Part shown: positions 1 through 64,000 of the stretch, in pieces
Layout: every line of letters begins with the position of its first letter
How positions within the stretch are numbered: position 1 is the stretch's first letter
Assembly: GCA_026545225.1 (NCBI GenBank)
Contig: CM048849.1
Span: 53,824,836 to 53,888,835, forward strand
Reading direction: 5' to 3'
DNA: 64,000 nt
Source of the DNA: Cornus controversa
Lineage: Eukaryota; Streptophyta; Magnoliopsida; Cornales; Cornaceae
The notes under the pieces: model-generated
Databases searched by the model: none
What the model was told of the DNA's origin: nothing
What the model saw: only the letters and a program-made list of their open reading frames with translations
Translations under genes and position numbers: made by a program

Positions 1-1449
1 CGAAATACAAATTTTTTTTTTATATATTTTAAAATGATTAAAAATGTGAAAAATTAGAAAAAAAATGCTTAAAAAATATCGATAAATGCCAAAAAAATTT
101 TGAAAAATCAAATTAGTCTTTTGAGGACAGAATATGATTGGAGTATAGGTTTGGACTAGATTTAATCACATTAGTCGGTTCATCTAGTTAGAAAAGTAGG
201 TTTTTATACACGAAAATCGAGAGTACGAATTATCTATAAACAGTTAGGTTCTGAAATTTTATCGATAGTTAAGATAGATAGAATGACACATTTTTAAGTA
301 CAATACTCTCTCTAGATTAGGTTCATAGATAAAAAAATAAAATTTAAAATAGTATAGGACACGCATGCATAGGAGTGTGTGTGGGTGTGGGTGTGGGTGT
401 GAGTGTGTGGCTGATGGTTATGATAGAAATTATTGGAGTGTGTATAGGTCCCTCCAGCGTGGAGTTGCGGGTCCTTCTAGTACAAAGTGTGTGTCCCTCC
501 ACATGATTCATATTTTCATGGAGTGTGTATATGTCCCTCCATCGTGGAGTTACGGGTCCCTCTGGCATAGAATGTGTGTCCCTCCACATAAATTTTTATC
601 ACAATAGAGTGCGGGTCCCTCCTATGGGGAGTGTGTGTCCCTCCATTCTGCGCATGTTGTGTGGTCTGTGTGTTCTTTCAGTTTGGAGTGTGTGTGCGTT
701 CCTCCACCTCATTTATTTTATGATCTGAACAATTTTATTCTACTTATCTCTCTATTAGAGCATGAGTGGTATTGTTGTTTCTCTACACTGCAGGATATAT
801 TGTTTATAGTGGTCTGTTATGAGATGTATGTCATGAATATAGATTGTTAAATGAACGTGGGTTCGATTAAATGGTTGCGTTGGCGTAGAAGATGGAACTT
901 GTATAACCTGTTAGTTTTTGGTTAAGTGCTAAAGGATGTTAATAATACTCTCTCTCGTTTTCATAAGTTAATGCACCGAACGATTAGTTATATTAATTAA
1001 CTTACTGTCCTAACTGCTGAAGTATAGTGGTTATTGTTGGTTAGTTAGAACATTACTTACTGGACTTTAAAGTTCACCCCTTATTTTCCCCCATACATTT
1101 TAGGTGTGTGAAGTCAGCACCTATAGCATAAAGGAGGAGGATTCCACGCGAGAATTGTTTTGGTGGAACCTAGTTACTATATTATTTTATTTCAATTTTG
1201 AGACAATATTTGTTGTAATTAAGGATTGTTTTGATGATATCTCTGATTTTGGTTGTATTTAGTTTTCTGAATATCAGTTGGTTATTTTATATGCATTAAT
1301 GATTATGGTGATAATCTCTTTTGTATAAGAATAATATAAAAACAGGTTGTGCTAGGATATTAGTAATCTATTGGTGAATTGTAGAATTAAGTCAACCACA
1401 GGTTGAGTGAAAGGGCAGGAATACCCTGACCTCAACTTGGGGGTGTGAC
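1..1449 (+). mobile_element. Probable truncated LTR of a Ty3/gypsy element
   Basis: This AT-rich stretch ends in a motif (gggggtgtgaca, ending at 1449) that resembles the 3' ends of plant gypsy LTRs. The A/T-rich start, with its aaaatgattaaaaatg run, also looks like such LTRs. The left end would lie outside the window, and no PBS follows directly, so this would be a solo or truncated LTR. Orientation and extent are inferred. Confidence 0.4.
364..705. repeat. Degenerate GT-rich tandem repeat
   Basis: A (GTGTGGGT)n-like run is followed by degenerate units built on 'gtccctcca..gtggagttrcgggtcc', spaced by about 85 bp near 447, 532 and 610. The small ORFs here are by-products of the repeat. It probably lies inside the LTR-like sequence. 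Confidence 0.6.
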
Positions 1450-2061
1450 AGTTTATTCTAGGATTCGTGTCCTCATTAATGAAGTATACACTCCTTCTAT
1501 TGTACTAAATTAGTCTGAAGGTTAAGAGATTTGACATGTTGAGGGTTATGGACAGCCAAGTTAGGTATATTTAATAATGAAAAATGATTAACATAATGAA
1601 AGTTTCAATTGAATGAGGAATAGATCTGGGACGGTTTCTTATCTATTTGATGTTAAAAGTAAGACTCATATTTAAATTTCACATGCATTATTTAACAAAT
1701 GAAAAATAGTTTTGTTCTTCGTTTGGTTGAAACTTTCGCCATGCACATGAATGTTCTTTAATAATTAACTAATTGTGAAACTTTTCTTAATTGTGGTGTG
1801 GGACAAAGCATTTATGGGCTTCTAATGGCAGAAATTTCTCATTAAATGTGAAAGTTGTGAAGTTGGGTCTTCCTCTAGAAGAGGAGAAGATTTACGTTAT
1901 ATTCGGTGAAAATACATCAGGTGAATTTGGGTCATTCGTGTTGTACACGCATAGTAAGTCTTATAATACATATTGAACACATACGGATGAGATTCACCCG
2001 TTGTATTTGCATCGGGTGCTGAAAATCAGACATAATATAAATAAAATTTGAAAAGTTATTT
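1450..2061. other. Intergenic sequence without a recognisable gene
   Basis: AT-rich DNA. A 61-codon plus-strand ORF at 1791-1976 has no recognisable domain and no splice context, so I do not call it a gene. Confidence 0.5.
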
Positions 2062-2133
2062 ATTCATAAGACTTATTCACTCCGATTAAGTCTGAATTCA
2101 CCCGGTCTTTTTTACCCTATTTAAATTTAAATC
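2062..2133. repeat. 72-bp direct repeat, left copy
   Basis: Matches 8649-8720 with a single mismatch (cactCcgat versus cactTcgat). The sequences outside both copies are unrelated. The two copies bracket a 6.5 kb insertion, and the right copy begins two bases after the end of an LTR. Confidence 0.9.
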
Positions 2134-2199
2134 TCGCGCTATATTGAGCTTGTCACATTTTTTTTTTTTTTTAAGCGGGACTTGAAGTAAATTTTTTTT

Positions 2200-2530
2200 T
2201 TTTTTTGTCCAAACAGAATTGAAAATTTGAGAATCCTATTAGAAATAGGATTTTTTTTTTGTCCAAACAGAATTGGAAATTTGAGAAATCCCATTAGGAA
2301 TAGGATTTTTTTTTCTTTTTCCAAACAGAATTGGAAATTTGAGAATCCTATTAGAAACAGGATTTTTTTTCCTTGTCCAAACAGAATGGGAGACTTGAGA
2401 ATTCCATTAGGAATAGGATTTTTTTTTTCCTTTTCCAAACAGAATTGAAAATTTGAGAATCCTATTAGAAGTAGGATTTTTTTTTTCATTTTTCAAACAT
2501 AATTGGAAATTTGAGAATCCTATGTCAAGT
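2200..2530. repeat. Tandem repeat, about six units of 54-62 bp, with internal palindrome
   Basis: Units read 'caaacagaattggaaatttg', then an inverted repeat (AATCCTATT-AGA-AATAGGATT type), then a T-tract of 9-15 bases. ORFs on both strands across this block come from the repetition. Confidence 0.85.
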
Positions 2531-2629
2531 AGGATTAATCCACCATTATATATATGCAGCCTACACTTTAGACCTTTCACTTTAGAAAATAATTGAGAGA
2601 AGGCAGGAACTCACACCGAACAATAAGTA

Positions 2630-2865
2630 AGTTTTTTTTTTCTCTTTTTTTTTTTTCTTTTTTTTTTCCTTCTTTCTCTTTTCTTTTCTTTCTTTCCTTC
2701 TCTCCCTGTCGCCTCTGCTTCGTTTTTCTCTCTTCTTTTCTTTTTTCTTCTTTCTCTTTTTTTTTTTCTTCTTCTTCTTCTCACGCTCCCTTTTTCTTTT
2801 TTTTTTCTTTTCTTCTTTCTTTCTCTTCTTCTCCCAGCCGCCATTTCTTCTTCTTCCTAATTTTT
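2630..2865. repeat. Long pyrimidine tract (T/CTT-rich)
   Basis: About 230 bp is almost entirely T and C on the plus strand. It produces Phe/Ser-rich or Lys/Arg-rich ORFs that are not genes. Confidence 0.8.
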
Positions 2866-3284
2866 TTTTTCACATGAAGGTGTAGTTGCCTAAAATAAAA
2901 AAAATGTATTTTTTTTTGTTTTTTAAAGGTTTTGAACTTGAAACCTCATAAAAATTCTTCCAACACCACTCCATCTCTCCTACACCACTTCATGTATTTA
3001 TAAACTCTCGGAATATAATATAACATTCAACTTCGAAAAGTTTTTTTTTTTTTTCATGTGCTGGATTTTTTTGTGTGCAGAAGTTTAGAAACCAACTGAC
3101 TTAAGGAAAGAAACTCTCAGCCACAGAGGTATGCACAATACCTCTCTTTTTTTTAAAATAAAAATAAATAAGTAAAAATTTCTCTTGTGGTATGCCTCTG
3201 TAACATAAATTTGCAGACTAAAATGTACACTTGTGTAGCAATCTCGAATAAGATATGACCGCGATTCGCAGAAGTGTATTTGTG
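2866..3284. other. Non-coding sequence between repeat blocks
   Basis: AT-rich DNA with poly-T runs. I see no gene and no match to the LTR at 7638-8646. Confidence 0.5.
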
Positions 3285-4735
3285 TGACTATCTTTGAAGT
3301 CTCTGATTGTGTGCACAATTGCGCTCTTGTGCACCGGTTTGGAAAACGTGATTTGGAAAACTTCAATTGTGTGCACAATTGCGCTCTTGTGCACCGGTCT
3401 GGAAGGCATGATTTGGAAGACTCCGACTGTGTGTACAATTGTGCTCTTGTGTACCGGTCTGGAAGGCGTGATTTGGAAGACTCCGGCTGTGTGTACAATT
3501 GCGCTCTTATACACCGGTCTGGAATGCGTGATTTGGAATATTCCGACTGTGTGTACAATTGTGCTCTTGTGCACCGTCTGGAAGACGTGATCTGGAAGAC
3601 TCCGACTGTGTGTACAATTACGCTCTTGTGCACCGGTCTGGAAGGCGTGATCTGGAAGACTCCGACTGTGTGTACAATTGCGCTCTTGTGCACCGGTCTG
3701 GAAGGCGTAATTTGGAAGACTCCGGTTGTGTGTACAATTGCGCTCTTGTGCACCGGTTTGGAAGGCGTGATTTAGAAGACTCCGGTTGTGTGTACAATTA
3801 CGCTCTTGTGCACCGATTTGGAAAGCGCAATTTGGAAGACTCCGACTGTGTGTACAATTGCGCTCTTGTGCACCGGTCTAGAATGCGTGATTTGGAAGAC
3901 TCCGGCTGTGTGTACAATTGCGCTCTTATACACCGGTCTGGAAGGCGTGATTTGAAATATTCCGACTGTGTACAATTGTGCTCTTGTGCACCGGTCTGGA
4001 AGATGTGATCTGGAAGACTCTAACTGTGTGTACAATTGCGCTCTTGTGCACCGGTCTGGAAGGCGTGATCTGGAAGACTCCGACTGTGTGTACAATTGCG
4101 CTCTTGTGCACCGGTCTGGAAGGCGTGATCTGGAAGACTCCGACTGTGTGTACAATTGCGCTCTTGTGCACCGGTCTGGAAGGTGTGATTTGGAAGACTC
4201 CAGTTGTGTGTACAATTGCGTTCTTGTGCACCGGTCTGGAAGACGTGATTTAGAAGACTCCGGTTGTGTGTACAATTGCACTCTTGTGCACCGGTTTGGA
4301 AGGTGTGATTTGGAAGACTCCGGCTCTGTGTACAATTGCGCTCTTGTGCACCAGTCTGGAAGGTGTGATTTGGAAGACTTCAGCTGTGTGTACAATTGCG
4401 CTCTTGTGCACCAGTCTGGAAGGCGTGATTTGGAAGACTCCGGCTGTGTGTACAATTGCGCTCTTGTACACCGGTCTGGAAAACGTGATTTGGAAGACTC
4501 CGACTGTGTGTACAATTGCGCTCTTGTGCCCCGGTTTGGAATGCGTGATTTGAAAGACTCCGACTATGTGTACAATTACGCTCTTGTGCACCAGTCTGGA
4601 AGGCATGATTTGGAAGACTCCGACTGTGTGTACAATTGTGCTCTTGTGCACCAGTTTGAAAGGCGTGATTTGGAAGACTCCAGCTGTGTGTACAATTGCG
4701 CTCTTGTGCACCAGTCTGGAAGGCGTGATTTTTTT
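3285..4735. repeat. Minisatellite: 60-bp unit, about 24 copies
   Basis: A 60-bp unit around 'tgtgtacaattgcgctcttg' and 'tggaaggcgtgatttggaag' repeats about 24 times with a few substitutions per unit. Two small deletions (1 bp near 3577, 2 bp near 3969) shift the register. Because 60 is a multiple of three and the unit lacks stops in several frames, long ORFs of 20-residue repeats appear on both strands. There is no independent sign that they are translated. The array lies downstream of the gag relic in the minus-strand sense, where the 3' untranslated region of the element would be. Confidence 0.95.
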
Positions 4736-4955
4736 TTCCAGACAGTTTATACTCGTGACAGTGAGTATCATAAGATAAATATCTTTTTTTTTTATTGATA
4801 CAGACAGTTTATACTCGTGTCAGGGAGTATCACAAGAAAAATCTCTCTTTTTTTTTTGATTGATACAGACAGTTTATACTCGTGTCAGGGAGTATCACAA
4901 GAAAAATATATATTTTTTTTATGCAGACAGTTTATACTCGTGTAAGGGAGTAATT
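4728..4955. repeat. Second minisatellite, about four units of about 65 bp
   Basis: Units contain 'cagacagtttatactcgtg' and 'agggagtatcacaagaaaaat', separated by poly-T tracts. A diverged fifth copy lies near 5082. It abuts the 60-bp array directly. Confidence 0.85.
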
Positions 4956-5289
4956 AATTTTTTTTTTGCATGACTGAACTCATAACAAAATTTCAAGCAA
5001 CCTACGTACCCTCAACAGAGATCAAGTCATTTACGTAGTTCAGATTAACAAACTCAAATTTTTTTTTTTTGGCCATACACAGTTTATACTCGTGCGGGTC
5101 AGGAGTGCAGCGCAATTTAGGCTCATGCAATCAGGAGCACTCCATCTTTGATTATTCTTCAACTTTACAAAATTTAGAAGACAGTCCAAACTTGCATTGA
5201 AAAGTGTGAACCAACTCGGCGTCAATTTGAAGATTTCTTTCTGGCTTTGTTTCTTCATTGTACTCTTTTTGTACTTGAGAAGAAACATC

Positions 5290-7551
5290 TCATTCGAACT
5301 CATCTCCCCACCCAAAAGATAGAGGTGTTTCATTTGTCATAGTCCATGTAGGCGGATTGAACCTCACCCAGTATGCTTTCATTCCGTTGCGAGATTCGAT
5401 CCAAACAGCTTCTTCGGGCTTCGGTCCCCACACTTTCTCTTCCTCTAGTATTTTGATTTCTCGAGTCTCTCGTTCCATCTGGGATTGTAGATGATTTTGT
5501 TCTTGTTCCTCATTTTGTAATTTCAGACTCTTACCTTGGTGCTTGTCAATGACATGTTGGGAAGGAATTATTTGAGTTGTCATTTGTATATTTCCAGCTA
5601 CTGATTTCTGTGAGATCTTTTTAAAACCATCTCCTTCTTGAGCATTCTTCTTTGGCCTCCAAGTAAGCACAATTTTTTGATCATTTCCATTGGAAGTTAT
5701 TTGAGGAGAACTTGAAGAATTACCTTCATAATGCTTCTTTGATGCAAATCTTTGTAATTTGTCACTTTTGTTATGTTTTGATTTTTCTTGTTCCTTTTCT
5801 GAGACCTCTTTCTTATTTTGAGGTTTGAGAAAATGTGTAGGTCTTTTTTAAAGGACATGCGAGAACCTTGCTCCCTTGCCAAGAGTATTTCATATGAAAT
5901 AGTTGAGAATGAACTTTGTATGGAGGGTTTGCCCCCTGTTTGTTCAATTTTCTACCAAGGTTTTCTTGACTCAATGCACTATGTAACTGCGAACCTTCAG
6001 ATGAAGTCATCGAAATATGATGTGTTTCTTGATACATTGCTTTAGAGACGATGCTTGTGACATAAGACGTATATATTTCATCGTCCGAGTTAATAAGTAT
6101 TTTGTCTTCCTCTTTGGACTCAACCCCTTCATCTTTAGGACAGTTGTTAGACATATTGGGAAAGGTAAAAACCTTTGCACCACTACTTGTTATGCTGAGC
6201 TCCATATCATGAGCACGAGTAACCAATTCTTCAAATGTACGAGACCTGATTCCTTGTAGAATGTAGAGCAACTCTCAGTGCATGTCTTGCATACACATTT
6301 CGACTGCTGAGACTTCAAAAAGACTATCTTTGCAATCAAGACTTAGTGCTCGCCAGCGGTTGATATAGTCGACCACAAGCTCATCATTCATTTGTTTAGT
6401 GTTAGTGAGTTCTAGCATGCTTACTATTCTACGAGTACTGTAGAAGCGGTTGAGAAACCCTTGCTCTATTTGCTCCCAACAGTCAATACTCCCAGCTTTG
6501 AGGCCTGTGTACCAATCAAATGCATTCCCTTTGAGAGAACGGACAAATTGCTTGACTAAGAGGTCCCCTTTGGTGCCAGCGTTATTGCATGTCTCCACAA
6601 AATGAGCGACGTGTTGCTTAGGGTTGCCCTTTCCATCGAATTGTTGAAGCTTGGGAGGTTGATACCCAGCTGGCATCCTTATGTTGTCAATTCGTCTTGT
6701 GTAAGGCTTCGAATATATGAGCGAGCTTTGAAAAATATCGTCATACTGTAACCTGATCGTGTTGGTGATCATGTCTTGAAATTGTTGAACAGATAACGAA
6801 GCGATTGAGGAGCCAAACTAGTATGATTTGCCTTTTGCTCGGATGTTCTTTCATGGTGAGCCTTGTTTGTTGTGATCCCTTATGGTGTGAGACCGATAGG
6901 GTGTGAGAGTTCTTGACTTGACTCCTTAGATTTCTGAGCTTCCAACCTATTCATGATGGAAACAATCTCTAAGTCTTTTTCTTCAACGGTTTTGGTAAGC
7001 TTTTCAATAGCGCGAGCCATGGTCGTAAATTGTTCCTCTGCGGTTGTTGTATCGGTCATCATAACTTGCATGTTAGTTGATTGTGATTGCGTCTGGGAAT
7101 CTAAGTGCCTTGGAGAAATCAACTCTTTAGGGGATCCAGGGGAAGAAACTGAGCGCGATCCCGTATTCGAATTAGAATCCAACATAGAGCGAGATGAGCA
7201 CAGTGACATGTTTTTTAGAAAAGAGCCTTCAGAAACTGGAGGAACTTTTTCAAGATTCGTGTTGTTTAAGTTCATCATCTTCAAGGACTCGAGAGTGATA
7301 AATGAATGACGAGCTTTTGCACTTGCAGGATTGGTCGAGTTGACATCTACCATGCTTTGTTTCTGTGCTAGAGAAGTAGGTGCCTTTGTTTTGCTACGAG
7401 TTGTTGGTCCAGTAGAAGTGCTGCTACCACTTGATGGAGCCATAACATTCTTAGTGTCCTTCTTAACGAGAGAGTTGTTGATTGTTGCAGCGGCAACATT
7501 CTTTACAACATTCTTTGAGCCTTGACCGAGTTGAACCTTCTTGGGGGCCAT
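5290..7551 (-). pseudogene. Degenerate gag of a Ty3/gypsy-type LTR retrotransposon
   Basis: Minus-strand coding starts at the ATG at 7551 (MAPKKVQLGQG), 87 bp inside the LTR. The N-terminal part is Ser/Thr-rich, with a coiled-coil-like stretch (AIEKLTKTVEEKDLEI). A conserved plant gypsy gag core follows at about 6772-6275 (PPKLQQFDGKGNPKQHVAHF; FVRSLKGNAFDWYTGL; LNRFYSTRR). The reading frame is broken by a stop at about 6880, a frameshift before 6772, a stop near 6275 at a position where I expect Trp from memory of related gags, and another shift near 5813. A last open segment (5670-5290) has no protease or reverse-transcriptase motif. No pol was seen anywhere in the insertion. The copy is inactive and would have been non-autonomous. 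Confidence 0.85.
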
Positions 7552-7637
7552 CGATGCAAGTGAGGAAAATATTTGATGAATTGATTGAGGAGATAGAGAT
7601 GAGAGGCAGAGATGTCCCACCGGGTGTACCAGAAATT

Positions 7638-8646
7638 TGTACACACAAATTTCGTGTCCGATAATCTAATAACGAAATTTAGTAACAAACAATTAATTTT
7701 ATTAACTTCAGAAAAAGGGGTACAATTCTCTGTGGTCGATTCTTTTATAACAAAGAATCTTCCTCTGATTCAATCTCCTTAATGTTTGGTATAAGGGCTT
7801 CAAAAACTTGTTCTTGAACCGGTGGTGAAGAGCTTTCTTCAAATCTTCAAGATTGAGGAAAGGCTTGACTGAATTTCTGATCGAGTGCCGATAGAGTTTG
7901 ATCTCGAACGATGGATTGAAGGTCTTCGAAGAAGAACGACATTTGTGTGGCGTGTTTGATGTTCTTCGTCTTCAGATTCTTCGTAGGTTAAAGGTCTTTG
8001 AAATAGAACGGCACTTGTGTGGCGTGCTTGTTGTTCTTCGTCTTCAGATTCTTCGAGGATTTAAGGTCTTAGAAGTAGAACGACACTTGTGTGGCGTGCT
8101 TCTTATTTTTTGTCTTCAGATTCCTCGATGGTTGAAGGTCTTAGATGAAGAACGACACTTGTGTGGCGTGCTTGTTGTTGTTCTTCTTCAGATTCTTCGA
8201 GGATTTAAAGTCTTTGAGGTAGAACGACACTTATATGGCGTGCTTGATGTTCTTTGTCTTCAGAACTTCAAGTTTTCGTTGAGTCAGAGGTTCGGCAGAG
8301 CTTTTGTGTTCTCTTGAACTCTTTGTGTCTGTCCTCCTTTCTATATCCCCCCCTCGAATGTGTAGGGTGACCTTGTATTTATAGGCAAAAGAGTGGGGGT
8401 TTAATTTGGTAACTCCCCATTAATTGTGCCAACTTCATAAAAAAGAGATTTTACCTTCTTTTATATGGAAGTAAATTAAATTTAAATTTGAATTATCACA
8501 CATATTTTTTTAAAGGCCTGAACCTTCAAGATTTTAACACGTATTTGTTGCTAGGACCCACAATCGTAACTTAAATTGATCAAAAGTGTTTGACTTATTG
8601 ACCAATCGGACGGTGATTAATCCATCATAAAATTTACGTGTCTACA
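7638..8646 (-). mobile_element. LTR (5' LTR of the minus-strand gypsy relic)
   Basis: The ends are TGTACACAC...GTGTCTACA, a TG...CA pair. The gag start lies just inside the LTR, after a 'ggtacacccggtgggac'-type leader often seen next to plant gypsy LTRs. Length is 1009 bp. No second copy of this LTR exists in the window, so the 3' LTR is missing. Confidence 0.8.
7900..8270. repeat. 72-bp tandem repeat, five copies, inside the LTR
   Basis: The motif 'acgacacttgtgtggcgtgc' recurs near 7936, 8007, 8079, 8151 and 8223, with 'ttcttcgtcttcagattctt' between. The plus-strand ORF over it (7898-8317) is a consequence of the 72-bp period, which is a multiple of three. Confidence 0.9.
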
Positions 8647-8648
8647 GC

Positions 8649-8720
8649 ATTCATAAGACTTATTCACTTCGATTAAGTCTGAATTCACCCGGTCTTTTTT
8701 ACCCTATTTAAATTTAAATC
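8649..8720. repeat. 72-bp direct repeat, right copy
   Basis: Partner of 2062-2133. It starts two bases after the LTR end at 8646. Confidence 0.9.
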
Positions 8721-8927
8721 CTATCATTCTTACTTTGATGTATTTGAACCTAAGGGTGTTGGTTGGTTAAAACAACTCTGAACCCTTTAGGCCACGATTA
8801 AGACCATATTATTAGTTGTCTTTATTGGTCCTTTTTAAGTCCACATGCTCTAATTAATACTACTGGAAAATCGTACAAGGAATCCATTAATTAATTAACC
8901 GTGACTTTCTAAAAATCAATTAAAGAA

Positions 8928-9757
8928 CATTACAGTTAAGTCTTATTTTTTATTTATTAAAAGACAGATAAGTTTCTAAATTTTTTTTAAAAAAAACTAA
9001 TAAGTCTTACTTTTTCTATTAAAAGACAAATAAGTCCTCAAAAATTTTCTTTAGGACTGATAAGTCCTACTTTTCTCATTGAAAGACATAGAAGTCCTAA
9101 AAAAAATTCTTTAGGACCAATAAATCCTACTTTCCATTTTTTTTTTTAAGTCCTAAATCACTACATATTTCATTTACACCATAAATAAATAGAAGTAAAA
9201 TTTTATAATTATAAATGTATTCAAGAATTCATATATAGTTTATTTTTTATATATTCCTTTAAGTTTTAATTAGTTACTTAATAATATTGAATTATAATTT
9301 TGAATAATAATTAATTTAATTTAAATCCAATACAAAAAACTAGTGTAGAATAGATGATTTTAGTACAAAAAAATTAATTATTCTATAAAAAATTAATAAC
9401 ATGTATTTTACCTTTTTATTCAAATTTTATGTCTACTTTTGTAAGGGTAATTTGAGTCAATTTTATATCTAATATTATAAATAGTATATATAGTTTATTA
9501 AGGGTATAAATTGAAGAGTTAGTAATTTAGGACTTAAATGAAAAAAATGTATTCAAAAGTATACTTATTGGTCTTAAAAGAAATTTCTTAGAACTTATTT
9601 TTCTTTTAATGGAAAAAGTACAACTTGTTGGTCCTAAAGAAATAATTTTAAGACTTATTTATCTTTTAATGAAAAAAGTAGGACTTGTTGATCATAAAGA
9701 AAAAAATTTAGAACTAATTTGTTTTTCAATAAGAAAAGTAGGATTTAACAGTAATTC
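8928..9757. mobile_element. MITE-like element with long inverted, internally repeated ends
   Basis: The left arm (to about 9150) carries three to four units of 'aagtcctactttttctattaaaag...tttaggac'. The right arm (about 9510-9750) carries the reverse complement of the same units. The outer ends match imperfectly (cattacagttaagtc versus aattactgttaaatc). It has no coding capacity, and I could not fix the target duplication. Confidence 0.65.
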
Positions 9758-9864
9758 TTCCAAAAATAAAATGATAATACTGCAATATTCTATAACATAA
9801 TAGCATGTAGGGGAATGCTATGATGGGATTAACTCTTATATTTCAATTAGATTTGAAAAAAAAG

Positions 9865-10335
9865 GGACCCTATCATATTTCAAATGTTTTTGGTAGAGAA
9901 AATATATTTATTAACAATCAAATATCGTGTGATCACCATTTCATCATATGGATAATTTGACTAAAAAGCTATCATATATTTATGGGATTGAATATGTCAG
10001 GTGATATGATATTTAATTGGACAAATAAGGCTCATCTGACATTTATGGTAGGTTGGATAATTAAATTAGAAATGACATGCTTCCAACTAGTAGAAGTTGC
10101 TTCACCTTTGAAACCGCATCATATATATATATATTTTTAGAGATACAGGAAAGCGAAGGTAGGAACAGTGTCTTTATCATCCTCATTATTGGCAACTCAA
10201 CTATTATATTTCAATTTGATTAAATTTTTTTTTTTTTATCATATTTCAATTTTTGTTGGTAAAGAAAATATATTTATTTACAGTTAACTATTATTCCTGT
10301 GATCACCATTTCGTCGTATGGATAATTTATGACCA
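9865..10335. repeat. Pair of ~95-bp direct repeats about 365 bp apart
   Basis: The segment at about 9870-9960 (atcatatttcaa ... ggtagagaaaatatatttatt ... tgatcaccatttc) recurs at about 10236-10330. No gene lies between them. Confidence 0.6.
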
Positions 10336-10398
10336 CGAGGTCCACGATGGAATTCGTTTTCCAAGTTTCAACTTATTGAAAGGTCAATCAAGGAGTGG

Positions 10399-10399
<1 letters not shown>

Positions 10400-10449
<50 letters not shown>

Positions 10450-10470
10450 AGAGAGAGAGAGAGAGAGAAA
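10400..10470. repeat. (TA)n then (GA)n microsatellite
   Basis: About 48 bp of alternating TA is followed by about 18 bp of GA. Confidence 0.95.
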
Positions 10471-10504
10471 CTGGGGGTGCGGTTGAAGTCCGTCTTTGCC
10501 GACA

Positions 10505-11006
10505 ATTAATTAAGAGTTAATTTAATTTTTGATAATTTTTGGTGGCCTAATTATAAATATATCAACTTCTAAAATAGTATCGACTTAAAAAATAACTTAT
10601 AGAAAAGTATTTATATATTTGACCAAATTATCCATCTGCAGTAATATTTTGTATAGTAAAATTATAATATCAAACAGTTAAAGTATTACATAAATGCAAT
10701 AAATTATTACATTGGGTACTAAAAGTTTTAGTAAACTACACTGTTTAATGTTTTGTGCAGTAAAATTATAATATCATACAGTTAAAGTATTATATAAATA
10801 TAGTAAAATTATTACATTATGTACTAAAAGTTTTAGTAAATTGATATGTAAAATGTCTTAAGGGCAATTTGGACCTAAATAGTATAAATTATCGTATTTG
10901 TAATTACTTTTTGAAAAGTTATTTTTTGACCCTATACTATTTGAAAGTTGATGTATTTGTAATTAGGCTCTCAAAAGTTATCATAAATTAAATTAAACTA
11001 ATTAAA
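10505..11006. mobile_element. MITE with ~90-bp terminal inverted repeats
   Basis: The left end (ttaatttaatttttgataa, gcctaattataaatatatcaa, atagtat, aaaaaataactt) and the reverse complement of the right end match over about 90 bp. The core holds two direct copies of a ~112-bp unit (about 10640-10745 and 10752-10850; 'cagtaaaattataatatcat'). Confidence 0.75.
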
Positions 11007-11099
11007 TTTTTTTTCTGCCCATAATAAACTTGAGAACTGTCCAATTAATTCACTTTAATGATGAGGACTATTTATACAAAATCAAAACTTTCATTTCTA

Positions 11100-11650
11100 G
11101 TTCGACCTGTCAATAGATCATATTTTGATTTGAATCGATCTGATGATTCGAGCCAATAAATAGGAGATGGATTGGACATTTAATCCGATAATTCGTCAGC
11201 GATCCAAATCTGATAATCTGTTAGCTAAACAAATCGGATATGTATTATATTCAATCTGATCCGATAATAACCCGATCCGATATAATATAATATATAATTT
11301 ATTATCCAATGTTATAGTATATAATATTTACATACTATTAAAATATATTTTTTATCATTATTTCCTTCTCATTATTCTCTCTATATATTTTGTCTCTTTT
11401 TATTATTATTATTATTATTATTATTTTTTAATAAAAAGTCAAATACATACTTTTCTACTATTTTTTTTTTTATATTTTATTTTTCTTCTCAAGCTTCTCC
11501 TTTCTTTTTTTTTTTCTTTCTAATCATTATTTGCTAATTTTTTTTTGAAATTACTATTTTTTTTAAAAACAATTACATTCTTTTCAGATCGGATATAAAT
11601 TTAATTATATATAATTCGTCAAGTTACCGGATCGGATCACATATAACTCT
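11100..11650. mobile_element. Copy of a hAT-like non-autonomous element family ('GATCCGA' family)
   Basis: Starts with 'cctgtcaatagatcatatt' and repeats short gatcggat/atccgataa motifs near both ends. The AT-rich core has (TTA)n. It is related in inverted orientation to the outer sequence of the element at 48474-50602: both share 'gtatttgactttttattaa'. The ends of this copy are unclear. Confidence 0.5.
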
Positions 11651-12554
11651 TATTGGATTCCAACGGAATAAGGAGTAATCTATTTATATTCTTTAATTAT
11701 CTTTTCAATTTCTGCAGTCACTAGTACCAGATTAGAGGCCAAAAAGGTCTGTGACTAAACCAGGTTGACCGATCCGATTCAAAGTCCATATTTCACTGGG
11801 AATGGACACTAATTTTAGATTCAAACCCTAAAGGATTGCTTTCAAATATGGATATAAGTGTACGTGCACAAGATGGATATTGATTATGTCCATCGGATTT
11901 GTTCTTGATAAATAATGAATCATCCTTCAATTATAATTTTTCATTTCTTTTCTATTGGGAAGTTTTAACAGGGAATCAGAGACAAGAAGGGCAAGAAAGA
12001 GTTGTCTTGTATCTGTTCTAAGAACTTGGTGATAAAATTAAGAAGCTCGTGACTCACATGGGGGTCTTACTTAGACTAGACTGCATACCAAACAACCCTT
12101 ATTGGCTGCACCAATCTTGGGAACACAAGATTAGCTGTATCCCTCACCTAGCTTATCTGATAACTATCATGTTGACCACCAAAGTTTAAGTGATTTCCAA
12201 CCAATCCAATCCTTTATTTGCATCACAAAATCTGAATTTATTAATCTTCTGCATCTATTTGTGGCCACAACTGGCGGAGAACTATCTGCTGTGGTCAATT
12301 TAGACGTGGCAAACATGCCCCCATAAGCTCTCTCTCCCACTCGACGTCATCTTACTTTTATGTTATGGTCGCATATTTTTTTTTTCTGTCTTTCATTTAT
12401 TTATTTTATTTTTTATCTTAGGAAATCCCTTCTATTTAGATATGATTCTCAAATCTCAATAGGAATTATACAAGTGAGAGTGGTGAATTCAATCACTTGA
12501 CATTATATTTTTTTAAATTAGGCAGACGAATAAAATATCATTACCAATACTTAG

Positions 12555-13045
12555 GAAGGAGTAGGGCAACGTGTCGGGTTTGAGCAGGGATCCCAACCTC
12601 ATCCCCGTTTCCGTTTAGCAATACTCTCCCATCTTCGCTCCCAAACCAATTATTAAACGAGACGGGGTAGGGACGGGACGAAGGCGGGATTTTTTTTTTT
12701 TTTAAAATCTTTTTTAGGAGAGTTTTTTTGTAATTGTATTTTATTTTTATTCTTCACACTCTTATGTGATAAGGTCTTTGATAATTTACATGTGCACCAC
12801 CAATAAAATTTGAAGAACTAAAATTTATACAAGACTAATTTTGTAGGTGTATAATATATATAAGAGTAATATAGTAAATATAAACTGTACGGTGCGGGAA
12901 TTTCTATTCCCATTTTTATCCAACAATCGTGTAGGTTTTTTCTCTCAATTTCATAATCGCTTCAAAACTATTTACACTTTTTCAAAATTAATTTAAGCAA
13001 GACAAGGTGAAGTGGGGGTGGAACGGGACAAATTGTGATCCCTAC
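12555..13045. mobile_element. Possible hAT-type MITE relic
   Basis: G/C-rich subterminal stretches (gtagggcaacgtgtcggg ... gggatcccaacc; gaacgggac ... gatccctac) flank an AT-rich core. The outer bases suggest TAGGG...CCCTA ends. No clean target duplication was found. Confidence 0.35.
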
Positions 13046-13797
13046 CAATTGTACTGTGATCTATGCTTGTTGGTCATGAAAGTAAAATATATTAAAAGAG
13101 TTTCAGCTTGTTGGCCATGAAAGTAAAATAGCAAGTATTTTCTTTTAGAAATACACTGTTTAGGTAAAAGTGTGCTGCTGAAAGCATAAGAAAGTAAAAA
13201 ATGAATATGAATACGAGAACTAACTCGCAACAGATGATTTAGATTCAAAGGGAGAGTGCACAGCAGGTTGAAGGTTATGACTTATGACTGCACACATAAA
13301 TGCGAAAATAGTACCACTAGTTATATTTTTACCTTCAAAGGTAACACTGCTAGCATTTTTAAAATCAAAATGACTTTCGATTTTAAACCAATGTGACAAG
13401 GGCACATGGGAATTACATCATGTTAACATAAATAGTGAGTTCTAAATTCAATGTACATGAGCCTTTGTTTGATTCAGAGTGAAAGCGTTTGAATATTAAT
13501 CTCACTATTGCGATTTCAATTCTCAGGCTAATCACCTTAGAATTGTGGGTGCTCAGTATAGTATAGTGTACCTAGAAATAAATAAAATGCAAGAACTATC
13601 ATGTCAAATTAAAAAAATCAAATTTTATTGATTCCTTGCACCAACCCATTTTCATTTTTTGTTCCACCAGATCAAATGCCATACAAACGAATTATTGTAG
13701 TGTGATCAATTCATCTATCCACACATAAAAGAAATACAAAATTAACAAGACACAGGACTGGAGTGACATGACCACGTGTTTTTAATGATCAATCCAC
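13046..13797. other. Downstream flank of CYP710A, no gene seen
   Basis: AT-rich sequence with short ORFs lacking recognisable domains. It probably includes the 3' UTR of the P450 gene at its right edge. Confidence 0.5.
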
Positions 13798-13830
13798 TTG
13801 AAAGAATTTGAGAAGGGTGACTTTGTAATT

Positions 13831-15351
13831 TCAGCAGGGGGAGGAATAGCCTACGGACCTCCTGGAGAGAAACACTCTGCAATCGTCTTTTGGACAGATT
13901 GTGGGGGTATAAGCGATGTCATCACAACCATCCGTTCGGTGGCGCTTGAAATCCATCAACGATGTGAAGATGGCAATGAAGAGAACCAAATGGTTCAATG
14001 CATACCTCTGGCCCACACACTGGTGTGCCCCAGTTCCAAATGCTAGAAAGTTCTTCTTGTAAATCCGGTCCTCCTGTCTCTCCTCCATGAACCGGTCGGG
14101 ATCAAACCGGTCCGGTTCCGTAAACCCCTGGAACGAAGACTCAAAAACCGAAGGAAAGACGATCGTCCCCTTCGGTATCGTGTAAGATTCCGTCAACTGG
14201 AAGTCCTTACCGGCAATGTGAGGTACCAGCGTCGCCGGCGCCCGGAATCTGATCACTTCCCTCGCCACCGCCTGTGCATACTTCATCTCCGCCAGCTGCT
14301 CCGCCGTGATCAGTGAGTCAGATTCCGGTGACCATATCCCAGCCACCTCCTCCCGGACCTTCGCGAGCACCTCCGGATGCGAGTCCAGCATTGTCACCGC
14401 CCACAGCAGCGACGATGTGGAGGCGTCCTGAGAAGCGAAGAGGAAATCGAAAAGATGGCCCGCGATCTCCATGCTCGCCGTATGCGGTGGCTCCAACTCA
14501 TCGGAGCCGGCAGATTCTCTAACTATATCTTGCATCCAGAAGTCGATGAGACAGGTCGGCTCGTGTCCGGCCTTCATCTTCTTCTTGCTATCTTCGGCAC
14601 AAAGAGCTAGGGTTTCGACGAGTCTCTTCACGGCAAGTCTGGCTTCTCTGAATGCGAAACCAGGAAAATCAATCGGTAACTTCATCAATCCAACATTGAA
14701 GAGATTGTAATCGCGATTGAATCTCTCTCGAGCTTGTTGACTCAAGTAAGGCCCCACGAAAACGGTCTGTGAGGTTTCCAAGTTCATTTGGCGACAGAGC
14801 AATCGAAGAGCGACAGATTCTGAAAAAGAGCTGAATCTGAGGGCCCACATGTTGAGGTGTCTGAGGATAATGTTATGCTGTATCGCGGTGTAGGTGGAGA
14901 GTGCTTTGGGAGTGAAGTTGGGAGCGATCCGACGGCGGAGGTTTTTATGATCTTGGCCCATCATGTAGATGAGGTTGTGATCGCCGAAAAGTTTCTTGCC
15001 GAAAGGGTGGCCGACAAGGTGGAAGGCATCAGGACGGACGTTGGAGAAGATTTGGTGGGAAAGGTCGGAGGAGCGGACGAAGAGGATGAAGCGGCCGATG
15101 ATGTAGTTGGTGGAGAGACCAAGATTGGATGACTTGGCGATAGCTGATTGGTTGTCCCAGAACTTGGTTGGGTTGCGAACCAGAGAGATGGCGCTGCCGA
15201 TGAAAGGGAGGACCAAATATGGGCCTGGGATTGAGGCTTTTTTCTTGAGGTAAGAGACCTGTTCCAGCAAGAGTAGTAGGCCTAGTAGTGAGAGAAAGTA
15301 TGGAGTGGATGATGAGAGGACGGCCCAGATAGAGGAGAACTCCAAGTCCAT
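13831..15351 (-). CDS. CYP710A: Cytochrome P450 710A, sterol C-22 desaturase
   Basis: Single-exon gene of 506 residues, the usual size and structure for plant CYP710A. Known family role: ER-bound P450s that introduce the C-22 double bond into the sterol side chain, converting beta-sitosterol to stigmasterol. Seen here: an N-terminal membrane anchor (about residues 15-30, [12 protein letters not shown]) followed by a basic/proline hinge (KKKASIPGP). The I-helix region is near 300-315 ([12 protein letters not shown]). The ExxR pair is E365/R368 (EVIR). [10 protein letters not shown] motif lies near 413-421. The haem-binding loop is [10 protein letters not shown] with Cys445 as the thiolate ligand. 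No frame break is present, so the copy looks functional. The first ATG, just upstream of the anchor, is taken as the start. No related biosynthetic gene is adjacent. Confidence is high for the subfamily. Confidence 0.96.
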
Positions 15352-15460
15352 TGTTGTTATATTAGTTGTTCACTTGTTCTCTCTCTCTCTCTCTCTCTCT
15401 CTCTACCTAGTTGAGAAATGATGGGTTAGAGAGAGGAAGTGATATAACAGAAGTGGGATG
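15352..15460 (-). promoter_or_regulatory. CYP710A leader with CT/GA repeat and TATA-like box
   Basis: Upstream of the ATG on the minus strand is a (GA)n tract (plus-strand ctctctctct, about 15377-15404), typical of plant 5' leaders. A 'ttatatcac' TATA-like element (plus gtgatataac) lies at about 15439-15448, roughly 90 bp from the ATG. The assignment is positional. Confidence 0.5.
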
Positions 15461-17160
15461 GCAAGAAATTAATGGAGGTTTAGAGCTTTGAAGGTAGGTT
15501 GTGGGTCAATATAAGCAAGGTGTTGGTGGTGGGGTGGTGGGGGGCGTTTGAAGAGAATGAACAAAGACCAAATCCAAATTTGTCAGAAATGGGTACATGA
15601 CTCAAAATTTAATAAGTGATTATATTTCTAAACTCCAAAAAATTGCATTTACTATATATATAAAAAAAAATTTATAGAGTTAAGTGGGTACTAATGTACC
15701 CACTGGGGCCTTAATGGCTACGCCCTGGGTACAGACAATAACATTCAGGCTAAAAACAGTACTAATACTAGAATATATACATATTTCATATATATATATG
15801 CCGGAAGCAAAAGGTTCAAAACTTCGTGTGATTTTAAAAAGCTGTAATAAACTCCTGTCTATATTTTAGATTATATTACACCAGCCTTGCTTTGCAAACA
15901 TAAACAAAATATTTTATTTTGCACATATTTTTCTTTTCATTATTATGTTATCTTTTTTATTATTTTAAAAAATAAAAAAATAGAGATAAAAAGTTTTTTT
16001 ATATTCAATTTTTTTTTTACCTTAATAAAAAAAATGAAGAGTTTTATTCCAAGAAAACAATTTCAAAAAAAAAACTAAAAATGGACAATTACATAATAAA
16101 AAAAAATTTAATATTTTTTTTGTTTTCCAAAAACTATTTTCAAAAAAATTTTCATTAGAAGGAGATGATTTTTTTTTTTGTTAAAATTACTCGTAAATAA
16201 AACTTTTTAAAAATTACTTTGCCAGCCTTTGTCAGATTTAGTTCGGTTAACACCGTTAATAGTTTTTGTAAAAGTACCAAGCTACCCTTAATTTTAAAAA
16301 ACACAATTGCTTACCTTCTGCTGATGTCATCAAAACATACAAAATTACATTTTTTACCCTTCTAATTATACCCAGATTCAAATTTGGAAAAGAAAAAAAA
16401 ATTCTCTCCCTCTGTGCATTTCTCGCTCTACCCACAATTCCTCGTAATAGAATCAAACATTCAAACTTATAACTATACCCAGATTCAAGTTTTAAAAAAA
16501 TAAGAAAAAAACAACAAATATGTGATATAGAGATTGGAAGGTGAATTACAGAAAAAGAAACAAAGATTGGAAGCTGTATATACACAAAAAAAAAAAAATG
16601 CAAATATATATGTAAACGTCTTCATCTCTTTGTAACCACAACTCACTTGCCATTGAGCACTAATGTCAATTACAAAGAACTATTCCTAAAACCCATTAAC
16701 AAAAATTGTAAAGATAGAGGGAAAAGAGATGAGCGAGAATCTGTGCATATACAATGAACATGATATACACATGTTTTATATATTTGTGAAATGAGTCTTC
16801 TTTCTTTCTTAAGTTCTAAACATGAATGACACTTCAATAGTGTCCCAAAAATGATTAATTTTGCTCCCATCATCTCCGGTTCTTCAACCTTAATTTGATT
16901 GTTCTGACTCTATGCACACGAACCAAACTGAACTTTCTAAAGAAAGAAGAAGACAAATCTTAGAAAAATATGGTACGAATAGCTATCGGTGGCTTGCTGG
17001 AACATGCGGGTAAAGGGAAGGGTCGGAGATGAGGGTGTTGGAAACCATGCCTTCGGTGCATTGACGAAACATGCCCGTGTAGTGTTAAATTTTAATTTTT
17101 TTTCAAAATTTTCATTTGAGGGTAATAAATCCAAACCTTAGGGGAGGTTAGGGTAATTTA
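15461..17160. other. Intergenic, poly-A/T-rich
   Basis: Many A- and T-runs. A segment near 16010-16170 resembles the foldback at 17170-17470. I see no protein-coding signal. Confidence 0.5.
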
Positions 17161-17169
17161 TCCCAAGTT

Positions 17170-17470
17170 TTTTTAACCTTAATAAAAAAATAGGAGTTTT
17201 TTTTCTAGGAAAAAATTTACTGAAATAATTTTTTGGAAAAAAAAAACTAAATATGCACAATAATAAAAAATTTCGGATTTTTTTGTTTGTTTGTTTCAAA
17301 ATTGTTTTATTTTTATAAATTCTCTCTCTTTTTAATGAAAAAAGTTCTGGAAAATAAAAAAAAATCAAAATTTTTTATTAAGTAATTGTGCATATTTAGT
17401 TTATTTATCTGAAAATTATTTCCGGAATTCTTTTCCCCAAAAAATACTCCTCTTTTTTTTTATTAAGGTA
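17170..17470. mobile_element. Foldback/MITE-like inverted repeat
   Basis: The left arm (accttaataaaaaaatagg, ttttctaggaaaaaat, aaactaaatatgcacaat) is matched in reverse complement by the right arm (attgtgcatatttagttt ... ccccaaaaaatactcctc ... attaaggt), giving a ~300-bp near-palindrome. Confidence 0.6.
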
Positions 17471-17476
17471 AATTAA

Positions 17477-17600
17477 AACTTAATATAAAAGAACCCTTCT
17501 CTTTCTAATGAAAATTTTTCTAGAAAACAAAAAAAAAAAACTTAATATAAAAGAACCCTTCTCTTTCTAATGAAAATTTTTCTAGAAAACAAAAAAAAAA
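17477..17600. repeat. Tandem duplication of a ~62-bp unit
   Basis: 'cttaatataaaagaaccctt ... ctagaaaacaaaaaaaaa' occurs twice in direct succession, almost identical. Confidence 0.85.
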
Positions 17601-17888
17601 TCAAAAATTTTATTACGTAATAGTGCATTTTTAGTTTTTTTTTTCCAAAAAAAAAATTCATCTTTTTTTTATTAAGGTAAAAAAAAACTTTATAAAAAAA
17701 CCTCTCTTCTTTCTATTGTTCTTTATTTGTTATAATAATGGAAATGATAAAATTGTCATAGAAAATGAGAATATGTGTAAAATGGAATACTTTGCTTACT
17801 TTTGCAAATGTGAGGATGTGATATGTTCCAAAATATAGCATAGGGGTTTATTGCACCTTTTAAAATCACGTAGGGTTTTAGGCTCTTT

Positions 17889-17892
<4 letters not shown>

Positions 17893-17928
<36 letters not shown>
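17893..17928. repeat. (TA)n microsatellite
   Basis: About 36 bp of TA repeats. Confidence 0.9.
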
Positions 17929-17932
<4 letters not shown>

Positions 17933-18055
17933 AGTTTGGTATAATAAAAACGAAATTATAATCTAACGGTCAAAAGTGATTAAAAAATCAATCTTGTGGT
18001 TTAAATGTCTTTTATTATTTACGATTAAAAATGACTCTATCTAACCGTCACGATT

Positions 18056-18074
18056 TCAAATAAATAAATAAATA

Positions 18075-18115
<41 letters not shown>

Positions 18116-18140
18116 GAGAGGAGGAGGAGGAGGGGGTGGC
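18056..18140. repeat. (AAAT)n-(TA)n-(GA)n-(GGA)n compound microsatellite
   Basis: Successive AAAT, TA, GA and GGA runs. Confidence 0.9.
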
Positions 18141-19108
18141 CCGGGTGGGTCACGGAGGAGGAGATTTAAAGGGATGGTCATGGGTGGCGTGGGGTTGAAT
18201 GCCAGTTTAGCAAAAAGAAACAAAATATCCAATCATGATCATAGTTCCAATAATGATTTTACCACGAGTATGGTTTAGGACTCGTATTAAAATTCTATAA
18301 ATTTGAGTATAACTTTTAATTTAATCTTGAAACATACCATTTGTTCTTGAATTTTACTTTAAAATAAATCAAATTTGTAAAAAAGTATATGTGAAACGCA
18401 ACGTGTTCTGAAAGTCAAAGTTTTAGCTAACATCTTTCTCATGAATTTGTACACTCCATTTTGTCACATGACATGATATTATTCATTTTAGACCACGCGA
18501 ACATGCATAGTTTTGTTTTTAATTTTTACTCTTAAAATATCTCATATTATTTAGAGAAAACACATAAAGCACATATAAATACATTCTCTCCACGATACGC
18601 AAACGACGTGAATAACACATATAATACATACAAATACATTCTCTTCACGATACGCAAGCTACGTGAGAAATAACATTATATACTTTAGTATACTTCAAAA
18701 CAATCCATGCTCTTGATCATATATTGAAATTAGCGAATGAATGAAGAGAGTCTTTTCATCGTAATAGAACACTCATTATAATTTCAATACAACGATCAAG
18801 AGTGAAAGCACAAAACTCTTGTGATGAGAGAACTATTTTGATGGCTTTCCTCTAGTGTAATCATGTGGTCCATGTAACAAAACGAAACACGTGAATTCTA
18901 TTAACTTTGATTTTTGAATCATCCAAATACTTTTTAATAAAAGTATCACCTTTCCAACATAGTAATAGAGCAATTCTAAATAAAAGTAGTATCCAAATAC
19001 TTTTTATTCATATTAAATTAGCGTACAAGGACGATCAATCAATTCTAAATATAAAAATAGAAAAAAAATTCTTTAAAGAAAGATCTTTCCCAGAGGCTAC
19101 ATGGAAAG

Positions 19109-19156
<48 letters not shown>

Positions 19157-19660
19157 ATTTTTTTTGTGAAGACACGCCCTTCTTTCTACATTTTCAAAAT
19201 GATAGCAAAGAGACATTATTCAAGTCTACATTTTTCAATAATATGCTTTACTAGATGAGGAAATTACGATGACATTATCATATTAGCGGATGTTTACAAT
19301 ACTAAATGCCTTGGCGTGGTTGTAAAGTCATTTTGCATACAATAGTCACACGCACACCATTTGTTCAAGGCAATAAAAAGAGTCTAAGATTGAATGGTAC
19401 AGACATTTCCTTCTCAAACTTTGTAATCATGACGATGGCTTCAAAATGAAGTCGCTTTCAGTCCTACCACCTATTTGACATCAACATTCAAATCATAAAC
19501 AATCAAAACATAGTTTGTCCAGTCCACGCATTCCGTATGGAAAATGATATTGAAACTTGTTTATGATGTTATACACGTCGTCGTCGTGTCTGTTCTTCAA
19601 AAGCCCTTCACTTTAAAGCGTAAGTTTGTCATTTTCCTTTTTTATCTTAAAAATTCAAAG
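18141..19660. other. Intergenic, no gene seen
   Basis: Contains a two-copy ~58-bp direct repeat (about 18560-18670; 'acatataaatacattctc', 'cacgatacgcaa') and a (TA)n microsatellite at about 19112-19153. Short ORFs have no recognisable features. Confidence 0.5.
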
Positions 19661-20474
19661 TAAACATGAATGACAATGAACTATGAGCAAGAATGGACTA
19701 AATTTCGTGTACAAATGTTCTTCAAGGTTGACGACTGTGCCAATGATGCAAGCCCACAACACAAATCAACACAATTAATGGGGGTTGCATTAACACAATA
19801 CCATCCTAAGAACTCACCATTAACTTCATTCGCCAAATACCATTTCAACCAACTACAAATCTGAAACTAACAGACAAAAAAAAAGTCAATCACACCATCT
19901 TGTTATCGCATAAAAAAAGAGGTTGAAGGGAGAGAGAGAGACTTCACCTTCTCACTGAAAATCAATCCGTTTAACCTCAAATCAACAAAACAACGGAGAC
20001 TTCTTGTAAACATTTCTTCAACCAGAAAAGTACAAGTACTTGGGATTTAACCATTTGGATGAAAAAGTACCAAAACCCACTAAACAATTAGGCAAACTAG
20101 GTAGCTGCCAACTTGTTCATAATCAGAGTTTTCTGAAGCATGTACGTTTTAGAATGGGCACTATGCACTTCAGCACTGGTGAAGTTTCGGCCAAGTTCAA
20201 TGTTCGCGCTTTCATGCAAAGTATCTCAAAACCATCAAATGGACTTGAACATAGTCAAGCATATCAATCTACTACATTTTATAATCACAATCTCACAACC
20301 AAGCCCCGTAAATAGATTCCATTTCACTTTCTGAAAACCCGGAGCGAATCCAAGGCAATTCAACACAGATTTTTGGATTAACAAGGATGCGTCAACCAAC
20401 TTAACATCCACTTCACAGTTTTTGTTACTGCCACAGATGTGCATAGTGGGGAAAAAGAAGAAGAAAAAAAAACG
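19661..20474 (-). other. Downstream region of LARP6A, probably including its 3' UTR
   Basis: No coding exon seen. The ORF at 20040-20315 on the plus strand has no domain, and the region lies directly 3' of the LARP6A stop codon. Confidence 0.4.
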
Positions 20475-23400
20475 CTAACTCTGATTGCTAGTGGGAGGCC
20501 GTCCACGTCCCATTGTAAATCCTCTGGTTCCATCTGGCATTCTTGGGCCAGGAGGTGGCTTCGGAATTTCACAGCCGTGACTAGATGAAACAGTTCCATG
20601 ACCTAAAATTGTTTTTCAACCCCCAAAAGAATATTAGTCAGTATAATGAAACAAGATTTCTCACAAAGGGGGGAAAGAAGCAAACTTTTGCTAGGATTTG
20701 TTTGTATACCCTGCCCACCAGAACCACGATATTTCTGTCGCCTTCCACGTCCTCTGTTTCGTCCCCTGTGCCCATTTTTCTCCTTCGACAAATTCTCCTC
20801 CTCCTGTCATAAAGCAGAAGCAATAAACATTAACATATATTCGAACTTGAAAAATAAAATTTCTGCTTCTCAAACACTTCTCATAAATTATAAATCATTA
20901 AATTATTTGTCTATTGTATAGATGCATCTTCTGAAGGGGAAGATTGCTTTCATTTGTGTTAATCTAGAAAACTTCCTGAAGTTCCATTTTCCCCCACTTG
21001 GTTGCTGGAGAACCAACAAAAGGGAAACTAGGAATGTTACAACCATTAGTTGTTGAAAGGACAGTGGTAGTATTTCAAAGAGTTTTTTCCTTTACATACC
21101 TTTACTTAACAAACAATTGGAGCCTGAAACTGAGCCAAAAACCATCACTCATACAGTATGAGCTTTCCAATTAAATACTTCTATTAGTGGCAAGTTTTTT
21201 TCAGTTGATAACAATATTTGATAAAGCACTAGTAACAAGATCATACTACATCAAAATATTATCCACTATTCTCCGTTCATACTGCATTTCGAACAGTGGT
21301 GTCTAAATTTATTTGTGTGGTACATCAACATCATGTTCTCACAGGCCAACATGTATCGGACTTCTATATAAAAGCTCCAACAAAGTAAATCAATACTACT
21401 ATATAAATGTCAATGGCATTTTTGTTTTTATATACATTTTTAATGAATATAATATATACCAATTAGTTTGTAACAACTATATCAACCTTTTTAAATGAAT
21501 AATAAATCACATACTTGTGATACATTTTTCACTTTACAAATTGTATCCATGCACATTCTTATTTTTTATATACATTTTTATGACAATTAATCAAATATGA
21601 ATATTTCATTTTTTAAGATAATTAATCACATCTTTACTTTATAAAATTCTCTTCTCTGAATTTTGCACACACACACATGCACGATATAGACGTGTTATTA
21701 ATGTTTATATGTTGATTATATTGTTTAAAAAACATACTATTTTGTACGATAATAATTTTAATTTACTTTTTCTTTTTCGTCTTTGGATAACTTAAAATCC
21801 TTTTATAATTGTCTTACATAAAACGTGCATAGATTGTATTTTACTAGTATCACTAAATATACAGAACATGGAAAACTGCTAACCTCTTCATCCGGTGTGT
21901 CATCTTGGTGTTCACTAGAATAATGGTTCTCCATATCTCCAGCTGAATCAGATGTTTGGACATTGGTCTTCTTCTCAGACTCCAATTCCCTCCAGCCTTT
22001 TTTCTTCTGTCCATTCTTACCCTAATGTAGTAGAGGAAAAACTAATTATCCATCATTGCTGATTGTTAAAGCAGGTAAAAAGGCCAATTACCATTCGTTT
22101 GAGAAGCTTGACCCGCATGCCATATCTCCAGTCTTGTTCATCATTCAACATGGCCTAACCAATTTATCATCAGCGAAAAGTACCAAATCCTTATAATTTA
22201 TTACTCCAATAAATAAACCATAAGCACAATAAATGAGAAGGGAACTTCACACTCACAGCTTTCTCAGCCGCCTCAACAGTCTCATACTCCACAAGAGCAT
22301 GTAACTGCAAACAGAAAGCAGAAGGATGCATTAATTGTCCAACAAAATTAACACACTACAATTACAAGACTCCAACATTCTTCAGATGATATTCAAAACT
22401 GGACAAATCAGTAATCAGATTGATTAATTTTCATACATCATGCCGTCAAATTTGTGCAATATATATATATGTGTGAGTGTGCAAATTTTCACATTAGAAA
22501 CCATCTAATTTGGTTCCATACCTTACCAAGTAGCAGCTTCTCTGCAATTGTGCGTTTTTTGTGATCCCCCACAGCATGTGGGTCGTGGATGCAAATATTC
22601 TTTATACTGAAATATTTAAGATCATTCTACAGCTGTTACACATCTAAATAAGAAAGCAAAAATTAAAGATAAAACTGCATGAAAGGCGGATGGAGAAAAA
22701 AAAACATACTTTCCAGCTTCCCCGAATATTCTCTGAATATTCTCTGTTGAATGATCCTCAGGTAGATTTTCTACCAAAACAGTGCATAACTAGGGTCTAC
22801 CAATTAGATGCTAAAGATTTTCAAAAACAGTACACATTGAAATACTAAGTTTTCAATTTCATAAATACCTTTGCATCCCTGACCTCCGTGAATGGAAGAG
22901 GATTAAGTCGCCTCACCCTCTTCCCATCTGAACTTACAACCTGCAGTTACCCATAAAAGAGATTCGTCTTCATAATTTTAACCATGGGAAGCAGAGACAA
23001 GAAAATTTCCAGATGCCAAGGAAAGGGCCAATATAAGCAATAGACTAAGCCTGCATTAAGCACCTAAAAGGATGTATATGTTGTAATTTTAGCGCAGAGA
23101 ATCCTTTTATATTGGGAGAGGGGGGAAGAATAGGAAATTCAAAAACAAATGGAAAATGAAGTTCCTGGAGAAAATATATAGCTTACAAGCAGAGAAGATT
23201 CTCTGAGTGCAGTCACTATCAATGACCTGTCTTGGCTGAGCTTTTTCATTTTCCTAAAGGAAGAAATAACAGCAACAGGAACTGCAAAAAGCAACGTGCC
23301 ACTTATTTGCACTGCAACTTCTCGACAAAATAATTATAAAGAAAATCTTAAAACTAAAAGAACAGAAATTGTAATCCTTGACCCCCCCCCCCCCCCCAAG

Positions 23401-26400
23401 CAAAAAAAAAAAAGGTATGCAACTCAATTCCAAAATGCAACATTAGCAAAGGACCCCCACTCTCAAGTGAATAGGGAATAGCAGACTCAAATTCCTTGCA
23501 AAATAACACCAGAAAAGAACTACAGTTTTAGCATTCTACCCTCAACCTCTTCCGACAACAATACTGTTCTAAACCTTTCACAAAACATTGTCTCCTCTAT
23601 ATTTCACAAACTACAAAATGTGAAACATACTCTCCTTCCACTCGTGTACCCGTCTCTCCTACAAGGTTCTCCAATGCTGAGTACACACACTTCTAGAGAT
23701 CTCCACCAGCTTACTTCCATTCCATGGTTTTTCCGGTAATTTACTTCCATTCCGTAGTTGTCAGTCAGACTTGTATTGTTTATTCCATGCTTTCCATATT
23801 TATTTACATTCCATAGTTACCGGTCAAGATTGTATTGTTTATTCCATATTTTCACATCATGTATCATATTATACCATATCATGCATCATGAGTTACATAA
23901 TAATGCATGAAATAAATAGTAAAAAAAGAAAATTATGAGCAGAAAAATCTGATAAAAATTAGAAATCGAAGGATGTAACCCTTAGTTGCATGACCAGTAG
24001 ATTGTTAAATATTCATTTCTTGAGATCTAATGCAAAATTTGATGCATTATTAAAGATAAATTTATTAAAAAATGAAATTTCATTGCATCATTTGATCAAT
24101 TGCAGATCAAACTACAATAAGTTTAAGAAGTTTCCAATTATTCACTTGAAAAGAGTTTCACCTACTTACAATACAATATGCTAATTATGATCTGATACCA
24201 CATTGGATGGATTTTGAGTTCTAACAATCATATTTAAGTTTTAAACATTTTGCCTATAACAGAAAATTCTAGTGCTTCCAAAATTTTGAATGAAAAAATG
24301 TAATAAACACCCTCCTTATAATGTTGAAGACAGAACTTAACTCTATCAAATTCTAAATACTACTTATTTATATTGGCAGGATAGGATTAACCAAAATATG
24401 CTCTGTATAATCTGTAGTACTACCAAAGTTGAAACATAAAATTCTCTAAAACAACTATTTAGACTGACCATATATTACTAGACAGAATATTAATTTCAGA
24501 AACACCATATTTATAAATATATATATATATTAATCATCCAAGAAACACCATATTAAAAAAAAAAGTATCAAAAAATATGAATGTTGAGACTGATGAGTGG
24601 CAAAACAAGAATAATATTAGATTGAACATATTCGTGAAATGGTCAAAGTAGCATGAAAGAAAATCGATTGAGATTGTTGGTCATGTGCAGTATATGTATC
24701 AATAAGGAAGTGTGGCGTGTTCTTTATTACACTAAATAAGAAAAGATGTGATAACATGAACTTAAAGAGAGAACACTCAAGATTAATAAAAAGATATAAC
24801 ACAAACAAGACTAAGCTATGCAATCATCTTCTCTCTTCTTGTATCTCTGCTCCATGATCTCTTCAATGTCCTTCTCTTAGATCATGATCATGCGACGGCT
24901 ACCAAAGATGCCATCTTGGTGGTCATGACTCATGCCAGCATTCCACTCACAAAAATGTTTCAGGAAATGATATTCCAAAAGAACACCCCCGCCCCCCGTC
25001 AACACACACACCCACCCACCCACCTCACGCACACACCTTTTTATGAATTATTACGGTTTCAGAAATCATTTTCATTTATTTTATCAGTCCCATTTTCATG
25101 ACCATAAACAGTTACAAGCGAGGAGAACAGAAAACAATGTGCATCTTATTTTAAGAATCAGTAACTTCTGAAGAACCAGAAACTAGAAATTAAAGTCACA
25201 CTCTTCTTCCTACATGTTTGGTAGGCCAGCCTAGTGACTGAAGGAGCCCGACAGGGTCCCCCCACTGACTTGGCCTGGGCCTAAGTTAAAGTGAAGTGGT
25301 GGGCCTATATGGTTTCTTCCACAAAGTCTTACTTCTTCCCACAAATGAACAACAAGCGTCACTATTGGTAATTGGTAAACCCTATGAATTACCTTATGTT
25401 ATCCTCTTCAAGCCAAAAAACATACTTCGTCGTAAAGACTAAGAATTCGTTAACAAGTCCAACATCTGGCATTCAGAAATAATGAAGCAACCCATGAAAG
25501 TTCTTACAGATACATTATTGATTCTGATCCAAAATCTTTAGTTATTGAGTTATTGCATCCTTCTGTACACACTTAATGTGTACCTGTAGATATACTAACA
25601 AATGTGTTGATCAATCAGCTGCAATGCAGGTAAGTTAATTTTCAATGAAAAGATGCATCAAATTTAATTAACATAAAGAAAATAATTTTTGCAAGTAAAA
25701 GTTTGATTAAAGAACACTAAATAGGATGCACCCTTGTAGACAAGTTTGTATACATAAAGTATCTGTATTCTATACCAAGACTATAGTCTCACCACTCTGA
25801 GAAAACTACAAAAGAATCAACTAAAGATTAACTCCACCTAGTAATCCAAAAAAAAAAAATCAATAGCATGTATTTCAAAGACAGTGCACACAACTTTAGC
25901 CCTTCATATGACCATCCATTAACCTCACTCAATAAGCATCAGTCATTACCACTTGGGAGAAGAAAAAAAAATACCATACTAGTCTTGACTTTCGCGTCTT
26001 GACCCACTATTAAAACTCGCCAATAGCTAGCACTTCCCCTAATGAGCCCCAACAGGAACCAGAGAACTCTAGAAAGTGCTAACAAGAGAAACTATAGATC
26101 TCTAGTCACCAAAAGAAAGCAACAAGTGAATAACCACTTCAACATCCCTTTTACATTTACACATGCAACATGATTTTTATAAGCTCAGCCTCTTCAAGAA
26201 CATCCATCTTTTGCAAGTTCACCATACACATTTGAAAACTACATGAGTATTAATTAATTTGATATGGTAACATGTGGTTTGACTAAAGTTATGGCCTTAG
26301 AGACCGACCCCAAATAGTTGGGAGTATTAGTATTATTAATTGACCACAAAGGATACAATTTAGTGTTACTCACATTGAGTAGTGATACATCCCAAGTTTT

Positions 26401-28855
26401 CTTCCCCAAACACTCACCTGGCATAGTTTTGTTTCCCACTGTGACTGCACATGTCAGCCTGCATCCTCTGATCTAAAATTTTATTTTAATACAAATACAA
26501 TATAACTTCTTCAATAATTTTTTAAAAGCAGATATAGTTACAAAGATATTATGTAACAAGGACATATATGTCAAGCTGAGGGAAAAGAATAAAAAGAACA
26601 GGGGTTAAGACACGCTTTAAAATTTTAAAAAAAATAAAAAGAAGAAAAGAGAATATAGTTCATACGACATAAGCAGTTTACCCAAACATTATCACTTGGA
26701 ATCAACAATTTCAAGAAATGATATTGGCATCTTCAAAAATGCTAAATCTGAATGGAAGTACCAAAAACTAAGCACTCACCAAATCCTTCCTTGTCCTTGG
26801 TAACATATTTCATCAAAAAGTTGTCAGTAAGCAGATTTTCATCACTAAAGTAATACTCTACCTGCAAAAAGATAAAATGATAAAAATAAGTCAAGCCCAG
26901 AAAGGAGGCATTTTAATATGTTGAAAGTGGTCAACATGTAGCCAAAAGATCTAAAATTAAGCACAAAATGCTTATTAAAGATTTATGGTCAATCAGCCGT
27001 TTCTTTCTTCATATGGACAACCACCCTAGATGATGGAAGCTTGCTTGATTGGTAAGAATAACCAGAGGGTAATCCAGTTAAAAATATAAAAAGGAAAAGA
27101 ATAAAAAAAAAAACTGAAGTTAAACAACAATAAATTAGAAAGGTATATTGATGCTTCCTGTTCAAGTGAGCCAACATCAAAATTCTGATGGTTCACTTCC
27201 ACCATTGACATAGTGCTAATGTAACACCACTTAAAAATTAAAAATTAAACGATAGCCTGCGGCTCTTCAGAACACGATAGGGTCCCTATACATACCCGGA
27301 TGGCGTCTATTAATTATGAATATAGAAAGAAATCAGACGATCTAGAAGTAGGAGTATTAACTTCAAATTTGGTAATCAGTCGGTCAAGAAACTTATTAAA
27401 TCCATTTGAACGTAGTACTTAGCCACTCACAGTATATGGGTGGTCTTTCCATGATTTTGTTGGTGTGGCTCCTTCTAAGATCTGACTGCCGATTAAAAAA
27501 TCAAGCATACATGTACCATTTTTAATATATGAGGGAATACTTGTTCAAGGGAAAGACAGCTCTAACTGAAAGGCAAGGAAGGCCACCCAAAAAAATATTT
27601 GACATCTTCAACCTATCAAGGGATTTGTACATTTTGTCACTCTACTACCAAAAATATATATGTGCACAATGGTGCAGGTGCATGCAGTATTGTTTTGGAA
27701 GAAGATGTCCCTTCACTAAGGACATTTCCTAGAAGCTTCACAGTCTCTCCTAACATTGTCTTCCATCTCTAATCTGTTCCATAGATAGCATTCAAAACCC
27801 AGATCCATGGTGGCATTTACTCTCAAAATACTCATATGATTTAACAAAAATATTAATTAAAAAAGCTTTTCAAAGTACATTCAATTAAAATCTCAGTAAT
27901 AGATCGTATGCAACTGATGGAAGAAGAAAAAAATTTGAAGAACAAGCAGAAGATATCGGGACACGGAAGGCAGTTATTTTGGATATAATTTAGCAATAAT
28001 AAAAGGATACCTTCCATTTTAGAAAGCATGATCCATTACCCTCCTCTTGTATGCCAAGAAGATTTAAGGAAAAGGAAATGAAATAGAATCTAACGCTTAA
28101 TACTAGTGGATGCTTTTTTAAGTACAAAAGTTAAATGAAAAAAGGAAGGCAAAGCCAATAATGTCAACTTATTTCAATCAAACAATTGTCCAAAAATTAG
28201 TATAATTGAGTATCTCAGCTTATCATTTTGTTTTCCTCCCGCTTGATTGAAGACCAAATAGTGTGCTATCCAAAGGTTTAGGCATATATGACGCAAAATC
28301 ACATCATATTCAAAAATTGAACAAATAAAACACTACTCATAAAGCTTAAGACCCAACTTGGATTAAACATAATAATTCTGAATCCAGTACAATAAATGAA
28401 ACCCTTGCACCCTATACTCCAATTCCAAAAACACAATCTGCATCATTTATAGCCCTAGTTGGAAACAAACCAGCAGTACCAGAAATGTATGTTTCAAAAC
28501 CATATTCACATCCAATGAACCGAAAAGAGACAAAGAATTCAAAAAATAAAATAAAATAATTAAAGCATGAAACAGTGTAGCATTAAAAAGCAAAACCGAG
28601 CAAACCTTGGTGACCAAAAGACTACAAACTACTTATATATATATAGAGAGAGAGAGAGAAAAGATTTGCCTGGTTGATGATCTTGTCACGAAGATCATCG
28701 GTGAGAGCGAGGGTCTGAGAAGAAGGATGGTCATCAGATGTCTGCGGAACTTCTTGTAAGTGAGAGTCAGGCAAGTCGACTGTTGAGAAGCCAGGATCCT
28801 CCGGTGGAGAAGATGGGGCGACGGTGGTGGCGGCAGCGACTCCCTCGGATTCCAT
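20475..28855 (-). CDS. LARP6A: La-related protein 6A, RNA-binding (11 exons)
   Basis: Coding exons on the minus strand, 5' to 3': 28855-28670, 26861-26780, 23281-23187, 22940-22869, 22789-22710, 22606-22522, 22304-22257, 22154-22092, 22021-21884, 20803-20710, 20602-20475. They sum to 1071 nt and 356 residues with every phase consistent. The La motif (about residues 50-130) includes KIINQVEYYFSDENLLTDNF and KEGFVPVAVISSFRKMKKLS. The RRM-like domain (about 146-240) includes VLVENLP and HALVEYETVEAAEKA. A basic Arg/Gly stretch lies at about 295-310, and a C-terminal SUZ-C-type motif (PKPPPGPRMPDGTRGF, GRGRP) follows. The SUZ-C motif and lack of an obvious PAM2 motif point to the plant 6A type, an RNA-binding protein of mRNA metabolism. 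Intron 1 begins with GC, not GT. An in-frame upstream ATG at 28993 would add 46 residues, but I prefer 28855, where LARP6-like acidic N-terminal sequence starts (MESEG). Confidence 0.93.
23383..23415. repeat. Poly-C/poly-A tract in LARP6A intron 2
   Basis: About 17 C residues, then 'aag' and an A-run. Confidence 0.9.
23741..23865. repeat. Two-copy direct repeat (~75 bp) in LARP6A intron 2
   Basis: 'attccgtagttgtcagtcag ... tattgtttattccatg' is followed by 'attccatagttaccggtcaa ... tattgtttattccata'. Confidence 0.7.
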
Positions 28856-29250
28856 TGGCACAGAGGGAGGAGGAAAGCGGAGCGTGAGACGGAAACGAGA
28901 AATGTGAATAACCTCGGACGCTCTTTTCTTCTCCTGCCCTTTCAACGCTGATTCTGGAAGCGTTATATACGTAAAGGGATGCCATGTGTCCATTCCAGTC
29001 TTTTCACATTCAGTAAAACTGTTTCCTTCTTTCGGTCTTTCTTTTTCTTTTACTTTTCCTATTTTAATTTATTTTTCCGAGCGAGTCTTCTCCCTGTAAG
29101 TCTGTCAATCAGATGTTGATCCTAATCCCATCTGGATCTAATCTTATAATTTCAATTCCATAATCTGTTTAACTATACAAATCCAATATAAATTATAACC
29201 AGTTTAATCAAATAATAATCTGATTTGATATAATAAAATATATTATTTAT
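25435..29250 (-). repeat. Segmental duplication, copy A (5' half of LARP6A)
   Basis: Direct, closely similar partner of 53684-57545. It covers part of intron 2, exon 2, intron 1, exon 1, the proximal promoter and the start of a hAT-like element. Left homology begins at 'agactaa(g/a)aa(t/c)tcg'. Confidence 0.9.
28958..28975 (-). promoter_or_regulatory. TATA-like box of LARP6A
   Basis: The minus strand reads acgtatataacgc, about 105-120 bp upstream of the preferred ATG. It is absent from the duplicated copy near 57350. Confidence 0.5.
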
Positions 29251-29594
29251 TATGTAATTTTTTGGACACCGTTCTATGACTTCTTAGAAATTATTTTTAG
29301 AAAATTGAACTAGGTCGTTAATTTTCTTCTCTTTTTGACCACATCTTATTTGACTCTCACTTTTTTTAAAAAAAAGTCACTGTTTGCTCATCTCTTTTGA
29401 CATTAAGTTTTAATATGAAATTATACTCTTAAAAGTGTCTAGTTATTGGATTGGATATCTAATTTAAAAAATTTAAAAAAAAATTCATGCTTGGATGATA
29501 TGTTGAGTTATCGTGGATAGAATTAAGAAATACTCACAGATTTTACATTAGATTAAGCATGATCTAGTCCAACTTTGATCCATTTATAAGTCTA
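29095..29594. mobile_element. hAT-like MITE upstream of LARP6A
   Basis: A 500-bp element of the GATCCGA family (tctgtcaatcagatgttgatcc ends). It is flanked by 8-bp direct repeats CTTCTCCC (29087-29094) and CTTCTCCG (29595-29602), as expected for hAT insertion with one later mutation. It has no coding capacity. Confidence 0.65.
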
Positions 29595-30230
29595 CTTCTC
29601 CGTCCTCGGATTATCAATGATGAAATTACTATTATGAAGTGCAATATCATGTTCCATTATTAATGTAATAAAAAAAATAGAGTTGCATTCGCACTCAACT
29701 CTTACTAGAGGATACTAGCTGAATTGAAAAAGTAGCATCTTTTGATGGGGGCAAGTTAACTCTTCTAAAGAGTATCTGTGGAGGGAAAACGTCTTGTCAA
29801 TGAGGAAATGACATGTATGACATCCGATAGGGCAGTGACTTGGCGACCGCCTCACTCTAGCAAATTCACACATCCTACAAAGCACAAAGTCAACAACTGG
29901 AGTCCTGAAATTGAAAAACTAACTTTAGAATAGCGCGATTTATGTAATAAGATCACAACAATAGAGAAGAAAACCGTGCATTTCCCCCATTTGGGGGAAG
30001 AATCATGGAGCATTTGCAGCCAAAGATGAATATAAAAAGAGACGACACTGCAAAAAAGGGCGGTGAACTTTCCCTAAATCTTTGAGTGTTAGCTTTGATC
30101 TATTTGTAATTTCCAGCGAGTAGATTTCTGCATCTACAGTATCATTTCAAGTCTCTCTACTTATTTTATGTATATTTTCTCGATTTTGGCTTTTGTGGTG
30201 AGGAGGATTGGAAAACCATAGGGGAACTTC
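29595..30230. other. Intergenic, no gene seen
   Basis: AT-rich, with a short hairpin (tttcccccatttgggggaa, near 29978). No coding signal. Confidence 0.5.
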
Positions 30231-30234
30231 TTAT

Positions 30235-30870
30235 GGGGTGGTATGGGTGAGGAATTCAAGTACTATCTTGTGGCGCAAGAGCTGATTTGCAAGCATGTTC
30301 AAGTGGGAGGGCTGGGTGTGATGATATTAGACTTGTTCAACAAAGCTTTGATGGGCAAGTGGTTGTGAAGGTTTGGAGTGAAGTGGCACAAAATATGGAG
30401 GATAGTCATTTGTTAAAAATATAGGGAGTCCAAAGGCAATTTGTTGGTGAGATTCCCTGTGGATATAGGCTTGTGGAAGAGAATCCAGAAAGATTGGGAC
30501 GAGTTTTCTAAGTGTATTTGCTTTAAAATGAGGGATGAGTGTCTTATTAGTTTTTTCGGAGGATCCATGGTGCGAGGATAGGTCGTTGGCAAGAGCCTTT
30601 CCAATATTGGTTGGGATTGAGATGGATAGGCATGTGTTGGTCTCTCATTGCTATCATATTGATAACGAGAGGTTGACCTGGGACATACAATTTGAGAGGC
30701 TCTTTAATGATTGGGAGGTGAATGATATTGTTGAGTTCTTGGTTATGCTTTATGATTAGACTATTTCTGGGAAGGAAATAGATGAGTGGTTTTTGCCAGG
30801 TACGAGCCATGGGAGGTTCGAGTATTGGTCGGTTTATTGTCAATTGATGTTGTTGGAAATTGGATTTGAA
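30235..30870 (+). mobile_element. L1-type LINE fragment, 3' part of the ORF (degenerate)
   Basis: Translated in several broken frames, the plus strand gives remnants of the region after reverse transcriptase of plant L1 LINEs: an LGV-type segment, [16 protein letters not shown], then GRFEYWSVYCQL. It carries many stops and frameshifts and is truncated at both ends. Confidence 0.65.
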
Positions 30871-31450
30871 AATCAATTGGAAACATGAAAATCAATAAAC
30901 CTTGATTTATGTAGACACCATGGTAATTTTTAAAATAGATATATGTGATATATTATATATATAGATTAGAAGACAATTACCTCAAGAGATCAAGTATGAT
31001 CTCTTCTACCTTGGTTGAACAAACTTAATCCCTAGAGCTTCAATACTTAAGCTCTCCTTCCACCTTACTCCTTTAGTCACCTTTGCCTTTTAGAATCACT
31101 CTTATATCCCTTGAGAGAAAGCAATACCTTATAAATGTAGAGAAAATGTCTTCTCTTCATTGAGAGGCCATTAGGTTAAAACCCTTGTGAAAGAATCACT
31201 TTTTACAAATCCTTTGGGGTGCCCAAAGAACCTCCTACATTCTAATTGTTATTTCCACTCTCATGCTTATACATTCAACCCATGGGCTAAGAGTGAGGAT
31301 CCATTGGGCCATTTTCTTCCGGGCTCCAATGAGATAATAATTGACCAAGTCAAACTCATGACCCAATTCAATTAGCCCATTAACCAATCTTAACTCTACT
31401 ATATAAGAATGGTTGAACTTCAATCTGAAAATGGTCAAAACCATTAAGTC
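30871..31450. other. Intergenic/unknown repeat sequence
   Basis: No gene recognised. ORFs on both strands here lack domains. Confidence 0.4.
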
Positions 31451-31452
31451 AA

Positions 31453-31632
31453 TTTGGAGAAAGTATACAATACCCAGGGGATACTGATGATGTGGTATCC
31501 TCGAAAAGTATAAGCCTTCCATTTCTCCTTAATTGTAGTGAAATTGATAATTTTCAAAAAGATGGAGGGCTTACACCTATCGGGGATGTCACATCATCAA
31601 TACCCCTGGGGTATTGTATATTTTCTCGTCAA
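31453..31632. mobile_element. Foldback MITE, ~180 bp
   Basis: The left arm 'gagaaagtatacaataccc', 'tgatgatgtggtatcc', 'agtataagccttccat' pairs with the right arm's reverse complement over about 70 bp. The short loop is AT-rich. Possible 'gtcaa' flanks are seen on both sides. Confidence 0.65.
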
Positions 31633-31639
31633 GTTACGA

Positions 31640-32714
31640 CATGACCATCTACGCACAATGAGTCATTAGATAAATAAATAAATATCATCATCTGATTACT
31701 CAGTTGATCCATTATTTTGACTTCTTGATTATTTTCTGTTTGATCACATAAAACTTTCTTAATAAAAATAATATATATATATATATATACATACACTACT
31801 ATTAAAGTACAAAGGGATTTTTTTAGTTTCAGTATACTATTTTTTTTTTTAAATTAGAGTTATAACTTTAAAAAAAATCCTTTTTTTAATGTCATTGCAT
31901 TATTTATTTATTTTTAAATAAAAAAATAGACTTATAACCTAAACAAAACCCTAAAACCCCTAAAACCATAAGCACAAACACTGCTCTCATCAATTGGCGA
32001 TTATATCTCTCGGCTCTCATCAACCGGCATTCTAATTCGATTTCCTCTCGGCTCACATCAACTCTCATGTGAGTTTCATTTCATTTTCACTATTTTTTAT
32101 TATTTGTTTTCTTTAATTTTTCCTCCAAGAAGGATTTTTTATTGTATGTTTATTCATGTGATTAGACACTCTCTGCTATTAATCCATTGATTTTTGTCTT
32201 TTCTTGCTATTTAATTATTGCAAGTCTTTTCTTTTTCTCTTTTTTTTTTTAATTATTTGTTTTCTTTAATTTTTCTCCCAAGTAGTTTTTTTATTGCATG
32301 TTTGTTCATGTTATTAGATTTATAAACAAAGAGAAAAAAACAATTTGAAAGGAAATTTTTTTTTAGAGAAATGCAATCCCAATAATTCCTCAGATTAGGT
32401 CAATTACCTGATTCCTGTTTGATAGGAGTCCAAAGAAGATATGCAAGATGTTAGATCAACTTGCATAAACCATGTTGGTAGAGAGTAAACAAAATTTAAT
32501 ATTTTAGTATTATAAGAATTATTATAAAACTGAATAATCAAAATTTAATTTATTTTTATCAAAAATTCAAATTGATTGTATAAATATATAAGTAACTATG
32601 TAATCATTTTTTCTCATTCAATAAATAATTGGGTTGAAGGTTTACTTTCAATTTGAAATTAGAGTTTTCAATTAAGGTTGTTTGGTTATATATATATATA
32701 TATATATATAGGAT
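31640..32714. other. AT-rich intergenic DNA, no gene seen
   Basis: Includes (TA)n at about 31772-31788 and a short telomere-like 'aaaccctaaaacccctaaaacc' stretch near 31947, too short to be an interstitial telomere. Confidence 0.5.
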
Positions 32715-33190
32715 CTTCTTTAGCTAATTTTTTATTTAGTTGTCAAGAAAAGTGAGAAAAAATAAAAGAAAACTAAATAAATTTTAAATCCCATGTTTTA
32801 TGTTGTTGGCTTTTAGGATATGAAAATCTAACACATCTAAGACTTCTAATATCTGAAGCTCAGCAAGTAAAGATTTTTGTTTATTTGAATTTCAAATTAT
32901 GGTTCATTAATCAAACAAAGCATACTGCTACTTTCACTAAAACTTAAATAAATAAACTTAAACTATAAGTAAATTAAACTAATTAAAACATAATTGTTAT
33001 GCATGTAATTTAGGAGTTTTTAGGTTTTTCAATTTGGAATTAGGGTTTTTCAGAGAGGGTTTCAAAACTGGAAATAGGATTTTTCAATTAGGGTTGTTTG
33101 GTTATATATCTATATGATTGGAAATAGGAATTTTGAATTAGGGTTGTCTGGTTATATATATATGATCTCAAATTTAGGTATTAAAATTGA

Positions 33191-33243
<53 letters not shown>

Positions 33244-34455
33244 GTAGAGCTAATTTTTCTTTTAGTTGTCAAGAAAAGTGGAAAAAAATAAAAGACAATA
33301 CATAAGTTTCAAATCTCATTTTTTCGTCCTTAGCTTTTAGGATATGAAAATCTAACTCATCTAAGGCCTCTAATATCTAAGCTCGGCAAGTAAAGATTTT
33401 TGTTTATTTGGATTACAAATTATGGTCTTATTAATAAAAAAAACATCAAGCTACTTTCACTAAAACTTAAATAAATAAACTTAAGCCATAAGGAAATTAA
33501 ACTAATTAGAACATAATAAGATCAAACACGACTTAAACTTGACCCTTAGAGTTCCAATTAAGTGGACCCTCATTTGAAATACAAGCAATTTTTAAAAGTT
33601 TCACTATTTAAATTTGCCTAATTGAATCAATTTTCTCTCTAATCCAAACAATTTTTTTTTTTTTTTTTATAAAAAATCATTTTTTTTATTTTTTCTTTAA
33701 CGTTGTTAATGCACTCATTGCAACCATATAAACTTCATATTGAAGTCATAGTTATCTTCAATTTTTTTTAAAAAAAATGCACAAAATTGACTTTAATTAA
33801 TTTGACTTAAAGCCAAATTCAGTGACTGTCCTAAGCTTTTCACAATCTACTTAATTAATAATTAGCTACTCGATCATGCTGATATTTTTTCTTAAAAGTC
33901 TATAGCATCCTTAATCATTGAATAATTAGAGATAATAGGAAACTGATGCTCTAGTGGTCTCTTTAAATTATATAATCCAATACTAAAAGAGATTAATGTT
34001 ATAAAAAATAATTCAAGAAAATTTGAAGTAGGATTTGTTTCTATCCTAACAGAGGCTAATTATTAGTCAATTTAGAGAAGATGAATGTTAATTTTAACTC
34101 TAAGTATAGAAGAATATGCAGAGTTCAAGTCCTTTTGAGATAATATTACCAAATTGGATATGTGTGATTGAGTTGAGTGTATATATTATTTGGAATTTGG
34201 GTATTGAAATTGATGAGTAAATGGATATGTATATAATTTTTTTAGCTAATTTTTGTTTTAGTTGTCAAGAAAAGAGAAAAAAAAAAACTAAAGTTTCAAA
34301 TCTCACGTTTATGTTGTTGGCTTTTAGGATATGAAAATCTAACCCATCTAAGACCTCTAATATCTAAAGCTCAACAAGTAAAGGTTTTTTGTTTATTTGC
34401 ATTACAAATTATGGTCTCATTAATCAAATAAAACATACTGCTACTTTCACAAATT
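32715..34455. repeat. Three dispersed direct copies of a ~220-280 bp sequence
   Basis: Copies at about 32715-32995, 33245-33520 and 34237-34452 share 'tagttgtcaagaaaag', 'gcttttaggatatgaaaatc', 'agcaagtaaagatttttgtt' and 'actttcactaaaacttaaat'. The first two are preceded by (TA)n tracts. No coding sequence. Confidence 0.8.
33196..33243. repeat. (TA)n microsatellite
   Basis: About 48 bp of interrupted TA repeats. Confidence 0.9.
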
Positions 34456-35860
34456 GTTTATTTTATCTTTGTTCAGAATTATTCAAAGTCATTTTATTAA
34501 AATTTGAACAATATATTTACTCTTTGCTTTCTGTGTAACTAATGACATGTGAGATATGTACGGCGATCAAGTTTCAACTTTATACAGGCATATAGTAAAT
34601 TTGTTTAATTTTGTAAATTTGAAGCTTTGCATAATGACTTATATTTTGAATATTATATTTTGTTTAGAATATTATGTTTTTAATTTGAAATTAGGGTTTT
34701 TGTGCATTTGCTCATTTTGTTTGTTAATGATATATTTATTATAATTTGTGATTATTTTTCATTGTTTAACATGACTGTTATTCATTATTTAACATGAAGT
34801 GCCTTCTGTATAGTTGATCAACTTGAATTAGTTATGTTAATTATTTTTTACAGTATCTATGCATCTCCTATTTTTGTAAATTGTGCAGTTTTATTATCTA
34901 TTGTACATTAATTTTTTTCAATTTTGTACTAGCTACTTTTAGTTGACTTGTTTATCTGAAGCGTTGTTTGAATTAAAAATCTTAGTATCAGTTTTTGAAT
35001 ATTCTAGAATCCATAAAGGGAGATTGATACTTTTATTTTGTTGAATATCTTCTTGAAGATACATATCAATGGTGAAGGCTTATATTTTTATATTTGTAAT
35101 TCTATAATTATATCAGATTACCAATATAGAGGACATTATTGAATTTGAAACGAAAAACATGGAAGCTCTCTCTAAAATTAGGTGAAAGGATGACAGTAAG
35201 TTATATCAAGTTATTTAACTAATTGGGATAGTTTTAAATATATCCAAATTTCTTTGTCTTATTGGTTGTAATTTTAATTCAGGGAGATTGACACTCATGA
35301 TGATTTTACTATATAATTTCTTTTCCTATTGAACTTAGCTTGATCGTTGGTTTTTTGAATGGTCTAATGATGAACATGAATTAGATAAAAGAATCTGATT
35401 TGAAAGGCTGGACGCTACTCATGAAAATTCAATGCACAAAGAGAAATAAACTCCAATTATATTTCTTTTAAAAATTTAATGCATTCTTAAAGTTGATGCT
35501 ATGAACTTTTCTTGCAGCATTACCTTTTGATACAATATAATGCCTCTGATCCATAAGAAGTTGGAAATTAAATTTGTTATCAATGCAATTGATTCCCATT
35601 AGATGTATTATATATAATATAAAGTTACTTCGTAGACTTAAAGTAGAAGTTCAGTCAATCTATCTTATAGTTCAATTTTTCAACAAGTTTCAAATTTCAT
35701 TTTTTTAGTTGCAATATTCTTTAGAAAATATATGATCAGCGTTGAATGTTATGTATTCTAGCTTCTTAATTTACATATTTTATTCTCTTAGTGATAGTTT
35801 ATTTGTGATTTTACTTTATTTTTGTGTGTTCTGCCTTTTCAGGACCTTAATGATTATTTC
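34456..35860. other. AT-rich intergenic DNA, no gene seen
   Basis: Several small ORFs occur without domain, splice or codon-use support. Confidence 0.5.
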
Positions 35861-35869
35861 AATTAAAAT

Positions 35870-37090
35870 CATGATTTTTTGGACTTTTAAAGAAGACATT
35901 CAAGAGGGTTATATGAAGCCTACATCAAATGGATCTATTCAATTCTATATCTTAACTCAAATTAGCCCAAGAAAGTGGTCCAAGAGAATTACAACTGCTT
36001 AAGGAGATTATGGGCTTGAAGCCCAATTTTGTGCGTAATCCAGTTTTAATCCTGTTTTGGAAAACGACCTGAAAGTCTTATTTTCGAGCATCAATTTGAT
36101 GATTTATCAATGGATTGAACGAAATTCGATTCTGAACACTTTTGTATTTCACGTAAATTCCGTGAATCGGACTTCTACTGGGTTAAAACTTGGGCCGACT
36201 ATCAGCAGAAAAATTCACCTGTTTAGGGTGCGGGAAAACCCTAATTATCTCCTAATTGGATTAGGACTTTATGTATTCTCTTAGGGTATAAAGTGACGAA
36301 TTGGAAGCTGTTTTGGGAGGGAAAAAGAAGTAGAGCCCAGGGCAGAGAAGATAGAGACAATCCGAGTTTTATTTATTTTATTTCATTATGTCTTTTATTT
36401 TTTTGTTATCTTCTTCTTCTACCATGTGTAACTAAACTCCTTAACTAAGGTTGAGGAGGAAACCTCCATTAATGAAGTGAAGATATTTTATTCATTAATT
36501 GATTCCCATGTGTATGATTTAAATGCTTATGATTTCGCTTCTTGTGATTAATTATTTTATAGTTTTTTCATCATCTATATCATGTATATGTGGTAGTTAG
36601 AAAGTATTATAATTAATATAAGCTTGAGTTTATATTTCTTAAAAGTGACAATCTTTGATCTTATGTTTTTCATTAAATTGGATTCATAAGATGCTTAGAA
36701 TTTTACACTAGTGAAGCAAAAGAAAATCTACCTTTTTAATATATTTTTCATAGGGCTTTATTGTTAAATCTTGGGTAAGCAGTATATTGATTTCTTGATT
36801 GCTACTCTAAATTTGAGAATTAATAAATGAATATTAGAAGTTTCATGGATTTAATGGTGATAGAATCCGACACCTTAGTTATTTTCTCTATTTGATTTCA
36901 ATTGTATTATTTTATTTGCATGTTAGTTTAATCTCTCAAATCAACCAACTTTTGTTTAAACTATATTAGTTTTAAATTAATTTGAATTTGTATTAGTTTT
37001 TCTTCTCAAAACATTTCCTTGGGTTCGACCTCGTTCTTGCCGATCTATACTTCAATAGATTCGTACACTTGCGAGTTATTTTACACTTTT
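35870..37090 (+). mobile_element. Possible LTR relic
   Basis: Ends with 'ccttgggttcgacctcgttc ... cacttgcgagttattttaca', a pattern common at the 3' ends of some plant LTRs. A moderately GC-rich stretch at 35900-36300 precedes it. Boundaries and partner LTR were not found. Confidence 0.35.
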
Positions 37091-38480
37091 AAAATATCAA
37101 TATACACGAAAAAATTGTTAGATTAAGTTTCAAATCCGTATTTATTGACTTAATGTACATCTAATTGTGTATATTTTTTTTAGTAAATCGTGTATGTTGA
37201 GTATTACTACTGTGCTGTTACTAATTTTTTATTTATATTAACATTTATTATTCATTTTACTGCTTAGTTTTAATCATCAGATTAATTTAGGTAGCCATTT
37301 TTTTTAAGCAAACCTAATTATGAACAGTTCAATGTTGGTTTCACGTAACATTTTTTTTAAGCTTAGTGATTCACAAAGTTTTGGTCTTGGGTGATTGGTC
37401 TAAATTTAAGTGTGTTTTCTTTTTTTCTTTTTCTTTTGAACTAATTTTGTTAATATGAAATATTAATTAAATTTTCTTCATTCAATTTGTGTCATATTCA
37501 TCACGTTTAGTTGAGAATATTATGTTTTAAATAAATAGGCTAGTCAAAATTGTATTAGTCATTACCATTGCTACATGGTTGCATATTAATAATGAATTTT
37601 CTTTAAATGTTTGATCATTTATTTTTTATGTACATTAGGTAGTTGTTGATGCAGGAAATGAATCACTTCCGTATGTCTTGATAATCAGATGATGTCGAGT
37701 GGGATACCCTTTGAGTTAAAAAGTCTCGAACTCAACCTTTCAGATGTTTTTGACGTTTCTTCAAATAAAGTAATTGGGACTAACTTTGTGTATGAGAAAT
37801 CAAACCATGAGTATAATTATGTGTATAAATGTCAATTATTAAATATATGCCTAAACAAACTAATAAAAACAAAATTGAACATATTATGTTTGTCTCCTTA
37901 GATTTTAGAATTAGTTACTAATTAAAGTCAATTAATTATTTATATAAGAAACTTTAAATTTTTTTTTATCCACATGCATCACACGTGCTGTTTACTAGTA
38001 TATTTAAATAAATAAATTCATAAAAATCATTTTATCAAACACGAAAGCCCCCAAATTTTTGCAATCAAACTAATCAAGTCAAAATAAATATTATAGCACA
38101 GTTGCAATGTTGAGTGTGTGTTCTAATGTCATTAGTCAATAACCATCGAAAATACCCGAAAAATGACTCTTTGGAGCCCACCGACTAAATCAAAGTAACT
38201 ACAATTAATACAAAAGCTCATACCACTCTCTTATTTGAGGGTCATTCACCATAACACTGATGAAGAACAATTGCTACGACGGTTCTCGTAATCGTCTCTA
38301 ACTCAGTGTTGATCCGGTTCAATTCTTTCTTAACACATTATGATCATGCAATATATCCATAATTTATATAATCTCCGTATGAAAACACATAATACACATA
38401 AAAGTATGAAGAGCATTTTATATCAAAATTCAAATTCAATTTAAAATAAAATGTCAATTACAACAACAAAAATTAGCATG
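37091..38480. other. AT-rich intergenic DNA, no gene seen
   Basis: No recognisable coding or repeat structure. Confidence 0.4.
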
Positions 38481-38553
38481 AAGGGCATATAATCCCAACA
38501 AATGGATGCTCAAGGGATGTCATTTTCATGGAAAGAAATCTGGTGCTCTAAAG

Positions 38554-41266
38554 TGTAATACCCCGCTCCAACACATGGTATGATATTGTCTGCTTTGGGC
38601 ATGAGCCCGCACGGTTTTGCTCTTAGGTTTTACCCCAAAAGGCCTCATACCATTTGAAGAGAACATACTATATATAAGCTAGGGCTGCAACTCGGGCGGG
38701 TTGGGGACTCAATTCGGGTTCAACCCTAAGTATAAATTAGTCAACCCTAGCCCGGCCCGAACCCGACCATGAACCCGACTATGTGAACCCGAGCTCAACC
38801 CGTTTTTTATTTTCAGAACCTCGGGTTCAAATCGGGTTGGGAATTTCGGGCTCCAAATCGGGTTGAATTCGGGTTTGATATTGTAGTCTGGGTCTTCTTA
38901 TCAAGAATTAAATTTATGTTGCTGCCACAAGGAATCGAGCCTCCTCCCTCTTGAACTTAGTCCTACACTCCAACCATCTTTCCATCACTGTCCTACGTTA
39001 ATATAAGATGTAATAATAATATTTAATATATCAAACTGAAAGTTTGGACTAAGTTTAATATATTAAAATTTTAATATATTAATTAAATTACAATAATATT
39101 TCCTCCCTTTAAATATAACAAAAAAACATTATAAATTATATTATTAAATAAACCAATGACCCAATTTTCACTATCTTAAAATCAAATAAAAACAATAATC
39201 TGACTCAAATAATAAAGTATCGAGAACAAACATTAAGTATAGATCTCATTGAATTAACATATTTTTTAGATCCTCATTAATATCTCTCGACATTATTACA
39301 ATATTAACATTCTAATATATATTAATGTTGAAGTATTATTGACAAAAAATAAAGGAATGGTATAACTTATATAACTTTAACTAATGTGCTACACTAAATA
39401 TCTCACGACACTAAAGAAAAAATTAATTTCATAAAATTAAATATTCAGATTAAATGGTTTAAACCCATCAATTAATCTAATTGAGTTTTTAGACATATGA
39501 CTAACTAATTAGAATAATATACTATATATCTTGGGATACTGTAACTATTGTACGATAAGTTATTACTTATTACTTTTATAGGTAAAGTCAGTTCCAATCC
39601 TAATGGCAATTGGATGTTGTGTATTCACATAGAGTGAATAAGAAATAGAGATAGGACATTAGAAGGGAGATACAAGATATATACATATATATATATACAT
39701 ATTGATGACAAGAAGAAAAAAATCTTGAAAAGTTAGAAAGTTGATCGAATTGTCAAAAACAAGATCCGCACTATAAAAAGTCTAACTTATATTACTTATA
39801 AAAGTAATTTGTTATACTATATATCTCGAGACATTATATAAACAATTCAATATCATAAAACTAGATGTTTAGATTAAATGATTTAAACTCATCAATTAAT
39901 CTAATTGATTTTTTAGACAGTTGAATAATTAATCAAATTGTGATAAAATAGAAGAATATATAATATATAATTAGCTCACCAATCACATTTAGCAAAAGTA
40001 ATAAGTTTTTAATGATTTTTTGATAGAAATAAGTTTTTAGTGAATTTTAATTAATTTAGGAAAATTTATTATTGGAGACCATTTAGCATAAGTAATGATT
40101 CATTTATAAATTGCATGTCCATGTCTTTATTAAAAAAGTGAGTAGTTATTTTTTTACTAAATCAATGAATAATAATAGATTTAAGAATGAAATATATGAA
40201 AATTTATACTATATATAATATATTAGAAGATAAAAAAATTATATATAATACACGTCAGAACAAGTAGTGTGAAAAAGTGGTAAAAGAACTCTTCTCATAT
40301 ATGTTTAAATGCTTTTAACATTTTAAAAAAAATTTACAATATTAAGCTTTATATTTTTGACATTTTAAAATGAATTAATAAATATTAATGCTAAAGTATT
40401 ATAAGTAAAAATAAAAAGGTTATAGCATTATACTAGTATTTTGTAATTTGGTTAGTGCTTAGCTTCTTAAAGAAATCCATTAAATATAATTATTGATCTA
40501 ATATAGCATAAAGAAGATGCTGGCATTATGGTTGGATTGCTAAGGCAAAATCATTTGAGTGAAGGTTCGACTCTCCATAGTAGCGAAATTTTTATATATA
40601 TTAGCTTCGGGTTGATCGGGTTCGTATTACGGGCTTGGCTCGGGTTGAGTTCGGGTTGGAATTCATACCAGCCCGGGCCTGGACCGAATTAAATTCGGGT
40701 TCTAAAATTTCAACCCGGGCCCGTCCCGAGGTTAAATATTTACAACCCAAGCCCGAAAATTTTCGGGCTGGGCTCGGGCTGGGTCGGGTTGAACCCGCCC
40801 GAGTTGCAGCCCTAATATAAGCACATCCCCTTTTTCACACCCAGGCGATGTGGGATTGAGCACCTCGTACCCTGTCAGTGTGGTAGCTCAGTCCAGTGTC
40901 TGTCTTCGCACCCGCCCACTCACACCCGTCTACAAGGGTTACTACAACCCACTCCCCTACGAGGCCCGACGCCCTCGTCGGCACACTTCCGGCTGGGTTC
41001 AGGCACTGATACCAACTGTAATACCCCGCTCCAACACATGGTATGATATTGTCCGCTTTGTGCCTGAGCCCGCACGGTTTTGCTCTTGGGTTTTACCCCA
41101 AAAGGCCTCATACCATTTGAAGAGAACATATTACATATAAGCACATCCCCTTTTTCACTCCCAGGCGATGTGGGATTGAACACCTCGTACCCTGTCAGTG
41201 TGGTAGCTCAGCCCATTGTCTGTCTTCGCACCCGCCCACTCACATTCGTCTACAAGGGTTACTACA
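38554..41266 (-). mobile_element. TRIM (small non-autonomous LTR retrotransposon)
   Basis: Two 250-bp LTRs (38554-38679 plus 40823-40946; and 41017-41266) both read TGTAATACCCCGC...GGGTTACTACA. The internal part is only about 70 bp. Next to the right LTR it carries a minus-strand PBS-like 'TTGGTATCAGTGC' (initiator-Met tRNA type), and next to the left LTR a purine-rich stretch (gtaggggagtgggt), so the element is on the minus strand. A 5-bp target duplication TAAAG lies at 38549-38553 and 41267-41271. LTR identity is high, so insertion is fairly recent. There is no coding capacity. Confidence 0.9.
38680..40814. mobile_element. Non-autonomous hAT-type transposon inside the TRIM LTR
   Basis: Perfect ~23-bp terminal inverted repeats begin TAGGGCTGCAACTCGGGCGG, and an exact 8-bp target duplication ATATAAGC lies at 38672-38679 and 40815-40822. 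Subterminal regions are full of short cgggtt/aacccg motifs. The 1.7 kb core is AT-rich with no transposase ORF. The family is inferred from TIR and TSD length. Confidence 0.9.
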
Positions 41267-41762
41267 TAAAGCCCCTCTAAATGTGGCCTTTTTTTGTTGG
41301 ATTGTAGTTCTAGAAAGGATTATGACTCTTGACATCTGAGGAGGCGACGTCAAATTATTCTCAATTGGTGTTGTATGTCTAAAAGGATGGGGAGTCTGTG
41401 GATCATCTCTTTCTCCATTGCCCCGGGATAATTAAATTTGTTGTGTTCCATTTTTGGAATTTAATGGGTTATGTGAGAGTCCACGAGGAGCTTGATTGAT
41501 GCTTGGGGTCAATGCCAAGTGTGAGTCCAAGTTAGAGATACATAGAGGATTGCCCCTTTGCCTATGGTGGGCATTATGGAGAAAGAGAAATAAGAGATCC
41601 TTTGATGTGGTGGAGTCTCCTTGCGGGTGTTTAGATATCTATTGGGTATTATGGAAAAGAGAAATAGGAGATCCTTTGATGGGGTAAGTTTTTTGGTGCA
41701 ACTTGTTCTCGGTGATGTCTCCTTTTGGGCACTCTTCAGTAAATTCTTACTTATAAAAAAAA

Positions 41763-42583
41763 TATATATATATATATATTTGTGAGTTATAATTAGCATT
41801 GCTATGATAATTCAAAATTTATATTATTCTCTTCATTTTAGTATTTTATAATATAATTGATTCCTTCCATACGTTAACGATCAACAAAGTTAAAGAACGA
41901 AATTTGTTTAAGCCAATAAAATTAAATTATAAAGTATACAATTTACCTTTATCTTTTCACTTTACTATCAATTTAAAGTAAAATAATATATTATATTTTG
42001 GGACAAAAAGTTAAAATACTCTCCTTAGCGTTGTTCATGAAAAAAATGCTTAGACAAGAAACTCAATGTACCTTTTTAATCAAGAGGGATGAGTGTAATA
42101 TACAAAGAAAATTTTGTAATTATTCCTAAAAATATCAAATGCGAAAGTATTTTCTTGAATAATTGTTAGATATGAAAATGTTTTTAAGTGACAACTTGTC
42201 CTTTCATGTTTTAAAAAAAATAATTGAAATTTAATATTACTTTTGTATAAGAGAATTTTTATTTCTTTTACACTTGTGTTGTAATTTTTTTTTTTGTAAT
42301 CTTTTTAAATGGATTTTTGCTTCGAAAAGATTTGATGATTAGAAACAAAATATAAAGATATTAGTTAATCAGAATTTTTATCTTGTCATTTACATATAGA
42401 CACAAAATAGTATAAATAAATGATTTAAAATTATAGAGTGGACTATAATACCATGAAAAGATAAAAAAATGATAATGAAATACAGAACTGTGACAGATAA
42501 AGAAAGTAAATATATGAGATGTTAAAAATTGGGGCAAGCTTGTTCGAAAAGATAAAGAAATAAGGAGCAAGCTCCTCTCTGTC

Positions 42584-42619
<36 letters not shown>

Positions 42620-42860
42620 GTATGTTAAGATTGGTCAACTCTATATAGTGTAAACATGTAAATGCAAATGATTCATTAGTTTTGCTTTTCATTGAACTAA
42701 AATTGATCACCCATTAAGAATAGAAAAATTATAGAATCTGACAAAGGCTGGAGGATCTTGATATGCACATCATCCCTTTCTGGTACATGATTCCTTCGTT
42801 TTGTTTTTGTTTTTTTTTTCTTTCTCTTTTTACTTTTTGAGGGATGGACATTGGAGCTGC
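41763..42860. other. Intergenic DNA downstream of the VMA22-like gene
   Basis: AT-rich, with a (GA)n microsatellite at about 42584-42618. No gene seen. Confidence 0.5.
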
Positions 42861-43011
42861 AGAGGTCCGATAAAAAAGATCTAAAGGGTAATAGACAGAG
42901 ATCTTGGGTTCAGTTAGCCAAAAACTGACACAAGTACTCTTTTAACACACACATTATCGGAATTTCTACAGAAAATAGTAGAAGACACAACCTGGAGCAA
43001 CCAAACTTTCT

Positions 43012-46000
43012 TCATCCCATGGTGCTTTCCATCTCTTTCTGCACTTGATGATAAGTAGATAGCATGGATGATCGCATGTTTGCTATTTCTACAAGTGTCT
43101 CCAGAGCTGCATAAAAATGAAACCAAGACTCAAAACCAGAATCCACAGGTGTCTGTCAGGGATGGAGGTTGGGAGAGGGATAGTTGGGAAGGAGGAAAGA
43201 GAAGCGGGGGAGCATTTCTATATTGGCTGTTACAATTTCATACTAAATCCCGTATATATAAGAAAGTAACATACAGAAGAGAATAAGCAAATATAGTTCT
43301 GTGCATAAGAGAGAGCCTTGATTGTCTAGTTCCATGGAGCATTTATCTAAAGTTAAACTGTAGCAAAACAAAGTCTCTCATGGAGCATTTATCTAAAGTT
43401 AAACTGTAGCAGCATAAAGTCTCATTTCATGAAGCATCTTTACTAATTTACCTGTCTCAAAGGAAAGTTGGGCAGCTCGAAGCTTTGGAGAAACTAAAGC
43501 TCCAAACATTGACAATAATTTGGATCGTTCCTTTTGAGCCTAGGAAAGAAGAAACAAGACAAACGAAATCATTCTTTATACACATTTCTTTGTTCAAATA
43601 CCACAGCTAGTTCAACAGAAGAGTTTGCAAAGGTCCTCTCTTTAATTTTTACGCTGGAATCCATTCAACATTTCCTAATTTGGGTTAAATCTTGGTTCAA
43701 ATAAATATGTTACAAGCACTGATACGGCCACAAGGTGTTTAAACTGTTGAACTTAAAGAAGTCAAATGCAATAGAAGTACTGGTACAATGGCGGGAACGC
43801 TGGTTTCCAATAAGGCAATAACTGCTAAACAGAAACTCCTTATTATAGAAAATTAAGACTTGTGAGACAAGTGAAAAATATGGAACTTTTACGAGGTCAT
43901 TTGCAGGATACTTACTTGGTTGTCAACTGTAAGCGGAGATCCTTTACTTTCTTGTTTCTTTTCCCAAATTCCTTTGCCCCAATAGAAGAGAAAATAAGTA
44001 ACAGGAGAGTAAGATGCTATAAATTTATAAATTAACCAGAGCTAGTAAACAAAAGACTAATCAGTAAAACATTAAAGATATTCTACAAACCTATATCATG
44101 CTGGAAATATCCTGTATGAAACTAACTTGATGCAATTTCCATAATTATTGGAATGAAAAAGAAAACATCCCTCTCAAGTATAAAAATAGCCTTGGAAGAA
44201 ACCTACAAATATGGTTCCATAATTTCCTTTATACATCTGTATCACTACAGCTAGAAGTAGGTCCCTGTCACTCTATTTTTAATAGCCTACCAGACCAATA
44301 CACTAATTCCAAAGCAGCATATAATCCATAAAAAAATGGACAGACATGTACCAGGATACTGGGATATTCCCCGATGTCTAAGCTGAGGGCTAGTAGACTT
44401 CCTCTGTAACAGCTCATCCTCATCAAACTTCTCTTCTTCAGAGCAGCATTTTTTGTTGTCAGGGGACAGCCATTTGCACAAGGTAAAATGAGGGTGCTTC
44501 GTCGAGGAATCAACTACAACAGATGAGGAAACTGACTAATATCTGTATAAGGAATTATATATGTATCAATGCATGTGCATTTGTGTGTGCGAGCGTGCAT
44601 GAGAGAGCAAGCGCACGTGCGCGAGAGAGAAGGGGTAAAACAGAAACTTACAAAATCATCAACATATGTCATATGAAATTATCTTTCTTTTGAACTATTT
44701 TCTTCACCTGATTTAAGATTAAAAGATAATTTGAAAATCAGGAGCCAGTACTTAATTCACTGGTAAATGCTCGGACTGTTGGATGAAGGAACGCGAGTTC
44801 AAATCTTGACAGCAGTCACTTTGTGTAAATAATGCCAAATGTTAATTGTCTCGTCTACCCTTCCCAGCACCCTTGATTAGGGACCACACATGTAATGAAC
44901 CCTCTAGATAATTTTGAAAATTCAACCACTAAAGTGCATCTTTGCTGCATGAAATATGGGTTGAGGAGCTGTTTAGAATCCATGTCCAGTGCCCCTCTGA
45001 TAGGCATGCAGCCCCTCAAGTCATTGCACAATATGCAAAAGCCCTATATCATTAAACTGATTTTGTCAACAAGGATAACCAGTAATATACCATCACATGG
45101 TGTTACTTGCAATGATGTGGCGGCAGAGTGGTATTTGAGGTCAAATAAGGCACTGTTGATACGTGAAGCACCCATGGAATGTCGAGCACTGGCCAATTCC
45201 AGCCATCCCTGCAATGGAGTAGTTTAGAACGACTACGAGTTTTAACATTACTCATTTCCAGATGTCCCACGGATAAAGTTAACAACTAATAAATAAGAGA
45301 GAACAATGAGATGCATTAGAGTGATTTCCTAATTTTCTGTTCAATAGTTCAAATGGAAGCATAACAACTATATCAAGAGAGTCAAAATTATAATTGAAAG
45401 AAAATTGGTTCAATTCCAACTCCAACACTCTGATTCCACACTTACAAACACAACCTTAGTGCTCTTCAAAGTCTAAGTTAAAAGTAATGTCATATAATCA
45501 AGATGATCTACTTAACAATTGTCAATCCTTTTTGCAGATAAACTCAATATGTTATTGCCCAGTGAATCCAGTTTCACCATTCCATTTTCCACAAAAGAAG
45601 CTTCCAAGCTTCAATTATAGCAGTTTAAAAATAATATACTTTTATTATGAATAAATTTTAGAACAGTTAAAAATTTCCCATGAACCGAGTGCCTTTTTGG
45701 GGAAGCTTCCTGGGGGATTGAAACGGGCTTCCAAGCCCAAGAAGCCCATCCTAAAAAAATGTTAGTGTTTGGAGAAATAATAAAAAAGGACTTCTAATGA
45801 AAGTTGAAGTCCTAAAAAGTCCGTTCAAAGGAAGCTAGAGGAAGATAGAATTATTTTAAGTAACAAATTTTATAGACAATTTTATCCCCTTTTATTTCGT
45901 GAAACTTACCCCTTTTATAGAGAGTAATTATTAAGGATAAAATTTTCAAGTTAAAATTGTGTTAATTGTGGAAGGAATTTCAAAAAATACATCCACCAAA

Positions 46001-49000
46001 CAACTATTTTCTTTTAAATTCCTTTTATTGAAGTCATTCTTCAAAGGCCTTTTAAATGGAAGGAATTTTAGAATCAGGAAGCTCCTCCAAACAGGGCCCG
46101 GATGTTTTAAGTCTTTCATTTGACCTTTGCATCCCAATTTACAATATAATTAGGGATATGTTATATTTGGTGTTAAATATTTTTATTTTGATTATTTCGG
46201 TGATGTTTAATTTTTAGAGTTATTTTTTTATTTTAGGGTTTCTTGGAGTCTGCCTATATAAAGGCTATGATGTAATAGGATTATTCAGCCTTTGATATCT
46301 CTTCAGAAATCCCACTTCCTGTTCTTCCTCTCCCCTATTTTTGGTCTTCCCATTTCCTCCGTCTATCTAGTCTCATCTAATAGTTTGTTTCTTATCTCCT
46401 TCATCTGCCTTCTCCTTCCCTTCATCTAGCCTCGTCAAGTGGTATTAGAGCGCTTTACGTTCTACATCAACAATGGGAGGCATATCCAGTTTTGAGGAGA
46501 TGAGTGGTGTGGTGGGAGACCGCTTTCGGATGCTTTCCGAGCCTCTTTCGGATTGCGTCAAATAGATCATCCACAGTGGCAAATAGCTATCAACTTGATA
46601 ATGGAAGTTTGGTTTGGGTTGTTCAGTTTGTGAGACATCTTCCGGATTGGGAGATGGAGAATTTTGTTCAGTTTTTGGCCTTGTTGTATAGTCAGCAGTT
46701 AGGCGGAGAGGGGGAAGATGCGTGGATTTGGTCGGTAGGTTCTCATGGGAGATTTGAGGTTCGAACCTTCTATAGGTGCTTAATGGATGTGCAAGGCCCT
46801 TCTTTCCTTGCAAGGCCATTTGATGAACAAAAGCTCCGTTGAAGGTGGCTTTTTTAAGTGGATAACAGCCTTAGGTAGAATTCTGATGATTGATAATTTG
46901 AGGCGAAGCAGGCAGATTATTGTTAATTGGTGTTGCATGTGCAAGAGACATAGTTGTTAAAGGTTCAAGATGCACTAAGGCGCCAAAAGTCTCCTAAAGC
47001 CTAAGTGCAAGACAATTAGGGGTGCACACAGTTTGGTTCCTTATGGTTCCCGATAGAACTAGAACCGTTGAGTTCGGTTTGATTACCCAGTTCTTTAAGG
47101 TTCCGGTTCAAACGGTTCTTTCTCAATTTTATTTTTATTTTTTAACATTGATAAGAAATACACTCATACTTGTGCACCCCTAGTTATAACAATAGATTGT
47201 AAGTTATTAGTATTTATTTATTTATATATATTATATTATATAGAATATTAAAACTTAGAACCTATTAGTATTTATGCATACATTATATATTTTATACTTT
47301 ATACATAAATAGAACACTAGAATTTAAAAGCTATTAGTATTTATTTATATATTATATATTTTATAGTTTATATATATATATATATATAGAACACTAGAAC
47401 TTAGAAGCTATATTATATATATGTATATATATTTTCTAACGGTTTCGATTCCTTAACTTGGAACCGGAACCGGAACCGGAACCATAGTAAACGGTTCGGT
47501 TCAACTACGGTTCCACCGGTTCTTTGTGCACCCCTAAAGACAATATAAGGCGCGAGCCTAATCGAAGTAAAGCGCTTGTGTTATGAAGAATATTAATAAT
47601 AAGTATATAAAGAATAATTAAACTATGCAATACAAACATTTCAATATCAAAATAAGGAATTTTTTCAACAAATGTATTCAATAAAATTAATGTATAATTG
47701 GAACAATTCAAGATATGCGACACAAATAATAATAAGATTTTTGATATATCAACTAAGAGGATCAGGTAAGCTAATCCTCATAAATCCTTTTATATGCATA
47801 TACATCAACAGGAAAAAAAAAAAAAGTGATTACAAATCTAAAACAATTAAAAACTTTAATCATGCAAACCTCATATTCATCATAAATAGTCAGAGTCAAA
47901 CACTAAATGCAATTAAAGTAGTGAACCATGAAATTATGAATTTTGTTAAATATTTTATATAGTTGAACAATATGGTCCATTAAATATGATCATGATATGA
48001 TATTGAACATTTTAATTTAATAGTCATTAAATAAATAAGAAATTGATATGAAATACTAAAAAATAAAAGGCGCGTTTTTTTAAGCTCTGAGCCAACTAAA
48101 AAGCGCAAACATAAGGGCGTTATGGGAGCGTGACAGAAGGGCTTGCCCTATATTACGTGGAGGTGCTCTAGTTGAACTTTGACGACCTCGGGGATTTTTT
48201 GGAGCCTAGGCGCGCCTTTAAAAACTGGAGGGGAGAGGAGATATTGAATCATCTCCCCCTTCATTATCCATTGGCTAGGGAGAGCTGGGACTTGCTTCAT
48301 GCTTTGTTTGGTATGTGTTGGGTCATGCCGTCTTCCACGAGGAGCATGCTTGGTGCTTGGAGAGGATGCATAGTGGGGAGGCAAGCTAGAGATTCTTTGG
48401 AGGGTTGCCTCTTTGCTTATGGTGGGGGCCTTAGACAGGAAGGGAATAGGAGATCTTTTGACAAGGTGGAGACTAGGTGTGTGTAAATGGATCGGATTTG
48501 GACCGGACCAGGCCTAATTCAATTAGAATCCGATAAGACTTATATCTGAATCGATTCGATTCGATTCGAAAACCCGACAAATGATTTATAATTGAATCCA
48601 TATCCAATTTGTTATTAATCGTATATTCGATCTGTTAAAGATGTAATTTTTTGTTAAAAAAAAATGTCAAATGAGATTAGCAAACAATGATTAGGAAAGA
48701 AAAAAGAGAACCCAAAGAAGAAAAATAAAATATACTCCCTCCGTCCCATAATTTAAGTCCACTATTCCATTTGGGATGTCCCAAAATATATGTCCATTTT
48801 CTAAAATGGATGTAGTATCTTTAATATGATTCCTAAACTACCCTTTCAAACTCCATTATCCTAAAAGTTGGCCTCACTATATAATAATAACACTAACTTT
48901 TAAACAAGGACTAATGTGTAAATTCATTCATTACTACTATAAAAAGTGGTCTCCACCATAAAAAGTTGGACTCCCAAAGATGCCCATGAATTTTGGGACA

Positions 49001-51760
49001 GAGGGAGTAAACAAAAAAGAGAGTAGAAAATTAGGTATTTGACTTTTTATTAAAGAAAAAAGGGAATGGCATAAAAAAAACCTTGACATGTAAAGATTGG
49101 TAATAAACCCCTTTTATAAATTGTCGTTTTCAAATGGACCTTGTTTGGCATGTGACTTTGCTGAGGCACCTTTTTGTGACGAAATGCCCCTTACACTCCA
49201 CTGTACTCTCTCCCTCTTCTCTTTCTCTCTCTAACTTGCCACCCCCACACTACACCAGCACACCACTTGCACTCTCTCTCTCTAAACACGAGTAAGAGAA
49301 CCTTTCACAGATTAAGCTAGACAACTAGAGACCAAACCACTAAAGAAAAAACTAACCTCTTGCCAACTTCTGCAACTCTCTCTCTCTCTCAAAACTCTTC
49401 AAAGCTAAGCTCATTTCCCATTTTAAAATCTACTTGTAATCGCAGTTTCTCTCTCTAAAATAGACACAAAAATACATTGTCTCTATCTGTCGATACACAT
49501 ACACACACATATACATAGATCTACACATGCTGCATGAGTACACACTTATCCAAAATCAATGACTTCCTGAGTCACATGACCCAAGTAACAGAGGTCTTAG
49601 CTCTTTGAGCAATAATCATCGATTCAAGAATGGTTTCACCTCCAATTCATGTACTAAGATTGAACAATCGCAAACTCAAAGTTTAAGATTTTAGGGTTCA
49701 CTTTTATGAAGAATGAGAAAAAAAAGAACACCAACTTAGGATTGCTTGACAATGACAGCAACAATGGTCATGGCTATTGCAACGGAAGCCATGTTTCTCC
49801 ACTTCATTGTCTCGACGAGGCTATCAGTGTCGCTATCAAGCACAGTCGACAATTCTCTTGATGTTCTATTTGCTCGACACCAGGAGAGGCAGCAAGACCG
49901 CTGCTTTCTATTTGAGAAACCATATGCTCGCCTCACACAACTCTACTCTCACGGCAATTCTAATCTGGGTCAGCTCTACGACCTCTTCCTTCAGCTCAAG
50001 GCTACTCAAGGTCCATTTCATTGGGTTAGTGTTTTTGCTCTGATCTTCTCAAAGGTCGTTTGGAACAAATAAAACATATTACCCAAACAGACGACAGTCA
50101 CATAGGCTGCTTTTAGTATATACACCAAAACGACGTCATGACTACATGGGCATTTTAGTAATTCACCCTTTCCGTTAACGGCCATTTACTTCTGTAACCT
50201 TCTCAGTTAGTTGAGTGGGTGTTGTGCCAAAAAAAAAAAAATCATAAAGGGAGTTTATTGCCAATTGCTACAAGTCAAGGGGTTTTATGCAAGTCACCCA
50301 AGAGAAAAACAATAAAGATAGACAAAATAGAGGGGAAGAAGAAGAAAAAAATTAATGATAAAAAATATTTTAATTATTTGTAATTATTATATATTATAGC
50401 ATTAGATAATATATTTATAGAATATTATATTATATCGAAACGGATTATTATCAGACCGAATCAACCATTATCCAAATCCTATTTGTTTAACTAACGAATA
50501 ATTGAATACGGATCGCTAACGGTTTATCGAATTGAATGTTCCAATCCATATCTGAGTTATCAGATCGAATTTGGATCAAAATCTAATCCATTGACAAGTT
50601 TAGCGGAGACCCCTTAATGGGCGCTTAAATTCTATATCAATAGTACATTATTATTTTGGAGTCATGGTTGGCATTGTAAATCTGAGAATGATCATCATGT
50701 TTTTTGGATAGCTTGAGATCTTAGTTGTTATTGGGTTTTGTGCAATTGTATACGGGATGCGCTCCCCTTTTGAGTACTCTTCTATAATATATTACTTATA
50801 AAACAAATAATAATCTTAAACAAAGTCGTAAAAAGGAAAATAAAAGAAAAATCAAGGAATGGCAAGCTAGCCACATATTGATCACATGATGATCCACTTG
50901 ACATGACAATACCGACCAAACACACACAAAGAATCCCTCAAATTCCTATTTCACTGAAACAAAATGCTTCCTCAATTTTATCATAGTTATTATTAAATTT
51001 TGAAGGACTAAACAACTATATAATTAAGAACAAGCCAAATGTAGAATTACCACAAAAATGCAATCATACAAACTGAGTTATCAATTAATAAAAACAAGAA
51101 AGTGCTATCTAATAGCAAGACAACAATTGGGTGTAAGCTCATGTTTAACAAAACCAAAAAGAAAATGACTAGGTCCAAGCTTACTATTAAGCTAATTAGA
51201 ATAGATATATAACAGTAAGAAATGTAAATTTATTAATCATGCAAAAAAGATTAACAGTTCATGAGGATGTGAAAGTCTGATCTAAAATCAAGACAATTGA
51301 AAGAACCAACCGCTCAACAAGCAACCCATGACCTCTGGCTTTGATACCAATTGACCAACATCGGGTTGTGCCATCTCATCTGAAAACCAAGTGGTGTCCA
51401 ATGAGGTAGGTCACACCTTTTATGGCATTCGACATCCAGGGCCCACCTGTGCAAGGAGCGACATTGTTGTATTCTCCCAACAATCCCTTCCCCACGCGAT
51501 GACACTCCTAAGATTCAAACACATGACCTCTGGCTTTGATACCAGTTGACCAAGACCGGGATTCCATAAAATTCAAAAGTAGCACTAATCACATATTAGA
51601 GAAGAGAGATAGAAAAGAAATTGGAAAAGATAAAAAGTAGGGTTAGATCTTTACTATTATACCTGTCGAAGTGTGAAAGATAAGGAATCCAAAAGGATTA
51701 GATAGCTATCCATTGAATCCAGAAACTTCACAATATTGTTTTCACCCTTTTCTCTCTCTT
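43012..51760 (-). CDS. VMA22: VMA22/CCDC115-like V-ATPase assembly factor, first exon not located
   Basis: Six coding exons on the minus strand, 5' to 3': 51760-51663, 45208-45107, 44535-44352, 43971-43916, 43539-43452, 43106-43012. All have AG/GT borders and agreeing phases, giving about 207 residues. In order they encode KFLDSMDSYLILLDSLSFTL; WLELASARHSMGASRINSAL; an acidic variable stretch with FTLCKWLS; and SMFGALVSPKLRAAQLSFET plus LETLVEIANMRSSMLS before the stop. The LVSPKLRAAQ-type motif and length fit the CCDC115/Vma22 family, known to help assemble the V-ATPase Vo sector at the ER. The 5'-most exon starts in mid-codon (two bases), so at least one upstream exon is missing from my model; family proteins usually begin only about 10-20 residues earlier. 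The first intron shown is 6.45 kb and packed with transposons. Family identity is from memory of conserved motifs. Confidence 0.8.
44735..44905 (+). mobile_element. Possible tRNA-derived SINE in a VMA22-like intron
   Basis: An A-box-like 'cttaattcactggta' (44751-44765) and a B-box-like 'gagttcaaatc' (44794-44804) lie about 40 bp apart, as in tRNA-derived SINE heads. The end is not defined. Confidence 0.35.
45682..46108. mobile_element. MITE in the VMA22-like intron
   Basis: The ends 'gcctttttggggaagcttcc' and, reversed, 'gggccctgtttggaggagctt' match imperfectly. Inner sequences (aagtcctaaaaag / gaagtcattcttcaaaggcc) are also partly inverted. About 420 bp, with no coding. Confidence 0.55.
46159..46437 (+). 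mobile_element. Copia-type LTR with adjacent PBS
   Basis: 279 bp from TGTTATATTTGG to CCTCGTCA, with an internal TATA box (cctatataaagg, near 46254). It is followed at 46440 by TGGTATTAGAGC, a one-mismatch match to the usual initiator-Met PBS. The internal copia region is missing; LINE sequence follows within about 60 bp. Confidence 0.65.
46951..48227. mobile_element. 'AGGCGC' family element inserted in the LINE
   Basis: The left end is 'tagttgttaaaggtt...ctaaggcgcc'. The right end, reversed, is 'agtttttaaaggcgcgcctagg'. The 12 outer bases match with one change. The core holds further ggcgcg/aagcgc motifs. The target duplication is not clear. Confidence 0.5.
47017..47536. mobile_element. hAT MITE (TAGGGGTGCACA family)
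   Basis: TIRs TAGGGGTGCACA...TGTGCACCCCTA and an exact 8-bp target duplication AAGACAAT (47009-47016 and 47537-47544). Subterminal ggttccgg/ccggaacc motifs. 520 bp, with no coding. Second copy at 63065-63411. Confidence 0.9.
48735..49008. mobile_element. Stowaway-type MITE (Tc1/mariner)
   Basis: TIRs CTCCCTCCGTCCCA...TGGGACAGAGGGAG with TA target duplications at 48733-48734 and 49009-49010. 274 bp. This TIR is the classic plant Stowaway end. Confidence 0.93.
49062..50299. mobile_element. Non-autonomous Mutator-like element (MULE), 1.24 kb
   Basis: The ends GGGAATGGCATAAAA... and (reversed) GGGTGACTTGCATAAAACCC... continue to match for about 50 bp (gcaattggcaataaactccc versus agattggtaataaacccctt). 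The flanking 9-bp repeats are AAGAAAAAA and AAGAGAAAA. No transposase. The interior has CT-rich leader-like sequence and an ORF pair at 49736-50072. Confidence 0.8.
49746..50072 (+). other. Open reading frame inside the MULE, possibly captured host sequence
   Basis: A 108-codon plus-strand ORF with an overlapping 66-codon antisense ORF. I recognise neither. MULEs often carry host gene fragments, and the GC content here exceeds the flanks, so a captured exon fragment is possible. There is no evidence of expression. Confidence 0.3.
51320..51565 (-). mobile_element. Possible TRIM/LTR fragment with duplicated PBS-like motif
   Basis: On the minus strand 'TGGTATCAAAGC' followed by 'CAGAGGTCATG' occurs twice, at 51349-51338 and 51544-51533, 195 bp apart. 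The motif resembles the initiator-Met PBS region of plant TRIMs. Confidence 0.4.
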
Positions 51761-52009
51761 CTGTAGGAATCCTACCTAGAATTCATTAGCAATCACACCT
51801 TGTATAAGACTGCAATACAAGAAGCTTCAAAAGTTTCTCCCAAATTCTGAAAACTTTAACATGGATATTTATTGGTTATTAGATAATTCCTACTAAAAAG
51901 TAAAAAACAGAAACTTACATTATATGCACACACATATTAATTAAAACCTTAAAATTTTGACTACCAAAGACTATTTTAGAATTTATCAAATTTATATTGA
52001 CTCCAGAAC

Positions 52010-52420
52010 TAAAGATTGGAAAAGAAGGTGCGCATGAATCTTTCGTGGAAGGGTCCCTTCATTTTCAAACTTAGGGGTAATTTGTTAGCAACTAGGATTA
52101 CAGGAGCATTCGATTTTTCAGTGAAACCCCAACCTTCTCGATATTTTTCTATTTGCCTTCGATCGATCCCTAGGAGATAAAAACTAAAGGTCCCCCACCT
52201 GGTAGCGGATAAAAGGGCAAGTCAAGCGTCGAGCGCACTTGACTAATATAATAGAAAGGGTTTTTCCCCATCTTACTAATAAAATAATAAGGGGTTGATT
52301 TGGAGAGCTATGTACACTACTAAAGTCAAGCTTATTAGTGAAAAGAAAGGAGGTAGCGGTGGGAAAACGAGGCGAGGAGCAACGAAAAAAACATAAACAA
52401 AGACTTGATTTAAACCAAAA
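52010..52420. other. Possible organelle-derived (mitochondrial) insert
   Basis: The stretch is richer in G and C than its surroundings. Phrases such as 'tagcggataaaagggcaagt' and 'aggaggtagcggtgggaaaa' recall plant mitochondrial DNA. This is recognition by style only; no organelle gene is identifiable. Confidence 0.25.
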
Positions 52421-52679
52421 TTTAATTATAAAATGTCCACGATGCATCCTATATAAACTTCTCAATTTGCCCTTCTTCTTAATTACTGCCCCACATTCAT
52501 CCCATATTCATAAAACTCTACCTCAAGTCTTGTATAGCTAAAATGAGGATTTTGGAACTTCGAACTTATATCCATTGACACATGGAATCATAGAACCCTT
52601 TGATTGGAATTGATTTTGGAAGCTACAAAAAGTAGATTAAACATTCATCTTTTCCATTGAACCACTGAATCTATTTAGA

Positions 52680-52870
52680 ATTAAAAAGTGGATGTGAAGA
52701 AGTGCCAATTTAGATTTCCATGGAAGGCTATATGGCAGATAAGAGCACTCTCTAACGTAGACTTCTTCCAATGGACTGTGGTGGTAAGCAAGATTTTGGC
52801 TATTGATAACTTATTAAGAAGAAGAAAGTTTACAAACCTTTTTATGCTCCATTGCCTAGTAGTGAGCAAA
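52680..52870 (+). mobile_element. L1-type LINE fragment (zf-RVT region)
   Basis: The plus strand encodes RFPWKAIWQIRALSNVDFFQ and VVVSKILAIDNLLRRRKF, the conserved start of the plant LINE C-terminal zinc-binding region. Truncated on both sides. Confidence 0.75.
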
Positions 52871-53683
52871 CAAGAATCATGGAGTTATGGATACGACAAT
52901 ACAAACACGACAATGACAAATTCTTACAAAAATAAATATCATACGAATACGGAGATGGCATGACAATGATATATAAATGTAAATATTGTATAATTGTATC
53001 AGAAGGTAAGTGAGAAGTATATAGTAGTGAGCAAGCATGAATCGCAAGTATGTGAGAAGTATCAGAACTTTGTTCAACAAAAAATATTTCATTTTCAAAT
53101 CATGAATGCAATTGGGAAGTATCTAACACAGAGAGAAGACGAACACACCTCCTTATAGAAGCATACATGCTTCATAGTGAGAGAGTCATGGGCTCTTCTC
53201 TCTTTATTTGGCATCCATCGAGTTATAACTAGCTCAACATTAGATTCTTTGGCTAGGTGGAGATGGGCCAGTGTGAGCAGGCCTTTTGGCAAAAGAAAGT
53301 TTTTATGCCTAAGGTAGTAAATTTGAATAGAGAAAATACATGATATGCCCATTAATACATTGAAGAGCTTTCTTCTAAGCTCCCTTAGCTTTTGGATCAC
53401 AGGGATGTCTGCATTTTTTACTTTTTGCAAAATACAAGATTAAGGATATGTATGGATAGATTTTTGCATATATTGGTCTGTAAATTTGTTGCAACCTTCA
53501 ATCTTTGAAATTTATTTATCTACAGAAAAAATAAAGAATAGGAAGTATTTGAAGCCTTACTCGCAGGAATTTTTAACATAAGGTGACAAACCACTATATT
53601 GAATCATGATTGCGCACTTCTCGCTTAGACCCTTGAACAACCCATATTTCCCTATTCAAGGAGCCCCAAGTTCATGCTGATAC
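52871..53683. other. Sequence between LINE fragment and duplicated LARP6A block, no gene seen
   Basis: AT-rich. A 111-codon minus ORF (53430-53095) shows no recognisable domain. If the VMA22-like gene has its own first exon, it would be expected in or near 51761-53683, but I could not find a convincing one. Confidence 0.4.
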
Positions 53684-56600
53684 AGACTAAAAACTCGTTA
53701 ACAAGTCCAACATCTGGCTTTCAGAAATAATGAAGTAACCCATGAAAGTTCTTGTAGACACATGATTGATTCTGATCCAAAATTTTTAGTTAATGAGTTA
53801 TCGTATCCTTTCGCACATATTTAATGTGTATCTGTAAATATAATAACAAATGTGTTGATCAATCAACAGCAATGCGTTAGGTAAGTGTTTTTCAAGGAAA
53901 AGAGGCATCAAATTTAAATAACCTAAAGAAAAGAATTTTTGCAAGTAAAAGTTTGATTAAAGACCACTAAAGAGGATGCACCCTTGTAGACAAGGTTGTA
54001 TACGTAGAGTATCAATATTCTATACCAAGACTATAGCCTTGCCACTCTGAGAAAACTACAAAAGAATCAACTGAAGATCAACTCCACTTGGTAATCCAAG
54101 AAAAAATCAATAGCATGTATTTCAAAGAGAGTGCAAACAACTTTACCCCTTCGAATGACCATCCCTTACCCTCACTTAATAAGCATCAGTCATTTACCAC
54201 TCAGGAGGAGAAAAAAAAATGCCACACCAGTCTTGGCTTTGGAGTCTTGACCCACTCTTAAACCTCTCCAATAGCTAGCACTTCCCCTAATGGTCCCTCA
54301 ACAGGAACTCTAGAAAGTGCTAACAAGAGAAACAATAGATCTCTAGTCACCAAAAAAATAGCAACAGGTGACTAACCACTTCAACCTCCCTTTTACACAT
54401 GCAACATGATTGATAAGCTCCGCCTCTTCAAGAACATCCATCTTTTGCAAGTTCACCATACACATTTGAAAACTACATGAGTATTAATTAATTAGATATG
54501 GTAACATGTCGTTTGACTGAAATTATAGCCTTAGAAACCGACCCCAAATAGTTGGGAGTATTGAGTATTATTAATTGACAACTAGAAGGATACAATTTAG
54601 TGTTACTTACATTGAGTAGTGACACAACCTCAGTTTTCTTCCCCAAACACTCTCGATAGAAGAAATAACAATACAATTTATTAGCAAAATAAAGTTTTAG
54701 GGGCAAATTGCGACTTTGAAATCAAATACCATTGTTTTGAACCTAAAATTTTCCCATTAATTTCTTAAACTTCAATCAAGTGAATTAGAGTTTTGAGATT
54801 TACATAAAACCAAACCATTTTTTTATTGGGGGCAACTCTTACTATACCATGGCTTCAACCTGGCATAATTTTGTTTCCCACTGTGACTGTACATGCTAGT
54901 CTGAATCCTCTGATCTAATATTTATTTTGATACAACTACAATATAACTACTTTAATTATTTTTTAGAAGAAGATATAGTTTACAAAGATACTGTGGAACA
55001 AGGACACGTATGCCAAGCTGAGGGAAAAGGACAAAAAGAACAGGGATTAAGACCTGCTCTGAAAAAAAAAAAAAAAGAAGAAGAAGAAATGGGAACATAG
55101 TTTATACAACATAAGCAGTTTACCCAAACATTATCACTTGGAATCAACAATTTGAAGAAATGATATTGACATCTTCAAAACGCTAAATCTGAATGGAAAT
55201 AAACCAAAAATTAAGCACTCACCAAATCCTTCCTTCTCCTTGGTAACATATTTCATCAAAATGTTGTCAGTAGGAAGATTTTCATCACTAAAGTAATTCT
55301 CTACCTACAAAAAGATAAAACTAAGTCAAGTCCAGAAAGGAGGCATTTTAATATGTTGAAAGTGGTCAACATGTAGCCAAAACATCTAAAATTAAGAACA
55401 TAAATGCTTATTTGAGATTTATGGCCAATCGATCATTGCTTTCTTTGTATGGATAACCACCCTAGATGAGCTTTTGAAGGCAGCTTGCTTGAGTAGTAGG
55501 AACCAAACCAAAGGGTAATCCAGCTAATAATATAAAAAGGAAAAGCAAAAAAAAAAAAAAAAAGAGCTGAAGTTAAGCGACAATAAATTAGAAAGGTATA
55601 TTGATCCTTCCTGTTCAAGTGAGCCAACATCAAAATTCTGATGGTTCATTTCCACTATTGATGCCAATGTGATGCCACTTAAAAATTGAAAATAAAACGA
55701 TAGCCTGCGGCTCTTCAGAACACGACGTGGTTCCTATACATACCTAGATGGCTTCTGTTAATTATGAATATAGAAAGAGATCTGACGATCTAGAAGTAAA
55801 TTTGGTGATCGGTTTGTCAAGAAACTTATTAATTCTATCTGAAATATAGCGCTCAGCCACTCACAGTATATGGGGTGGTCTTTTCATGATTTTGTAGGTG
55901 TAGCTCCTTCTGAGATCTGACTGCTTATTAAAAAATTAAGCTTACATATACCGTTTTTAATATATGCGGGAATACTTGTTCAAGGGAAAGACAGCTCTAA
56001 TTGAAAGGCAAGGAAGGCCACCCCAAAAAATATTCGACATCTTCAACCTATCAAGGGTTTTGTACCTTTTGTCACTCTGCTACCAAAAATATATATGTGC
56101 ACAATGGTGTAAGTGCATGCAGTATTGTTTTGGAAGATGTCCCTTCACTCAGGACATTTCCTAGAACCTTCACAATCTCTCCAAACATTGTCTTCCATCT
56201 CTAATATGTTCCATGGATAGCATTCAAAAGCAAGAACTGTGGTGGCATTTACTCTCAAAAGACTCATAGTTAATGATTTAACACAAATATTAATTAAAAA
56301 AGCTTTTCAAAGTACATTCAATTAAAATCTCAGTAATGGCTTGTATGTAATTGATGAAAAAATAAATCTGAAGAACAAGCAGGAGATATCAGGAAGACGA
56401 AGGCAGTTATTTTGGATATAATTTAACAATAATAAAAGGATACCTTCCATTTCAAAAAGCATGATTCATTAACCTCCTCTTGTATGCCAAGAAGATTTAA
56501 GGAAAATGAAATGAAATGGAATCTAACGCTTAATAGTACTGGATGCTTTTTTAAGTACAAAAGTTAAATGAAAAATGAAAGGCAAAGCCAATATGTCAAC

Positions 56601-57545
56601 TTATTTCAGTCTAACAATTGTCCAAAAAAAAGTATAATTGAGCATCTCAGCTTATCATTTTGTTTTTCTCCCGCTTGATTGAAGACCAAATAGAGTATTA
56701 TCCAAAAGGTTTAGGCATCTATGACTTAAAATCACATCAGATTCCAAAATTGAACAAATAAAACACTACTCATAAAGCTTAATACCCAACTTGGATTAAA
56801 CATAACAATTCTGAATCCAGTACAATAAATGAAACCCTTGAACCCTATACTCCAATTCCAAAAACACAATCCGCATCATTTATAAGCCTAGTTGGATTAA
56901 ACATAATAACTTTGAGTATATCTAAAATACTATTTAATTTTTTTTAAAAAAAGGTACAGTATAAATGAAAGCAAAACCGAGCAAGCCTTGGTGACCAACA
57001 GAGTAGAAACTACTAATAGTATATACATATATGAGTGTATATGGAGAGAGAGAGAGTTGCCTGGTTGATGATCTTGTCAGGAAGATCATCGGTGAGAGCG
57101 AGGGTCTGAGAAGACGAATGGTCATCAGATGGCTTCGGAACTTGTTGTAAGTGAGAGTCAGGCGATCCGATTGTTGAGAAGTAAGGATCCTCCGCTGGAG
57201 ATGACGGGGTCACGGCGTTGGCGGTGGCGGCAGCGACTCCCTCGGATTCCATTCGCACGGAGGGAGGAGGAAAGCGGAGCGTGAGAGTTAAACGAGAAAT
57301 GTGAATAACCTTGGACACTTTTTCTTCTCCTGCTCTTTCAACGCTGATTCTGGAACCATCATCTTCTCCTCTAAAAGCATGTCAGTAGGTGTTGATCCTA
57401 ATCCCATGCGGATCTAATCTTATAACATTTATTCGATAATTCATTAATAATTCGAATTCGACACTTTATTTAACCAGACAAATTTAACATAAACCATGAT
57501 CAATTAATCATGAATAATAATTCAAATTGATATAATATAATATAT
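53684..57545 (-). repeat. Segmental duplication, copy B (LARP6A exons 1-2 and flanks)
   Basis: Direct partner of 25435-29250, about 28 kb away, with scattered substitutions and indels. Copy B has about 205 bp (about 54651-54858) absent from copy A. It lacks the 127 bp of copy A at about 28960-29086 that contain the TATA box. Confidence 0.9.
55224..57252 (-). pseudogene. Truncated LARP6A duplicate (exons 1 and 2 only)
   Basis: Exon 1 is 57252-57061 (64 codons, starting MESEGVAAA). Exon 2 is 55305-55224 (VENYFSDENLPTDNILMKYV...). Both are open, with the same splice borders as the parent, including the GC donor of intron 1 and the phase-1 end of exon 2. The copy stops within intron 2, so it lacks the rest of the La motif, the RRM and SUZ-C. 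One Tyr of the YYFSDENL motif is Asn here. The promoter TATA is deleted. It is most likely a pseudogene, but its open exons could be spliced to the VMA22-like exons downstream. Confidence 0.85.
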
Positions 57546-58290
57546 AACAAGACTCAATTATTTAGGATTTATTTAATTTAATTTTTTATTTTTTGAAAAC
57601 TGAAAATCAAATAATTTAAAATATATATATTTTCTAACAATTTGTTTGTTTTCAGAGTATACAGTATTTTATTTTATAATTTTTTTAAATTAATTTTTGG
57701 TAGACATATTTTCTAACAAATTTTTTCTAATAAATTTTTTGTCCATGTATCTCCATTTAACAGTACAAAACATGTCACATCATCATTTTTTTATTATTAA
57801 ATTGTGTTCAAAATCAAACATATAAATAATAATGTGACATGCTGAAATAAGGGCCTAATTATATCCATTTTTGGCATCACACCATGTCTGGGAGGCCTGT
57901 GACCTCCTTTCTTTATAGATATCTATATATAATGTTTTTATATATGCATATATATATATATATATATACACATATATATATATATATATATGAATAAATA
58001 AAAGTAATTAACTCAATCATCACTAAAAGGTTGACGTAACTCACCGTAATTTAAATGTCATCGTCAATGTGACTAAACATGACCTAATTTGACTTTTTTC
58101 ACAATTTAAATGTAATCATCAATCATTATTCCCGTAACTCTCTCCTAACGAATGATGAAATGTGTATTTTATATTGATTCTATCTTGATTTAAATAGCGC
58201 TTAATGCATTGAAAATCAACTATCTTTGAATGAAAATTATGAAAAGAATTCTATGGTTTTTTTTGGTAAGGTAATGTGTGTGTGTATATA
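57546..58290. other. AT-rich intergenic DNA with (TA)n
   Basis: Contains interrupted TA microsatellites at about 57949-57991 and 58280-58301. No gene seen. Confidence 0.6.
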
Positions 58291-58299
58291 TATATATAT

Positions 58300-59624
58300 A
58301 ATTACAGAAGGGGCTAGAGAAGGGCAATTGGGCTGGCAACCTCTGCCAACAAACAAGTCTAAGAGAAGGCCCAACAAAAGAACCTATCAAATAGGGATAC
58401 ACAAAACAAGCTCAACTAGAGCAACAACTGACAAGGATTTACATACAAAACACGCTCAACCAGAGAACAAACCATAACATTAGCTCAGCAGCAGAATTGC
58501 ATAGGAACGACAGTTGGGGAATTGCAAGAATGATAATGCTGGTCTGTCAAGAGTAGAAAGCTTCTCTTTGATGGCAAGCCACAGCAGAAAGCTCTGCTGT
58601 GGGATACAATTTTTAAACCACACAATATTGACACATGAGACTAGGGAGAGAGAACCATAGAATTCTGTCTTCCTGGTCAGTAGGGATGGAAAGGGAGGAG
58701 AGTGGATGTGGAAATAAATGGGGTGAAAATCCTTTATTAACAGAATTGTCGGTAAGAATTTTGGGCTTCCATTGATTATTATTTCATTAAATTAAAATTC
58801 GGATTGATGATTGAGACCAAATAAAGAATTACCGGATATCCTATACAAATATGATTATAAATACTTATTGGGTTACGGTGTACCTTAGTCACATGTTATC
58901 ATGTGTTTAGAGATATGGATAAGGATATATATATATATAGTTACCTATAAAGGAGAAGATAATGGTAACGTTGGTTACCATGATATTGTAAAGGTAACGT
59001 AAAGTAATTATAATCTGATCGTTCCCTTGATGGGAGGGATTTGATCAGATATCTTTATATATATATAGCTTGGTCCCCACTCTCACATATACTCTCCATA
59101 CGGTTAGTCTTGTCCCATTTAGAGACGTGAGCATAAGTGGAGAGAGTGGAAGACGAGAGCAATAAAAGATTGAATTTCTTCAAGGCGCTTCTGAGTTTAT
59201 TAATGGCTTCCACATGTATGTTTAATCTATAGTGTGTTATAAGCATTTGTATGAATTTCGATTTAATCTTACATCGTCAACAAAAGAAACTATATTCTAA
59301 AGACTTTTCAAGGTTCCAAGTAAAAAGTGTTGACCCGTCGAGCATGTTTGGAGCAACAGTTGCAACAATTAAAAACACTTTTAATTTAAGAATTAATTTT
59401 TAATTGTGTTTGGCTATCAATATATATTGTGTGTGACACTGAGATTGTCTTTTAGAATTGTGAGCATCATCATAGGTTGACCATTAGATCAACATCATTC
59501 TCATTTCTCCTCACAAAATTAAAACAACACAGACATGGGAACATGGTTTTCCAACACCCCATGCTACGACCACACGCGACAACATACATAGCTAATAGTT
59601 TAGTCAAGCAAGCAAACCTTTAAC
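58300..59624. other. Intergenic DNA downstream of the DUF642 gene
   Basis: A moderately GC-rich part at 58310-58680 may be an old LINE or other retroelement end, not identifiable. 58740-59280 has an LTR-like look but no defined ends. No gene called. Confidence 0.35.
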
Positions 59625-62071
59625 CTAAACCAAAACCAAAACAAGCAAAATCCCAGAACCCAACATTAACCCCAACCCTCCAAATCCCTTTGTGTTAGAT
59701 CCTGACACTGCCACCCTCACATCATCCACCACCGGTCCGCACAGAGAGCTCTGATCATCGCTCCTTGTATTGTAATACACGCTGCAGAACGCAACGCGCG
59801 TCCTCTCGGCCTTGGCGGTGAAATTCAGAATAGCAGCATGGAAGGTGGCATTGGCATTGGGTGTGTAATGGATGCTCTGGGCTTGATCTCCAGCATAGGC
59901 CATGACTGCTAGTGGTTGCTTGCATGAGTCTCCTGCATGGCCCAAAGAAAAGGTCAACTTGTATTGCTTGTTGGGCATGGTTTCCACCATCTGGGAGATT
60001 ATGCCTTCCTTGCCAGAGAGCAATTCGATGGCACGTTTGCCTTGTGGGACAGTGTAATGGTATGAGTCGATGTAACGAACAGCCCTGTTTGATTCAACTA
60101 TCCAACCGGGCAACGAGGATGTTTCTTCGTCAAGGTTGGTGGGGAGTAAGACGCCGAGTGAAGCATTTCTGAACATCCATGGACCTTCTTCAAAATCACC
60201 GTTTAGTACTGCATTATCTGCAACATTGTCATTGCATGTCAATAAGTTTCTAAACCACTATTTAAGGTTTCCTAAGCTTTAGTACAAGACAACACACAAG
60301 TTCACCGACCATTATATTTATTTATGTGAGAACTCCCCTCCGGTCCCTCTAGTGCCCAGGTTTACTACAATTAGGGATGAGTAACGTTGGTGTCACTAGT
60401 AACTCACCCTTGGTAAAATGGATGACATTATATAACACTGACATCATCTATTTTAATAACGTTAACCCCCCACCACTATTAATTAATTACAAACAAGGTC
60501 GAATGAGTCAGGTACTACAATGAATGAAATTGACATCATCCGGTTTAATACCGTCAACCACCACTATTAATTACAAACAGCATCGCACAAAAGACCGTAA
60601 CGAAAGAGGCTGCGAGATGGAGTGGCTAAAATTTCAGCATCAATCATATGTGAGATTGATGATTAGTGTTACCTACCTTTGGGTTTATCAGGGGTGAAGA
60701 GCTCCTTGATTGCAATATCATCAATGATGGGCCCACAGGTGGGGTCATCCTCCATCCCGGGATTTCTAAAAACCACCTGCGCATCATCCTGCTCCGCCTG
60801 AAACGCCCACGCGTAGGAATCCCAGCCCTGCACGTTGTACAGAGTCTGCAGATCAATGGTCTGCGACGCGGGAGGCACAGACACGTTGAGTGACTCGAGC
60901 TGAGCGCAGGTGCGCGCGGCACTGAACGTGACGGAGTAGAGCGAGCCCTTTTGGACCTTGGTTTCTTGGCTGATCTCTGCGTCGTTGCCGAGCCTCACGG
61001 CGTGTGTACCCTGTGGTACGATGAGGAACATCGCACCTTGTTTTTGCCCAGATTCCACTAGCTCTACGGTGCCGTCTGATTTCCAGCCGGGGATCGTCAC
61101 ATGTCCATCTCCGACACCGTCGTCTGAGAAGCCTCCTGACGGTGGGGTCTCGAAGTCACCGTTGATCAGTAGACCTGCAAGATCAGATGTTAACAAGCGA
61201 AATCCATGGGACCCACAAAAGTACCATAGCACAATAGGGCGCGCACACATCGTAGCATATCTCATTTGTCATTTTAGCAGTGATGTGATTATGAACAGAA
61301 TAAGGACCAGTTTCATTCAACCCTGCGGGCGCGTTAAGCGCACGGGCCCCACCACCCACCGCCTGGCTCGCCTTTTCGCGCGCCGATCGTTGCAAAGATC
61401 GAGAGAGAGTTTTGTCTCGCTGTTTCCAGACACCGATCGAGATGGGTTTAAGAATAGTCCACATTATACACTATTTCGATATAAGAGTAAGAATAGTCCC
61501 ACGTATATATTTTTACATGTATAAAAGGTTAACATTCGACGGACATGACAAAATTATTCTATAATTATTAATCGTTGAATTATTTTTAGACAAAAGAATA
61601 AGAAACAAATCTTGAAGGGTAATTCTATAATTTTACTTTTATATGTGGATACATATATGTGTAAAAAAAGTTATTCCAGGTTCCGAGAGGGGTCGGGTGT
61701 AAAAAAATAAAAAATTAAATATACGTAATCTTATCTTACCTCTACGTGGAAAAAGACAGAGACAGTTAGTGCTTAAAATTCGAGACAAATTTAAATAGCT
61801 AGGAAAAAATAATGACTTTTTTTTTTCACAAGAATAGCAATCAAATCTCAAACATAAGAAAGACCCATCAAATTAAAGGTTAATTGGGAGGCGAAGAGAT
61901 TAATTACAGACACTGCTATATAATTCTGAGCTAGAGAGAGAAAAATTTCAGTAATAAGATGTAGAGAGAGAAACAGAGAGCCGTACCGTCTTCTGCTAGT
62001 ACAGTAGCTAAATGAGCGAAGATAAGCATATACATTGAGACCCATTTGCCTCTTGTTGAGCTCCAAACCAT
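59625..62071 (-). CDS. DUF642 cell-wall protein, probably GPI-anchored (3 exons)
   Basis: Coding exons on the minus strand, 5' to 3': 62071-61987, 61174-60677, 60217-59625. They total 1176 nt and 391 residues with agreeing phases and GT/AG borders. Exon 1 encodes an N-terminal signal peptide (MYMLIFAHLATVLA) and the start of the mature protein (EDG). Exons 2 and 3 each encode one galactose-binding-like DUF642 domain, starting NGDFETPPSGG and NGDFEEGPWMF. Each ends with a CGP(I/V)(I/V)DD motif (DPTCGPIIDDIAIK; SLCGPVVDDVRV). A hydrophobic tail (GLGLMLGSGILLVLVLV) follows, typical of a GPI-anchor signal. Known family members are secreted wall proteins that bind polysaccharide or pectin methylesterase partners and affect growth. 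The gene appears intact. Intron 2 holds a two-copy ~90-bp repeat. Confidence 0.95.
60441..60590. repeat. Two-copy ~90-bp direct repeat in DUF642 intron 2
   Basis: 'gacatcatctattttaataa ... ccaccactattaatta ... caaacaaggtcg' is followed by 'gacatcatccggtttaatac ... ccaccactattaatta ... caaacagcatcg'. Confidence 0.75.
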
Positions 62072-62099
62072 CACTGTGGCTAACGGCGCAAATCCTCTT

Positions 62100-62200
62100 T
62101 CTTTCTTTTTCTTTTTCTCTCACTATTTCCTCTCTCTCTCTCTAAAACAGAGTGCGCAGAGTAATGAGAGAGTGCGAGAGTGTGTCTTTTTATCCAAGAT
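62100..62200 (-). promoter_or_regulatory. DUF642 gene leader with GA repeat and TATA-like box
   Basis: The minus-strand leader has (GA)n at about 62131-62143. A TATA-like 'tggataaaaagac' lies at about 62184-62196, about 115-125 bp upstream of the ATG. Confidence 0.5.
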
Positions 62201-63064
62201 TCCAGCTCTTTGGTCTCTCTACTCTTTTTGACTTTAAGTTGTAATCACTTTAATTAAATCAATGATCAAAGATTACTTTAATTTTCGAAAAAGTGATTTT
62301 TTTAATCTCTTCTGCATTGAAAAAACGAGAAAAAATTATTCGCAGTATTAGTGGAGTATATCATATGATATGTGATTGAAGATTATATATATAATATATA
62401 TATAATTCCGTGTTTTGAGAAAGATGGTCCACCGCCGTATTTTGACAGTGATGAAAGCACTCTCACGTGAGATTAATAATTTATATTAGGGACATTTTGA
62501 TGAGAGTTTGATTATATGTCTTGGTATCAAGAATACTTTTTTGCTTCTCTTCTTCTTTCGGCCCCCCAAAGTGTTGTAAGTACGGGCCTCTTGCTTCTAT
62601 GGTTGTTTTGTTCCTCACCTTGGTTTGGGCTGTAATTCATCTGGGCCTCCACTAAAGTATTTGTCTATGACAACACATAATAAATAAAATAATTTAAGTT
62701 CGTTTGGTAGTTATTTATGTTTAATGTTTATTGTTTAAGTGTTTATATAAATCGTATTTATATTACGATTTTGTTTATCAGTAAATATGAGTGTTGTTTA
62801 AAAGCTACAAAATATTTGGCTTATGTTGAAAATCATAAACAGAAAAACATGTTTGTTAACTTTAAACTATTTTTTTTCAAAAAAAATCAACACAATAAAC
62901 TGCATAAAAAGTCAAGTTCATGCTATAACAAATCTATACAGCAATAACAAAGCAAGAAATATACATAAAAAAGAAATAAATAATATTGGATTACATATAT
63001 ATCTACACACTATAAATTATACTGTAAAACTAAAATGACTCACAACCCAGAAGGTCCTAACAAG
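62201..63064. other. Intergenic, no gene seen
   Basis: AT-rich. 'gttcgtttggtagttattta' near 62700 and its rough inverse near 63940 (cataaacaataaacatcatt...tggtgttta) could be ends of a larger MITE, which is unproven. Confidence 0.4.
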
Positions 63065-63411
63065 TAGGGGGATGCACACGATTCGGTTTCTTACGGTTAT
63101 TGGGAGAATCGGAACCAGAACTGTTCCCAACGGTTCCTTAATTTTGAAACCAGAATAAATGAGTTCGGTTCAATTTGGTTATTATAAGAGTTGTATTTAA
63201 CCTTTAACCTTATAATAGTTATAATAACTTCATTGTTTAAAATTTTGTACATATCAAAAGGTTATTATAACTATTACAAGGCTTGGAACCGAAATCGTAA
63301 TGAATGGTTTCTAAAATTTAGAGCCAGAACCGGAACCTGAACTGTAGTGAATGGTTCGGTTCAGTTCAGCTAAAGTTTTTTATGGTTCCACCGATTTTTT
63401 GTGCACCCCTA
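63065..63411. mobile_element. hAT MITE, second copy of the TAGGGGTGCACA family
   Basis: Ends taggggGATGCACACGATTCGG and TTTTTTGTGCACCCCTA, with subterminal cggttc/gaaccg motifs as in 47017-47536. The flanking 8-mers (ctaacaag / ccaataaa) match poorly, so the copy is older or its flanks have mutated. Confidence 0.8.
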
Positions 63412-64000
63412 CCAATAAAACAAAATATATAATTATGAAAAAGTTGAAAGTTTTTCAATTTGTATGTAGTGAGAAGAGGGATTTGGAGGGCATACTCTCT
63501 TGAACTCTTATGCTATTACTTTCTTTTTCATTTTTTTGATTTCTATTTTTCTTTCAATATTAAAAATGAATGAATGATATGAGTACAAAATACCATTCTT
63601 GTTTATTTGACAAAGAGATAGTTGAGACTTCTTTTTTTTATTTTTCCTCAAATAAGGTTTTTTTTTAACATTGGTGCCCCTAAGTAACTATTTCTTATTA
63701 TCAAGTATATTAGTAATTATTTATACTCTACCCAATATTTTTTTCTCAAGGCAATTGATGTTTTTTAATTCTGTCCACGTTTGATAATTCTAATATTTTT
63801 ATCGTTGTATCAAACAATAACCTTTTATAATTTTTTTTTCTTTTCATTTTCTCACTTTTAGTTTCAATTTTTAATTAAAATAATATAATCACCATTTTAG
63901 ATAAAAAAAAAAAGAAATTTTTTTTTTTTAATAAACATAAACAATAAACATCATTTTGGTGTTTAGAATTTGAAGGCTTTTCTACAGTGTTGTTTTAAAA
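63412..64000. other. AT-rich intergenic end of window
   Basis: Poly-T and poly-A runs. No gene seen. Confidence 0.5.

Follow-up and report, generated by a model that had tools for sequence, protein, structure and literature searches.

Does the VMA22-like gene of Cornus controversa, which lies downstream of a duplicated 5′ part of LARP6A, start independently of that neighbour, or is it made as a fusion with it? The locus (C5) was analysed in a window of 64,000 nucleotides (CM048849.1, positions 53,824,836 to 53,888,835), and comparisons were drawn from the same genome. The original prediction held that the duplication may have replaced or joined the 5′ end of VMA22, so that a chimeric protein could be made.

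The LARP6A-derived head and the VMA22 exons were both located on the minus strand, as had been predicted. Exon 1 of the head (57252-57061, 64 codons, phase 0) is open at the predicted coordinates and ends in a GC instead of a GT donor (CAG/GCAACT), as does the other LARP6A copy (CAG/GCAAAT). Exon 2 had been placed at 55305-55224; the exon is real, but its ends were one base off and joining it in that form gives stops. With the corrected ends (55304-55223, 82 nt) it encodes the first half of the La motif and does end one base into a codon (phase 1), between an acceptor reading ...TTTTTGTAG and the donor GTGAGT. The name LARP6 was taken over from the original prediction and is presumed here, the La domain being the only part tested.

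An apparently complete LARP6A gene lies in the window 28 kb from the head (20478-28855, minus strand; exon 1 28855-28670, exon 2 26861-26780). Further exon-size pieces follow in order down to 20478. The duplication extends over 57440-53684 (BLAST end at 53681; 53684 obtained from the alignment) and aligns with 29164-25433, with introns 88.8% and 89.4% identical. A chance origin was ruled out by these collinear introns, about 89% identical across 3.7 kb. Directly upstream of exon 1 (57355-57253) identity to the other copy is 92%, and 5′ of 57440 the homology of the head region carries on into C2 copies. Exons 1 and 2 of the head match the complete copy; unlike LARP6, the head covers positions 1-31 of the 59 of the La domain (PF05383, 34.2 bits, below the cut-off of 37.1) and has none of the later exons. 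Thus, neither a complete La motif nor the rest of the La module was found at the head or beside it, and exon 3 was found once genome-wide, inside the apparently complete gene. In exon 2 the head reads VENYF (N for Y; VEYYF in the other copy), and its acceptor is TAG, as against CAG in the other LARP6A copy and in the C2 counterpart.

The VMA22 gene at C5 consists of six recognisable exons on the minus strand, v1 (51663-51760), v2 (45107-45208), v3 (44352-44535), v4 (43916-43971), v5 (43452-43539) and v6 with the stop codon (43012-43106). All six are open and have GT-AG splice sites. As predicted, v1 opens with two bases that complete a codon; GTATAA follows its end. Reading 5′ from v1, stops precede any ATG, and the first ATG within v1 is that of Met17. 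The exons v1 to v6 exceed the family cut-off of Vma22/CCDC115 (PF21730, 28 bits), although, unlike in that family, a native start codon is unrecognisable at this locus. The score was 41 bits for a query with exon 4 in a wrong frame, 38.9 bits for the corrected 298-aa frame joined to the head, and 33.8 bits for a form starting at Met17, where the profile match begins at position 12 and not 3. A search with the wrong-frame query for relatives of solved structure found nothing at E up to 1.

Between the LARP6A break and VMA22 lies segment X (51762-53683, minus strand), a discrete, low-copy stretch of 1.9 kb. The prediction that no gene intervenes stands in that none was recognised, but the gap is filled by a distinct segment. 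Copies of X elsewhere were found only at C2 (96.5% identity without gaps) and at C7 (74-86% in blocks). The diverged C7 copy begins some 10 bases from where the LARP6A homology stops and ends exactly where the VMA22 coding sequence begins (51762). On C7 the final 111 nt of X are present twice in tandem, with the same end point, and the 7.1 kb of C7 compared contained no match to a VMA22 exon. At C5 the acceptor AG of v1 (ending at 51761) is formed across the junction of X and VMA22. Two further identities for the end of X were rejected: it is not a high-copy repeat, since at E up to 10 it matches nothing besides C5, C2 and C7; and it is not a snoRNA, since no Rfam family reached its gathering threshold in the window, the three matches within 51600-52300 fell short of it (E 0.62-4.6), and its fold (z 0.89) was no better than that of shuffles.

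The genome yielded two VMA22 loci, C5 and C2. The search for another intact copy that the original prediction had called for returned only C2, which bears the same head-VMA22 block (93% by BLAST) with an identical arrangement of the 5′ junction of VMA22 and has a nonsense codon in v6; C5 is thus the candidate working copy. The two VMA22 sequences are separated by 17 nonsynonymous and 7 synonymous differences, which does not establish that the C5 copy itself is under constraint. Four matches on C8 and C9 were discarded as weak (25-34% identity, three of the four with stops). When the genome was searched with the PF21730 profile, two matches below the cut-off came up (C3 and C2:49.58 Mb), of which that on C3 is lysine/glutamate-rich and not VMA22; because it missed both known loci, this search proves nothing on further copies.

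We consider it marginally probable that VMA22 starts free of LARP6A. A LARP6A copy cut off after its 5′ part (exons 1 and 2, part of intron 2 and the promoter-proximal region) was placed, together with X, against the VMA22 coding sequence; the junctions common to C5 and C2 show that this arrangement predates the copying of the block between them. The original start of VMA22 was probably displaced or lost in this event, as the C7 copy of X terminates precisely where the VMA22 coding sequence begins and an ATG is missing. The C5 gene would then most likely still yield VMA22 lacking LARP6A residues, transcribed from X and translated from a short exon in X or from Met17. The head would be a passenger evolving under no visible constraint. 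Some in-frame read-through fusion may also arise, since the promoter-proximal sequence, splice sites and frame of the head survive.

Divergence between C5 and C2 is consistent with such a start. In X, 65 of 1879 sites are changed, compared with 212 of 3929 in the flanking introns (Fisher p = 0.001), as if X were held back like a leader or promoter. In VMA22, changes affect 5 of the 48 sites up to Met17 (including the A of its ATG) and 19 of the 575 thereafter (p = 0.03), as if constraint were weaker ahead of Met17; both p values are uncorrected and among several tests. Against this, if X was inserted there is no reason why it should bring a promoter for VMA22, its low divergence could reflect gene conversion or the mutation rate of the region, and the N-termini of proteins are often variable in any case. 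The candidate first exons in X are also about as numerous as expected by chance, and the top-scoring one per phase (ATG 52271 and ATG 53168) is broken in C2.

A fusion as the main source of VMA22 is possible but doubtful. Here, transcription would start from the promoter of the head, splicing would join exon 2 (donor after 55223) to v1, and the predicted product of 298 residues would carry 91 LARP6A-derived residues with an incomplete La motif ahead of VMA22, across KEKEGF/EEREK. From the LARP6A ATG to the VMA22 stop the joined frame is indeed open over 298 codons and eight exons with matching phases, and its splice sites are canonical except for the GC donor of exon 1. The conserved upstream sequence of the head, the absence of an ATG before Met17 and the acceptor formed exactly where X meets coding sequence likewise argue for it. 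Among five exon-1 copies outside the complete LARP6A gene, only the C5 head and one further C2 copy (D) are open; of the other two copies on C2, A is frameshifted and B has lost both ATG and frame, and the direct C2 counterpart of the head has kept the junction and lost the frame through a stop after 11 codons (MESERVATATT). Exon 2 together with an open VMA22 is in place only at the C5 head. The phases, however, would match by chance in 1 of 3 cases, and the head frame and splice sites would survive neutrally with a probability of 0.14-0.31. Changes unique to head exon 1 (8 nonsynonymous, 1 synonymous) make no purifying selection visible. Selective maintenance of the joined frame was thus not apparent, and the differences in exon 2 and its acceptor and the lower divergence of X also count against a fusion. 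Of the outcomes originally proposed, replacement of the 5′ end is better supported than joining, given the more conserved X, the head lacking visible constraint, the frame lost in C2 and a Met17 form that still exceeds the family cut-off. A stricter version, that the only intact VMA22 lost its own start to X and has since been expressed solely as a LARP6A-VMA22 fusion from the duplicated LARP6A promoter, appears rather unlikely.

The LARP6A-free start includes a special case, whose probability is counted within it and which we judge unlikely, namely that X is native to VMA22, supplying its own promoter together with the first exon and intron. The C7 copy would then be a captured piece, the head would merely have landed upstream and VMA22 would be undamaged. 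The conservation of X between C5 and C2 fits this, as does a short candidate exon (ATG 53607 to 53592) unchanged in C2 and similar at C7 (ATGATTCAGTATAGAG/GTTTGT). That no convincing native first exon is present had been predicted, and none stands out; this carries little weight, as six candidates were seen vs 5.2 expected in shuffles. The C7 homology, stopping about 10 bases from the LARP6A break and exactly at the VMA22 coding sequence, and the tandem pair with the same end would be unexpected for a randomly captured gene piece, and the lack of a VMA22 exon match in the C7 stretch compared also speaks against capture. That both loci are pseudogenes, the species managing without VMA22 or the assembly missing a copy, is very improbable: the unrecognised start at either locus, the C5-C2 site differences and the C2 nonsense codon would fit, but the C5 exons and splice sites are intact and loss should be harmful, since PMC9280200 describes a yeast Vma12-Vma22 heterodimer serving V-ATPase assembly.

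Exon 2 of LARP6A is also carried by CACTA-like transposons. Elements with CACTACAAGA ends bear a 466-bp LARP6A piece that includes it (10 of the 11 matching sites read). Loci of about 3.2 kb were examined at one terminus; in five of six of them CACTACAAGA coincides with the alignment break or lies no more than 5 bases from it, the break in the sixth falling inside the element. Catoni (2019) and Zabala and Vodkin (2007) reportedly worked on Pack-CACTA elements, which the present ones resemble, having CACTACAAGA ends and bearing the LARP6A piece. Unlike these, the head-VMA22 arrangement spans far more of LARP6A and is not explained by the elements, which are a parallel fate of the same piece.

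A review (PMC13317346) that also covers Pack-CACTA elements describes plant chimeric genes as arising by partial duplication or transposon capture. Like those, the present locus has a 5′ fragment with its upstream region set before another coding sequence in compatible phase. It departs from those genes in that the fragment is a genomic copy with introns, known from DNA alone, and what lies downstream is a conserved gene, not a transposon passenger. If the fusion is true, a conserved gene would have outlived the loss of its 5′ end by recruiting promoter and initial exons from an unrelated gene. A V-ATPase assembly factor would owe its survival to a promoter, a start codon and half a La motif taken from LARP6A, with the decayed C2 sister locus and the dispersed transposon-borne exon as built-in comparisons. 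If no fusion is made, the locus would illustrate that open chimeric frames can persist as passengers in a plant genome and mislead gene models.

An apparently complete LARP6A gene (the name follows the original prediction and is presumably correct) was located on the minus strand of the window, which occupies C5:53824836-53888835 of the 771.7-Mb assembly. Its exon 1 lies at 28855, its last exon piece ends at 20478, and it encodes a full-length La domain (88.1 bits). About 28 kb upstream lies a duplicated front piece, in which 57440-53684 aligns to 29164-25433 of the complete gene (BLAST end 53681), with 88.8% and 89.4% identity in the introns and 90.3% and 93.9% in the exons. This head carries exon 1 (57252-57061, minus) and exon 2 (55304-55223, minus); exon 3 is absent from it, the single genomic copy found being that inside the complete gene. 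The predicted position of LARP6A exons 1-2 upstream of VMA22 on the same strand was confirmed, but the exon 2 coordinates had been off by one base. In five of five exon-1 copies with the end read, including the head and the complete gene, intron 1 starts with GC in place of GT (57060, 28669). Elsewhere in the window, self-comparison revealed a tandem array of ~60-bp units with open frames on both strands (3293-4731). Also on the minus strand are a cytochrome P450 frame at 13831-15369, which scores 155.9 bits against PF00067, and a DUF642 gene whose piece at 59625-60257 scores 69.8 bits against PF04862; another piece of this gene, at 60669-61268, was recognised by visual inspection.

Downstream of the head, VMA22 (PF21730, minus strand) consists of exons v1 (51760-51663), v2 (45208-45107), v3 (44535-44352), v4 (43971-43916), v5 (43539-43452) and v6 (43106-43012), all six open and with GT-AG splice sites throughout. 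Reading upstream from v1 meets stops and no ATG. The proposed chimeric protein could be made at the sequence level, since the frame of LARP6A exons 1-2 plus VMA22 is open for 298 codons, but it did not emerge as the favoured source of VMA22: that such a fusion would be the main source is possible yet doubtful. A form initiated at Met17, the first ATG-encoded residue inside v1, scores 33.8 bits, above the family cut-off.

VMA22 exons were found at two loci, on C5 and at C2:28924782-28929223, by genome search with E up to 10 (15 matches: six on C5, five on C2 and four weak ones on C8/C9). As to another intact VMA22 copy, raised in the original prediction, the sole second locus found, on C2, bears a nonsense codon in v6. 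Over 208 codons, the two loci differ by 17 nonsynonymous and 7 synonymous changes. The region from LARP6A intron 1 to VMA22 intron 1 (56342-50128) is 93.2% identical to C2:28920231-28926413, and 45767-42623 is 93.1% identical to C2:28926443-28929600. Because C2 shares this block, the head-VMA22 arrangement, which is real and structurally clean, predates the C5-C2 copying. The interval between the two matches, within VMA22 intron 1, spans ~4.4 kb at C5 (45767-50128) versus ~30 bases at C2, so either C5 took up an insertion or C2 suffered a deletion. Exon 1 of the C2 head (28918757) ends after 11 codons (MESERVATATT, then a stop). Other C2 exon-1 copies are frameshifted (A, 28846149), devoid of the ATG and frame (B, 28874898) or open (D, 28932086). 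Shortly downstream of LARP6A exon-1 copies on C2 lie open single-exon MADS-box frames, presumably type I, of ~196-212 residues from the first Met, at 28846600-28847500 (L025), 28875400-28876400 (L028) and 28932550-28933600 (L034; SRF-TF domain, 88.1 bits, the profile having been run on this frame of the three). A further MADS-box copy lies downstream of the shortened exon 1 at 28918757.

Segment X (53683-51762), between the LARP6A break and VMA22, differs from an ordinary intron. At C7:1657050-1658597 lies a diverged copy that aligns with X in collinear blocks (74-85% identity) from 53671, ~10 bases from the end of LARP6A homology, to 51762, adjoining VMA22 coding sequence; the final 111 nt form a tandem pair on C7, both with the same end. 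Queries of X or its end (288, 544 and 119 bases) matched C5, C2 and C7 only, in searches that ignore very common words and so might let a high-copy relative escape. The simplest reading is a discrete segment set against VMA22, whose own first codons were lost or cut off; with X so placed, the v1 acceptor AG arises across the junction. Less probably, X is native to VMA22 and the C7 sequence was captured from it. Between C5 and C2, X differs at 65 of 1879 sites versus 212 of 3929 in parts of LARP6A introns 1-2 and VMA22 intron 1 (p = 0.001, uncorrected), while within VMA22 differing sites number 5 of 48 as far as Met17 versus 19 of 575 beyond (p = 0.03, uncorrected). As to the predicted lack of a convincing native first exon, short candidates can be placed in X, but in chance number (6 versus 5.2 in shuffled sequence, scored with an unfitted donor matrix). 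The best-scoring candidate of each phase is broken in C2.

Comparison with the complete gene and with three copies on C2 leaves nine substitutions unique to head exon 1, eight nonsynonymous and one synonymous against a site-based expectation of ~3:1 (binomial p = 0.70). Head exon 1 thus shows neither purifying selection nor a significant nonsynonymous excess. The same count gave 7 nonsynonymous to 3 synonymous changes in the complete gene, so in that gene, too, exon 1 is under loose constraint. Under intron-derived rates of substitution and indels, the chance of an intact head frame and splice sites is 0.14 when the head is assigned half of the divergence and 0.31 when it is assigned three tenths; head intactness alone is therefore no evidence.

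The LARP6A piece also present in the head has had a parallel fate in transposon-like elements. A query of exon 2 and flanks gave 15 matches, 11 of which start at 55372; the other four are the head and its counterpart on C2, the complete gene and an inverted piece on C2. Of the 11, ten were read (L039-L048, on C10, C9, C7, C6 twice, C4, C8 and C2 three times), and all carry 55372-54907 (466 bp), L042 in two pieces. Identity to L039, also beyond LARP6A, is 98.4-99.6% for L040, L041 and L043-L046, ~97% for L042 and ~95% for L047 and L048; seven copies at least 98.4% identical, L039 included, make the spread look recent. Exon 2 is open in nine of the ten, these being the copies translated (L042 lies outside). 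The elements start with CACTACAAGA in five of six loci whose sequence was inspected, an end motif that we take to mark the CACTA superfamily. These elements form a CACTA-like family that took up a head-type exon 2, L039 sharing 96.4% identity with the head and 93.7% with complete LARP6A over ~193 bases.

Among the papers listed by literature searches (LARP6 plant, La motif, duplication; CCDC115, TMEM199, Arabidopsis), no title concerns such a fusion. Duplication and transposon capture are established routes to chimeric genes (PMC13317346), and passages of a plant V-ATPase review name Arabidopsis orthologues of Vma12 and Vma21 (PMC9280200). By sequence, a VMA22 start free of LARP6A, in X or at Met17, is somewhat better supported than the fusion and marginally more likely than not for this gene.
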